Positions 1 through 64,000 of a DNA stretch of 64,000 nucleotides are shown piece after piece (the stretch's first letter is position 1; every line of letters begins with the position of its first letter). Below the pieces are notes generated by a model. The model saw only the letters and a list, made by a program, of their open reading frames with translations, did no database searches and had not been told where the DNA came from. Made by a program: the position numbers and the translations under genes. The stretch comes from Antennarius striatus (lineage: Eukaryota > Chordata > Actinopteri > Lophiiformes > Antennariidae): the NCBI RefSeq assembly GCF_040054535.1, contig NC_090795.1, positions 4,129,501-4,193,500 of the forward strand, in the 5' to 3' direction.

Positions 1-289
1 TTTGTACAGTTATCCTCTTCACTACATTTATCTGACAAACTACTTAAGTTCCAATACTTTAGCCGCCAAAATGGTCTCTATAAATTATATATGGATACAT
101 AAAACCAGCTTTTGAGTCATGTTCATGCGAATGTGGGGCAACTCTGAGGATGAAAATGAACAAACTTTGTTGGCACAAAGTAAACGAGTCAGTTCTCTGG
201 AAGTCGCTCCTGTTTTAAACAAGAGAAAGATTGGCAGGTGGATGTGTGGATGAAGAAAGACCACACACACACATGCACGCACGTACGCG

Positions 290-326
<37 letters not shown>

Positions 327-350
327 TATATTTATGTATCTATAATATAC
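1..350. repeat. Edge of a third lectin tandem unit
   Basis: Bases about 145-220 resemble the upstream flanks of both complete lectin genes to the right (about 2430-2500 and 4490-4560). All three share the sequence around a 'cagttct(c/t)t' motif preceded by a 'gatg(g/a)a...acaa' stretch. Since the flank of a minus-strand gene lies to its right, this piece should belong to a further lectin copy just left of the window. No coding exon of that copy is inside the window. The segment ends in a CA-rich microsatellite. Confidence 0.6.
261..325. repeat. CA microsatellite
   Basis: Interrupted (CA)n tract with a few CG-containing units near 275-295. It encodes the spurious Cys-Val ORFs on the other strand and has no gene content. 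Confidence 0.95.
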
Positions 351-451
351 GTATATCTACAACAGCTGTAACAAAGTTCTCAGGAAGTCATGCCTGTTTT
401 GGAAAAAAACACAATCAGTGGGAGAACTATAGATGATAAAGATATGAACAC

Positions 452-519
452 ACAACACACACACAGGCACACACACACACTCGCACACGCACACGCACAC
501 GCACACGCACACACACACT
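452..519. repeat. CA / CACACG microsatellite
   Basis: Imperfect (CA)n with (CACACG) units. It sits at the same place, relative to the lectin gene, as the (CA)n at 2787-2821 in the next tandem unit, so the microsatellite predates or accompanied the duplication. Confidence 0.9.
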
Positions 520-1389
520 CCTGAGTAATAACCTGCAAATTAGCTTGCTTTCGATGTTTTAGATCTTTACATCAGTAAAACTAACATAATTGCTGTTTTT
601 CAATATTTTGTGTTTCCTTGTCATTTTATTTTGACACTGGGATTTCATGAATCTGACTTTTTTTGGTTTGCAGTAAAATTGTGTTTTCCAGCACTTTAAA
701 TCAAGATGTAAAAATATATAAGTCATAAAAGTTAATGAAAGAAATTGCCCCATTATTTACGGAGCATTCTATGTCACTGTTTTTGTTTTCCATTTGCTAT
801 AACGAAATTTTGTAAACTACCATGGTTTGATCAAAATACTCGACACAATTATGACATTATTATTATCACTGTTAAAAAGTTGTGCAATAGTAATAAAACA
901 AGTCAACATGTACACTTTTTAAACATACACAGTATTTACATGAAGTTTTTATAGATTGACCAACAAGACATGATTTAGATGAGCTCCTGTCAATGTTGTA
1001 CAGAGTTTAGTGGGTTGATTGTTTTTTAAATATTACTGCTGGTCAGGTGAGATATTTGCCCACAATTATTTTCTTATTTATTTTTTATCTTATTTAAATC
1101 AGTGTTCCCTCCTTATTGAAATATTTTTACATATTACAATACAATGTACAGTATTTTTCTTCAAACATGACCTTTTTTTAAACCTTTTGTTGCATTATTT
1201 CTGAAGTTGGTTCATTTCACAACACTTTCAGCTTTCTGTATCAGTCAAAAAGTCAGCAAAAAAAGGAACCATTAACACATTTATAAATTTTGATAATTTG
1301 TTTTTATTTAATCACAGACCAAGTTTCAATTCATATTTTTATTTAAGGATGACTTTTACTTTCACAATATTTGCTTTCATGACATGATT

Positions 1390-1886
1390 TTACAATTTCT
1401 TTCCAGTGCTTTCAGCAGAGCTCCAGATTCTTTGTGCCTCCCTGTACAGCTCCAGTTTGCCTTCATCGGTCAGCTGCAGGCGACACATGTTGGCCTCTAA
1501 CTTGCCAGAGACTGAGCTCCACCGTGCAACATTACGTTCATTGTACAGAATCAGGTTGCAGTTTCCCTGTAGACACAGACGGAACGTATCTAAGCCATCA
1601 GTGCCTGTAGCCCAGACAGCGTTTCCATTGGTATAGACGACAAAGTTACCATCATCCTGCAGGTCAGAAAGATAAATTATGATGCATTAACAGCAAGTTC
1701 CAGAAGTGAATGATACTTCTTTGAAATCTAAAATCATCCATGTATAAAAATGTGAACGTGGATGGACTTCTGTTAGCCTTCTGTAGGTCCTCTCACCTGG
1801 AAAACAGCTTCAAACATTTTGTTGTTGGATATCAGAGAGTCTCCCCTACGGAGCTCATCATTCTTGGACATGTAGTTCCTGCTCAT
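1390..1886 (-). CDS. Bulb-type mannose-binding lectin, copy A (pufflectin-like)
   Basis: Two coding exons on the minus strand, 1886-1797 and 1656-1390 (stop TAA), join in phase 0 to give 118 aa. The protein is one bulb-type (monocot mannose-lectin, B-lectin) domain with no evident signal peptide. This matches fish skin-mucus lectins such as fugu pufflectin, which are about the same length. The intron splits the first sugar site after its Gln: Q | DDGNFVVY fits the QxDxNxVxY consensus. The second site, QGNCNLILY, has Asn for Asp and Ile for Val. The third (around QLTDEGKLELY) is degenerate. A non-coding first exon ends at 2001 with a GTGAGT donor. A poly-A signal on the minus strand lies at 1308-1303. 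Likely role: mannose binding in mucus defence. That role is known for the family but is not shown here. Confidence 0.88.
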
Positions 1887-2070
1887 GATTCTGGAACAAC
1901 AAGGAAACTTGTGTTGTTGAAAAATCAGTCAGTTTAAATTGTTAACATTAAGAATGGGTCCATCTGTATGAAAGTAAATTCAGATACTACCGATACTCAC
2001 AGACTGGAATGTTGAACCTCAGTCAGACTGCAGGCAGAGGAAGAGGAGTGAAGTGAAAAAGTTGAAGTGA

Positions 2071-2078
2071 CTTTTATA
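2071..2078 (-). promoter_or_regulatory. TATA box of lectin copy A
   Basis: TATAAAAG on the minus strand lies about 30 bp upstream of a non-coding first exon (about 2045-2001) that ends in a consensus donor. The same box, exon and donor recur for copy B. Confidence 0.75.
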
Positions 2079-2785
2079 CACCTGAAATGTGGAAGGAGTC
2101 AAAGAGGAGGAGTCAAAGTCACAGGAGTCACAGTTTCACCACAGCTCTTAATTCACTAAATTCAGTCATAATTTAAATTCTTTCAATTTTATTTTTCATT
2201 TCAGACAATCCTAAACTGTTGGAATGTTTCGTGTCAAAATGTCAGATTTAAATGAGGGATGAAATTTTCAATAATATTTTACGGTTCCCCATTAATGTTC
2301 TACAGCAAAATATTACATTTTATTTTTATCTCACCAACTTTAGTTTCTACACAAAAACACCTCAGTTTAAACTTAATCTTTTGTTACTCTAACTCAGTTT
2401 TTTGTCAGATTTGTGACAAATCAAACTATGAGGAAGAGGATGGACACAATTTGTTATCACAAATATGATCAGTTCTCTAGAGGCCACTCTGATTCTAACA
2501 ACTGGGTCATGGGCCTAATATTTCACAACAGGCTCACCATAAAGTGAAGATGTCCAGGGTGAAGACAGAGGGTCATGTCTCCTTCTTCAGTGACTCAACT
2601 ATTGTGAAGGAAGTACATCTGTTAGCACAGATTTAGTAAAAGAGGTTAAAATGTCACTGGGGTCATTTACAGAAGCACAATTTTAAGATACTTTACTTCT
2701 CAGCAATGTTCCAGAATTCTGAGGAAATCATGCCTGTTTTAGAGAAAATCCCAATTAATGGAAGAACTATAGATGAAAAGATGAG

Positions 2786-2786
<1 letters not shown>

Positions 2787-2821
<35 letters not shown>
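2787..2821. repeat. CA microsatellite
   Basis: Perfect (CA)n of about 35 bp in the 3' flank of lectin copy B. It is positionally equivalent to the tract at 452-519. Confidence 0.95.
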
Positions 2822-2823
<2 letters not shown>

Positions 2824-3343
2824 ATGCATCGGATTTTTTAGATGCACGCATTCAGAATGGTGCATGAATGAAGAAAATATAATTGATGTGCTTGTTTTTT
2901 GGGGGAGTTTAATGTCTTTTAATTGTAACCCTGTAATTTGATGTATCAGATTTTGTTTTATTTTGCAGTAAAATTGTGCTTTTCCAGTACTGTAAATCAA
3001 GATGTAAAAACATATAAATCATCAATGTAATTGAAAAAATGCTCCATTACTTACATGGCATTTTACAATAATTGATCACATGTAAAGAGTGATCTTGTTG
3101 CCTAATGAAGCACTGATTGAGTACATTTTGACAGCTGAATGCGATGATGAACTGTCTGCTGAGATGGTTGTTTAGGTGAGTGTGTGACGCGTTTTGGAAA
3201 TGAGCTTCAAGATCACATCAATGTGCTGTGAAAATGTTCTTTTATTTGTTTGCAGATCACACAGGTTCAATTCATGTTTACATTCAATGACTTTATTTGC
3301 TGAGCGTTCAGGTTCAACAAGCTTTTCATGGCTAGATAACATT

Positions 3344-3847
3344 TCAGAATTTCTTTCCAGTGCTGTCAGCAGAGCTCCAGATTTTTCGGGCCTCCCTGTG
3401 CAGCTCCAGTGCCCCATTATTAGTCAGTTGCAGGCGACACATGTTGGCCCCTAATGTTTCGGAGTTTGTGCTCCACACGGCGCCATCATTATGGTCATAC
3501 ATGACCAGGTTGCAGTCACCCTGCAGACACAGGCGGAACCCTTCTGACGCATTAGTACCTGAAGCCCAGAGAGCCTCTCCTTTGGTGTAGATGACAAAGT
3601 TACCATCATCCTGCAGCGTGACACACAAATTAGGATAAATTAAAACATTTTCCACGAGTGAATGATGTTTCTTTAATAACAAAACATTATCAAGATATAA
3701 AAATGTGAACATGGATGAACTTCTGTCGGCCTACAGATAACAATCTGGTCCTCTTACCTGGAAAATAGCTTCAAACATTTTGTTGTTGGATATCAGAGAG
3801 TCTCCCCTACGGAGCTCATCATTCTTGGACATGTAGTTTATGCTCAT
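3344..3847 (-). CDS. Bulb-type mannose-binding lectin, copy B (pufflectin-like)
   Basis: Coding exons 3847-3758 and 3610-3344 (stop TGA), phase 0, 118 aa. Exon lengths (90 and 267 bp) are identical to copy A. It is a single B-lectin domain. Two of the three sites fit QxDxNxVxY fully: Q | DDGNFVIY and QGDCNLVMY. The third region (LQLTNNGALELH) is degenerate. Conserved Cys residues flank the second site (RLCLQGDC) and precede the third (ANMCRLQL). Exon 2 (start MSINYMSKNDELRRGD) is almost identical to copy A. A non-coding first exon ends at 3963, and the minus-strand poly-A signal is at 3297-3292. By its intact second site, copy B may be the stronger mannose binder of the two. That is inference. 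Confidence 0.9.
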
Positions 3848-4033
3848 GATTCTGGAACAACAAGAAAACTTGCGTGAGAGATCAAGCAACTTAAATATTT
3901 TCTAATTGATTGAGAATTCATCCATCTTTATGAAAGCAAATTCAGATACTACCAATACTCACAGGCTGGATTGTTGAACATCAGTCAGACTGCAGGCAGA
4001 GGACGAGGAGTGAAGTGAAAGAAGTTAAAGTGA

Positions 4034-4041
4034 CTTTTATA
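4034..4041 (-). promoter_or_regulatory. TATA box of lectin copy B
   Basis: TATAAAAG on the minus strand has the same spacing to the first exon as in copy A, and the surrounding bases (GTCACTT downstream) are conserved. This suggests both copies are driven by the same kind of focused, TATA-type promoter. Confidence 0.75.
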
Positions 4042-4136
4042 CTGAAAGGTGGGAGGAGACAGGAGGAGGAGACAAAGAGGAAGAGTCAAATAATCAGAAT
4101 GCTAATGTTTCAGTAGTTCTTAATTCACTAAACTCA

Positions 4137-4207
4137 TTCATTCATTCATTTTTCTACCATTTGTTCAGCTTATTGCGGGTCACGGGGGTTGCTGGAGTCT
4201 ATCCCAG
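4137..4207. mobile_element. Short retroposed repeat fragment with target-site duplication
   Basis: A 71-bp insert carries the common teleost repeat motif 'gctggag(t/c)ctatcccag', preceded by a (TTCA)n run. It is bounded by near-identical 16-17 bp direct repeats: 4120-4136 (ttaattcactaaactca) and 4208-4223 (ttaattcacaaactca). The equivalent place in unit 1 (about 2149) has a single copy and no insert, so this is an insertion rather than a deletion. The length of the repeats suggests target-primed (LINE-machinery) integration. Confidence 0.7.
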
Positions 4208-4770
4208 TTAATTCACAAACTCAGCGATCATTTAAATTCTTCCAGTGTTATTTTGCACTTCAATCAATCCTAAACTTTTTAAACGTTTTCTGTCCCAATG
4301 TGAGATGTAGGTGCACTTATGAAAATTAAAATAAAATTTTATATTTTCTCCTTAACGTTCTGCAGCACAATATTATATTTGACTATTTTCACCTCACCAA
4401 CTTTAGTCACACATAAACATGCCAGTCAGCGTTTCATCTTTTGTTCCTCTAAATCAGTTTTTAATCCAGGCTTGTTCCAAATCAAATTAAGGAAGACAAT
4501 GAACACAACTTGTTAATACATAATGGTATCAGTTCTTTAGATGACACTCTAAGTGGGTGAAAGCTAGAGAATAATATCAATGGAACTGTTTCATTACTAC
4601 AAAGAGTCTTATCTCTGTGTGACTGGCCAAAAGACTCAACCATTGTGATGAAAGTAAAACTGTACAGATTTACCGTAGTAGTAACATGTCGCTGAGGTCA
4701 GTTACTGAAACACATTATAAGACACTTCTCAGCGTACATTTATCTACTCCAGCTTTAGTAATGTTTAGTA

Positions 4771-4900
4771 AACATGGATCTGCTGGAGCCTATCTCAGCT
4801 GGCTGCAGGTGAAAGGCAGGGTACACCCCAGACAGGACACCAGGTCATTGTGGGGCCACATTAAAGACAAACAAATGCTCATGTTTCACTCCTATGGGCA
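4771..4900. repeat. Fragment of the same teleost dispersed repeat
   Basis: Contains 'gctggagcctatctcagctgg' followed by the 'gggtacaccccagacagg' block typical of this family, which is widespread in fish. It looks like a longer but decayed piece than the one at 4137-4207. The short ORF here is spurious. Confidence 0.6.
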
Positions 4901-5508
4901 ATTTTTTGCTAGCAATTCACCAAACATATGTATTAAGAGACAAAATCATGCTGAGTCACTTCTTTTTTGGTTGGCGCCTCCAGGTTGTTGTCATTGATAA
5001 GTTGAAATCTATTTGTCACATCTATTTGCGTCACATCCAGTAACGAGGCTGCTCGGTTTTTGGCTTGAGAGATGAATCAGAACAATCACTGGGATTTATT
5101 TAATGGAGAAATTTGTGTCATCATGTGACTCACCACAATATTCTGGTGGGAAAAAATATTCTTGTCCACCTTAATCCTGCTTTAAACACATCAAACAAAG
5201 ATATATACATTTTTTTTCTTTCTTTTATTGTACATCATTTAAATTTTATACCAGAAAATAAGAAAAGTCAGTACATTCGCCCAAAAAGCATCTAAAAAAA
5301 AAAGTAAGTGCTTTGCTTCAGTTCAGACAAAAAAGCTGCTTTGACATCCTGGGCTGGGGCGGGCGAGTCCAGGCTAGTTTTACAAAATAAGTGACACCAG
5401 ACTGACAACCATTCAGAAAAGTCCAGGTGACGTCACTCTGTAAGCATGCAACAAGGTACTACACATTCTGTGGCTACGTTACATGAAGCATTTTTGCTCT
5501 ATTTTCAT

Positions 5509-6690
5509 TCATTTCCTCTGTTGTGAGCCAGTCGACACCGCTAACAGTGTGGGGGCTCCGCTGTTGTAGCTCATTTTACTGCAGTGGTCTGTCCTGGTTG
5601 TCCTCATCTCCTGAAACACAAAGACGTCACACATTTAAAACATCTTCAATCATCCTCAGACTTAAAACCTGATGAAGATACGTATGAAGGATCGTCAGAC
5701 TTGTGTCGAGGTTCTCGGGTACAAGATTTCACAATCAGAACACGGATGGGAAATAACAGGATAGTGGATTGTAATACCTCTGTCATCCTTGGCTTCTGGA
5801 TGCAGTGAACGTAAGGCCTGGGGCTGGTTTCGATCTGATCGTCTGCTATTTTGTAACAAACTGCGCAGTCCATTATGGGCTGTGAAGACATTCATTACAG
5901 AAAAAAAAAACCCCCATGATGACGCTGCTGATATTGGCTTGAAATGGGTGTGTCTTCTGACATCCACTCACTCTGTCGTTCCTGAAGATGCATCTCTGAG
6001 TGTCTGCCGCTGGCGTTCCTTTGGCGCACCTGGTGGGTTTCAGGTAAAAGTGGTGGTAGAGGTACCTCACGCCGAAACCGGACTGCGAGAGAGCAGAAGG
6101 TCATTGTGGGAGATGAAAGAGTACAAATAATAGATGCTGAGAGTATCATGTGGGATCATCCTCTGAGGATAACGATTCTGTTGGGAATGTCATGGAAATA
6201 TATGTTGACAACTCTGAGTAAAATCAACTTTGCGTCGAAAGGACGCAAAGTTCATTTGGGTTAGTAGATATAAACAGTGAAAGTTAGAGTGTCACAAGAG
6301 TATAAAAAAAACAAAAAAAACAAGAACTTGAGGAAGTTCAGTCAGTTTATTTCCCTGTGTGAACTTGGCTCTTCTGGTTTTTATCAGATATAATTCCCGT
6401 TTTCTTAAAGTTTTTTGGAAAACAAGCAGAACTGAAAACTTGAAGCAAACAAGAACAAATAAAGGAACTGACGATGAAATCATGAAGTGGCTTACATCAA
6501 TGCCTGACTTCTCCAGACTCTTCAAGAAGCGAAAATGGTGCTGCACGGTGGCGTGAGAGTTGAGTTGCTCCAACGCCAGATCGACTCCCTTCCTGTAGTC
6601 GTCGGGCAGCTCGTCGTAAGGATTCTGGGCCTCGGCGGAGCGCAGCAAAGCTCCGGCAGCGCAAATCAGCAACAGCAGTCCAGCAGCCAT
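5509..6690 (-). CDS. Chemerin (RARRES2)-like secreted cystatin-fold protein 1
   Basis: Four coding exons on the minus strand: 6690-6496, 6082-5972, 5879-5778 and 5610-5509 (TGA). All junctions are phase 0; 169 aa. The start at 6690 is preferred over an upstream in-frame ATG because it lines up with copies 2 and 3 and directly begins the signal peptide (MAAGLLLLICAAG...AEA-Q). After it comes a cystatin-type helix (YRKGVDLALEQLNSH), then the strand YLYHHFYLKPT. Six cysteines follow in the chemerin order: C-x10-C, C-x2-C (MDCAVC), then two single Cys. The C-terminal tail is YNSGAPTLLA...QQRK. Chemerin is an adipokine and chemoattractant precursor of about 163 aa. Linkage to slc4a2, abcf2 and chpf2 (all human 7q36.1, with RARRES2) supports the assignment. 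Other cystatin-fold families remain possible. The minus-strand poly-A signal is near 5229-5224. Confidence 0.8.
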
Positions 6691-6699
6691 CGTCCTCAG

Positions 6700-7980
6700 C
6701 GTGTGAAGGGGAAATGCTCGGCTCAGACGCAGTTCACCCTTCCCTCCCTGCGGGATCAATACTCGCATCCAAAACAAGTCCTATTATGGCAGTGTGTGAC
6801 TGTGTGTGAACCAAGAGGACCAGAGCTCGCCGAACATCAACAGGCCGCCTGCGTCAACTGTTTACTTTTAATATCCAAGTTCTTGTAAGAACCCCAAGGG
6901 AGGCGGATCACGACTTGTTGTAACAAAACACATTCCAGACGAACAAAGCAGACTTACACTCTATTTCCGAGACGCTGTGAGCAATCCCCCAGTCCTGGAA
7001 ATGAGGCCAACGTGCCGGGAAAAGCCTTTGACCTCAGGACAAATAGAAAGGTCAGCCGTGCCCAGAGGGTGAATGAACCGTTCAGGCTCCGCTTCATCAG
7101 CTCCCAGGAAAATGGGTCGTTTAGAGGAATTTGGCTGCCTTGTATTTGTTGAATGGCGGGGGTAATGAAACGCTCACTCCAAAACGGCTGTTTCTCTGAC
7201 CTACATGCATGCAAACACACCCAGGATTCAACATTTCGTCACATCGCAGAAAAGCAGACTATTTTCTGAGGTGGAGGTACACCCCCATCGTTTGATTGAC
7301 CTTTCAATCCTTAATTGGGGGAGGGGGGGTGTGTCACTGACTTGTTGCTTGGTTACAATGACCCCTGCCTCTGTTGTTTATTCTACTCAAACTGCCCCGC
7401 TGCTCTTCATTCAGACACCAAAGTTCATCCACCGGAGAAAATAGTTCACAAAGGACTTCAGCTGTCCTAGGAAGTTTTTGGAGTCTTTTAAAAAATAGGC
7501 TATGACCTAATTTAAATGTTAAATAAGGATGAAAAACCAGCTATTTTTATTTGCATATTGTTCAAAAAATTAAATGACAGTTTATTGACATTAAGAGTCT
7601 AACAGACGAACAAGGCCGTGACCTTTGGAACGGTTGGTGGAAGAGGGCTAACCTAATTTCTGTTTCCCTGTCTCACATCAACTCAAATAAATTCCTAAAA
7701 ACATTACAATTATTTTGTAATTATAAATTCAGATCATCACCTTACCCTAACCCTAACACTGAGTCACCTCTAGGATACAATGGGGATCGCCTTCGGTGAA
7801 AGATTCCATTCGTTTTTTTGTGTAATCCAGAGAAACAAACAGATAAACAAACCAGACCAATCAAACCAAACCTTCCTGGTGGAGGTAACTACAGACAAGG
7901 TAGGTTTAATACTTTAGTATTAATTCACTAGTCAAAATTTAGAAGAAAAACAAAGCCTGTAAGATGTGAACTATTCCTCC
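6700..7980. other. Intergenic spacer, chemerin-like genes 1 and 2
   Basis: Presumed 5' flank of copy 1 and 3' flank of copy 2. The minus-strand poly-A signal (TTTATT at 7581-7586) probably ends copy 2. A short 'taaccctaaccctaac' run lies at about 7744-7758. No other coding exon, RNA gene or mobile element is recognised. Confidence 0.5.
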
Positions 7981-7986
7981 AGAAGT

Positions 7987-8761
7987 TCACTTATTTCCTG
8001 TTGATGCCAGAAGAGTCGGGCTTCCGCTGCTGTATCCCAGCCGGTTGCAGTACTCCTGTCTGGTTGTCGTCATCTCCTGCCGGTAACACAAAAAAGATGT
8101 GTTCATTGATGCAACAACAGAAACTTTGTCATGAGGCTACAAAGAGTGGGGGTCACGGGTTCTCGGCCAGCGGACTGACCGGCGTGAGGGTGGTCTTGTG
8201 GACGCAGTGGATGTAGGGTTTGGGCTCCTGTTCGATGGCCTCTTTAAAGGTTTTGTAACAGACAGCGCAGTCTATCAGCGGCTGCATGTAAACACACAAA
8301 CCAAACAGGACTCAGACACGACAGGACAGACCGACAACCCCCTCTCATCAACGAGGCACAACTTACTCTGTCGTTTCTGAACTGACAAGATGTGGAGTTG
8401 GTCGTTCCTTTCGGACAGTTGGTGGCTTTGAGGTAAAAGTGGTGGTAGATGTATTTCACGTCAAACCCAGGCTGGAAGACACACATTTAACGTCCAACAA
8501 TGAACAACAACACAACAACAGATCAACACGGAGTCTGTCAGGCGGACAGGACAGGCTGAACTCTACCTCGATGTCTGACTGCAAGAGACTTTTGAAGAAG
8601 AGGAAATGGTGCTGGATTCTGGCGTGAGAGTGGAGCTTCTCCAGGGCTAGATCCACTCCTTTCTTGTAGGATTCGGCGAGTCTGTCGTAATTATTCTCCT
8701 GGCCGTCACAGGAAAACATCAACGTGTGAAGGCTGAGCAGCAGCAGCAGTAAAGCAGCCAT
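7987..8761 (-). CDS. Chemerin (RARRES2)-like secreted cystatin-fold protein 2
   Basis: Exons 8761-8567, 8471-8367, 8281-8180 and 8076-7987 (TGA), all phase 0. The 163 aa product is the same length as human chemerin. It has a leucine-rich signal peptide (MAALLLLLLSLHTLMFSC), the helix YKKGVDLALEKLHSH and the strand YIYHHFYLKAT. The six-cysteine set runs TNC, TSC, IDCAVC, IHC and EYC. The tail YSSGSPTLLASTGNK resembles copy 1's. Exon sizes are 195, 105, 102 and 90 bp. Of the three copies it is the most family-typical and may be the direct RARRES2 orthologue, though only a tree could decide. Chemerin is activated by C-terminal trimming. Whether this fish tail is processed in the same way is unknown. 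Confidence 0.82.
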
Positions 8762-8836
8762 CTTCCTCTGATGTCTGTGGGACTGAGGTGAAGGGACAGA
8801 CCACCCACCTCTGAGGACAAAACAACACCCAGCCCT

Positions 8837-8845
8837 CTTTTTATC
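8837..8845 (-). promoter_or_regulatory. TATA-like element of chemerin-like gene 2
   Basis: GATAAAAAG sits in the block AGGATA(A/C)AAAGAG, which recurs upstream of gene 3 at a similar distance from its ATG (about 76-84 bp). It is therefore probably a shared core promoter. Gene 1 lacks an obvious counterpart. Confidence 0.55.
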
Positions 8846-8899
8846 CTGGCAAAAAACCAGCCGGAAACACAAGCCTTAAATGAGATATGTATAAAAAAT

Positions 8900-9685
8900 A
8901 ACTACATGCAACACGATGGAAGTAAAATCAAAGAAATAACAGATATCAACAAGTCCGAGTGTGTTTTTTTTTATATCTTTGCCCTTGTTTTACAAAAAGT
9001 TTAAAGGAATATGAAGAGTGAGGATGGAGCTTCCAGCCTCAACAGAACAAAAACATCTCAATGCCTCTATACCAGAGATAAATCATGTTAAAAAAAAAGC
9101 AATAGTTTACCAAAGAGACCTGCATGTGAACCCAACAACACCCAACTGTGTTTACAGACGGGTTCTGGTCATCCATATAACGAGTGAATGGACTCAACTC
9201 CGCCCCCTAGTGGAACTAAACAGCTACAACCACCAGAGGCTTCACCCTGTATGGGGCCTCCTGATTGGAGGATGGACTTTGAGAGAAACGTCATCCCCTG
9301 GGTTTCCTGAGTTACACCTGTTTGTTTTTCACTGCTTGTTTAAGAGTTACAAACATAAAGTGAGTTGAAAAAGTGGATTTAACTTTTACATCTTAAACAA
9401 AGTGTATTTTTTCCCCCCACTTTTTCATCTTTAGTACGAATGAATTGGTTTTCACAATGTTCCAATAAAGATCATATTATCAAAATTATTCTTTCGAATC
9501 CTGACGAGCAAAAAATAGATCATTCAACACGTATGTTGCACATAAAGTAAGCTTTATTTGCATTAATCACATTTATTTGCACAGATTTTACAGGACACAA
9601 AACAGAAACTCCAGAGAGGGTAATCAATTGACCAATAAATGTGCACAACTATCAAATCTGTATTTCAAGATGCTATTGAAAATAA
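8900..9685. other. Intergenic spacer, chemerin-like genes 2 and 3
   Basis: No coding exon seen. Contains the minus-strand poly-A signal for gene 3 (TTTATT at 9553-9558). Confidence 0.5.
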
Positions 9686-9688
9686 TTT

Positions 9689-10428
9689 CTAAAAGATGGA
9701 AGGGTTTACTTCACTTTGTGCCAGAGGGGAATCGGCTCCACTTCTTCTGCCCATCCGGTTGCAGTGCTCCACTCTGGTCCACCTTATCTCCTGCCGGAAG
9801 AAAATATAGACAGATGGAACACCGTAACAAACAGTCTCAAAACAGCTTTAAAGTTGGTACAGCATCTCGGTGAGCAAACTGACCCGTGTGAGCTCCTTTT
9901 TGTTGACACATCGAACGTAGAACCTGGGATCTGGTTGAATCTGGTCATTAATGGTTTTGTAACAGATGCCACAGTCGATCACCACCTGCACAAACCCAAC
10001 AGCACACAGATGGGTCAGGACAGACACCGGGACCCTCAGAGTAATTTCTGATTGGCGTAAAGGAGGCCAAACTTACCCTGTCTCTTCTGGACTGACAGGC
10101 TGTGGCGTTAATCCCACAATCCTTTAGGTAGAAGTGGTGGTAGATGTATTTAACGTGATCGTCAGGCTGAAAGGAAGGAGCAGGCGTGAAAAAGGGAGGA
10201 CTTTACTCGCAATCATGAACAGCAGCTGAACACTACCTCAATGTCTGACTGAAAGATGCTTCTGTGGAAGACAAGCGTCTGGTTTTCAGCATCAGATCGG
10301 AGCATCTCCATGACCCGATCCACTCCTTTCTTGAAGCCCTCAGGGAGTCTGGCGTAGATATTCTTCTCGGTGTTGCAGGAACCGATCAAGGCTCCAATGC
10401 TGAATAAGAGAAGCATTAAAGCAGCCAT
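9689..10428 (-). CDS. Chemerin (RARRES2)-like secreted cystatin-fold protein 3 (divergent)
   Basis: Exons 10428-10237, 10166-10077, 9985-9884 and 9790-9689 (TAG), all phase 0, 161 aa. It has a signal peptide (MAALMLLLFSIGALIGSC), the helix FKKGVDRVMEMLRSD and the conserved strand YIYHHFYLK. All six cysteines are kept, but the first pair is closer together (DCGINATAC, six residues between instead of about ten). The tail RRSGADSPLAQ...NPSIF lacks the Tyr-x-Ser-Gly-x-Pro-Thr-Leu-Leu-Ala pattern shared by copies 1 and 2. The gene is intact, so it is a diverged paralogue rather than a pseudogene. Confidence 0.78.
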
Positions 10429-10501
10429 CTTTATTTGTGTGTGTAGTCTTGAGGTGAAGGACAGACCTCACACTGCCGAGCAGAACATCACATCCAGCGC
10501 T

Positions 10502-10510
10502 CTTTGTATC
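10502..10510 (-). promoter_or_regulatory. TATA-like element of chemerin-like gene 3
   Basis: GATACAAAG lies within AGGATACAAAGAGCGCTGG, aligned with AGGATAAAAAGAGGGCTGG of gene 2. Both sit just upstream of the presumed short 5' UTR. Confidence 0.5.
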
Positions 10511-10854
10511 CTGACAGAAACCCTGTTAACCATTAATTATTCCCCAAGCCATGAATGACCTTATTTGATGTAAAAAGTTTAATTTGGAGAGAGTTCAAGG
10601 TGCTGCAACTTGCAAATCATCCTGCAAAATAAAGACAGAAATTATTTGATATAAACTGCATTTTCAGGAAACAAAATAAACAGGATGCCTCTTGTAAGTA
10701 GATGGAAGGTTGAAAATGTCAGAATAGGAACCTGCAGGTTACAAACGGCACCAACCTGTACTCCAATACGCTGCCAGCGGAACAAATACTTCCAGCAAAT
10801 TCAAAGAAAAGTTGGTGTAAAACACAACAGAACTGGGTTAAATAGAAAATAACT

Positions 10855-12653
10855 TTTATTTGTCATCAATATTTTCACCATGAATGAACAAGGGAACATC
10901 AGCAATAGCCTCTTGGACCTTGTATTGCTCTTGAAAAAGTACAACAAATCAGCATTTCAGGACAGATATACTTTGGCATACACAAACAACCTTCACTTCA
11001 TTCACAGGCACATTAAGCAAACATCAAACGGACACTGAATTCAACTCCCTGCTCCTCATCTTCACCTTCATCTTCACCGAGCAGCCAAATGGTTGTGACA
11101 TTCTCCGGATATTTCAGCAAATATAAATGCCTCTTATTGCAACAGATAAATAATGAAGAGATGTTTGATTTTTGTCTCAAAAGTGCAAACTATTGTAACA
11201 CGTGTGGCGTCCTCTCATCACGTTCCACGGGTACTCCCACGGTATTACTGTGACACCAAACAAGCCGAGTTGGGATTGTTCACAGGGAAAAACGGTGTCT
11301 GGATTCCACACTGGACAGTAACAGAGGACCAAAAAATTTAAGATCCGACAGTCAAATCCAAGTCTCAGTGATACAACACGACAAAAAACTGATGCGTATA
11401 CTTTTTTAAAAATCCTTCCCTATCAGTTATGCATGAATATAGAGATTGTCTAGACACAGTTGTGTGGAAATTTGGTCGCCCACGTTCACACAAATGAGAC
11501 TGAAATGTTCCAACGAAAAAAATAAAAATAAATTGTGTTGAAATACGGAATGTTAGATTAAATCTTGTTAATTTAAGCCGAGAAAAGATGTTAGAAGATG
11601 TGAGATTTCATAACAGCAGCTTATTCTTCTGATCACAAAAATATGTACATAAGATTTTGGCACTTTGACATAGAAACCAATAAATTACAATAATTCCCAT
11701 AGACCAACCACACCTCAAAGGAAACTCCACATCAATACTTTAGTGCCCTAAACATGTGCGTAGAGACATTTAGAGTATACATTAGGCCACTGTTTTAACC
11801 ACTTCTGCAACAACATTTATTAAGAAGACAAAAATGATGGGATTAGTATAAGACACTTGATGTAGAGCTCCCTCTGCTGGTGACTTTGACTCACTGCAGA
11901 TATAGAATTTGTCATAAAAAGCCCAACTATCATCTAGGCTGCTGCGTTTGAGTACAAAAATAAACACGGTTAAAGAAGTGTTGCTAACAATCACTCACAA
12001 ACACTCACTGGAAAGGAAAAATAAATCACGATGCAGATAAAAACGATTAGACAAAACAGTCATTGTTCAGATTTGGTGTCTTGAAAAAAGTGCTACAAGC
12101 TTCGGGAGGCGGGAAAAGTGATCATCCGTCTAAGATGAGATGATGCTGAGGGAAAAGAAACACCTCGCAGTATAACGTTTAATTTCCTTCATAAGGCGCT
12201 TGGTGAGCTTAAAACACGAAAAATAAAAAGCACTAAATCAGCATGTTAATACAAAAGAATAGATCCCATTTATCCTCCACATATTCAATGTGAATCAGAG
12301 CAATGTCTCAGGGATAAAAGCGAATCTGTTCTGCAAATCTATCTGTGATCATCATAATTAATTCTGATCGCACCGTGTGATCTGTCTCCTGAAATAGACT
12401 ACTTGTACACTACTTGTTTGACCTCCTAAAATGGTTTTTAACACCCCCCTCCCCCCAAACTTGATCAATCTGATCAAACGGAAGTTTGACCGAAGTAACA
12501 GCCAACAGAACCAGACAGAGACTGTGAGCATCTCACAGGATTCGCCCCGACAGGAGCGGTTTTTAGGAGATCTCCGTTGGTGCATCTGTATCGCGGGGGT
12601 GTTTCCAAAGAGGCCACGCCTGTGGGGAGGAGTATCTGTGTTGGGTGGGGGCG
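10855..12653 (-). other. slc4a2: slc4a2 3' UTR
   Basis: From the slc4a2 stop codon (12656-12654), the next strong minus-strand AATAAA is at 10860-10855, giving a UTR of about 1.8 kb. No coding gene is recognised in this interval on either strand. The exact cleavage site is not visible. Confidence 0.55.
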
Positions 12654-15600
12654 TTACACTGGCATGTGCATCTCGGAGTATTCATCTTGACACTCGCGAT
12701 CGTCAAACTTTGGCTCTGCGTCATCTGCATCCAGCTGGAGGAGACAGGTGACACGTTTTTCAATATGAAGCATCATTATTACATTTTAATATTATTATTA
12801 TTATTAGTTCGACGTATCGTTTGGTTTGTGATGGATGACAATTTTAGGCCCATAAATATTCAATCCAAAAATACAAGTTCAATACAAGTTTTGTCTGCTT
12901 TACACCGGACACTGAATGGATTTCATACAAATATGCTTATACCGCCCTCGTGTGGTCGACTTACACATGCCATCTCTCTGCCGGTAAAGATGCGGGGCAG
13001 CAGGAACATCTTGACGGGGACAGTGAGGATGAGGATGAAGGGGAACGCCAGCGACGCCTGGGTGGACATGACCGCCCACAGAGCTGCCAGACACACCACC
13101 TGGATGCAGGTGAACAGATGCATGCGTAGCGTACGGACCTGGAGGAAACGAATCAGCACGCATCAGTCCAACGAGTCAGCTCCAAATACTAAACTGCTTT
13201 GAGGACCTAAAGTGATTTATCAGTTAGTTATCAATAAATCTTGCATGGAGAAAAAAAAATCCCTTTTCTCATCTTTGTATGACTTTGAATCGGCAGGTCT
13301 TATTCAATAACTAAAATTATAAAGAAAAAAACCTCTTACCTTGCGTACGTAGGTGTGGTCTGGGTGATACTTGGGAGGCATGAGCAGCAGCATCATCCTC
13401 TCTGTCAGCTGGATCCCATTGAGCGACATCACCCCCATGTAGAGGAAGATTCCGAACAACACCGCCAGGGGGATCTGACGCAGCAGGTCGCCAATCACAA
13501 TAGACATACCTGGGGGGGGTTATTTTATTTCTTTGAAGGGGTTTTGACTTTAAAGGTTGGGAAGAAAAGCAATAAGACTTCAGTATCTAACACTGACCGA
13601 CCAGGATGGCCACCAGGAGCCCGGTGACCCTCTGCTCCTTCACCTCCTGGATGCGAGGCTTGTCTCCAGGGGCGACGGCCTTACTCATGACGGTCAGGGC
13701 GTTGACGTGGGTTACCGAGCGAACGGTTGCGGCGGCCATCCACGGCATGCCGAACAGCGCCGAGATGCCCCCCAGGACGACGATCAGCAGCAGGTCCAGA
13801 TGGAAACCAGAACCCTTCACCAGCATACGCTCCTTCTTACTCACAATCAGGCTGCGGGAGGTGGATGGAAGCAGAGTCAGACGACAGGACGGGCGAGTCA
13901 GTTTGAGGGCGTGTTGACAGAGTGACTCACGTGGTGATCTGAGTCTCCATGAAGATGAGGATGAACACCAGCAGCGCCGGTAAGCAGCAGGCGAACATCA
14001 TCCAGACGGGGAATTCCCCGTCTGAACCCAGAGGGCTGATGACCCAGCCACGTTTGCTGGGACTCGTCACGGACAAACCTCGAGGAACGCTCAGTTTCTA
14101 GACGGAGGATGACGAGAGAATCAGCAACGAGGAAGACGATAATCCGTCGGTGTTGTGGATCTTTGACAAGCAGCCAATCGTCTTACCTGTGTGTACGTGT
14201 CGTTTATGCTGTAATCCACCAGGACCATGATGAGGATGGCGATGGGAACGCCGAAATCTCCAATGATCCTGCGAAACTGAACCCCAGAGGACGTGAGACA
14301 AGCATCCCAGAATAAGACCGGTTTATTCTTTCATACATTTGTTGAGCTTTTTAAACAAATAACAATGAAGGTAGAGAATGATTTGATTTGGAAGCTCCAG
14401 AGAACAATACAGGTCTGGCTGTTAGTCATCTAAGCTTAATTTAGCTAACCCTAACCCTTGAAGTTATCTTATTATGTGTCTCTTAATCTCACTGATTAAC
14501 TTGTTTTCTTTAGATATTTATCCAAATCTGAACTGCTCCATTAATGTGAAACTGAAACAGAGTTTCAGCTCCTCACCCTTCCGGGGAAGAAGGCGCTGTT
14601 CTTGAACTTGCGTAGGTAGAAAGCGATGAAAAACGTCCCGGCCATCAGAACCAGGGAGAGCAGCGCGGTGTTGGGCTCCCCTTGCACCGTTATCTTCACT
14701 GATTCGCTGCTGTTGCTCGGAGCAACCGTGATGTTTTCTACTTCCGTGCCATTGTTGAGGGAACATCGCTTCAGTGGGTGGTCCTTGAAAATCTGGAAAG
14801 ATACATGGGGGTCAGATTAATGTCTAATATTTAGGGTCCTAACGACATGTGCACCAGGGCTTTCCTCAGAGGGAGTATAATTTATGCCGGTAGCAATCTG
14901 TGGAAAATGTAGTCAAATAGCTTCAAGTCTATAAAAACGGGAAACCTTCCAAAATCATAAATCCGGATTATAAACTAAATTCTTAATCCATTTCATTTTT
15001 CGAGATAAATCAGTCTCAAAAGTCTTCAGGTGCAGTCGCTAGAAAAACAGAGATTAGTCCCTTCAGTTTAGGGTCGGGGACTTGAACCCATGGCATGCCG
15101 ACAAAGACTTTTTTTGTAATCAGGAGTTGTTTTTTCAGGTCTCGGGTGTGTTACCCTGCCAAGTTTGATGAAAGTCTCGCAGATGAAAATGAGGGAGATG
15201 AGGAAGGAGAAGATCTCCTGCGTGAAGCGGGAGACGAAGCGGACCAGGAAGCTTCCCTCGAAGGCCACCGTGACGACCACGATGATGATGAGCCAGAAGC
15301 CGATCCAGACGCGGCCTGTCAGGTACTCCATTTCGTTGGCTTTGCAGAACTGTGCAGATACAGAGAAAAGAAACCTTTAACATCAACAACAAACTGCATT
15401 TAGTTTCTAAAATAGGTGGTAAAATCACAGCGTAAAATCACACACTTTTAAGGATTTAGCAACTTCTACATCAGATTACATAAAGATAAAAGAAACTTTT
15501 ACACTCAAAAGCAATTGGTTAAAGCACACGTGTCAAACTCAAGGCCCGGGGGGCAAATGTGGCCCCCCACATCATTTTATGTGGCCTGCGAGAGCATAAA

Positions 15601-18600
15601 AGGTCAGTGTGTCAAAAATAAATAGGTCAAAAGTGTGCTTTGAGCAGAAACTACATTTCCCACAATGCAATAATTAAGCCCATTTTAACTTTGACAAAAA
15701 CGTTTTGAACAAAGTTAATGTCCTAACTTGTGTTTGATGTTATTTTTCTTTATTCATTGATAGTTTGATCCTTGATTGATGGAGTTCTGTGGGTTTAATA
15801 ACCTGACAAATTAAAAGGATTTATGTTATAACAGAGGAACAAACATATTTTTTCTGTCTAACTAACGTTTGTAACTTGAACGAGTACTAAAGTCAGAGTT
15901 ATTTAACATTAAGGAGTAGTTACATTTATTTTACATTACATTGAGTTACATTAAGTTACATTTATAAGTTACATCTGGTCCTGGTCACATAAGAATGGGT
16001 AAAGTTCAGAGTCCCAGTTAGGTTGGTATTTTCCCTCCGTTTCCAGTCTTGATGCTAAGCTAAGCTAACCAGGATCCATTTGGTTCTGATCCATTTTCAA
16101 CTTCTGCAACATCCATACAATTCAGAATGAAATGCTCAAAAGGAAACCTTTTCATTGCTGGGTTTTGTGGTCTGCCATTAGGGAGCTGATTTATTTTACA
16201 CTTACGCTGTAAAACGCTTCTTCAAACACCAGCAGCGGTCCAGAGAAGCCCACAACCAGTAGCGGCTGCGCTCCGAGCAAGCAGAAGATCACGCCCTGGA
16301 TCGACGTGGACACGATCAGCTCAGAAACGCCAATCAAGCCTTCGGTCTTCTCACCTGGAGACACAAGGTCACAAGTGTAACGGCTCATGGATAGTGAGGA
16401 AGCGTCGGTGCTTGGAGATGATTAGGGCGTCTCTCTCTTCTGGTGCGTGACTCACCCAGGAGGCCTCCAAACGTTATGGCGGGAGAGAGCGCCGCAAAGT
16501 AGATGAAGATGATGGCGGCCATGCACTGGCTGTTCAAAGCGTCCTTGAAGTCACTCAGGTACTTCGGGTAACGGCGGCGCACATCTCGCACCAGGCCACC
16601 GAAGGGGCGCCTGGTGCGCTCCAGTGGGTCATCTGACTTTTTCTCAGGGGTCAGCAGAGCCTCTGTTTGAAGAGCAGGTTGTTAATCCGTGTCGCTTAAA
16701 CGAAACCGATGCACAGATAACAAGATAAACGACGATATTCACCCTTTTCTTCACGACTTTTCGGCTCCTTGACCTCCTGCTCCTCCCGCTTGCGCAGCAT
16801 CTCCCTCTGGAAGCGAGCCACGGAGCGCAGCAGCTCGTCGCCTCCCATCTCCGAAGGCGGAAGAACGATGCTGCAGTCCAGGAAGCTGTTGATGGCGTTC
16901 AGCAGGTCCTGCCTCTCGTCTGCCAGGTAGGCTGCCTCGTGGAATTGCTGGATGGTGATTCAGATATTTATTTAACCAATGAAACAAGCGATAAGGAAAA
17001 CCTAAAGGTCTGTTAACGTGGTGTCAATCCAGGTTATTTCATTTTATTTCATAATCTGGCCACAAAAATAATTGTTTCATTGCGAAAACGAAATGTCATT
17101 TCCTCTTTTGTCTAGCTTCCAATCACCTTGTCAGACATAAGTGTGGAGATGGAACGTCCTATCTGGTGGTAGTCCATGCTTGTGGTGGGGGGTCCCAGCA
17201 AAACGAAGAGGAACCTGACCGGAACGGGGACCTCCAGGACAGACTCCAGCTCCACCGCCTGCTGCAGGCGCACAAACGCCATGGTGGGTTGTTCAAGGAA
17301 GTCCACGCTGCCTGAGAGACGACAGGACACGATAGTCAACATGCACCAAAAAAAATTCAATCGTGTTTTCTTTTCCACTCACCCACAAGGACGACAGTGG
17401 CCTCGGCATTTTCTGGAATCTTCTCCAGCAGCTTCAGCTCGTGTTTGGATTTGGAACGATGCATGCCGGGGATGATGGTGGGCTCCTTCTGCTGCAAACG
17501 GGGGAAACAACACCAAATCGTGACACAAGAACAAAAAGAAAACCTGAAATAGCCTCTTTAAGCGCTAAACTGACCTGCAAATCGTTCTTTTCAATCTCGA
17601 TGCGCGTGTCGGCGTCCCCCGCGACGAGGACGGTCCCCATCAGAGGGTCGGTGACTGACGGCTCCTGCTGATGGGTGTGATTGGCGCTGTGGTGGTGCGT
17701 GATCAGGCTGCCCAGGCTGGCTGCAGAGATGTTCCTGGGGAAAGTGCTAGCGTGCTCCTTCTCATCGCTCGGGTGGCTGGGGGAGGCGGGGAGAGGAAGA
17801 GAGAGGGTGAGGGTGAGGAGGAGGAAGAGAGGCAGTGACCAAGCATGAAGCCACCTTGTAGCAGGAAGTGTGTGACAGCGAAAACAAAGAAGGTTAATAG
17901 AAGATAGAAGATGAAACCTTGCTGGTTCAAGTCCACGAGAGTGTGGTTGTGACCAAAGGAACAAACTCAACCCCGTCCTTCGTCGCCATGACAAAGGGAA
18001 GAAGCTGAAAACAAAGTGGAACTCCTTCTTTAATATCTCGTCAAAGAGAAGCCCCTGCTCGTCTGTCACCTGTGCTTCAGCAGCAGGGCCCTCAGGACGT
18101 TGGCTCGGTCCTCAGCTTTGATCTGGTCAGAAATGATCATCTGTTCCACCACCTGGTGGGCGATGCCAGGCAGGGTCTTCTGGTCCAGGTCCAACAGCAC
18201 CGCACCTGTGGACACACCTCTATTGAGCGCTCTGACGCGGAGGTTCACGCCCGCTAGCGATCCCATTTCCACCTCCGACCGTGTGAGATGGTCCTCCGGA
18301 GCTCCAGCAAGCTGCGGAACGACAGCGAGGCCACGTGTGGCTTCCCCCAACGGTCGGTCTCCTCCTCCACGTCCTCCTCAAACTTGATCCATCTTGCCGT
18401 CTCCTTCCACTGCATCTCCTGGTTCTTGTCCATCGTCAGCTCATTCAGCTCCACAAACACCTGAGAACACACACACACACACACACACAGGCGGGTGAGA
18501 AGCAGCAGAGGAGATCCGCATGAAACCACATGCGCTTGTTTTTATTCAGTCGCGTTCAAGTATTTCAAATTCAACTCTTCAATCCACTCAGTGCACAAAC

Positions 18601-21600
18601 ACACATCCTGTATTATCCCCCTGAAGCATGACGAAAAAGCTGGATTCAAAAAACACAGAAAGAGGAGAGACTATTGGGATTAAATATCTGCTGGCGGGTG
18701 ATGAATAGAAAACCATGCTGGTCAGATTGGAGACCAAACAACGGAAAGGAACACACTCCCTCCTCGAAACACGCCCGCTGCATGCCTGTGAAACCATGCT
18801 CACACAGGTCCAACCTGACTCCGGCCGCTCGCCTTAGCCTCACCTTCTGGTAGCGAACCATTTGAAAGGCGTCGGCGTCCAGCAGGACGCCTCCTGTCCG
18901 CGAGGCGGAATGGTACAGAACCACCGGTAAGGGCTGGAGGAGCGAAACGGTGCAGGAGGTGACTCAAATGTGCTGATTGCATTGGACCGTACCCTCAGGT
19001 AAGCCTCCGTCATTACACACACACACACACACCTGACAGGCTAATGGGGAGGGGGTGTATGAGAATGTGTGTGTGCATTAATAAAAGATCGCTCTCTCTC
19101 TCAGGAGTCACGGCGTCCAGTTACCTCGGCTATTCTGTCCCCCCTCGTTTCCATTCAGCGTATGAAAGGAAAGAAGTCTTTCATTCATTTTTAAATGTTT
19201 TCTTTCCCTTCTGCTCCATCTGGAATGTTTTAACGGGGGACGAACAGGAGGAAAACATCACCCAGAGTTTATTAGGATTTATAGTCAATCATCAAAAGAT
19301 TCAACTCTGACATTAAAGATGAGAACTTCCTGTCCACTCGAATTGTGAAACTGAATTTCAAAAAGGTTCCGTCGGTCATTTTCCAGCACAAATGGAAACA
19401 CAGGTCTTTTGTTTATGTGATTTACATGCATTATGTAAATGTGTCCCTGTTTTATCTGAGATCAATTAATAATGAGCAGCGTCACAAAAGATTTGTCACA
19501 ACCTGTGATCTGATCTGAAGCCGTTTAACGACAGGAAGAGAGATCACAATTCACTAATCACCTGTTAGGATTAAAGGAACCCCCCCCCCAGTCTGCCCCC
19601 CTTTGTCTTTGTGTGTTAAATGGAACTGAAGTGACCTTTACTTCATGATCGGTCACAGAGGAGCTGGAAAGTCATCATCCGATCAATTATCAATTATCAA
19701 ACTGTCATTAAATACCATGAAGATGGGTGACAACCCAATTTGATCTGACCCGATCTGAACCGGCTCCATCCGATCAGAACCGATCCGATCCGACCCGGTA
19801 GCGTCTCACCTCGTGTGGCGTTCGGTCGTGCTTGCGGCTGCGGGTGGTCGGCTCTTTGTGGTCTTTGCCGATGTGCACCACCTGACCTTTGGCGCCCTTT
19901 CTGACCAGGTGTCTGCGCACACCGGGAACATCCTCAAAACGATGACCTGGAGGAAGAGGAGAGAGCTGTGTTAATAGAAACAGCTTGGACAGGTGAAGAC
20001 ACGTCTGCTTCAGAACCATCAGATTTAAATTAAATCTGACAAAAACCAACGTTCGGTAAGGTTCGTCATCCAGGTAACTGGAATTCAAGCGGAGTGCATA
20101 AACAGCATTTTTTTGTCTGGTTTGTGTTTTTGTCGCTCTCAACATGCACATTGAGAACCGTGAGTCCAAATCTCAGGCCGGCCCGTCCCAGAGGGTCCGG
20201 CTCCGGTCGTGTTTCTGTGGCCCCTCAGCGGGGGGTCGAGTTACCGAGGCCGACAGCATCACAGACATGAAAAGGAGTTGAGGAGTTCAGACATTCACAG
20301 GCTGGAAAACTTAAAAAAAAAAAAAAGACTAGTTCAAAGTCTCCAGCATTTAAGAATCTGACTTCCTCATGACAATTTGAAAATAAAACTAGTTGTAGAA
20401 AAAGCGAGGCTCCCTTATTCTTACCTCTATCAGAGCTCGTACGTCCTACAAGAAACACAGCGAGGTTTTTACGGTGGCTCATTAATGACTCCAGTCATGT
20501 AAAATCAGAGCAAGTCGCCGCAAGTAAAAAATATTTTCTATTTGAAAGTTTCTCATCCTTCATCTTGTTCATTGTGTTCATTCGCCGAGCGACTCCATGA
20601 CGTCTGAGTGGAGTTCAGGACAGACTCTGGAGGAGGAGGTTTAGGGATGGGCGTAGGTTAACTGCCTGACTCAAACTAGTGCAAATTTAGATAAATCTTG
20701 TAAAAAGTAAGCCTTTTTTTTTTTTTTTTTGCCCGCCACTTGACCCCACTGGGGGTGATTCTGTCAGAAAGCATCAGGGAGCAGAGATGCTAATTTGCTG
20801 GGGTCGAACAAAAGAGGAGGGACGCTGATCTAATAATTCCTGTTGTTGAGCGGCAGCCAGCAGCGAGAGACACTTTCCCAGGATGATTTAGGGATTTACG
20901 GACACAGAGGCTTACAGGTGAGGAACCTGTTCGGGGGCTCGGCTTTGTTTTTCCGAGATCCATCATGATCAAATGCATGAGCGATAAAGGACGCGCCTTC
21001 TTCCAGGTTTCACAATTAGCCATCATGTTGGCTTGGGCCTGACTCCAGGGGCCTCAGCTGACAGTGGGAATGGCTAATTTAATAATTTGGGCTTGTCTGC
21101 CACGCTTTCTGATAAGCTGCTACCCTCTGCTGAGGGGTCAACTCCCTGACGTAAATCTCCTTGGCCCTAAACACGACTCCGTGCTGGGCTGGGGGCCACG
21201 AGCGTCACAGGGCGTCGAGGCGCCGGCTGCAGCACAAAGGAGTCCGAGCAACGAGAAACCTGGAGATGATGCCTTCAAGTCAGAAAACAGTTCAGAGATG
21301 ATCGAAAATGAGAGTCTGGAGAAACCTTGTCAATTTAGTAACGTTTTTTCTTGCAATAATAAAAATAAAACACAAATAATAGTGAATTAAAACTTTGTAA
21401 ATGTTATGAACTGCAGAGATTCTCTTTAAATGTCAGCAGAAACGTCTCAAGGAAGGTGAAACTCACTCTTGATGCCGTCCAGGTCGGCGGAGGCCAGAGT
21501 CTGAGCCTCGCTCTCATCGGTGGGGATGCGCTGGTACTTGGTCTGCTCGGCCCCCGTCATGTTGCCTGTGCGCCGGCGCTCCTGCAGGTCGTAGCCCCGG

Positions 21601-22775
21601 CTGGACTGCCGGGCGAGTCCGGGGTGATCAGGCGGAACCGAGAGGGCAGCGGGGCCGGAGGCGTCCGGAGGGGCCGGCTTACTGGATCAAATCGGGAAAA
21701 CAGATGAGATCAGAACTCGGAAAATTAACTTTCAATCGCTTATCGAGTTTTTAAGAAATTAAATGCGAAGCTGGGACGTGTTTCGGCTGAGCCACACACT
21801 TTTTGCTGTAATCCATTCTGCTTTAATATTCCATTTCATTCCTGATACTTTCTTTATAACACTAATAATCTTTGCTTGCATCTCAGGTCCAAACACACGT
21901 CTAAACTTTCAAATATAATCGACGCCCAGAAGAGATGAATGAACACATTGAACTCACCGCCCTTTAAATGTCAGCTGTCTGCAGCATTTCAAACTTCAAT
22001 ATTTCCCCTTTGCAAACAGACGTTTTCTAAAATGAATCCTCCGTTATCAAATAGACTGAAACCGTTCCAAAAGTCGTGTCCTCAGCTTTATCCCAGCTCG
22101 GATTAGACCCTTGTGAAGTGGAAAAGAAAATGCCACAGGGGTTGTCTGGGGCCAGGGAGGTGTGTTGCAGTGGCTGTAGTGACGGGTGAAATACGGGCCT
22201 CTGATGAGCGGGTTACTCGGGTCCTTCAGATGGAGCCCAGCGGGTCTTCTGGATGCCTGAGACGTGGTAACGAAAGGTGTGTACCTACACGGCCAATCGG
22301 ACTCATGCCTCAGCGGTTTCACCCAATCAGAACCCCCGTGAGAATGTTTCCTTATGCAATCGTCCCAGCAGGTAAAGCGGTATCACAAACCAGCCTCTCT
22401 CTCTCTCTGTATTAGCCAGAGAAGCAGACTTGACTCACTCTGAAGAGGATGCATCCTCAGCATCCGCTCCCTCTCCAGACTGCGGCACGATGTTCAGCTC
22501 ACGGGACGCGTGGAGGCTTTCACGTTTGACCACGTGGTCTTCATCGGAAAGGAAGAACTGTCGGAGGAAAATTGGGAATGAGAAGAAGTCGCAGCTGCGA
22601 TGAAGAAAAAGTGAGCAATTAGAGTTCCTCTTAAAGTTCTGCAGCAGGAAACGGTTGTCATAGAACCGTTAAGACCATAATGCCACTGTGACCTTTATTA
22701 CTTAACAAATTGAAAGATTTACCTCCACATCTTTGGCTCCTTCAGATTCAGCCGGAGCGGGGGCCGTCTCCGACC

Positions 22776-22807
<32 letters not shown>

Positions 22808-25354
22808 CCCTCCTCTATGGTTCCGCCGCTAGAAACATGGCTGCTTTTGTGATCTTTGTCCTTTCTCTTTTTCCTGCTCTTCTTCTTCCGTCCCTCCAGG
22901 GGCAGTTTGGACAGAGGCCGGTGGCTGTGGTGAGAGGAGTGACGGTGGTCTGGGGGTGGGGTGGGGGAGATGCGGAACTCAAAAGGTCAAAAAGCGGTCC
23001 TGCAGGATGTTGGAAAGCATTATGGAGTAGAGTGTGTTGCTTACATTCAATGTCCTCCTCGTGGTAGTTGTGGTGTTGTTCATCGGGTACGGCGGTGGCG
23101 GTGCTGAGGATCTGCTGGAAACGCTGGACGCCCAGAGCTTTGTTCAGGTCCCCGTCGTCCTCCTCCTCAGGGTGCAGAGGCCCGTGTGGCGACGAGGCGG
23201 CAGGAGCCTCGGGCTGCGACGTCAAGGACAAACGAACAGAAACACATCTGTTTTAATTCACAAGTTTACGTTTCAAAATGTCGTTTATTGTTGAGATGCT
23301 TGAAGGTATTTTATTGTAGCTGCAATCTAAATGATTGACCCTTAAAGTAAAGATGTTTTTACAGCAGTTTATAAGCAATATATTTTATGGTTTTTTACTA
23401 ACAGAAGGCAATCAAATCTATAAAATGTCTCTGCAAATAAAACCTAGTCAAGGTATGTTTTCTGGAGCAGTTTCATCACCATCCCCAAAATGCTTTTGCA
23501 TTTCCAAACCATTAAAAGATCCAACTTTTCCTTTATCATTAAATTCAACAATAAAACACTAAAAATATTTTCTTTACAAACTGTTAAGGCAAAGCTCTTT
23601 CTAGTTGCTTCATACTCGTCTGCAGTCACTCAAACCACCACTAGAGGGAGCTTTGATACTGCAGATCCAGCCAGACCATCACATGAAGACCTCCCTTTCC
23701 TGAAGATTAGCCATGAACTGGAAACAACAGCCATGTGCATTGATCCGTTACTCTTTTTCCATACGGTGGCGTGACAAGAATCATGAGGGAGAAGAGGAAA
23801 ACTGTTTCTCTGCAGCGGGACGCCGGGACACGCTGGGCGCGCTCCGTCGGCGGGATGTTGTGATAAGGATTAGCTGGAGCGTCACGGTGGATGGATCCAC
23901 AGGACCCTGCTGTAGCCACCTCGTGGCAGAGTAAATGTTGCCATGGCTACCGTGCTGAGGCCTCAGATCCCGCAAAAAAACTTAAGGGCCATAAGTCAGC
24001 CGACGCTCCCACAAGCGGTTCTCAGGGCTCCGGACATGTCAATCATATATTAAGTTTTCTCCCGGGCTGTAGGGAGTCTCAGAAAGCATGTGGTGATATA
24101 GGATTACTCTACCTCAACCTGCAGACTCTGATTAGAGCCTCACATTTGTTTCCATGCACGCAGATGACTAAAAGAGTATGCAACAGAACTTTTTGTTGAG
24201 GGTTGATTGAGCTTGGAGGAGGTTTGTCAAAGTTTCCCAACCCTTATTGCTTTTAACCCCAGATGACCTTGGCGACCTTTGACACTTCCTGACACTGAGA
24301 CACAAGCAGCTTCATCACAAGATGTTTTTCTGACCAATTAAAACAGAAATAGTTACCAAATGTAAGAAAATGCGTAATTTTAAATACATGATTTGAGTGA
24401 AAAAGCTGCACCTTTACTTGAGAGGAATTTTTTTTTTCCAGCATTAGAAACAAACGTAAAACACATTAAACCCTGTTTTACCAACAAGTCTGATGCAGAA
24501 CAGGAACTAGTAGCTACTTATGTAGCATGACATGCTTTTCATGCATCATATTTAGCAGAACATGGGAAGAAACCTGCAGAGTTCACACCGGACTTATCAG
24601 GCATATAGCTCGACTTGACTGACGCTTGTGAACAATGCATGTCCAAAGAAAGTGTGAAAAGCTGATTCTCGTGACCCAAATAACTGCAGTTCCACTCTGA
24701 CCTGTTTTACATGCCACACACAGGCGACAACACAACCGCGCTCTGTGGACAAGCTAAGACTTCTGAGCCAAAGAACAGGCGGTCCAGTGTCTGCTGCACC
24801 TTAACCCAACGTTCGATTCATCGTGTAGTTTTTCACCCAAGAGAACAAAAAACACTCAAGATATGCTCTCAACTCGTCATCTAAACTACAAAAAGTTAGT
24901 ATATGACCATAAAACTGCAATAAACTATGAAGCGGCCTACGTGGAGGATGCTTCTTTTAGAAATGTATACAAAAAAATTAAAAAGGAGATCTTTCTGTGA
25001 TTCTTCAAAATTTAATTACACACCTAATCCCAAAACCTTTTGAGAGCACAGATCCCATCCAGATGTGTGCTGCTACCCTATCTGTCAGTTTGTTTTTACA
25101 GGGCTCTCATTCATATCATGGTTTCACAGTAAACCCCCAGAGGTGGGAGGGACGTGTGAGGGATTCACAAAGAGACGAGAGAAAGTTCCACCACTCCAAA
25201 ACCACGTCTGAAGACGAGCCGAGGGGGAGCTGGGTTAAAAAAAAACCACACTAAAAACCAAAGCCCACCTGACGATGAATCAAACTTTCACCAGGAGTAG
25301 TATTTCTTTTATTCTCCATCTCACCAAGGCGATTCGGGGACTTACCTCGCTCAT
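12654..25354 (-). CDS. slc4a2: Anion exchange protein 2 (SLC4A2/AE2)
   Basis: Electroneutral Cl-/HCO3- exchanger of the plasma membrane. There are 22 coding exons: 25354-25346, 23213-23045, 22949-22723, 22557-22439, 21681-21467, 19946-19810, 18460-18280, 18205-18070, 17776-17575, 17491-17383, 17311-17127, 16947-16743, 16662-16456, 16354-16206, 15349-15155, 14792-14577, 14276-14187, 14097-13931, 13851-13598, 13509-13340, 13138-12965 and 12734-12654. All phases agree; about 1198 aa (human AE2a 1241). The N-terminal cytosolic part includes [14 protein letters not shown], a poly-Glu run, [14 protein letters not shown] and [13 protein letters not shown]. The membrane domain starts near residue 670, after [20 protein letters not shown]. 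An extracellular loop carries Asn-Gly-Thr, Asn-Ile-Thr and Asn-Ser-Ser sequons. The C-terminus is [16 protein letters not shown], as in AE2. This model uses the short N-terminus Met-Ser-Glu. An alternative 5' exon is listed separately. Confidence 0.96.
15535..15980. mobile_element. Non-autonomous hAT-like element, 3'-truncated copy
   Basis: Starts with CACACGTGTCAAACTCAAGG and shares long stretches with the complete element at 29484-29844 (aataggtcaaaagtgtgctttga, actacatttcccacaat, aaaggatttatgttataaca). It is longer internally by about 130 bp but loses homology at 'acatctggtcctgg', before the 3' terminal repeat. It lies in the slc4a2 intron between coding exons 14 and 15. Confidence 0.75.
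18468..18490. repeat. Short CA microsatellite beside an slc4a2 acceptor
   Basis: A (CA)n run eight bases upstream, on the minus strand, of the slc4a2 exon starting at 18460. On the coding strand it forms part of the GT-rich tract before the acceptor. Confidence 0.85.
18844..18933 (-). other. slc4a2: Candidate 90-bp cassette exon of slc4a2
   Basis: An open 30-codon stretch lies between slc4a2 exons 6 (ends 19810) and 7 (starts 18460). On the minus strand it has a pyrimidine-rich acceptor (tttcgctcctccag) and a strong donor (AAG|GTGAGG). Both neighbouring junctions are phase 0, so inclusion would add 30 residues (containing [12 protein letters not shown] and [12 protein letters not shown]) between ...PHE and VFVELNEL without changing frame. 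I know of no such insert in mammalian AE2. It may be a fish-specific or facultative exon, or a chance ORF. Confidence 0.5.
19030..19800. other. slc4a2 intron, no other feature seen
   Basis: Intronic sequence upstream (minus sense) of the candidate cassette exon. No coding exon, repeat family or RNA gene recognised. Confidence 0.5.
19950..21460. other. slc4a2 intron
   Basis: Intron between coding exons 5 and 6. Only a short poly-T run near 20717-20731 stands out. Confidence 0.6.
23215..25340. other. slc4a2 intron downstream of the Met-Ser-Glu exon
   Basis: AT-rich intron sequence. No coding exon or recognised repeat. Confidence 0.6.
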
Positions 25355-25359
25355 GGCAG

Positions 25360-28300
25360 CGTGAGCTTAATCTCGATCAAACGTTTCGGCGGCAACAAGC
25401 GTTGCTGCCCTCCACCATGGCAACACTGGAGCTCTAACCCTCGACACCTCTATTAAGAACCACAAGCAGGAGATATCCCTCTCGCCTATGCTTATCAAAG
25501 CCTCGTGATGCCCTAATCAGAGCCCTATCGGCAAAGCGGCCACCTTCACCAGTCTGCCCATTGTGCCCGGGCAGAACAAACACGAGTCGCGCTCTGGCTT
25601 TGAGGACAAATGCTGACTGAAAGGACAAGCCGTGTTTGAACAGCCAGGAACAAAACCTCACGTTGACATTCCTCTCAGCTTTTTAACTTTGACACATGAA
25701 GCCTAAATATTGACTAAGGTGCTCTCAGTCAAGGGCAATGTAAATGCTTAGGGACTAAACATCTTGGGTACATTTTTGATGGCTAATATTGACAGAAGAA
25801 ATGTGAAATAATGGGTTGTAACGCAGCTTGATGAAAGTGTTGCTTGTTGCTGAAAGGTAATAATGAACAATACTGACTGCTTTCTACGTGACAAACGACT
25901 AAAGGGTAAATTTATGTGATAGATTTTGATCTTGTCAGCAAAAAAGGCAAATTTTACAACTCATGAGGCAAAAAAAATGGTTTCTTTTTATAGACGAATC
26001 ATTAATGGGCACAAATGCAGCGAATGTGATAACTAAATGCTAAAGTAAGACAGCAAGCATGGAAACAAAGAAAACTTGAACTTTTGCTCCCTAGCAGAAA
26101 ACCAAATTAGCAGCAGAGGCTAACAGGAACAGGGTTTGTCTGGTGCACACAAGCAATGGCTGCATTATATAACGATGTGGAGGATTATGTGTGTCGTGAG
26201 GCTCAAATCCCACACGGTCAGCACAGGGAGGGGAAAAGGGAAGATGTCGCAGAGATCCATGTCATAGCAAATGGCTGATGAGTCACTTTGGGCATATCTG
26301 CAAGCAGGTCTGAGGGTAAAATGTGCTCCGAGTTCATTTTCGCTCACGGCAAACCGTCATTACTGAATTACATCATTGTTTTTCACACCTTCCTCTTGCA
26401 GAAACTTGTATTCCTTCAATCCACAAATGCACACGTCAGTGGCTTCACTAACAGAGACAGTCCAATCATTCTGAGGCTGGAAAACATATCCAGTTCTTTC
26501 TTTCTTTTTTTTTGCTCCCTGTCTGGTGATACCCTTTGATTCTGTTTGTACTGGGAAGCTGTCTGCAGTCATCAGTTTAATCATTTCATATAAGGTAAAC
26601 AGGCTTTTCAGTAGCCAAACACTGAAATGTTATTTAGCTCAAGCAGATTTATCACATTTATCCAAGTTGAAGATGTCAATGAAACGCGCTCAATCGTGAG
26701 TCACCGCCACAGATGTCAAAGTTCAATATGACCATTTCAGGAGGCAAATATTTCAAATTAGTTGACTTTAGACTGAAAACTGTGATACCCATTCAGACAA
26801 AAAACCTCATTTAAATGCTCTGCCACGCTCCGATTTAACCGAAAGACATTGATTAACATCCTTCACTTTCCGCCACCATGAAGTTGCCAGCAGGCTGGAG
26901 AATCAGAACCAAACTGGCACAAAAATCTCTGTAAAATTACAACGTGATGCTTTTATACTTTGGATTAAACACATTAATTCTGATTTTATTTACTGAGACG
27001 TTACGGTAACTCCAAATTTACTTCTAGAGAGAACAACACCATTTCCCCCCACTTTGTAGCCGTTATGCTATGCTATAGCAACGGTATCCTGGTGGTGTGG
27101 TTGGTATAAATCTCATTTAGATCCTTAAAGGAAAAAAATTAAAGAATTTCTGACAATTTCTTTGTAGGATCCAATTCTGTGAAGGCAGCCCTGGTTTGCT
27201 CTGCTGAAATGCTCTCTGACCTCTTGCCCTTCTGTGTGATAGGAGAAGCCAAACGGAACCACTGAGGTTTCAAACTGAGCGGCGGTATCTCAGTTTGCGT
27301 AACATCACTTCTTCTTAAAAGTAAAAGCGAATCTGTTGAAAAGAAAACAGTCCCTCCCTGCAGAAAAACTCAGAAATCCACCTGCTAACATTAGAGGGGT
27401 AACCATCTGTAATAAGTGATGTATTAAGGCGTTGGGTAGCGTTTGTTACCAATGATTTCCTTACCTGAGAAATGCAGGTGAAGAAGGAACACATATTAAA
27501 AACACAACTGAAGTGAACATTAACCACCTGCAGAGTTTATTTAGGCATAAATAGTCTTAAATTACTTTGCAGCCCTTTATATCGTTTAGCATAAGGTTCA
27601 TTGACCGAACAGGAAATGGAGAACAAACCTCACACACAGACTTAGACAAGCGACCATGCTGGACGCAGGCGTTACGTTTGCGTTTTCCATGCGTGGACAA
27701 AACAAACTCACCTTAAACGTATATAGAAAGTCCATCAAATTACACACAAGTGTGTTGCTGCACGCTCAAAACACAGCAAGATAGCTGTGTTTACTTTTCC
27801 AATGAGGAACTCAATAGCAAAAAGCCACCAGCTACTTTTATGTCTATCAGTTCTTGTCACATGACCAGGACAAGATCGTCAGGTGGGAAGAAGATGGCCG
27901 GTTTCACAACATCATCCCTCCATAATTCAAACAGGATTACCTGAACTCTCCCTGACCAAGCCTGCACACAAACACACATTGTTCAGGAGATAATGATTAA
28001 CTTGGGAGAGTCGGAGCCGACGGATCGACCAATGACAGCGAAGGTTCTGTCACACAGCAAACATTTTTATCATCAGAGGGCTTCTTGGTCACCAGGCTTC
28101 CTGCTGGCAAAATCTCATTACAGACCGGTTTTTACTCCAGATCACAATCTGAATATTTTTTACGGTAGTGAACCGTTTTACAGGTTACACAAACATCAGC
28201 GAAGCTTTGCTCATTCTGAACAGCATCTGTTCAAACCACAACTTTACGAGAGCAAAGTGAAATCATTCATACTGCACATACAGACAGACCAATAAATTTA

Positions 28301-29480
28301 AGAAACATAATCCTCCAAATGTTGAGGAAAACATATCAGAAGCCTCTTTAACCCGTGGCCTCCTGGACTCCCTGCACATCTTTCGTTACGTGGCATTTAT
28401 CAACTTCCACCTCTCGAATTCTCTGCATTCTATGTCCAGAATTATGGGGTTGGGTTTCAAATTCAGACCGCGCTTAAGTCGTTCATGTCCAACCCCCTCC
28501 AGATTACAGGTGGGTATTGACCGAGGTTGGAAGTTTGGCACCAAAAAGAAAGGAGCTGACAAAAAACCCCCACAAAGTTAACTGACAGCATTTCCTACAT
28601 TAGTTTTTGCAACGAGGAACGGATCAGGTTTGTCTTTTCTTGAAGAACATCATGTACATGCATAGATGGGTGTTGGAAGAACTTGTAAGCTTTCAGACTT
28701 TCAAAAACATAATTAAAGCTTCTAAACTCAGTCAGGAGTAAAATGGTTAACTCTTGCAGAGTTTATGCCAAAAAAAATAAATCAAGAAATCCTGAATTGA
28801 AGTAAAAGAATATGAAGTAGAAAAGAACATGCAATCCTTATAATTCCTGCAGTGGAACTGAACATATTAACTCCTGCAGTAAAGTAACCATGGGAAACTC
28901 ATGGCATCTGCTTCAATTGGTGGATTTTCCTCTAAGCTTGGGATGTTTTCTGCTGCAGCATCGTAATTATCCTAAGGTGGATTTCTCGAGAAAGTCCTGA
29001 GTCGAAGAATGCTGCTGTCTTGAGCCGCTGAGCTCCAGGCAGCGCGGTTATCAGATCGACCCCATGCGCAAATATTGTTTTAGTGTTTCCAACACTCGCA
29101 ACCCATAAAGTTAATGAAAAGAGGAAGGAAGCTGTCTCAGTTGTGGAACTGCTGACATTCCCCGGCGCTGTAATGACAAGGGAAATTCAGCAGCAGCTGC
29201 TGTCTCTGCAGATCTGAAGTGGTTTTGAGCAATTCGTTACGCTTTTTTTATTTGGCCAGTCAGAAATATTGCATGGTGCCAGAGAATTGGCTCGAGGATG
29301 TAACTAGATTTGTACACATGACTGTCCAAAATACACACTGCGATGCCAGAGGGGCCAGAGGATGCTGAGGCAGCATAAATCCAAACGGAGAGAAGATGAG
29401 TTAAGCAAATTTGGAGCAGTTACAGATTTAAACACGCTAACTGTTAGCATCACCTTCACCTGAATAGTATAAAACCTTTA
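25360..29480. other. slc4a2 5' intron / internal promoter region
   Basis: If the short N-terminal exon (25354-25346) has its own promoter, as AE2b does in mammals, it should lie in the first few hundred bases here. I see no convincing TATA box. No coding exon or recognised repeat is visible. Confidence 0.45.
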
Positions 29481-29483
29481 AAC

Positions 29484-29844
29484 CACATGTGTCAAACTCA
29501 AGACCCGGGGGCCAAATGTGGCCCGCTATATCATTTTATGTGGCCCGCGAAATGGTCAGAGTGTCTAAAAAAGAATAGGTCAAAAGTGTGCTTTGACCAA
29601 AAACTACATTTCCCACAATAAAGTAACTCAACCCATTTTAACATTGACAAAAAAGTTACAAAAAGATTTATAAAAGGATTTATGTTATAACAATAAATTT
29701 TGAGTTATTTAACATTTAGGAGTAGTTACATTTATTTGCATTACATTGAGTTACATTTAGATACATTTATTATTTACATCTGGCCCTTTGAAGACAGCCG
29801 TGATGCTGATGTGGCCCTCGGTGAAAATGAGTTTGCCACCCCTG
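29484..29844. mobile_element. Complete non-autonomous hAT-like element (361 bp)
   Basis: The ends are CACATGTGTCAAACTC and GAGTTTGCCACCCCTG, an imperfect terminal inverted repeat. The element is flanked by a perfect 8-bp target-site duplication, CTTTAAAC (29476-29483 and 29845-29852). Eight-bp duplications are the hallmark of hAT transposons. There is no transposase ORF. It sits about 80 bp downstream (minus sense) of the candidate slc4a2 alternative exon. Confidence 0.88.
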
Positions 29845-29924
29845 CTTTAAACCATACGGGCAGTGATGCTGAAGCCTGACCTCCCAGAGCACCCTCAAGC
29901 TTTTCTTGGCTCGCGTGGACTTAC

Positions 29925-30014
29925 ACTGCGAATAATCGATGCCGCAGCATCGGTAATCTTCTTGGGAGCGTTGGGGTTGCTCATGGCTCAACAGTGAAGT
30001 CGCTGCTGGAGAGG
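29925..30014 (-). CDS. slc4a2: Alternative 5' coding exon of slc4a2 (long N-terminus)
   Basis: ATG at 29984 with a good context (GAGCCATGAGC) opens 20 codons (MSNPNAPKK...SIIRS) up to a consensus donor GTAAGT after 29925. The phase is 0, so it splices directly onto slc4a2 exon 2 (PEAPAASSP...). An acceptor (tttccacag) at 30014 would make it an internal exon behind a non-coding exon 1. Human AE2a has 17 residues before PEPESLG while AE2b1 has the short MTQ. Here the choice would be 20 residues versus MSE before PEAPAAS, a close parallel. Not proven by transcript evidence. Confidence 0.65.
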
Positions 30015-31261
30015 CTGTGGAAAGCTGGTTTGAGTTGGCGTGGCTTTAGCCCTTCTCTTTCTCACTGGGACTCAGACTGCTTTTGGGCAGCATAACCTGG
30101 AGATAAGAGACGGATCAGGGGTTAGCCCAAATGAAGCCAGACATTTGCAATATGAGGCAAACACGACAACCAAAAAATCTTTTTGCTGCAGGCCGGTGAT
30201 CCTTCAATATGAAGCGCAATCAGAAAGTGAAAAGAGTTTTGGCTCTTGACTTCAATATTTTAGATGTAAAAGGAATTAATGAAAATAATGTTGATGTCAT
30301 AGATCCTCCAAAAGCAGAGCATTATTATTATTTTATTACTATCCTTGAATTTTAGTGCAATGCAGTCGGAAGATGATCATAAACATACTGAGAAAACCTT
30401 GGTTCATTTGGGGTAAAGAAGTGAGCTTTTTGTTATGCTAACACTTGCTGATCGGCACACTTCACAACCTATAGCTGAGGTTAGTTTAAATATTAACTAT
30501 TTGCTTTAGATAAATCACAGTTATTACAACTCTGTCTGACAGGGCTCTGATTCCTCCTCAGTTTATGTGGCGTGGACAGTAAACCACACACATATCACTT
30601 CAGCTTCTTAAAGTGCTGACTTTTTGATTTTCGTATCCAGTGTGCTGAAGTGCAAAGCCAACAAAAGACAAAGGAACACGCCTCACTCCCACACCGCCTA
30701 TAGTGTCATGTGACAACGTCATGTGGTCTGAGTAATCAACAGTTTCCAGATTTCCTGAAAGCCCCTTCCGCACCTTTGAGTGGTTGAACCCATTTTACAC
30801 CCAAATTGGCCGAAATAAACCTGATGCAACTTTTATGAGGTGGAAACATGACTAGATGACATCAGACATGAGGAGGACCAATGGCAGAGGCTGCAGAAGG
30901 ACATCCTGCATCAAAGTAATTTTACAAACAATGACACCATTACCTTAATTTCAGTGGCTCCTGGTTTGAAGTCGTGCAACACTTCCTCGCCACCACTGAA
31001 GGTCATTAGCCATTAGTGTTAGATAAGAGGCAGATAACGCACTGCCACTGTGCAGAGGACCCTTTGATAAGCGGCGGCACGTGCCTCTACTTACCTCCGC
31101 GTTCGTCACCCCCGGTTATAAGATATATAACGGCAAGATTAAAAGTGCAATCAAGGTAGATTTGCCATGAAATTACAGAGATAAACTTCTTAAACAGTCA
31201 AAATAAATAATTACAGTCAAGATGATTCTGCCTTCTCAAGCGTTAATGTCATGTATGTATG

Positions 31262-31432
31262 CAGCCTCGGGTTCAATTCTGCAGCCCTACGGGGGCACAA
31301 GCCAGTGTCAATTGTAAGCTGGTCCCAGATCAGGATAAATGCAGAGGACTGTGGCAGGAAGGGCATCCAGCATAAAAAACCTTGGATGAGATGTTGTGGC
31401 GACTTCCAACGGGACAAGCCGAAATGGAGTTT
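31262..31432 (+). mobile_element. 3' end fragment of a non-LTR retrotransposon (RTE/Rex3-like)
   Basis: Carries the recognisable order 'cagtgtcaattgtaagctgg', 'ggaagggcatccagc', 'gttgtggcgact', 'aacggga(c)aagccgaaa'. This is typical of the 3' ends of a widespread fish non-LTR element. It is only a tail and has no reverse transcriptase. The family name is from memory. Confidence 0.55.
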
Positions 31433-32200
31433 TTAAATCTTATGAGGCGCAAGTTAAAAGAGGAGCTGTTTTCTTCGCTCTTCTGCGTCACTTCACAAAA
31501 TCACAATAAAAAAAAATAAATTCAAATCTATTCCAGTTTTTAAACAACAGATATCAAAGAGCTGATAAGTCTCCTTGATATCTGAGCGTAATCACATTAA
31601 TGACCTTGTCGAGAGTGAGGTACAATTGCTGTATGTTTCATTAAAGCACAATCAATGATAAGAGATTAAATTTAAGTGTTTAAAGTTGGATTTTTTCTTT
31701 TTTAACACGTGCTTTACTGATAAGGTAGGAGGCAAAGATACAGAAGAGACGACGGGCAGAGGAAGGCGATGGAGAGGGAAGATGACATGCAGTAAAGGGC
31801 CTGAGCAGCGACGGAACCCGTGACTCAGCCTCAACGTATGGAAGGGGGGGGGTCCTATCAGGTGAGCTCATTGGGGGGGACAAAGAGAAGCCTTGTGGCT
31901 CTATCTCAATGGTGACCACTCCAAGTCATTTAAATAAGGTCCTAACGGGACGTCAGCTTCTAAGGTTTGAGGAGTCACGTCAAACCAGACGGGATCGGAA
32001 ATTGCGCCGTGGACAATTTCATCCTTCTGATGAAACTTATTATTTATTATTACTTTTCGGCCTCTCTTCTTGTAACTATTCTGACATTCTTTTTATCTCC
32101 CATCTGTTTTTATCGATTGTTGTTTCCGGCATCGCTGATGTCTGATTGCTGCATTTGTTGTCGTCTGATTAATGTTATTTTATGCTCGGCTGGCTGCACA

Positions 32201-32240
32201 AGAATTCCCCCCCTCGGGGGATTAATAAAGTTATCCTTGA
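32201..32240 (+). mobile_element. LINE/SINE tail fragment ('cggggg attaataaag')
   Basis: Matches the short 3' tail 'ttccccctcgggg-attaataaagt' common to fish LINE-derived repeats. The same tail appears at 46751-46790 and, inverted, at 41111-41135. Confidence 0.5.
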
Positions 32241-34739
32241 TCCTCGATAATGCAGTCTATTGGAGCTAGCCGGGGTATGTTTGAGGATTACTTTCTCAGT
32301 AAATCTAGACCCCACCACTGTGGAAGATGCAGGACCGGGTACACAGGGATAAAGTTACAGAACCCTGGGATCCTGAGCAGAAAGCATGGGAACCAGCTTA
32401 TCTACCTCAAGGCAGGTCTGTAACAACAGCGATCAGAAGGAGAAAACAATGGCGGCCGCAATTGAAATGCTCCTAAATGATCCTGATGTGTTTTGTCTGT
32501 AATGAGGTACAACCAATCAGAGGAGGGGGAAAAGAAAGGAAATGGTTATCCCTTATGTAATGACCAAACAGATGTGGATGAATGAGCAAAGGGGAAAAGA
32601 GGACAAAACATCAGTTTGTAGTTTCTTCTGGAAGAATTTGGTGTTCAGGCAGGAGTCATGTAAAGACACAGTCTTACAGAAAAAGGATTTTCCTTCCCAG
32701 TTTAACGTTTTTCCATGCATGACACATTCAAATGTGTGCAGGCAAGGCTTTGGGAAAATTATCCTTCTGGGAGGAAGTAAGTATGAAAACAGGAAGAAGG
32801 CAACTATAGACTGAGCCTATCAAGAGGAGGTTGAAATTTATATTTAAAAAAAAGAAAAGAAAAAGGTCACTCTGGGATTCTGCCCGTAATGTCAGACCTG
32901 GAATAATCAGAGACATTTTATCTGATTTTTATCTGATGAAGTTTTATCTTATCTGCCAGCGTTTACAACATCTAAGACTCGTGTGCTATATATGAGCGCC
33001 AGACGTCACCAAGTTTAAATACAATCACCTCTTTTTATAAGCATGACCTAAACAAAAGCTCCTCTGCATGCAGGTCAAAGGTCATCACATTCCTTATTTG
33101 ACTGACTTGACAGCTGATAATGAGTAACCCGCTATTTGTACATGCTGAGTTAACGCGCTGCTGCGGTTCTGAGGATGTTTCCTTTGCTGTTATCTGTAGG
33201 CCAAATTTATCAGACCAAACGGAAACCGTCTGACCTGAAATTCATCTGATTGTTCCGATGTTGAGTTTTACATCACACCTTCAGAGCAAAGAATTAATCT
33301 CCCACGGAGTACAAAAATAAAACTGATAACCACCCTAATTTCCAGTAATTACACAAAACACCCTCCAAAAAAGGCCCTGCTTACTTTCAGATGTTATAAA
33401 TGTCCTAAAAAGAGCACTGTCCTCCTTTGATTGGGGACATAAAGGCAGGTTACGGATACCTCTGGGGGAAAAGAAGACTTTAAAAAAGTCAGGAAGTCTT
33501 TTTCAATGAATGCAGAAAGACAAATATTCAGAGGATGCATCGCAACGAAGGTTGCCCTAGCCAGAGGAACTTGACACAAATGGTAAAACTGCAAGATCAT
33601 ATACTGTACAAAGTCAATCAAAGAGCACAACAGTTCAATAAGGTGTGTAAAGTGACTTGTCCACATAGGAGCTGGATGGCCAAACCTCGACCGACACAAG
33701 GGCCTGTAGTTACAGAAGACGAACAATGACAGGGAGGAAAGGGGTGGGTTAAAGTTTCATTAAAGAAACGGATCTAAAAAGAAGACAGCATGGCATGCAT
33801 CCACCTCCCAGGAGGCGAGTCTAAAGGAGCAAAACAGACGATATGACGGCTCCAAGTGATCCGATGTTAATGTTTCACTTTAAATTTTATTTTGAATATC
33901 ATTTGTTTAAAGATCTGATTGCAGACAAATGGTGCGCGTAATAAACAGAAGTGATTTAAATAGACAAACAAATCAGGAAGCGGTTTTTTTTATTAACTTA
34001 CAAATGGTCACTTCAGATTCCACCAGAGCATTAAGAAAGCCATCACTTCCACATTCTGATGTCTAGAAGCTCCAACTGTGGACTTATTGCAGTGGAATAT
34101 GTGAAAATGTTTGATTGAGACTCTGTTGTGTAATTCCTGAATCTATACTGGATTTATCTACAGTAGAGTCACAGATAATCTTGTAGATTATTAAATTGAT
34201 AAAAACAGGCGTGCGACTAGTGTCAAAAATCTGGCTGTGAATCGTCTACACCTGACATACAACCGCACTACCCGAGGACTAGAATGAATTAAACACATGA
34301 TAAAATTAAACAAGCAGCACAAAATGACATTCTGTCAAAAAAGGTAATTTGACAACAAATTAAAAATTATAAATACAGACAGATCAGTGAGTGTTGCATA
34401 CCTTTGTATGTTTACAGCAGAGAAGCCACCGCAGACATTGTAGAGAAATTCTGAACTCTGTGGCGAAGAGAGACCCGGTCTGGTCAGAGTGCAGGAAAAA
34501 CCAAACAGAGGGAGAAAAGAGAGATAGAGAGACAAAAGGAACGAGAGTTAGAGATATGCCCCGGCTGATCGAGCGCTCTCTCTCTCTGACCAACATACAC
34601 CGACTGATAGGGGCAGCCTTCCTCCTCCAGATTATGTTTCCTACTCCGGCCTGCTGACAAGTAGTCATGTGACTCCAGGACCCATTCAACACTGAGTCAG
34701 AGGCTGGGGATCAGACGCAAAAATCCATCTGTGTGTATC

Positions 34740-35272
<533 letters not shown>

Positions 35273-35274
35273 TT

Positions 35275-38200
35275 AATGGGAAAGCAATGACCTGTTGCCT
35301 AGTGTATTTCTGATTATTAAGTGACCTTGCGTCTTGAATGGTGGATGCTGATAATTCAACGCCGCGTCTGTGTCTGCGTTTAATTGTGTCTGTCAGACGT
35401 CACCGGTTTGCGCTGCTAAAATAGATTCAGAGCAAATAATCCTTCAAAAGGCTCCCTCACACGCTGCACGAAAAGGACAGTCCTGTGTTCTACATGTCAG
35501 ATGTTATAGTTTATTATCTACCAGGCTTATGAGATTGCTGGAGTGATCGTAAGACACTGAGAAGAAAAAGAAACAGCGATTCATAACATTAATCAGCTCT
35601 ATAAAGATGGCTTGATGCATCCAGGGTCACGCATAGCATTCAAAACTCCAAGGACCAGCTCAGGCACAAATAAAGGCACGACCTACTCGGGCCGACTGAG
35701 CGCTATGGAGCCACATTTGTGGGTTTATTTGTTTTCAGTTGTCCAACTTCTTCTCTAGCTGCTAAAGAGAAGGCTGCAAAGCTCCAGAAATGTTTGGCGA
35801 CCCAAGAAGCGTCGGCTGACTTTCCACCGGACAGGACTGGAATAGAAACGCCTTCACCCCTGCTGCTTTCTCATATTTTAAGTCCGATTGGGGTTAAACG
35901 TGGTCCAGTAAAGCAGTTTGCATCAAGACAAGTCCAAGCATATTTCATTGCTGAAAGAAACATAAGGATAAAAATAACATTCCCCGACATTTTTTCCACG
36001 ACAACATTCCCCGTTTGGTTCTTGTAACTTTTATTCACAGTGTTAACCATGACTCAGAAATTCTCCCTCCAGCTTCCTGTCATTCCTCTCTCCTCCAGCA
36101 AAGTAATTCACAAGTCTGCCAGGCTGTATTTACACATTGAGAACTCAGCTGAGAAATAAATTTACCTCACAGAAATTGCAAAATCCTCCGTTGACAATGG
36201 ATCATTTCAAGGAGAAGCGACGTACTTGCAAAACACACAGGAGTCGCCGCTAGGTGTTCACCAACTCCAGCTTCCTGTGCAGCCTTGCAATGCAAACCCC
36301 GGGCCTGGCTGAAGCCTTACACCGGTGACAGCTGCCCTGTTTATGAACCTCTTTGGGGATTTGGCACTGCTATATGTTGATAGCTGCCCCGCTGTTGTCT
36401 CTGAGTGTTTCACCCCGAAATAGCTCGGCGGTTTAGAAGTCACCCCTGCTACATCTTGATCCTTTCAACATGAACCCATCTCCACCTCCCCTGCTCTGCT
36501 CTTCACAGACCAGTGGCCACGTTAACTCTATGAGCATTTGGCAGGGTCCGGCCCTTCAGCGTGACTGGGTTAAGTTATTTGCATATGCTCACTGGAACAC
36601 TTACAGTCTCACACAGCTAACAGCTGCATCGTGCCAACGGGTGTCCATCTTTTCATTCGTTCTTTGTCCAGTCAAAAGGCTTCACTCGGCTACGACAGCA
36701 CCTGTCTTTCAGGGTGAAGAGAGATTGAAGTGGCAAATAAACCCTGAAAGTTTAAATAATGCCAGCCCATTGTCCTCTACTCCAGAAAAGAAAAATGCAA
36801 TCACCTGTCAAACATTTTTATACCTCCATGAGGGTTAGGGTATGTGGGCTTTCGCAGAAGGCCAATGCACATTATGACATGAAAAAAAAATCTATGCCTG
36901 CAGACTATAACTAGCTTTTGTTGGCTTTTTAGCTAGTAAATGTTCATCTGCTAGTTGCTGGCTTTGTTTGGCGGTGTGTATGAGAAGATCTGTGGAGTCT
37001 GGAGGTAACCCTCTCTGGCTTCACCCCAAGCAATAACAGCTTTTACATTACACTCCATCATTTAATCCATCGATAAGACATAGCCAATGTTTTTTACAGC
37101 TCTAAATATCATCCACATTCTCTGCCTCATATCTTCAAATCACAAATGTCAAGGAAAGTGAACTTCAAAGGAAAGTGTAATGGGGATTTATTGTTTTTGC
37201 AGCTCTGAACCAGCAGCCAAAGTATTAGCAGTGTCAAATCACCATCTATATTAATGGAACAAGCCACTGAGGCCATGACATTTTGAAGATATGATCCTGC
37301 ATGCGCCTTACCCACAACCAGGAGACTTAAAAAGCAACAAGTAGCAGTTTGTGGCTAAATCAAAGAAGCAGAAAATTTACTGAAAAGATGTTCAAACCAG
37401 CTAAATAGTGCGAGGTTACCTTTAAAATGTTGTAATACTTAATGTAGATGATTTTTGAAAAGCTATTATTAAGAGTCACACTGGACGCTGATGCCGTTTT
37501 GTGAAGACTGGTCCCAACCTACTACGGTGGTGTTAGGGTGTGGCACTTTCTAGTCAGAACTGCATCCAGGGCCGCTCAGATTGCATCAGCTGCACAAAAG
37601 GTATGGCCGTGTTCTCACAGAAACACCGTAATTGCGAGGCTTTGACCCGGTGCTCTCCTAATGACTGTATTTACCCTCATGAGACTCGGCCTGAGACGGG
37701 AATAAAATATCTTCCAGGCTCCCAGAACACAAACAAAAGGCCAAGGACCTCGTACTACAGTCAAATACAAACCAGCCATTTATCAATTTCCTGGGAAATA
37801 ACATTATGTGATTATGTTTGTTATTGAGTCTGCTGGTACAGGCGAAGAAATGGCATGTGAATTTAAATTTATAGCCTTGCGGGATTGGATGAAAACAACG
37901 AAGAGCTTCGTCGTGTTGCGTAATTAAGGACATAATTTGATCCTCCACAGGCAGCTCCTGGCACTTTAATGGGGTGTGCGCGAGCGTGATAGTCCAAATT
38001 ATGCACGTTTACAAGGTAAGCAATGATAACAGTGCATCTTAGTCGCCTACAAGAGAACAACATGCATTCATCATCTTGAAGCGGAGGACAACGATGCAAC
38101 TAAAAATAATAGTGTTTAGTTTAGGCTAAAGCAAGCTTTTAGACTTGGTGTGTTTACTGATTAAGTTGGGGGTCTGTTTATCTTCAGGGGGTAAGGTAAA

Positions 38201-39670
38201 ACAAACAGCAAGAGTCAAGAGACTGTGATGAAGTAAAAAAAAAAAATCAAATATCAGTCTTTTCTTTCCTTGCTTTCTGCATGAACAAGCGATGGGCGGC
38301 AGGAATGTAGAGACATTCTGCTTGACGCTTTGTGCTTCGTTGTGTTTTCTTCAGCAAAACACACCACCGCCGTCGCAAATCATTTTACAATAAGTGTGTT
38401 TGACATACTCCTCTGGGGCGAAGGAGAGCAAATAGAAGCTGAGATTGTGAAGCCACAGATAAAATGGACTTATCTGATGAGTTCAAGCACCAAGAGGGAC
38501 CATGGAATTTGAATTTTTTTGTCTCCTTTAAGATTGGACAAGGTCAGATTCACCAAGACAAACAGTTTGGATTCTGCTCGTGTAGAAGTCCTTGACGTGT
38601 CAGCTGTCGTAGGCCGAAAAGACGCCATAGTGGTCTGACTTTCTGGATGAATCTCAATAAAAAGAATCACTTTATCGGGCATCTAAAATTAATAGGGCAG
38701 TAAAATATTTCCTCAGATATTCTCCAGTGCCCACAGAGGTGATATTGGTGAGTCAGCAGATGAGAAACTTCCTTCCGCCAGACGTGCACGTCGTGACTTC
38801 TGATTCCCTGTGACAAACAATTTTGTGACCATGACTGTCAAACTATGCAGGAACCTGAAAGGGGGGAGGGGGGGTATCCATGGCAATGAAACTCAAAAAT
38901 TACTCCGTTTCACAACTTTCCAGGACTGTATGTCATTTAAAACACAATACTTCCACGTTTTGATGTTTGCTAAAGCTAGGAACACATTCTTAATAAGCAT
39001 TAAAGTATAGGTGTATTATATCATTATATCACCATGACGATAATGATACTATACTTGGATCTGTCCAAAAGGAATAATGCCAACTACAATAATTGCTTGA
39101 CATGGCAAACCCATTTCTACTATGAACCATTTTTACTCTGAATCTGAATATTTTCATTATTTGTCTGGATACCTAATCAGAGATACATGAAATCTGTTTG
39201 ACTAACCTTGAATGTGAAGGTTCTCAGCTATACATTGTCATGTTCCTCTCTGTCACCTCACTGTAACCCCATATTTATTGCCCTCCTTAAAATACATATT
39301 CTAATCTCCCAGATTCTGATCTGGATCCAGATCTGGATCCAATTACATACTGTATAATAGTGGAACATCATGAGATTATTATTTTCAAAAGCATTAGCAA
39401 AAAAAAGATTTTAATAATGATCTTATTTTGTGGGTTGATACTTAAATTTGTTTTTATGGTGTCATAATCCACTTTCACATGTAAACGGGTCTGTTGTAAT
39501 CTGTTAGTAATGGTGGGTTTAACAATGTGAAAAAAACCCCAGACTAGATAATCACTAACAGCTATGTGTTGAAATAAATATGAATTTATATATATTAATG
39601 ATTCTATTTAAATAACTCATTGTCTGCCTTCAGAAACAAAAGGACAAGGCCTCTGTTCTGTCAGTGCGCA
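35275..39670. other. Non-coding region, no gene seen
   Basis: ORFs of up to about 120 codons occur here but show no family resemblance, splice support or codon signal. No recognised transposon. Confidence 0.5.
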
Positions 39671-39678
39671 GTGAACTA

Positions 39679-39732
39679 ATAAATGAATGAATGAATGAAT
39701 GAATGAATGAATGAATGAATGCAAACTGACTC

Positions 39733-39796
<64 letters not shown>
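39679..39796. repeat. Compound (AATG)n - (CA)n microsatellite
   Basis: A (GAAT)n run at about 39679-39721, then (CA)n at 39735-39796. Confidence 0.97.
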
Positions 39797-39798
<2 letters not shown>

Positions 39799-40221
39799 AC
39801 TGAAGGAGGGCTCACACCAGTCTGTCCATCATATTTTCACACAGAGGCTGCTGCCAGGAGGAGTGACCGCTAGCTTGCTAAAAAGAGGAACTCATTTGAT
39901 ATCATCTTCTGCGGCATAAACCCTAAACAAACCTTTAATTCCGACCACATTTAAGTGACTTGTTACCCTCCACGACGTGGCTAACTAGTCCACACACAAA
40001 ACGAAGTCATCCACCAGCAGCAGCGGAAACATCCAACGCATGTGTGGCAGATAACTTACGGGCTGTCAATGCACCCTCTCTTCACAGGTCGGCTATGTCC
40101 AGTTCCTGGCCAGCTAAATGGCGATAGTTGAAATAAAAGGCGCGTCTTTCATTAAATTCATCCACTCTGAGGCTTATAATAACACACAAGTTTAAAATCA
40201 ATTACTTACCGATGCTTACTC

Positions 40222-40280
40222 ACCGCAAACTCTCGCTCAATGATTTACTAGCCCAGCCGGTGTCAAAATTTCACAACATA
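40222..40280 (-). other. slc4a2: Possible non-coding first exon of slc4a2
   Basis: The minus strand reads GAGAGTTTGCG|GTGAGTAAG with a consensus donor after 40222. It lies in a less AT-rich patch facing away from the plus-strand gene at 41985. A non-coding exon 1 upstream of the 30014 acceptor is expected, but nothing here proves it. Confidence 0.3.
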
Positions 40281-40289
40281 CAGATATTA

Positions 40290-41072
40290 TTCCGGTAGAA
40301 GTTTCAAATTAAAATATGTAATTAAATGTACGGGTAATTTATTGTATTTGTCAATATGAAAACGCACTATTTTGTTTAAAATGTGCTTTTAATAAATAAA
40401 ACATGAAAAAATATTGTATCGAAGCTCGACACAAGCTTTTGATTCTTACAAACAGAATTTCATGCTTTTATTTTGAAAAAGCATTTTTAATTTCCGGTGT
40501 TCTTCTTTAGTTTCACGGAACTTTTTGCCGTATTCTTAAAACAGAAATTGCTGCGCCTGCGTAAATGGTGAATCATATTTCTGATGTAGACGGCTCTCCG
40601 TTATGAAGAACATTATCCCCAAGGACATAGATGATAGTAAGAAATTAACTATTAACAAAGTTTTTTTGTTCCCGGTGTTAATTATTACACACTGATGTAA
40701 TGAAAGACCGGTTCGGATTACATTTAAAAAGAAATAATAATTAATCTACAGAAGTAAATTATTATACATTAAGGTATAATTATCCCATCAGCGAAGTTGA
40801 TTCTACGCCTCTTGAAGAAGTGACCAGATTACATGATATTATTAACATAATTATAACCCAAATTAAATATTTTTGAAAATAGAATGGAAATGGCATGGCT
40901 TAATAATCAAAAATTACTTTTATGTAAGTAATGCTCTCATTATGTACTGATATAATGACCCCTAACATCTTCAGTCTTTCAAAGTGACAATTAGAAGGCA
41001 TTCATTTAATTTACAAATGTGATTAGAAACATGCAAAGTAATTTACAGTATCCACTGGTCTCATGAACCTTA

Positions 41073-41111
<39 letters not shown>

Positions 41112-41820
41112 CTTTATTAATCCCGGAGGAAATTGCATATATCCACTGCTCAGTGGATACCAGCATTAACCGCTGATATTGAGCTCATGTGTGTGAAACC
41201 TCCCACCGCGCCATTGTCTTCTTGACCAGCAGTGGCAAACATTTCAAATGCAAATTTCCAATCTTCTTCACCCTGACATGATTCCCAGCTGGGATCTGTA
41301 ACATGAGTCACCCATCTTCCCTCTTCTGCTCCTGGTCATCTATCAAAAACCTGGTTGGTTATTCTGGACCTGTGATGCTCCTAGTCATGTTCAGCATCAG
41401 GCTCAGCAGGATTTTAGAGATTTATAATCCAGGCAAAATTAATTTGATTTCACCTTCCAGTGTGTCCGGTGTAATGGACCGCTTCAGGAGCATCTTTGCC
41501 TCACTGCACCATCACCTCTGGCAGACCCCTGTCTACTTAAATATTGGTGGCATCGTTGCTGCTGTAGGGACTGATGCATGGAGGTTTACCTGTTAATTAT
41601 TGAATAACATGTTGCCCTTTCTTTTGTTTCTTTTATTTCATTCGTGTCTTTTACTCTTGAGGTTTCTAAACGTCCACTTTCACCTGCGTAGTGGTCATCT
41701 TATACAGCCATGTTTAATCACGGATAATAAATGTTCTAGATTAGATTACGTCTCAATCACTGATAAATAATTGTGATTGATTCCAGTCTCCAGCAGATGA
41801 CAGTCTGCCTCCAGCCAGTG
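40290..41820. other. Intergenic region between slc4a2 and the UBX-LRR gene
   Basis: AT-rich non-coding DNA. Contains the (ATAG)n and LINE-tail repeat at 41074-41135. The 97-codon ORF at 41303-41596 has no recognisable family. Confidence 0.5.
41074..41135. repeat. (ATAG)n with LINE/SINE tail
   Basis: Nine or so ATAG units run into 'actttattaatcccggagg', the usual 3' tail of a fish non-LTR-derived repeat. The tetranucleotide run probably grew from that tail. Confidence 0.7.
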
Positions 41821-41849
41821 ACGACAGGCTGTTTCTTTTTAACCCCCCG

Positions 41850-41910
41850 TCGATCTGACGTCAGAGAGGGCGGGGCCAGTGTTGCTAGCTAAGCAGACTG
41901 CGCATCACAA
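41850..41910 (+). promoter_or_regulatory. TATA-less promoter of the UBX-LRR gene
   Basis: About 75-135 bp before the ATG lie a full CRE palindrome TGACGTCA (41856-41863), a GC box GGGCGGGGCC (41868-41877) and an NRF1-like ctgcgcatc (about 41898). There is no TATA box. The set fits a broadly expressed gene. Confidence 0.6.
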
Positions 41911-41984
41911 CCAGGAAGTCATCAAAGTTGCTAAATAATTGTTATTTCGCTCTGATTTTCCTACATTAACGTTGAAACAACGGC

Positions 41985-44900
41985 ATGAGTTCTTCTGCCC
42001 CACCGGTAAGCTCGCAGATCACCGAGCTGCGTTTGCCGTGACACCGTAGCGCGCGTTGACTAGCTAGGGTTAGCATTAGCCTCGTCATCGGGGTCCATCA
42101 GCTGTGAATGCTAACGTTGTTTACAGACAGCCTGTACCGCATCAAAGCTTCCCAAAGTACCGTTAGCTTTACCTTAGCTTGTTGCTATGTTATTTAAAGT
42201 TACTTTCCTTTTGGTTTATTACCGATTAATCCGGACTGACTGTGATTAAGATTAAAAAGTCTGGACGAACATTAACTTAGAATGAGAGGGACGACAGTGA
42301 AGGCCGGCCAGACGGACGACATGCTAGCATGTCGGTAATGAAGGACAGTAAATGAGACATCGTGGGTTTAACTATTCGACCTTTCTATGTCTGTGACCCG
42401 GTTTACCAGCATAATACAGTATAGACAGAACACATTGATCAGACAGTAGTAAAACATTGTAGAAAACTTAAAACGTAATAAATGGATAAACGACTCAACA
42501 ACTTTTAAACGCGTCATTCAAACCGGGAGTGCGTCGATGTCACACGATTCAATTCAATTCATTTCAATTCAAAAAACTTTATTTGTCCACTGAAAAGTTG
42601 CAGAAGAAACAAAATACAGTTTAATGTAAAGATAGATGTAATAGAGGTGCAGGGTCTTATGATATACAGTATAACACATTTACTACAGATTTAAAAATGA
42701 ATGTGGCATAGAATAGGCATTGGGTAATAAATATAACTTGATAATATAAAGTTCAACAGCCTAAATGTGTGCTTTAACTCAAAATATAAATCTGTTTGTT
42801 ATCCTGATCCAAAATAAAGAAAGCCTGATCAGCTGTACTATGCTAATCATTGTTAATTAAGGCATCCAGTTTGTGCTTTAAAGGTCGTTCAGTTGTTGTT
42901 TGTATTATTTTTTTGTAGACTATTGGGGAGTTGTTCCTCATCCTGAGTGAGATGGGTTTCACAGAGGAACAGATCCAGGCAGCTATCCAGGCCGGACATT
43001 TTTCCGTGTCTGATGCAACTGAGTGGTGAGTTGTCGCAGCCTTTAATTTTTAACATCTTGAATAATTACCATCCTTTAAACGTTAATGTAATTGTCTTTA
43101 AGTTTGCAAAAGGCAACTCTTTCAGGAAATGACATTTGTGTCTTTCTCTCAGGCTCCTTCACGGTCAGTATCCACGACACAAGTTGGTGAAACAGTCATC
43201 GCAGCCGGCTGAAACTGCGTTTTCAGCATTCAACCCTCCCAAAGTGGCAGCAAGCACTTCAGGCACACACACATCTGCCTCAGGTAGCAGCAGACTCTAC
43301 TTGCCTTTAACAAGAATGTTTTCAATACAGCATTATAATATTCTGTGAACATTTCTGTGTCATCGTGCAATTGAATTTTTCTGTGACATTTAAAGAATGG
43401 TGTAGGGTGTGGTTTTAAATGTGGGAACTTTTTTTTTTTTTTTCATTTCAAAAGCATCTCCTTCATTGTTGCTGAGACCGTCGCAGCCATGCAGTGAATC
43501 CCCACACCCCCTACCCGTAGAGTCCCGGATTAAACCTGACAAGAGTGACTTTGAAGAGCAGCAGAGACAACGTGTTGCTCAGGAGGCCAGAGCAGAGAGA
43601 AGACAGAAGAAACAGGTCGGCGCTGTTAATCCTTCCCATTCAGGCTGCTTTGCAGTTTGTTGTTATGCAAATGACAGAATCTTCAAAACCAAACTTTTTT
43701 TCCCTGCATAGAACAAAAATTTGCGTCCACACGACAGCATTTTTGGAAAAATCTCCCTCCAAACGTAACCGCATAAGTGCGTTGATCAACATGTTTATAA
43801 GCAGAACAACTCCGAGAACGACAGGAGAGAGGACCGGGATGGGTGGAAATTCACGCCTTTCCTCCTTGAGGATGACCTCCATCACAAAGTTCTCCCACCA
43901 GCAGTCAGCGCATCCCGGTCTAACTCAGAACTGGCTACGGCGTCTTAGGCGAGGAACCAATGAATGAATAAATGAATAGATATATAAACATAAAGAAAGA
44001 AACAGACGAACAAATATTCAACCGTCAAGCATGTTTATCAACGCGTCTTCGACGTGGAGCTGTTATGCGTCAGAAAATAGCTGTTTTTAACTCCGTTCAC
44101 GGGTCACACACACTAACGTCACAGCGGTTTCCCTCGCGGGGAGACGCCCCCCAGATAGAAAAAGTTTCGGTTACAGCATCCACACGACAACGCAGACCCG
44201 GCATTTTCAAAAAACTTCACTTTGGCTGGCGTTAACGAAAGTTTGTGTTGTCGTGTGGACAGAAGGCATAACCGTAAGAAAAACTTGCATTTTCAGAAAG
44301 AGCCGGCTAAGCGTGAATGGGGCCTCAGAACCGAACGTGTGTGTGTGTTTTCCTGGCAGGAGCGCGAGCTGGTGCTGAAGCGGATAGCTGAGGATCGGAG
44401 AACTTTACAAGAGAAGACCCAGACGAACGTCAACGCGGAGTCGTCTCCTCCTACTGGTCATGGGCAGAAGCTTGGGGGGAAGATGCAGACCAATGTGGAT
44501 AACAACTGCGTCCTCATGGTGAGGCTGTGGAGAATTTCAGACGTAGGTAAGGAAAATGAAAGAAGAGTAGTTGTTAAAAACTTTTTTTTTTAATATGCTT
44601 CAGATTCGCCTGCCGACTGGGGAGTCGATGCGCGAGCGCTTTCCAGCCGACGCACCTCTGCGGCGTGTCGTGGAGCACATCAGCGGACGCCACCCCACGC
44701 TATCCTCCTTTTCCCTTCTCCAGGGTTTCCCACGGAAACGCTTTGGGGAGGCAGAGCTGGCCTGTTCCCTCCACTCGCTCGGCCTCACGCCCAACGCTGC
44801 GCTGTGTATTCAGACCACTCCACCACAAAGCCCTCAGGACGCACCGAGTCCTGCAGAGCCGCCACCAGCGCCGCAGAATGTACCGTCATCGTGTGACGTG

Positions 44901-47900
44901 TCGCCTCATGTCCCGGTGCTTGAGGGGGCGGGAGGGCAAGAACTCGTTCTGCCCCCTCCACTCCCCAACCAGCTGTGGGAAGAGGCTGTGAGTTACGCAG
45001 GGATACCTGGAGCTGGGGCTTCACTGTCTGGACAATCTCATTTCTGGGGTAAGTTTAAATGAATCTCATCGTATTGTTCAAGTATTCAGCAGATTTGCTG
45101 TTTTACATCTCAATTTTTATTCATCAAGGCTTGTTTGTCGTGTGCAGTTGTGCAATTGTGGCAGCCTGCATAAATTATACAAGGAGTTGCAAAGTGGAGT
45201 GAGATGGTGCTTTTCCTCCGTACCAAGTTCCTGTCTAGAATGTTTCTTTCAATTATTTCCCGTCACCAGTGTTACGTGTTTGTGTTATGACCTGGAGATT
45301 AACAAAACATAGTTTAAGAAGGCACTAAGCTTTTAATTGCAATGCGCTGGATTGTTAATTCTATTAGGCGTGTCTCCTTCCTCCTTCTTCGGTATGTAAC
45401 AATAGTTGCAGTCATTTCATCATTTTCTTTCCACGCACACAGAATTCTTCCACTTTACGCAATGGTATTTTCATGACAATAGAGCTCCAGCAACCATTTA
45501 GCTGAAATGCATTCGGTTGTTTGTTTCATCAAGGAAATCCTTGCCAACCTTTTAACCCTTCCACCTGCATGTTTTGTGAAGGCTTTGCTTATATATCGTT
45601 AACTTATACATAGTTAACGTACAGCAGGATTGAAGAACATTAAATATGAGCCTGATATTTTTTTTCTAACATGGTGAAGCAGCACTTTGAAAATATGAGA
45701 TTATAATTGAGTTCAATGAACATGTATTAACATAGTATTTATATCATTATGTTACAAATAACACAAAAAATGATTCGACAGGTATGGATTTGCTTTTGTT
45801 ATTAGTAATCAATCAATCCGTTTGTGCTGCCGTCATGTGTCATGGTGATGTTACAAGATAGAGTACAACGGTGAAAAAGATCATTTTCAACAGGACGGGG
45901 CCAGAGGTTGGTTCCTGATAATGCGGAGGAGGCTGCTGATGAAGAACAAGAAGAGGAGGAAGAACCACCTCTTTTGCTTAATGGTACCACTTCCTGTGTC
46001 TGACGCCCCTCTCCACTCTCTCACTCCTTTTTCCTCCCACTTAACGCTTTCCTTTCACCTATAGGATATTTCCTGTGTGTCTGTAGGACTTATCCGCCCA
46101 CATCAATCATGTTTACATACATCTTATAGAAAGTTTCAATTGTCCTTTCCAGAACCAGATAATCCTGGCTTCTATTTTTAGCCTTATACTCATTTAAATA
46201 CTATGTTGCGTGTATGCTTCATTGTATTTACATTTGACTGACTACCCTAGTAATTACTTTCAGTTTTAAGACTGATTGGGTTTATGACTTGTGTAGGTGG
46301 AAGCTCCCCTCTACCAAAAATTGTCGAGGTAGTCCTCAACATACAAGCACAATTGGTTTCGAGAGGTTGTTCGTAAGTTGAATTGTTCTTAAGTTGTGAA
46401 AAGTTCTATCCATACTCACCATTTGAGGTCATTGCTACTCTAAATACGGAAGTACAATTGCCTAAGACTTATTAGAAACAAGTACAAGACACAAAAACAA
46501 CACATAATAAAATAAAATGCATGTACAAGTTATTTTGGGTTAAGTCGTTCTCAATTGTACGTCGGTTTTCAAAAAAATACAAAAATAAAAATCAGGTTTA
46601 CGTCACTTCACTCGAATTTACTTCTGTCCACCACAAATATTTGACTCTTAATCACTAAATCACATGAAAACCACTACAAACACATAATAATATGTTATTG
46701 TACAAAAAATAAGGATAATAACACATGATCATATTAAAATAAGTACAAAAGAGAATTTCCCCATTCGAGGGATCAATAAAGTGAATTTAATCTTTTAATA
46801 TTTAATATAATTCCAATATGTATCATTAAGCATCACTCGGGATTCAGTCGATTGCTTTGAAATCAGATTAGTTTATGGTAAACTTTTGCTCCTTATAATT
46901 TAATCCTTGAGGAGAAGAATAAAAACACTTCAAGAAACTTCAAGTTTTTCTATGTTGAGGACAACCTGGACAAATAAGTTCAGGGCTGCTGAGCTCTATG
47001 GAGAATTCCTATGCTAGTTATTGAAAGTCAGCCAATCATTGTCAGCTCATCACAACCTGGGGCTCTTTTATAATGTAGGGCGTAGCCTACATTAGTTGTT
47101 GAGAGCAGTCGAATCACATCCAATGCCTGATAGGACAATAGCAACATTCAGAGCAGTTGATGTTGATAATTTCTAAAGGCATGAGTGCAGAAATGGAATG
47201 TTAGCTATTCACACAATAGAATCAGCCAAACATTCAAGAAGTGACCGAGACTGTAAATATATCAACCGGTTGTGACGCAAAATGACGACTTTGAGGGTCA
47301 TCTTGTTGATACTAGATCGTCCTCTGGATTGCAGTTTTATCTGTATTTTTTTTTTTTTTCACAGGATTGCCAAGGCTGCCTTTCTTTCCAGAGAATAGGT
47401 TCAGAGGAGAATTTGAGCCCAGACACCGCTGGCCAGAGCAAGGCAATCGACTCAGGTGGGTGTCTGGACTGAATGGCATGTATCAGTCCCGTAGGCTCTG
47501 GGAAACTCTAACAAGAGATTTCTGCTTGCATTCGTATCTCAGTTTTTTTTTTTTTAATCTCTGAATTTAAAGTTACAAGGAAAATTGCTCTCTGACAGCG
47601 ACATCCTGATAGTCATCATTTATCAATATTAAAGACGTACAAGGCAGAGACAGATGATTGAACAGTCTTGAGGTTAAAGTGCAGCGATGTGAAATGTTTT
47701 CAATTTAATACCATATGGTCCACTTGTCCTTGTGAAATCCTCTCTTGTAGCTTATCTGCAGTTCAGATTTAAATCCCAGGTTCAATGCAGTATAAAAGTA
47801 AAAGACTGTTGTTGTTCTCAGGGAGGCTCCAGAAGAGGAACCAGCAGAGCCTGAGGATGCTGGAGTTCGGGTGGCGCCTGTAGCTGCAGGTCTTGCAGCA

Positions 47901-49220
47901 GTGGAGCGTCTTCAAAGAGCCGCACAGCAAGAAGACCCCCGTGTCTCGCAGGCACAGCCATCGCCCCCTAAAAGACCTTTCAGGACGCCCCGCATGCCGT
48001 CCCTATGTGCCTTGGCCACTCGTGCAACCGTACACCTCATGACTGGTAAGAAGACACGCAGAATGCTACAAGATATGACGTCTCACGGCTTGGTTTACAC
48101 CCTGTTGTTGTTGCGTGTCGCTACTCAGCTCCCAGCATGCAGTACAGCAGTAGTCTGGCATGCCTCACCCCAGAACTAGCAGAGCTTCTGCTCAACCACA
48201 TGTCCCGCGAGCGGCTCCTCCGTCCACGCACCCTGGAACTGTTCTTCGGCTGCCCGTTGCAGACGTTTGTCCTAAACTGCTACCCTTACTCCACCAACGA
48301 GCTCCTGAGGCAGTTGCGGGCCTTCACGTCACTGAAGCATCTGAGTCTGGTCAACTCGCCTCTCATCACTGGTACGGAAGTCTGTCCAAGGACGGACATT
48401 CTAGGCTGATATTGTCTGTCAATCATGTGTTAATTCAGTCCAATCTCCCAAAACCTGTTCTGTTCAGACTCGGGGTTATCAATCCTCTCTAGCCTGACCA
48501 AACTGCAGTACCTGAACGTGGCCTCGTGTAGCAAACTGACTGACTCCTGTCTGCAGCATATCACCGGTGAGGCTTTGTGAACGCTCTAAACGTCACATCT
48601 CTGCTGCTCTGCTTGGAGCTCTGGTGTTTTTGCCTCTTCTCACTTCTTTCCTTTCTGTCTTTACAAGGTTTAAAGAACCTGTGTTTCCTGTCCCTGGATC
48701 AGACTAAAGTGACCGATGCTGGGATGGTGTTATACCTCCAGTCAGCTCCATCATGTCTCTCCCAGCTCAGCCTGAACCAGACAGCTGTGACGGAAGCTAC
48801 ACTGGTGGTCTTATCCACCTGTGTTCCGCAACTGAGACTCCTCAGCATCAAACACACGAAGGTCCTCGAGCTCTTTTTCTGTCAACTAAGTCTGCCTCTT
48901 AATTTACAGAATAAGGTCAGTTTTGACCTTTTGAATTTTATTTTTTTTGTCTTGATGGGTGTTCCCTCAGGTAAAGGATGTGACAGCTCTGGCAGAGCTG
49001 CCTGGCCTGCAGACTCTGAACCTGGATGGGACAGGGGTGACAGAAAGCTCCCTGGAGCGGCTGGCCACCCATCCTACCCTCTCCTCCATCAGTTTGTCAG
49101 GGATTCCTGTTGCAGATGGCAACCAAGCACTGCAGATCATCTCTGGTGAGTAATTGGAAATGCGAGCAGGTACAACAGTGTTTGAGCGTTCAAAAACTGG
49201 AGTGGTTGAACTTCAGTAAC

Positions 49221-49279
<59 letters not shown>

Positions 49280-50270
49280 AATTTCCCTCCATCAGAAACA
49301 CTGACGTTGCAACATAAATCAATTAACCTGAGGAGTGGTTCTGACTGTCTTCCCAGGTCTGAAGTTGACTCAACTGACACTCCCAGGACGTCACTCTGTG
49401 ACAGACAGCGGCTTGTTGTTCCTGTCTAGATTGTCTCTGTTGTTGGAGTTGGACCTGACAGACTACAATCAAGTCACAGACCAGGGCGTCAGCCAGCTGT
49501 CTACCATGACCAGGTGACCTCACCCCTGCTTCGAAGCTGCTTCATATCCTGCGCAAAACACGCAGAAGCTTTGGTGTTATTTCCAGTGGGATATTAACCT
49601 CAGGACTGCGTGTAGGTTGAAGAAGCTGTCACTCAGCAACACTCAGGTGACAGATGCGGGGCTTCCACCTCTGTGTGGCCTGCAGGAGCTGCAGGACCTC
49701 TGCCTGGACCGGACAGCGGTCACCAGCCGAGGGGTGGCGGATCTCATCATCTGTCTGCCGCACCTCCAGGTGTGTTTGTGGGTGAAGCGTGCATAGTTAG
49801 CTGATTGTGCTAGGAGAGGCATTTATTTTATATTTCAGTTTTCAATTACATGATAGGGTATCTGAAATTATCTGATTTATGGTGTTTATTCCTTTTTCAG
49901 GTGTTGGGGTTAGCCAGCACTCGGGTGGGAGACACAGTAGTGAGGAGAGGTCTGATCCACTGTAGTCAGCTGGTTAAACTCAACCTCAGCCGCACCCGGA
50001 TCACAGACCACGGTAACGTCAGATTTGATATTTTCACTCCCTCCATCATTACAGCAATTTAATAAACAAAAAAAAATGTATGTTTTTCCCCCAGGCTTGA
50101 AGTTCTTGAAACACATGCACCTGGCTCAGGTGAACCTGGACGGCACCGGCGTGAGTCTGATGGGCATCGCTAACCTCTTGTCCTTCACCAACATCAGCAG
50201 CATCCGGGCCAGTAACACTCGCACCGTCCCCCGAGACGAGGTGTCCGATGAGGAGTGGCAAGCTCAGTGA
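41985..50270 (+). CDS. UBA-coiled coil-UBX-leucine-rich-repeat protein (912 aa)
   Basis: Seventeen exons in consistent phase: 41985-42005, 42919-43025, 43153-43283, 43455-43615, 44360-44518, 44604-45048, 45894-45983, 47365-47455, 47822-48045, 48129-48371, 48468-48566, 48668-48861, 48971-49145, 49357-49513, 49616-49769, 49901-50012 and 50095-50270. Residues about 8-50 form a UBA-like domain (SEMGFTEEQIQAAIQAG). A charged coiled coil (EEQQRQRVAQEARAERRQKK) spans about 116-157. A UBX domain (IRLPTGESMRERF...) spans about 190-268 with the p97-contact motif FPR at 235-237. A proline-rich and then acidic linker follows, and leucine-rich repeats of about 24 residues (LQTLNLDGTGVTESSLERL) run from about 480 to the end. 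UBA binds ubiquitin and UBX binds p97/VCP, so a substrate-adaptor role is likely but inferred. I do not recognise a named mammalian orthologue. UBXN1-type proteins share UBA and UBX but have no LRRs. Confidence 0.88.
42010..42900. other. Intron 1 of the UBX-LRR gene
   Basis: Contains an 'attcaattcaattc...actttatttgtcc' LINE-tail-like repeat at about 42547-42600. Nothing else recognised. Confidence 0.6.
43706..44325. mobile_element. Palindromic hAT-type MITE in intron 4
   Basis: Arms repeat 'gtccacacgacag' (about 43723), 'atccacacgacaacg' (about 44178) and its complement 'gttgtcgtgtggac' (about 44247). An inner inverted pair, gtgcgttgatcaacatg and catgtttatcaacgcgt, lies at about 43777 and 44030. 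This layout is typical of fold-back non-autonomous elements in fish. The exact ends and target duplication were not resolved. The spurious ORFs here come from this element. Confidence 0.6.
45050..45890. other. Intron 6 of the UBX-LRR gene
   Basis: AT-rich. No feature recognised. Confidence 0.6.
46327..46967. mobile_element. 641-bp MITE with 17-bp terminal inverted repeats
   Basis: The left end aggtagtcctcaacata (46327-46343) and the right end tatgttgaggacaacct (46951-46967) are inverted repeats with one mismatch. Subterminal 'gttgttcgtaagttgaattgttcttaagttg' is typical of a common teleost DNA element. There is no transposase ORF. A LINE tail fragment lies inside at 46751-46790. The element is in intron 7 of the UBX-LRR gene. 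Confidence 0.75.
49224..49277. repeat. CA microsatellite in intron 13 of the UBX-LRR gene
   Basis: Uninterrupted (CA)n of about 54 bp, some 80 bp before the acceptor of exon 14. Confidence 0.97.
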
Positions 50271-51685
50271 GCACGGACGCTACGCAAAACTCTACCTGAG
50301 TGCATGTCCTGTTGCCCCAGAAACGCGCTGCCAACAGGAAAAAAAAAAAAGTCCCTGCAGAAGTGAACCACTCCAATTTGCACTGTGGATAGCAACGCTA
50401 ATCTGTCAATCAGTTTGAAACCCTAAATGGGTTTGACTTGTTTAGGTCATTTCTGAAGTTTACGTATACAGTTTTTAATCAATCTGTATTTACTGCAGCC
50501 CCTTTTCTCTGCATAACTCCCATTTAGAAACGTTAAAGCTTTATCTGCAGCCTTATAGGTTGGAGCATTCGGTTTCTCACAGTTGGCACTTTTTGAGCCG
50601 ACAGGCAGGAACATTTGATGCTGGGAATGTAACATAACGCAGCATGTCTCTTCAGACCGTATCCACTAAGAGGTCTCTGTAGTATTTAAGTGAAAACCGT
50701 AAATTGTGAAGTCAATCAACCACACGTGGTTGAATCTTTTCAGAGAACGTGAAGGCAGATTGTCTTCCAGCAATCAGAACTTTTGTCAGTTGCGCAGACA
50801 ACATCAAATCAAGCTGTGCTCAAATTTTTTTATTTATGGGATACTTGAAAAAATGGAACTCTAATCAACAGAAACCTGTGAAATGACAATTAGAAATTTC
50901 AATTTGACATGAATACACCTATACTGATTATGTAATTAGTTTGGAATGAACATTAGGTCTATAGCTCACCTAAAACCCTATTAGTTTCCCCTTCTGGAGA
51001 TGCTTTGAATTTTAGTTGACTTCTCAGAACCTTATAGCAATCTTTAGTTCTGACAAGAAGTGCCATTGATGTTCAACGGTGCAGCCATTTTCAGTTTACA
51101 TAGTAGGCGAGGTGAGCTATTCAGCTAACTTGCAGGCCGCAATCCTGACTACTTTAAATCTACCAATGTTATCCTCTTGTTTACAGAGATGTAAATGTTT
51201 ATTTTCCCTACTGTGCTTTTTTGATTTTAGATATGAGTTCATTAAATTAAAAACTCTTCAATCTTCAAATGCTGTTTTTATGTTCTGTTTATTCAGACAA
51301 ACCTTTATTGCATTACATTGTTAAATAAGGCAGAACTGCTTTTTTACAGAAAAAAAAAAAAGTCAACTTTTAAATATCATAAAATATGACCTAAAAGCTG
51401 TTGCGTACATGATAGGGATAAAACAGAACATTCGGAAAAATAAAACTTTCCTATGAAGACAGCACAATGGAATGCATTCCAAAATGCACTGAGACGCTTC
51501 GGGTGATTCAGCCAATCAGAGTGCAGCCTGAGGTGGTGGGAGGAACAGTACGTACAGTACAACATGTACAAGAGACGTTTCCAATAAGATGCATAAGAGT
51601 TTCAGTTCTACAAATCCAACCTGTCTTCGCAGGCTCCTGTTCAAAATGCAAATTAAAGGAGTGGCTCAGTGATAATTTTTTTTTT
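50271..51685. other. 3' UTR of the UBX-LRR gene and convergent spacer to abcf2
   Basis: The two genes are tail to tail with about 1.4 kb between stop codons. The UBX-LRR transcript must end somewhere here. I could not choose one poly-A site with confidence. No coding exon seen. Confidence 0.55.
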
Positions 51686-51687
51686 TT

Positions 51688-54600
51688 TTAAATGTCATGC
51701 GTTTGCTTCTCAATCTTCGACTTCAAATGCTCCTTGTAGGCCAGGATGTCCCTTTTCCACTTTGTGATGGTTTGATTTTCACACACCCAGATCTCCTGTG
51801 CCACCTAGAGAGGAAGACAAATCGTCATGACGATGGAAGCTACGGCTGAGTAATTCAGATCTTGTTTACGACGTCATTTTCTCATACCTGCTGAATCAGC
51901 CTGAAGTCGTGGCTGACCAGCATCATGCCGCCGTCAAATTCGTTGACCGCTTCTGCCAGCGCGTCAATGGTCTCGATGTCCAAGTGATTGGTGGGCTCGT
52001 CCAGGAACAGCATGTGAGGGTTCTGCCAGGCCAGCCAAGCAAAACACACCCGGCACTTCTGACCGTCCGAGAGGTTCCTGATCGGACTGACCTGGAGGAT
52101 AATTCAGGTGTGAGGAGTCGCGGACGAAGACAACAACATCTCGCATTGTCTGGACGAGCATCCGGACCCTACCTGCTGTTTTCCCGTCAGGCCATAACGA
52201 CCAATGATCTTCCTCATCTCCTCTTTCTCTTTGATTTCCGGGAAACACTTCATCATGTATTCCAAAGGAGAGAGGTCCAGCTCCAGCTGCTCCGTCAGAT
52301 GCTGTAACACAATTGAATTGTATTAGCCTTTTAAAGATGAAGAATCTCATTTTAAGAAATGTTTGAAATTAGTCCAGAAAACATGCCCGAGGCAAAAGGT
52401 TCCACGTATTACCTGATGATATCTGCCTATCTTGACATGAGAATGTTTGCGGATCATCCCATCGGTGGGTAGGAGCTATAGAAGGAAAAACAGAACATCC
52501 TTGACGACTTTGTGCGGGTTGCTGCAGCGTAATACGGAAATAATGAAACACCTACCTCTCCCATTAGGAGCTTCAGGAGCGTGGACTTCCCCGCTCCGTT
52601 GGGCCCCACGAGAGCCACTCTTGTATCCAAGTCAATACCAAATTCTAGGTTTTTATATATGTGCGGCTGTGAAAAGACATTAAAAACATGAACCAGACTG
52701 AGAAACCCTTTTAAAAAAATATTTTAAAAAACCATGACATTAACTATACTCACCGTGTTGTCGCTATATTTGAAGCTCACATTCTGAACCATGATAACTG
52801 GAGGAGGAATCTTCCCACAGGGAGGAAAATAAAATGACAGAGTCTGTGGGAGAGAGGCAGGCCATATTACCATCACATAGATGTGACAGTAATATCGTCA
52901 CATCTATGTTACGAAAAAGCGTCATTTATTCCTATGCCTCACGAAAAAAAATCAAAATGACCAAGCCGGTGATGCAACACTCTACCTTGTCATTCACTAC
53001 TTTTTCAGTCAGGCCAGACGCCACCATCTTCTGCAGCGTCTTCTCTTTGCTCTGTGCCTGTCGTGCCAGCTTTGCAGAGCCGTGACCAAACCTGGCTATG
53101 TAATTCTATAAAAGATGGAGGGGAGGGGACACAAAAACAGACATGGCAGATGTCTGTATGGAGAAGCCTGTTTTGTCTGACATGTGCTGTAAAAACTGTC
53201 TCGTGTTGCTCCTTTACCTTCATGTGTGCTATCTGGTCCTGTTCCCAGTTGAAGCGCTTCATCTGATTCTCTTCCAGCTCCTCTCTGGTCTTCACATACT
53301 GGTCGTAGTTACCCTAAAGCAAAAATAGATCCGCATGGTCAGCGGTGATGCATAATTAGCAACAGCTCATCCCTGTTTTCCTTCTTTAGCACAGACTCCA
53401 TTCATGATACTCCTTGAAGTTGTTCCGAGGCAGATGTACTGTACGACGCCGGGTTCGAGTTCAACACAAAGCCATGGTTTCAGTATAGTTCTTACCGTGT
53501 AGTATTTCAGCTTTCTCTGATGCAGGTGGATGATGTTGGTGCACACACCGTTCAGGAAGTCTTGGGAGTGCGAGATGAGCACCAGGATTCGCTTGAACCT
53601 GGCAACAGCAAGAAAGATGAGTAATACAAATCCACTTTTTGGACTTGTGTCATGGCGTAGGATGTAAACTTACGACTTGAGCTCCTCCTCCAGCCACACA
53701 CAGGCATCCAGATCCAAGTGATTCGTGGGCTCATCCAGTAATAGCATGAAGGGCTTGATAAACAGAGCTCTGAACAAAATAAAGAACAGTCAGAAAAATC
53801 TTTACAGATATGAAACTAATAATTGTAAAACGTTTTGTATCAGTGTTTAGTTTGAATATGACTAGTATTAGTTGTACATTGCAATTTAGGAAGAATGAAT
53901 GCTGCCTTTACATGTAGAAAAACATGGACTCCATCTGTTCAGACAAAAGACTAAGACACACCCAAACCAAGTTGCTGATTGATGTAATAGTGTTTTTTTT
54001 AACCTGGCCAGAGCAACACGCATTCTCCATCCTCCGCTGAAGTCTTTGAGCTTCTTTTGCTGCATCGCAGCAGTGAAACCCAGACCGTGGAGAATCCGAG
54101 AGGCTCGCACTTCTGCCTTGTCCGCATCCAGCTCCTCCAGACGTTCATATAGCTCCATCAGCTTCTCACACTCCGCTGTGCAGTGATGAGAGAAAGGAAT
54201 TTAAGAGCCATTACACTAAACATCAAAGCGCTGTGGCACAGCTACCTTCTCACCTTGTTAGCTGTACTCGTTTGGATTATTTGTAGTCTTGACTATTTTA
54301 CCTCTGTGACATACTTAACGACATGTGCAGTTATTACATAACACTCGACTTACAGTCCTCATGGGCAAGTCTTTCTGCTTCCTTCTCCAGCATAATCCTC
54401 TGTTCATCCACCTCCATGACACACTGCAGGGCTGTTTTGTCACTGGGGGCCATTTCCCGGGTCAAGTGGTAAATATCGATGTGCTCTGGGATAGGAACCT
54501 CACGATGCCCGATGGCTGACAACAGCATGGATTTTCCTGGTACATAGAAATAAAATTTATTTGTTTTTGTCAGCGCACACTCCATCAAAACCTCATTTCA

Positions 54601-55524
54601 GTTCTGTTCCTTTGGTTGAAGAACTCCAACTTTTAGGATGTCCAATTTCCTGGACCAGTTCAAGAAAAGCAGAGAAGAATCAACCGGACTTGTTTTAGGT
54701 TTGCTGAAGATGTTTCACCTCTCATCCAAGTAGCTTCTTCAGGTTTGACTGACTGGAGCAGAAAACAACATACAGAAACCACTAAGACAATAAGTCAGGT
54801 TAAGAGTTCACGTGACCGCCACACTCTTGTGAACAATAACGACTCATTGTTTTGGTGGTTTTGTTCTTTTGTATTCTGCTCCAACAGGAGTATAGGTGTC
54901 TGGTCTCCCTACCAGCCAGTCAGAACTTTAAAAAATTGGACGATAGTACTAAAAGAAACTCCTGGCAACATTGCTACGAACAAACAATTACCTGTGCCAT
55001 TAAGGCCAATAAGCCCATAGCGTCTGCCAGAGTTGAGCTCCAGGCTGGTGTCTGCTAGCAGCTCTTGTCCATGGAAGGTGAGTGATAGGCTGCTGATGTG
55101 AACGTCGGTGCTATTGGGGTGGGATGCCAGAACGCCGGTCACTGCTCGTGCCTCGGTCTTCGCCAGCTCAAATTCATCCAGCGCCTCTGTCAAACTGGCG
55201 ATTTCTGTTAAAATCCAAGCATTTAAAAAAAAAAAATTTTGCTCACATTTCTTCTTAAAAATGAAACTATAACAAAGAAAAGCAGTCCAGACATTAACAA
55301 ATCATTTCAAAAACTGATCTCGGCTGTGAAATCGGCCACGTAAATCACAGCAAAGATCATGATTTGATGAAAAGGTGTGTAAACTTACCATTGCTCTCTG
55401 CTCCATTAGTCTGGGTCTCAGAGTTATCACCATTTATCACATCATCAGGTTTCTTGGTTCGTTGGCGAGCTTTAGCAGCTTCCTTCTTCTTAGCTGCCTT
55501 CTTCTTTGCTAAATCTGATGGCAT
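51688..55524 (-). CDS. abcf2: ATP-binding cassette sub-family F member 2
   Basis: Fourteen coding exons: 55524-55389, 55204-54992, 54536-54354, 54175-54004, 53769-53674, 53598-53496, 53313-53218, 53105-52986, 52843-52754, 52666-52556, 52475-52413, 52301-52173, 52091-51888 and 51804-51688 (TAA). All phases agree; 610 aa (human 623). It is a soluble twin-ABC ATPase with no membrane segments. The N-terminus is lysine-rich ([20 protein letters not shown]). First ABC: Walker A GLNGTGKS (112-119), signature FSGGW (223-227), Walker B LLLDEP (244-249). Second [11 protein letters not shown] (424-431), LSDGQ (511-515), LFLDEP (532-537). ABCF proteins act in translation and ribosome quality control rather than transport. 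The start is the first ATG after an acceptor 12 bp upstream. Confidence 0.97.
54600..54790. repeat. Dispersed teleost repeat in abcf2 intron 2
   Basis: Contains 'gaagatgtttcacctctcatccaag-agcttcttcag', a sequence common in fish genomes. Class not assigned with certainty. Confidence 0.5.
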
Positions 55525-56186
55525 GATCGCGTAAGGCTAGGGGGGAAAAAAGAACAAAATACTGATCAATAAACCTATTCTATACATTGATTCATACAAG
55601 TAAAATATCACTGGATACCATTAATTACAACATCGATATTATAAGTTGTTCGTGGATTCAGTTCACAGCAATATATTTTAGTTATTCCTGATATTTCACT
55701 GTCCTTTTTGGTGATAACGGTTACGCTAACGGTTCCCTTCAAGTAGCACGTTGGTATCTTACATTCATATAGCTCGCTAGCCCAGCTGTTGCTAATGCTA
55801 ATGGTTGCTTTTGCCGCGAATATTAACAACAGATTTGTCACTTAACAATGAATCAGCCCACGGTAGTACCAAAAGAGTTATGTTATCTGGCTGAGATCAA
55901 ATGTCATTCATGGGAGTTTTTTTTTTTTTTACAATTTAGAAAAACCTGCCATTGACTACGTTAGCTCGTTAGCGTAGCTTCTAACGGCAGTTAGCTAGTC
56001 ATTTACAGCCTAAAGGCCTGAACGGTTAGTGCTAACTGACACAAGGCCCAACAAGCTACTCGTTCTAAAAAAGAGCTAATTCGTCGATAAATTATTATTT
56101 TTCAAACTAAGTATTATTTTAACAGATAATAACGTATAGTAACTACGTAAGACGAAGCTGTCAGACAATGTAAATGTCCGTATTAC

Positions 56187-56260
56187 CTTTAAATGAATTG
56201 CTGATATCCGGAGCACACCGTCGTCGCGTGTACAATTTTCGCCGGGTGAAGGAAACCGAC
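56187..56260 (-). other. abcf2: Non-coding first exon of abcf2
   Basis: The minus strand has a donor (ttaaag|gtaata) after 56187 that pairs with the acceptor at 55537 (cccctag), 12 bp before the ATG. The 5' limit is approximate. The sequence upstream is GC-richer and TATA-less. Confidence 0.5.
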
Positions 56261-56261
56261 C

Positions 56262-57194
56262 GACACGCCGCGAGACTAACCATAAATGGTAAAAAAAAGG
56301 GCGGCGAGTCAGAATGGACCCGCCCCCTTCTGGAGTGATCGCAGTAGAACATATAAAAGCTCTGCCAAAGCGATAGGATATTAATTTGACAAATTGCTTT
56401 ATGAAAATAGTTACTATAACTTGTCACAACTAAACGTGGCAACTGTGTTCTCTTATTGTATTTTAGGAACAGAAAATACAAAAAGAGTTTTGTTTTGTTT
56501 GGTTGTTTTTTTTTTTTGAATCGAGGAGATAGATAGACACGACTTGAACCAGTCAGCGGGCCGGGTTGCGGAAGCGCACGTCCGGGCAGTGACGATGACG
56601 GTTCGGGCTATCAGAGGGGGGACGTCTGCCTCCACGGCGGTTGTATGTGGCACGCAAAATTTCGAAAGTCAACAAAAAAAACGATGGATAGCGGATCGTA
56701 TAGAATGCAACTAGCTGCCTTTTACCTGTGGCAATGACGGCAAAGTGGATGTATATCTTTAGCTCAGTGTTCGACGGGTGATGGATCGGGGGGGTATCTG
56801 TAGTAACAACGGACGCGTTGCTAGCTTGCTTTCTGATGTTTTGTCCACCTTGACACGCTATTTAACGGCTAATACAAAGGTTATAACTTCAAATGCGTTT
56901 CCCCGGAGACGGTAGTTTGTAATAATGGCTGTTATTACGGCGCTACCTTTAGTAGGCTATATTTAGCTTGTTGCTAAATCCGTCGACCGCTTCAGACGTG
57001 GCTGTTATCGGTAGCCGGGATCTGGTAAACTAAACACAACGACGGCTTTAATCAGCAAAACCTCGTGTTGCTTTTCATGACTTAACTTTAATACACAGAA
57101 GTTGAAGCCACGTGGATTATGGAACTCTGTTTGGGTTTTACGAAATAACGTGAATCCCATCGCTTTTAACAGTTTAAATTCAATGACCCGAAGC

Positions 57195-57234
<40 letters not shown>

Positions 57235-57360
57235 TTTGAGAAGGAAGTCTCAGGTATGAACACAGTAGTTTGTTATTATGGTGATTGGAAAGTTGGAGGA
57301 CTGAAAGTATGTGACCTGTGAGGCGTTCCTCCGTGGATTAGTCTCGTCAGTATTTCATTC
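56262..57360. promoter_or_regulatory. Shared abcf2/chpf2 head-to-head promoter interval
   Basis: The two genes diverge, with about 1.1 kb between the abcf2 first exon and the chpf2 coding exon. The interval must hold both promoters and a chpf2 5' UTR exon. A chpf2 acceptor (tttcattcag) lies at 57362. A poly-T run (57199-57228) is the only repeat. No TATA box is obvious. Confidence 0.5.
57199..57228. repeat. Poly-T tract
   Basis: About 30 consecutive T, 150 bp upstream of the chpf2 coding exon acceptor. Confidence 0.95.
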
Positions 57361-57377
57361 AGGTGAAGCTCTCAAAA

Positions 57378-60300
57378 ATGCGGCTCTCCCCGTTTCTGGC
57401 CGTGTTCAGGCCTGCGTTACCCCTCATCCTCGGGCTTTCTTTGGGATTTGGTCTGAGCCTCCTGATGGTGTCCTGGAGGCAAGGGGAGACCGATGACTCC
57501 TGTCGGGATAAGCTGGGTGTCGGGATGGCTTTTCTGGACAGAGATTCCCAAAGTGACCCCAAGGACGGATCTAGAAATGAAGACGTCCAGCCACGCATCG
57601 TCCCCTATCACAAAGACCCCAACAAGTTACACAAGAAAGTTCTCAGGTGAGTTTCTGGGGCAGTTTCTTAACGATGTTAGGGACAGATTTGTTGTGGAAA
57701 CACCATCATAGCACCTCCATACCTTACCGGATTTGTTTTAAGAAACAAAACGATTTAAATCCAGAGGATTACAATTTGTAATCCTATTTAAATAGGTGTA
57801 CATGTCAAACTCCACCCGCGATTATCCAATCTATCATCCTCTATTTTGATGTCATATGTCAAATACTGGATGCTGATTATTAATAGGATCAGAATACTTG
57901 ATCTGATCTATAATCATTCAGAATTATTGTGTCAAAATCCTTGTTAAAGTCTGTATTCATGTGTTAGAAACGAGCTGAAAATATGTTCTGATCTTTATTG
58001 TACCTGTAGGGGAAATTGGATTTGCAGCAGAGCAGGCTATTGTATTGCAAAATGTATCCAGAGTAAATAAATAAGAGCATGTCTTATAAATAAAATGCTG
58101 CTGTGCTGTATTAAACTGCTGTGCAGTCGAGTTTTAACTTCAATGCAAATTAAGCACATTTATTTCCCTGGAAACAAATGGAAATTTTAGCCTTATGCTT
58201 TTAGGCCTGGGGGAACCTTTATCTTGGTCCTGATGGAAGAACAACATATTTGTAAGCGGGTGGTCAGGGTTGTAAATGTCTGTCGGGAGGGCTGCGGAAT
58301 GTCGACTGTCTTACTTTTTGAACATTTCAGTCAGACGAGTTTTCCTCGCACCATGAGAGGTTCCCAAACCAAGAGATAAAACCTAAAGTTAAAATGACTT
58401 AATAAAAGGTCTTTAAAATAAAACCACCAAAGTCTTGTCCACATTAAAATTTTTTAGTCTGCACAGGAATTATAGTCTGCTGGCTGTTTTTGCAAAATGA
58501 AGAGGTGTTAAAATTGTGATTCAAGCTTTTGTCGGTTCAGGTATTTGTAACAATCCACTGTCTCAACGACCTTAAGACCTTTTTTTCCCCCTGTTCTTTC
58601 CAGAACGCGGTACATCCTGTCTGAACTGGGCATCAGGGAGCGACTGCTGGTGGGAGTGCTGACGTCCCGGTCGACTCTCAACACGCTGGCTGTGGCGGTG
58701 AATCGCACCGTCGCCCACCACTTCCACAGCACCTTTTTCTTTACGGGACTGCGTAGCCCTAAGGTGCCCGAAGGCATGACGGTGGTCGCTCATGGCGATG
58801 ACCGTCCGGTTTGGCTGATGTATGAGACGGTGCGTCACCTCCACAGGAACTACGGCGCCGCTTACGACTGGTTCCTGCTAGCCCAGGATGACACCTACAT
58901 GCAAGCGGATCGCCTGACGGAGCTGGTGGGCCACCTCAGCGCGGGGCGGGACCTGTACATGGGCCGGGCGGAGGAGTTTATCGGTGGAGAGGAGAAGGCG
59001 CGCTACTGCCACGGCGGCTACGGGTATCTGCTGTCCCACAGCCTGCTGGCCCGGCTGCAGCCCCACCTCGACACGTGCCGTAACGACATCCTCAGCGTCA
59101 GACCCGACGAGTGGTTGGGACGCTGTATTATTGACTACCTGGGTCTGAGCTGCGTGGAGATGCACCAAGTAAGAAAGCAAGAGAAACTTGCACGTAAATG
59201 ACAAAACAAATAGCAGTGTGAAGCAGTTTTACAGAGTTATCTGCAAGATATTCGTATTAATATTTCTTCTCTTTGTCAACATCTGTGTGGCTCACAGGGG
59301 ATGAGCTATCGCTACTTCGAGCTTGGAAAAAATGCTGATCCAGAACGTGAAGATAGCATCCAGTTTAAGAACGCCTTCACAGTCCACCCGGTGTCAGACC
59401 CCAACCTCATGTACAGACTCCACAAACGCTTCAGTCAGATCGAACTGGAGTCGACGTATCAACAAATTCAGCAGCTGCAGGTTTGTAATACCTAAAACGG
59501 TCCCACCTTGTTTTTTTTTTTGTCTGTCTTTTGTGCTTTGATGGATTGTGGATCATTGCCAACAATGCATACATCCCTCACAAAAACACCTACAGTCTTT
59601 GACTTTGACTGACATCAGAGGAAATAAATTAGGTTACAAGTCAAGGTGGCATAATCAAGTTTAGTCAGAGAACTCTTCCGGAAAGACGAGGTTGATACCC
59701 CCCCAGAGAAATCACACTCTCCACGTCACGATGTCATCATACCGTTCAGGTTGTGTTTTCTTTAATCGCTTAATTTTAAACCTGACGTGAGCTTCTGTGT
59801 CTTTATCAGGTGCAGATCAACAACCTGAGTGACTTGACACCCGAGGGTTCCGCCGGAGTTACGTGGCCCATCGGAATCAACCCTCCCTTCAACCCCAGAA
59901 CTCGTTTTGAAGTCATAAGCTGGGAGTACTTCACTGAAGAGCACATCTACTCGTGCATCGACAGCTCCCCCAAGTGTGAGATGAGAGGCGCCGACCGGGC
60001 CGACGTGAGCGCCGTCCTGGAGGTGGCGTTGCAGCACCTGAACGAGCGCTACCAGCCTCAGCTGCACTTCCGGAAGCGGCGCCTGCTGAACGGCTACCGA
60101 CGTTTCGATCCCACCCGAGGGATGGAGTACGTGCTGGACCTGGCGTTGGAAGCCTACACCCAGAAAGATCACAGCCAGGTCATCTCCAAACGGGTCAACT
60201 TGCTGCGACCTCTGAGCGCAGTGGAGATCATCCCCATGCCTTACGTGACGGAAGCGACCCGAGTGCAGGTCATCCTACCCGTCACTGCCCAGGATCAGGA

Positions 60301-61081
60301 TTACGTCGGGAACTTCCTGGACATGTACGTGATGAACACGCTGGACACCCACGACAACGTTCTGCTCACCTTCCTGTTCATTTACGATCCGTTCGACGCA
60401 CAGCGAGTCAGCCAGACCGACGTGTTCGCCGGCATCAAGGCCATGATCGGCGAGGTGGAGAAGCGCTATGCCGACGTGAAGATTCCCTGGATCAGCGTGA
60501 AGACGGAGGTGCCCTCGCAGGTCAAGCTGATGGACATCATCTCCAAGAAGCACCCGGTGGACACGCTGTTCTTCCTGGCCAGGGTGGGAACAGAGGTCAA
60601 CGCCGACTTCCTGAACCGATGTAGGATGAACGCCATCAGCAGCTGGCAGGTTTTCTTTCCCGTTCACTTCCAGGAGTACAGTCCCGCCGTCTACCGCGAT
60701 CAGCAACCCTCGACCTCCCCTTCCTCTTTCGATTCGGAGTCGCTGAGAGGCGGCCACTTCGACCGCCACGTCTTCGACGAGGCGTGCTTTTACAACGCCG
60801 ACTACATGACCTCCAGGACCAAGATGGCAGCCGACATATTGGACAACGAAGAGCTGCTGGAGAGCATGGACGTGTACGACATATTCGTGCGTTACTCCGG
60901 GCTGCACGTCTTCAGAGCCGTGGAGCCGGCGCTGATCCAGAAATACGTGAGGCGAACGTGCAACCCACGTTTCAGCGAGGATATCTACCACCGCTGCGTC
61001 CTCAGCAACCTGGAGGGGCTGGGCTCGCGCGCCAACCTCGCCATGGCTCTGTTCGAGCAGGAGCAGGCCAACAGCACCTAG
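57378..61081 (+). CDS. chpf2: Chondroitin polymerizing factor 2
   Basis: Four coding exons, 57378-57646, 58604-59168, 59298-59480 and 59810-61081 (TAG), in consistent phase; 762 aa (human 772). It is a Golgi type II membrane protein: a short cytosolic tail, then a signal anchor at about residues 11-33 (PALPLILGLSLGFGLSLLM). The lumenal part has a beta-1,3-type glycosyltransferase region with AQDDTYMQ and GRAEEFIGG...CHGGYGYLLS, and a C-terminal chondroitin-synthase domain (LLNGYRRFDPTRGMEY, SKKHPVDTLFF, NRCRMNAISSWQVFFPVHFQE). The extreme C-terminus FEQEQANST matches human CHPF2. It acts with chondroitin synthases in chain polymerisation. The start at 57378 matches the mammalian N-terminus MRLS. 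The in-frame codons before it lack an ATG that fits. Confidence 0.97.
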
Positions 61082-61640
61082 AAGTCTGGACTTCTTGAAT
61101 GCAGGCACAAACTGAAAGATGTGAATTATAACGTAGGACTTTTTCTGCGCCTACTCGCTGCAATACTCACATGTGTGTGAAAGAGAAAGATCCGGATCAA
61201 CTACAGACAAGCACTGTGTTTGTCGCAGAGATGAAACAAACGAGTTCTGCTTACGTGCGACTCTTCGCAGCCGCAAGTCGAAAGCATCTTTACTCAGTAT
61301 TATCAAAACCAATTGGTTCTTAAGTCTGACAGTTAACGTCATTTCCAGATGTATCTCGAGACGTCTCCTCTCATGACTCCCTGAATGTAGACTATCTATG
61401 TTTTGCAAGCGATCAAGCATGAATATTTATGTCCCAGTGTCAAAAAGAACAATCCAGGAGGTTGCGTCTTGTAGTTTTTCATATAAAAAATGCCTCCATT
61501 ACCTAGTAGTTAATGAAAAACCGTGAGCCATAAGTCGTCTTACTGAAGATGTTGTAAAACAATACTGGAAACAAGCTGAAGCCATTGGCTGCCTTTACTT
61601 TATTATGTTCTTTTTTTAAAGGGTATTAAAGGATATTTCT
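61082..61640 (+). other. chpf2: chpf2 3' UTR
   Basis: Non-coding tail of chpf2. An ATTAAA near 61625 is the best poly-A signal seen; a T-rich stretch follows. Confidence 0.5.
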
Positions 61641-64000
61641 GCACAGAGTTCTTTTTTTTTCCTTCTCTTATCTTAATATCAAGAATTAATTTGTTCCATC
61701 CTCATCGAAGACAGTTTGTTAACCAAATCAAGAGATCTGCCTGAAGCGTGTTAGAAAAGAATGAATCGTGACAGTAAAAACCATGATGAGAATCATACTT
61801 TTCATGTTTCTCTCAAGTTTAAACTAAAACCGTTTTAACGTAAAGGCTGGAGGCACTGAGCGGTTGACAAAAAGTCCTGCCCCACCTCATCTCACTATAA
61901 GTCAGTAAATCTCCACCCCAGCCTGGGCCTCCCTCCCTGGGCGTTGGAGAATATTCTGTGCACATATGGCTTTGGGGAGGGTAGCAAACCTTCAAGAGGG
62001 AGGGTCACGTATACCTTGCCAAGGTCTGCCTAGGCGTGGGTGGTTAACCTTCACAGGGAGAAGGTAAAAAAAAAAAAAAAAAAAACCTGAATGAGTCCGC
62101 TTCACATGGTCTCCCCTCCCTTCCCGGTTAAAGGCGTGAGCCACAGCCAACCAATCCTCCCCCTCCTGTAAAAATTTTTCCACGCGCTCCAGCGAGTGAC
62201 GAGCAGCAGAGTGAAAGGGGCTCTTTTCTTGGGAGAGAGCGGCGCTTCAGTCGTCGATGCTGCAATGAGGTACGGAAAAAAAGCCCCCACCTGCTTCCTG
62301 GCGGTGAGGACGGAACAGTGAAAAGTTTGTCCAACGCCTCTGATACTCGACTCTCTGGCAGAGTGCTCAACCCACCAATGAGCTCCAGCATAAAGGTAAC
62401 AGTTTACTGATGTGGAACGCTTTTTTTGTGAATTTTAATTTAGCAGGACGACGGTTGCATCACTGGATGTCTCACGGTTCATCTAGAAACTGTCAGAAAT
62501 GATAAGTGAAAAATCATGCACGTAAAGTCATCTCTTCAAGATGAAAACTACCACAAATGTGAAATAGTAAACTAAAATTTAAATTCTGTCTTTGCATTTT
62601 TCAGAAGTATCAGTTATTAAAAAGGATGTTTTTAGCTACAATCTATATATACAAAAAAAAGGCACTCATTTATGTGATGAAATAAAACTTACACACCCTC
62701 GATTAGCTTTTTGTTCCAGACAAACCACCTCTAGACAGAATCTGACGCAAAGTTTTAAGAAACACCCGCATCAACGTAAAAAAAAAAAAACACTTCAGAA
62801 ATGGTGGCATTTACAAACTTTGGCAAGCGCTTTTTATTTACATCCAGGCTGTCTCACAAAGTCACAGCTGTTTTCCCTTTTTCTCTTATTGGTAGAATCA
62901 CTACACGAGTTTGCTCTTTACAGATATACAGCATCAGGTGTATAATATGGACCTCCCTGTCGGCGACGCTCTGAAAACAGTGTAAACAGAGAGAAAGAGC
63001 AGTTCCCGCTCTTCACATATACATGCAGGCGGTGGGGCAAACATGTCGACAGTATGTTTGAGTAACAGGAGACAACAGTAGTCCGTTCATTTGTCAGATA
63101 TTCCCATAAACCGGAGAGCTCAAGATGAGGTCAGTCAGGAGTTGCAGCTTCTAGGTTCCTCCACAAGAGGGCGCTAGCGAATCAGCGACTACATGACAAC
63201 AATGTGAATGCCAAGGCCATACAAAGAAGTTTCACCCCAGGACTAAGATACTAACAACGACTGTTTCTCCTCTAGTGAGTGCAGTTAATATAACTTAATA
63301 ACACAGAAAATCGCCCCTACTGTTAGTTGCTGGTAGGACTTATCATTTTTGGCAAAAAAAGTTCCCAGAAGGCATTTCATCAAGTCTTTTCCACTCATCA
63401 CACAGATATTCCCGCCAGCTGGTTCGTATGTACATAAAACCTTCTCGTCAGATGTGTTCGTTAACGTCCATGGAGCATGCATAGGTCATTGTGAAATCAT
63501 CCAATCACTTTTTTTTTTAATGTCCTGACAGAATTACAGCACAGTGCAAAGAAACCCCGATTAAAAAAAAGGGTCCCGGCTGGAAACTGACTACTAGAGA
63601 GAAAAAAAAAAGAAAATCGGACATTGCAACATATACATAGGAGTCAGGTGTGATTTTTTTTTTTAAAAAGTGTGAAAGGGATGGTGCAGATTATATCATG
63701 TGTTACAGCGACTAACACTGAAAGAGTCGTTCTTTGTTGCAGCTCGTAGCTCCCACGATAGTTACGGGATGGGTCTAAAATAAACCACCCCAGACCCGAG
63801 ATAGTACACAGAGGAACACTAACATTCCTGCCCTACTAATTCAAAACTCATGGAGCTCCCATACTTCAAACATGTAATCCCCCCTCCCACCCAAAACAAA
63901 CACACACAGATAGTCTGTTGGCATATACTGTACAGTCGGTCCCCCTTAAGGGACAAAAACATATTTACATTCACATCTCTAGAAAAGAAAAAAACATTAT
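61641..64000. other. Terminal non-coding region, no gene confirmed
   Basis: No coding exon is supported. A somewhat GC-richer patch at about 61850-62390 could be a promoter or 5' UTR. Several minus-strand AATAAA-like signals (for example near 62837) would allow 62.8-64 kb to be the 3' UTR of a minus-strand neighbour beyond the window. A poly-A run lies at about 62066-62085. Confidence 0.4.

Follow-up and report, generated by a model that had tools for sequence, protein, structure and literature searches.

The gene at 41985..50270 on the forward strand of the window (the whole stretch of Antennarius striatus DNA analysed here, 64,000 nucleotides long, C20:4129501-4193500) encodes a UBX domain with an FPR motif, an exact SHP consensus and an array of leucine-rich repeats (LRRs), and its gene model is sound. 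The best explanation, to which we give a probability of about 0.5, is that the gene encodes a single-chain client adapter of the ATPase p97, which would dock through its UBX domain and its SHP box and hold a client of its own in the LRR arc. Coordinates, strand and content of the parts of the gene, with the basis on which each is drawn, are:

41985..42005, + strand: exon 1, with the start codon (CpG o/e 1.14 at 42001-42500)
42919..43025, + strand: exon 2, most of the UBA-like domain (aa 15-44, with MGF at aa 19-21), below the Pfam cut-off
43153..43283, + strand: exon 3, end of the UBA-like domain and a low-complexity linker (gene model)
43455..43615, + strand: exon 4, linker and charged helix-like segment (gene model, heptad test)
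44360..44518, + strand: exon 5, charged segment and first UBX strand (gene model, Pfam)
44604..45048, + strand: exon 6, UBX body (to 44813), linker and start of the SHP box (gene model, Pfam, alignment)
44727..44735, + strand: FPR p97-contact loop, aa 235-237 (alignment with known UBX chains)
45042..45048, + strand: exon 6 part of the SHP box, aa 340-347, FWGRGQRL (motif scan)
45894..45983, + strand: exon 7, second part of the SHP box (at 45894-45910), with an acidic stretch (gene model, motif scan)
47365..47455, + strand: exon 8, linker containing WPEQGNRL (47430-47453), a degenerate SHP-like sequence (gene model, motif scan)
47822..48045, + strand: exon 9, linker and start of the LRR N-cap (gene model)
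48129..50270, + strand: exons 10-17 with their introns, LRR N-cap and about 15 leucine-rich repeats (gene model, Pfam, periodicity)

Built by hand from splice sites, the coding span has 17 exons and one terminal stop, all 16 of its introns are GT-AG, and the rebuilt frame has exactly the 912 residues given for it in a preliminary description of this DNA. That description also took the agreement in phase of the exons as proof that two genes had not been joined by mistake. This does not follow, since two transcripts are compatible with phase agreement, and the agreement of the 17 exons is not independent evidence because the splice sites were picked to preserve phase. Domains or motifs that span junctions are better evidence, and they cover junctions 2/3, 5/6 and 6/7 and those of the LRR exons. 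When the genome (548 Mb, 42 contigs) was searched with the whole protein, 20 rows came back: 16 are the gene's own exons 2-17 (exon 1 is absent because its seven residues are too short), and the remaining four have E values of 0.006 to 0.014; no second copy or paralogue was found among the best 35 candidates scored in this search.

As domain predictions, the UBX and LRR regions are secure. The UBX domain (aa 188-263) scores 53.1 bits in the whole protein against a Pfam cut-off of 21 (E 3.7e-14), and the FPR at aa 235-237, within GFPRKRF (aa 234-240), lines up with the FPR of UBXN4, UBXN7 and FAF1 chains; the UBX domain with an intact FPR motif, as proposed earlier, is confirmed. A sequence search of structures places UBXN4 and UBXN7 nearest among solved UBX domains, with FAF1 next. 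The UBX profile has at least seven matches at no fewer than six loci of the 548-Mb genome, counts that are lower bounds in a search run exon by exon, and the gene described here is the best of them. Comparison with the aligned chains identifies L003 as UBXN7, L005 as FAF1 and L006/L007 as UBXN4, so that our gene is none of these; L004 is a further UBX match, L008 presumably resembles the p47 group, and UBXN1 was not recognised among the matches of this exon-by-exon search. An N-terminal UBA domain, also proposed earlier, is plausible: a UBA-like match is present, at 14.7 bits in the whole protein and 19.6 bits (E 0.00083) with the N-terminus alone, below the Pfam cut-off of 22.4. The proposed coiled coil was not recovered at aa 113-162, where a crude heptad test of our own gave a best a/d hydrophobic fraction of 0.50 against a shuffle mean of 0.498 (p 0.75); the segment is a charged stretch and probably helical. 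The acidic linker is present, as an acidic stretch in exon 7.

The LRR array is matched in the whole protein by Pfam LRR_4 (E 3.4e-14) and, likewise above cut-off, by LRR_6 and LRR_8. A repeat pattern, composed after the sequence had been seen, matches 14 times with starts at aa 545-841 (shuffle mean 2.1, maximum 9), the spacing between matches being 22-26 in 11 of 13 cases and one extra match overlapping its neighbour. By eye there are about 15 units, with less regular ones at the flanks, and the Pfam families and the periodicity agree with the more than a dozen units described before. Structures that a sequence search with the LRR half brought up include internalins, GALA proteins and FBXL17 (E 3.4e-6 and 4.1e-6 for FBXL17). 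Bacterial descent of the repeats was considered and rejected (one planctomycete locus of 55 pattern matches, best segment 35% identity); the likeness to internalins, GALA proteins, FBXL17 and the planctomycete locus is that of a common repeat class, from which descent cannot be read. Neither an F-box nor another ligase box appears in the LRR N-cap, which matches no Pfam family at E up to 10 in a scan whose HMMER filters drop most matches above E 0.1, and no ligase receptor is among its 10 structure hits; a possible likeness of this cap to the ZYG11/ZER1 family is given no weight here. The parallel once drawn with F-box LRR proteins of SCF ligases is therefore an analogy only.

A predicted SHP box, overlooked in the preliminary description and, besides UBX, another known p97 N-domain motif, is a strong addition to the UBX-LRR protein. 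FWGRGQRL (aa 340-347), in the linker after the UBX domain, fits exactly the SHP consensus aromatic-x-G-x-G-x-x-L (PMC5559722). Shuffling the whole protein yields this strict pattern in 1.7% of cases, and shuffling the linker (aa 264-478) in 0.3%. A six-frame scan of the window (121,653 residues) finds the pattern a single time, at 58985. It misses the aa 340-347 site because intron 6 splits the box, which exists only after splicing of exon 6 to exon 7; its creation by that splice therefore supports junction 6/7. In 219,552 six-frame residues of 36 loci the strict pattern gave 3 rows at two distinct and unrelated sites, which are probably due to chance. The two Derlin tails of the same genome, our positive control (FAWGEGQRLGG and HSWGQGHRLGAE), do not match the strict consensus and have in common with the aa 340-347 box only WGxGxRL, a pattern chosen post hoc, after the tails were known; it is absent from all six frames of the window, and in the 36 loci its 5 overlapping rows all fall on the two Derlin sites. 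UFD1, whose SHP box is FRAFSGSGNRL (PMC5042407), uses F228 and L235, and Derlin-1 uses W242 and L248 (PMC9814400); F340/L347 has the spacing of the former and W341/L347 that of the latter, and the UFD1 phenylalanine three residues upstream has no counterpart in the fish box. The second SHP-like sequence, WPEQGNRL in exon 8, is not claimed: sites with at most one mismatch number 1.08 per shuffle against 5 seen, the strict one included.

We infer that the protein binds p97, with the UBX domain in the groove of one N-domain and the SHP box on an N-domain's outer face, probably that of a neighbouring N-domain, that the UBA-like N-terminus may contribute ubiquitin binding, and that the C-terminal LRR arc would keep a specific client (or client complex) over the pore as p97 pulls ('hold and extract'). 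SEP client adapters use UBX together with SHP as their p97 module (PMC9941556), and in p37 the two lie on adjacent N-domains, the client being docked by the LRR protein SDS22 (PMC10350818); one chain would here do the job that p37 and SDS22 share. In p37, 20 residues are said to bridge 50 Angstrom; by analogy, the 76 residues between UBX and SHP in the fish protein (aa 264-339) could span that distance. The earlier idea of a p97 cofactor that selects its own substrates is a fair reading, strengthened by the SHP box; against it, no F-box was found in the LRR N-cap, the UBA is below threshold and the coiled coil gave no signal. We suggest, tentatively, that a UBX+SHP+LRR holder on one chain may represent a third class of p97 client adapter, besides Ufd1-Npl4 and the SEP-domain proteins, in which p97 would be directed to a single chosen complex and no separate subunit would be needed for recognition.

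From its predicted domains we class the protein as a putative p97 cofactor that combines UBX and SHP in an unusual architecture. We do not count it among the SEP, UAS or F-box proteins, since searches for those domains were negative; neither SEP nor UAS is among the 11 Pfam families that the whole protein matches at E up to 1. With p47/NSFL1C and p37/UBXN2B it shares UBX plus SHP, a predicted two-point grip on p97 in the fish protein, p47 having in addition a UBA at its N-terminus, but the fish protein has no detected SEP domain, its SHP box follows the UBX (the reverse of p37), and a long LRR arc comes next. UBXN1/SAKS1 has the same UBA-like start, helical stretch and UBX; it ends with the UBX and is not known to have an LRR. 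To our knowledge, SDS22/PPP1R7 contains neither UBX nor SHP. Together with p37 it presents the same kind of LRR arc, which keeps the client on the p97 N-domain (PMC10350818), but it is a separate protein and docks by its C-terminal helix. FAF1, FAF2 and UBXN7 have a UBA, where the fish protein has a UBA-like start, then a helical stretch and UBX as in the fish protein, and also have UAS domains (PMC9941556), whereas the fish protein has no detected UAS and carries SHP and LRR; in the same review UBXN1, a protein of 297 residues (PMC10641518), is described as apparently devoid of an SHP box. The earlier statement that UBX adaptors usually pair UBA with UBX or SEP alone is too restrictive, as combinations with UAS, VIM and PUB exist, UBXD1 having both VIM and PUB (PMC10641518). 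FBXL-type receptors have an LRR class like that of the fish protein, in which no F-box was detected and which has predicted p97-binding parts instead. Derlins share the WGxGxRL core of the SHP box but are membrane proteins, and a Derlin-type membrane domain was not matched in the Pfam scan of the whole protein.

It is conceivable, but rather doubtful, that the protein is an accessory adapter whose helix and UBX brace Ufd1 in the manner of FAF1 and FAF2, speeding ubiquitin-dependent unfolding, the LRRs serving only to localise it. A charged helix-like segment does precede the UBX, phmmer extends FAF1 matches across it (for the first 480 residues as query, 11ta_M at E 0.0031; for the charged segment alone, 9yw2_H at E 0.025 and 11ta_M at E 0.15), and helix plus UBX suffices in FAF1 (PMC13356908; PMC12965308). 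However, the match over the helix is weak, UAS is missing from the Pfam matches, and an SHP box on the same chain would presumably compete with the Ufd1 SHP boxes beside the FAF1 site.

The single-chain adapter presupposes one transcript joining the UBX/SHP and LRR parts, which we infer. For the junctions that link the two halves (7/8, 8/9 and 9/10) the evidence consists of splice sites, phase and an open reading frame; no motif crosses them. Codon bias failed as proof of exons 7-9: the coding frame was not favoured, mean in-frame scores being -0.38, -0.31 and -0.10 with another frame higher in each, and exons 3, 4 and 6 did no better. Intron 7 (1.4 kb, 45984-47364) contains six poly(A)-like hexamers, and the scan, which ended at 51000, showed none beyond the stop; a short UBX-only form may therefore exist. 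The CpG o/e of 1.14 at exon 1, against 0.44-0.73 over 45001-48500, favours a single unit. Alternatively, the gene might give two products, the first a UBA-UBX-SHP protein that stops within intron 7, the second an independent LRR protein or a minor, fused form. This would account for the hexamers and for junctions 7/8 to 9/10 being crossed by no motif, but is unlikely given the absence of a CpG-rich start between 45001 and 48500 and the fact that exons 7-9 are in phase and open, though an open frame is also present in 38% of intergenic pieces taken at random with lengths of 90, 91 or 224 bases. That the LRRs and their N-cap bind a cullin adapter, making the protein the p97-recruiting subunit of an E3 ligase in the way of CUL2-LRR1 and UBXN7, separate chains of which UBXN7 forms the link to p97 (PMC9358472), would suit an LRR class like that of FBXL17 and the GALA proteins, but is quite improbable for an N-cap with no Pfam family and no ligase receptor in the scans given above.

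A second CpG-rich stretch (44001-44500, o/e 1.11) lies upstream of the UBX body, across intron 4 and exon 5; it may be a mobile-element remnant or an inner promoter or start. Intron 7 also holds an inverted repeat, 72% complementary (46321-46367 with 46927-46973), perhaps a mobile-element remnant at which a short UBX-only transcript could end. To the left of the gene lies an anion exchanger gene (-), a fragment of which best matches anion exchange protein 2; to the right are an ABC-F gene (-) and a gene (+) that best matches chondroitin sulfate synthase 2. These fit SLC4A2, ABCF2 and CHPF2, which we take to be neighbours at human 7q36.1, so that the earlier 7q36 placement is reasonable. Over about 24000-41000, some 17 kb upstream, no exon was recognised by eye among open frames of at least 70 aa, a length below which exons escape. 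Farther off are adjacent pieces of B-type mannose-binding lectin genes at 1393-1686 (-) and 3347-3730 (-), the second above the Pfam cut-off and the first just below, and three tandem copies of a small secreted-protein gene (about 5649-6780, 8247-8875 and 9851-10467, all -), which we take to look like chemerin/RARRES2; five pieces of these copies scanned gave no Pfam match, and one piece no meaningful structure match.

No UBX-LRR protein turned up in the literature searched, which excludes most subscription journals, and the main text of a review counting 35 known adapters contains 'leucine-rich' and 'LRR' 0 times (PMC10641518). If the single transcript is true, the protein would have a p97 adapter layout not found in the reviews and literature searched. 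A 2023 review asks whether there are routes of client targeting to p97 beyond Ufd1-Npl4 and the SEP adapters, and in its account no such further route has been rigorously demonstrated (PMC9941556), and the UBX+SHP+LRR protein is a concrete candidate for such a further route. Moreover, the hold-and-extract idea, drawn from the p37-SDS22 structure (PMC10350818), becomes testable in one polypeptide, whose LRR arc should name the client.
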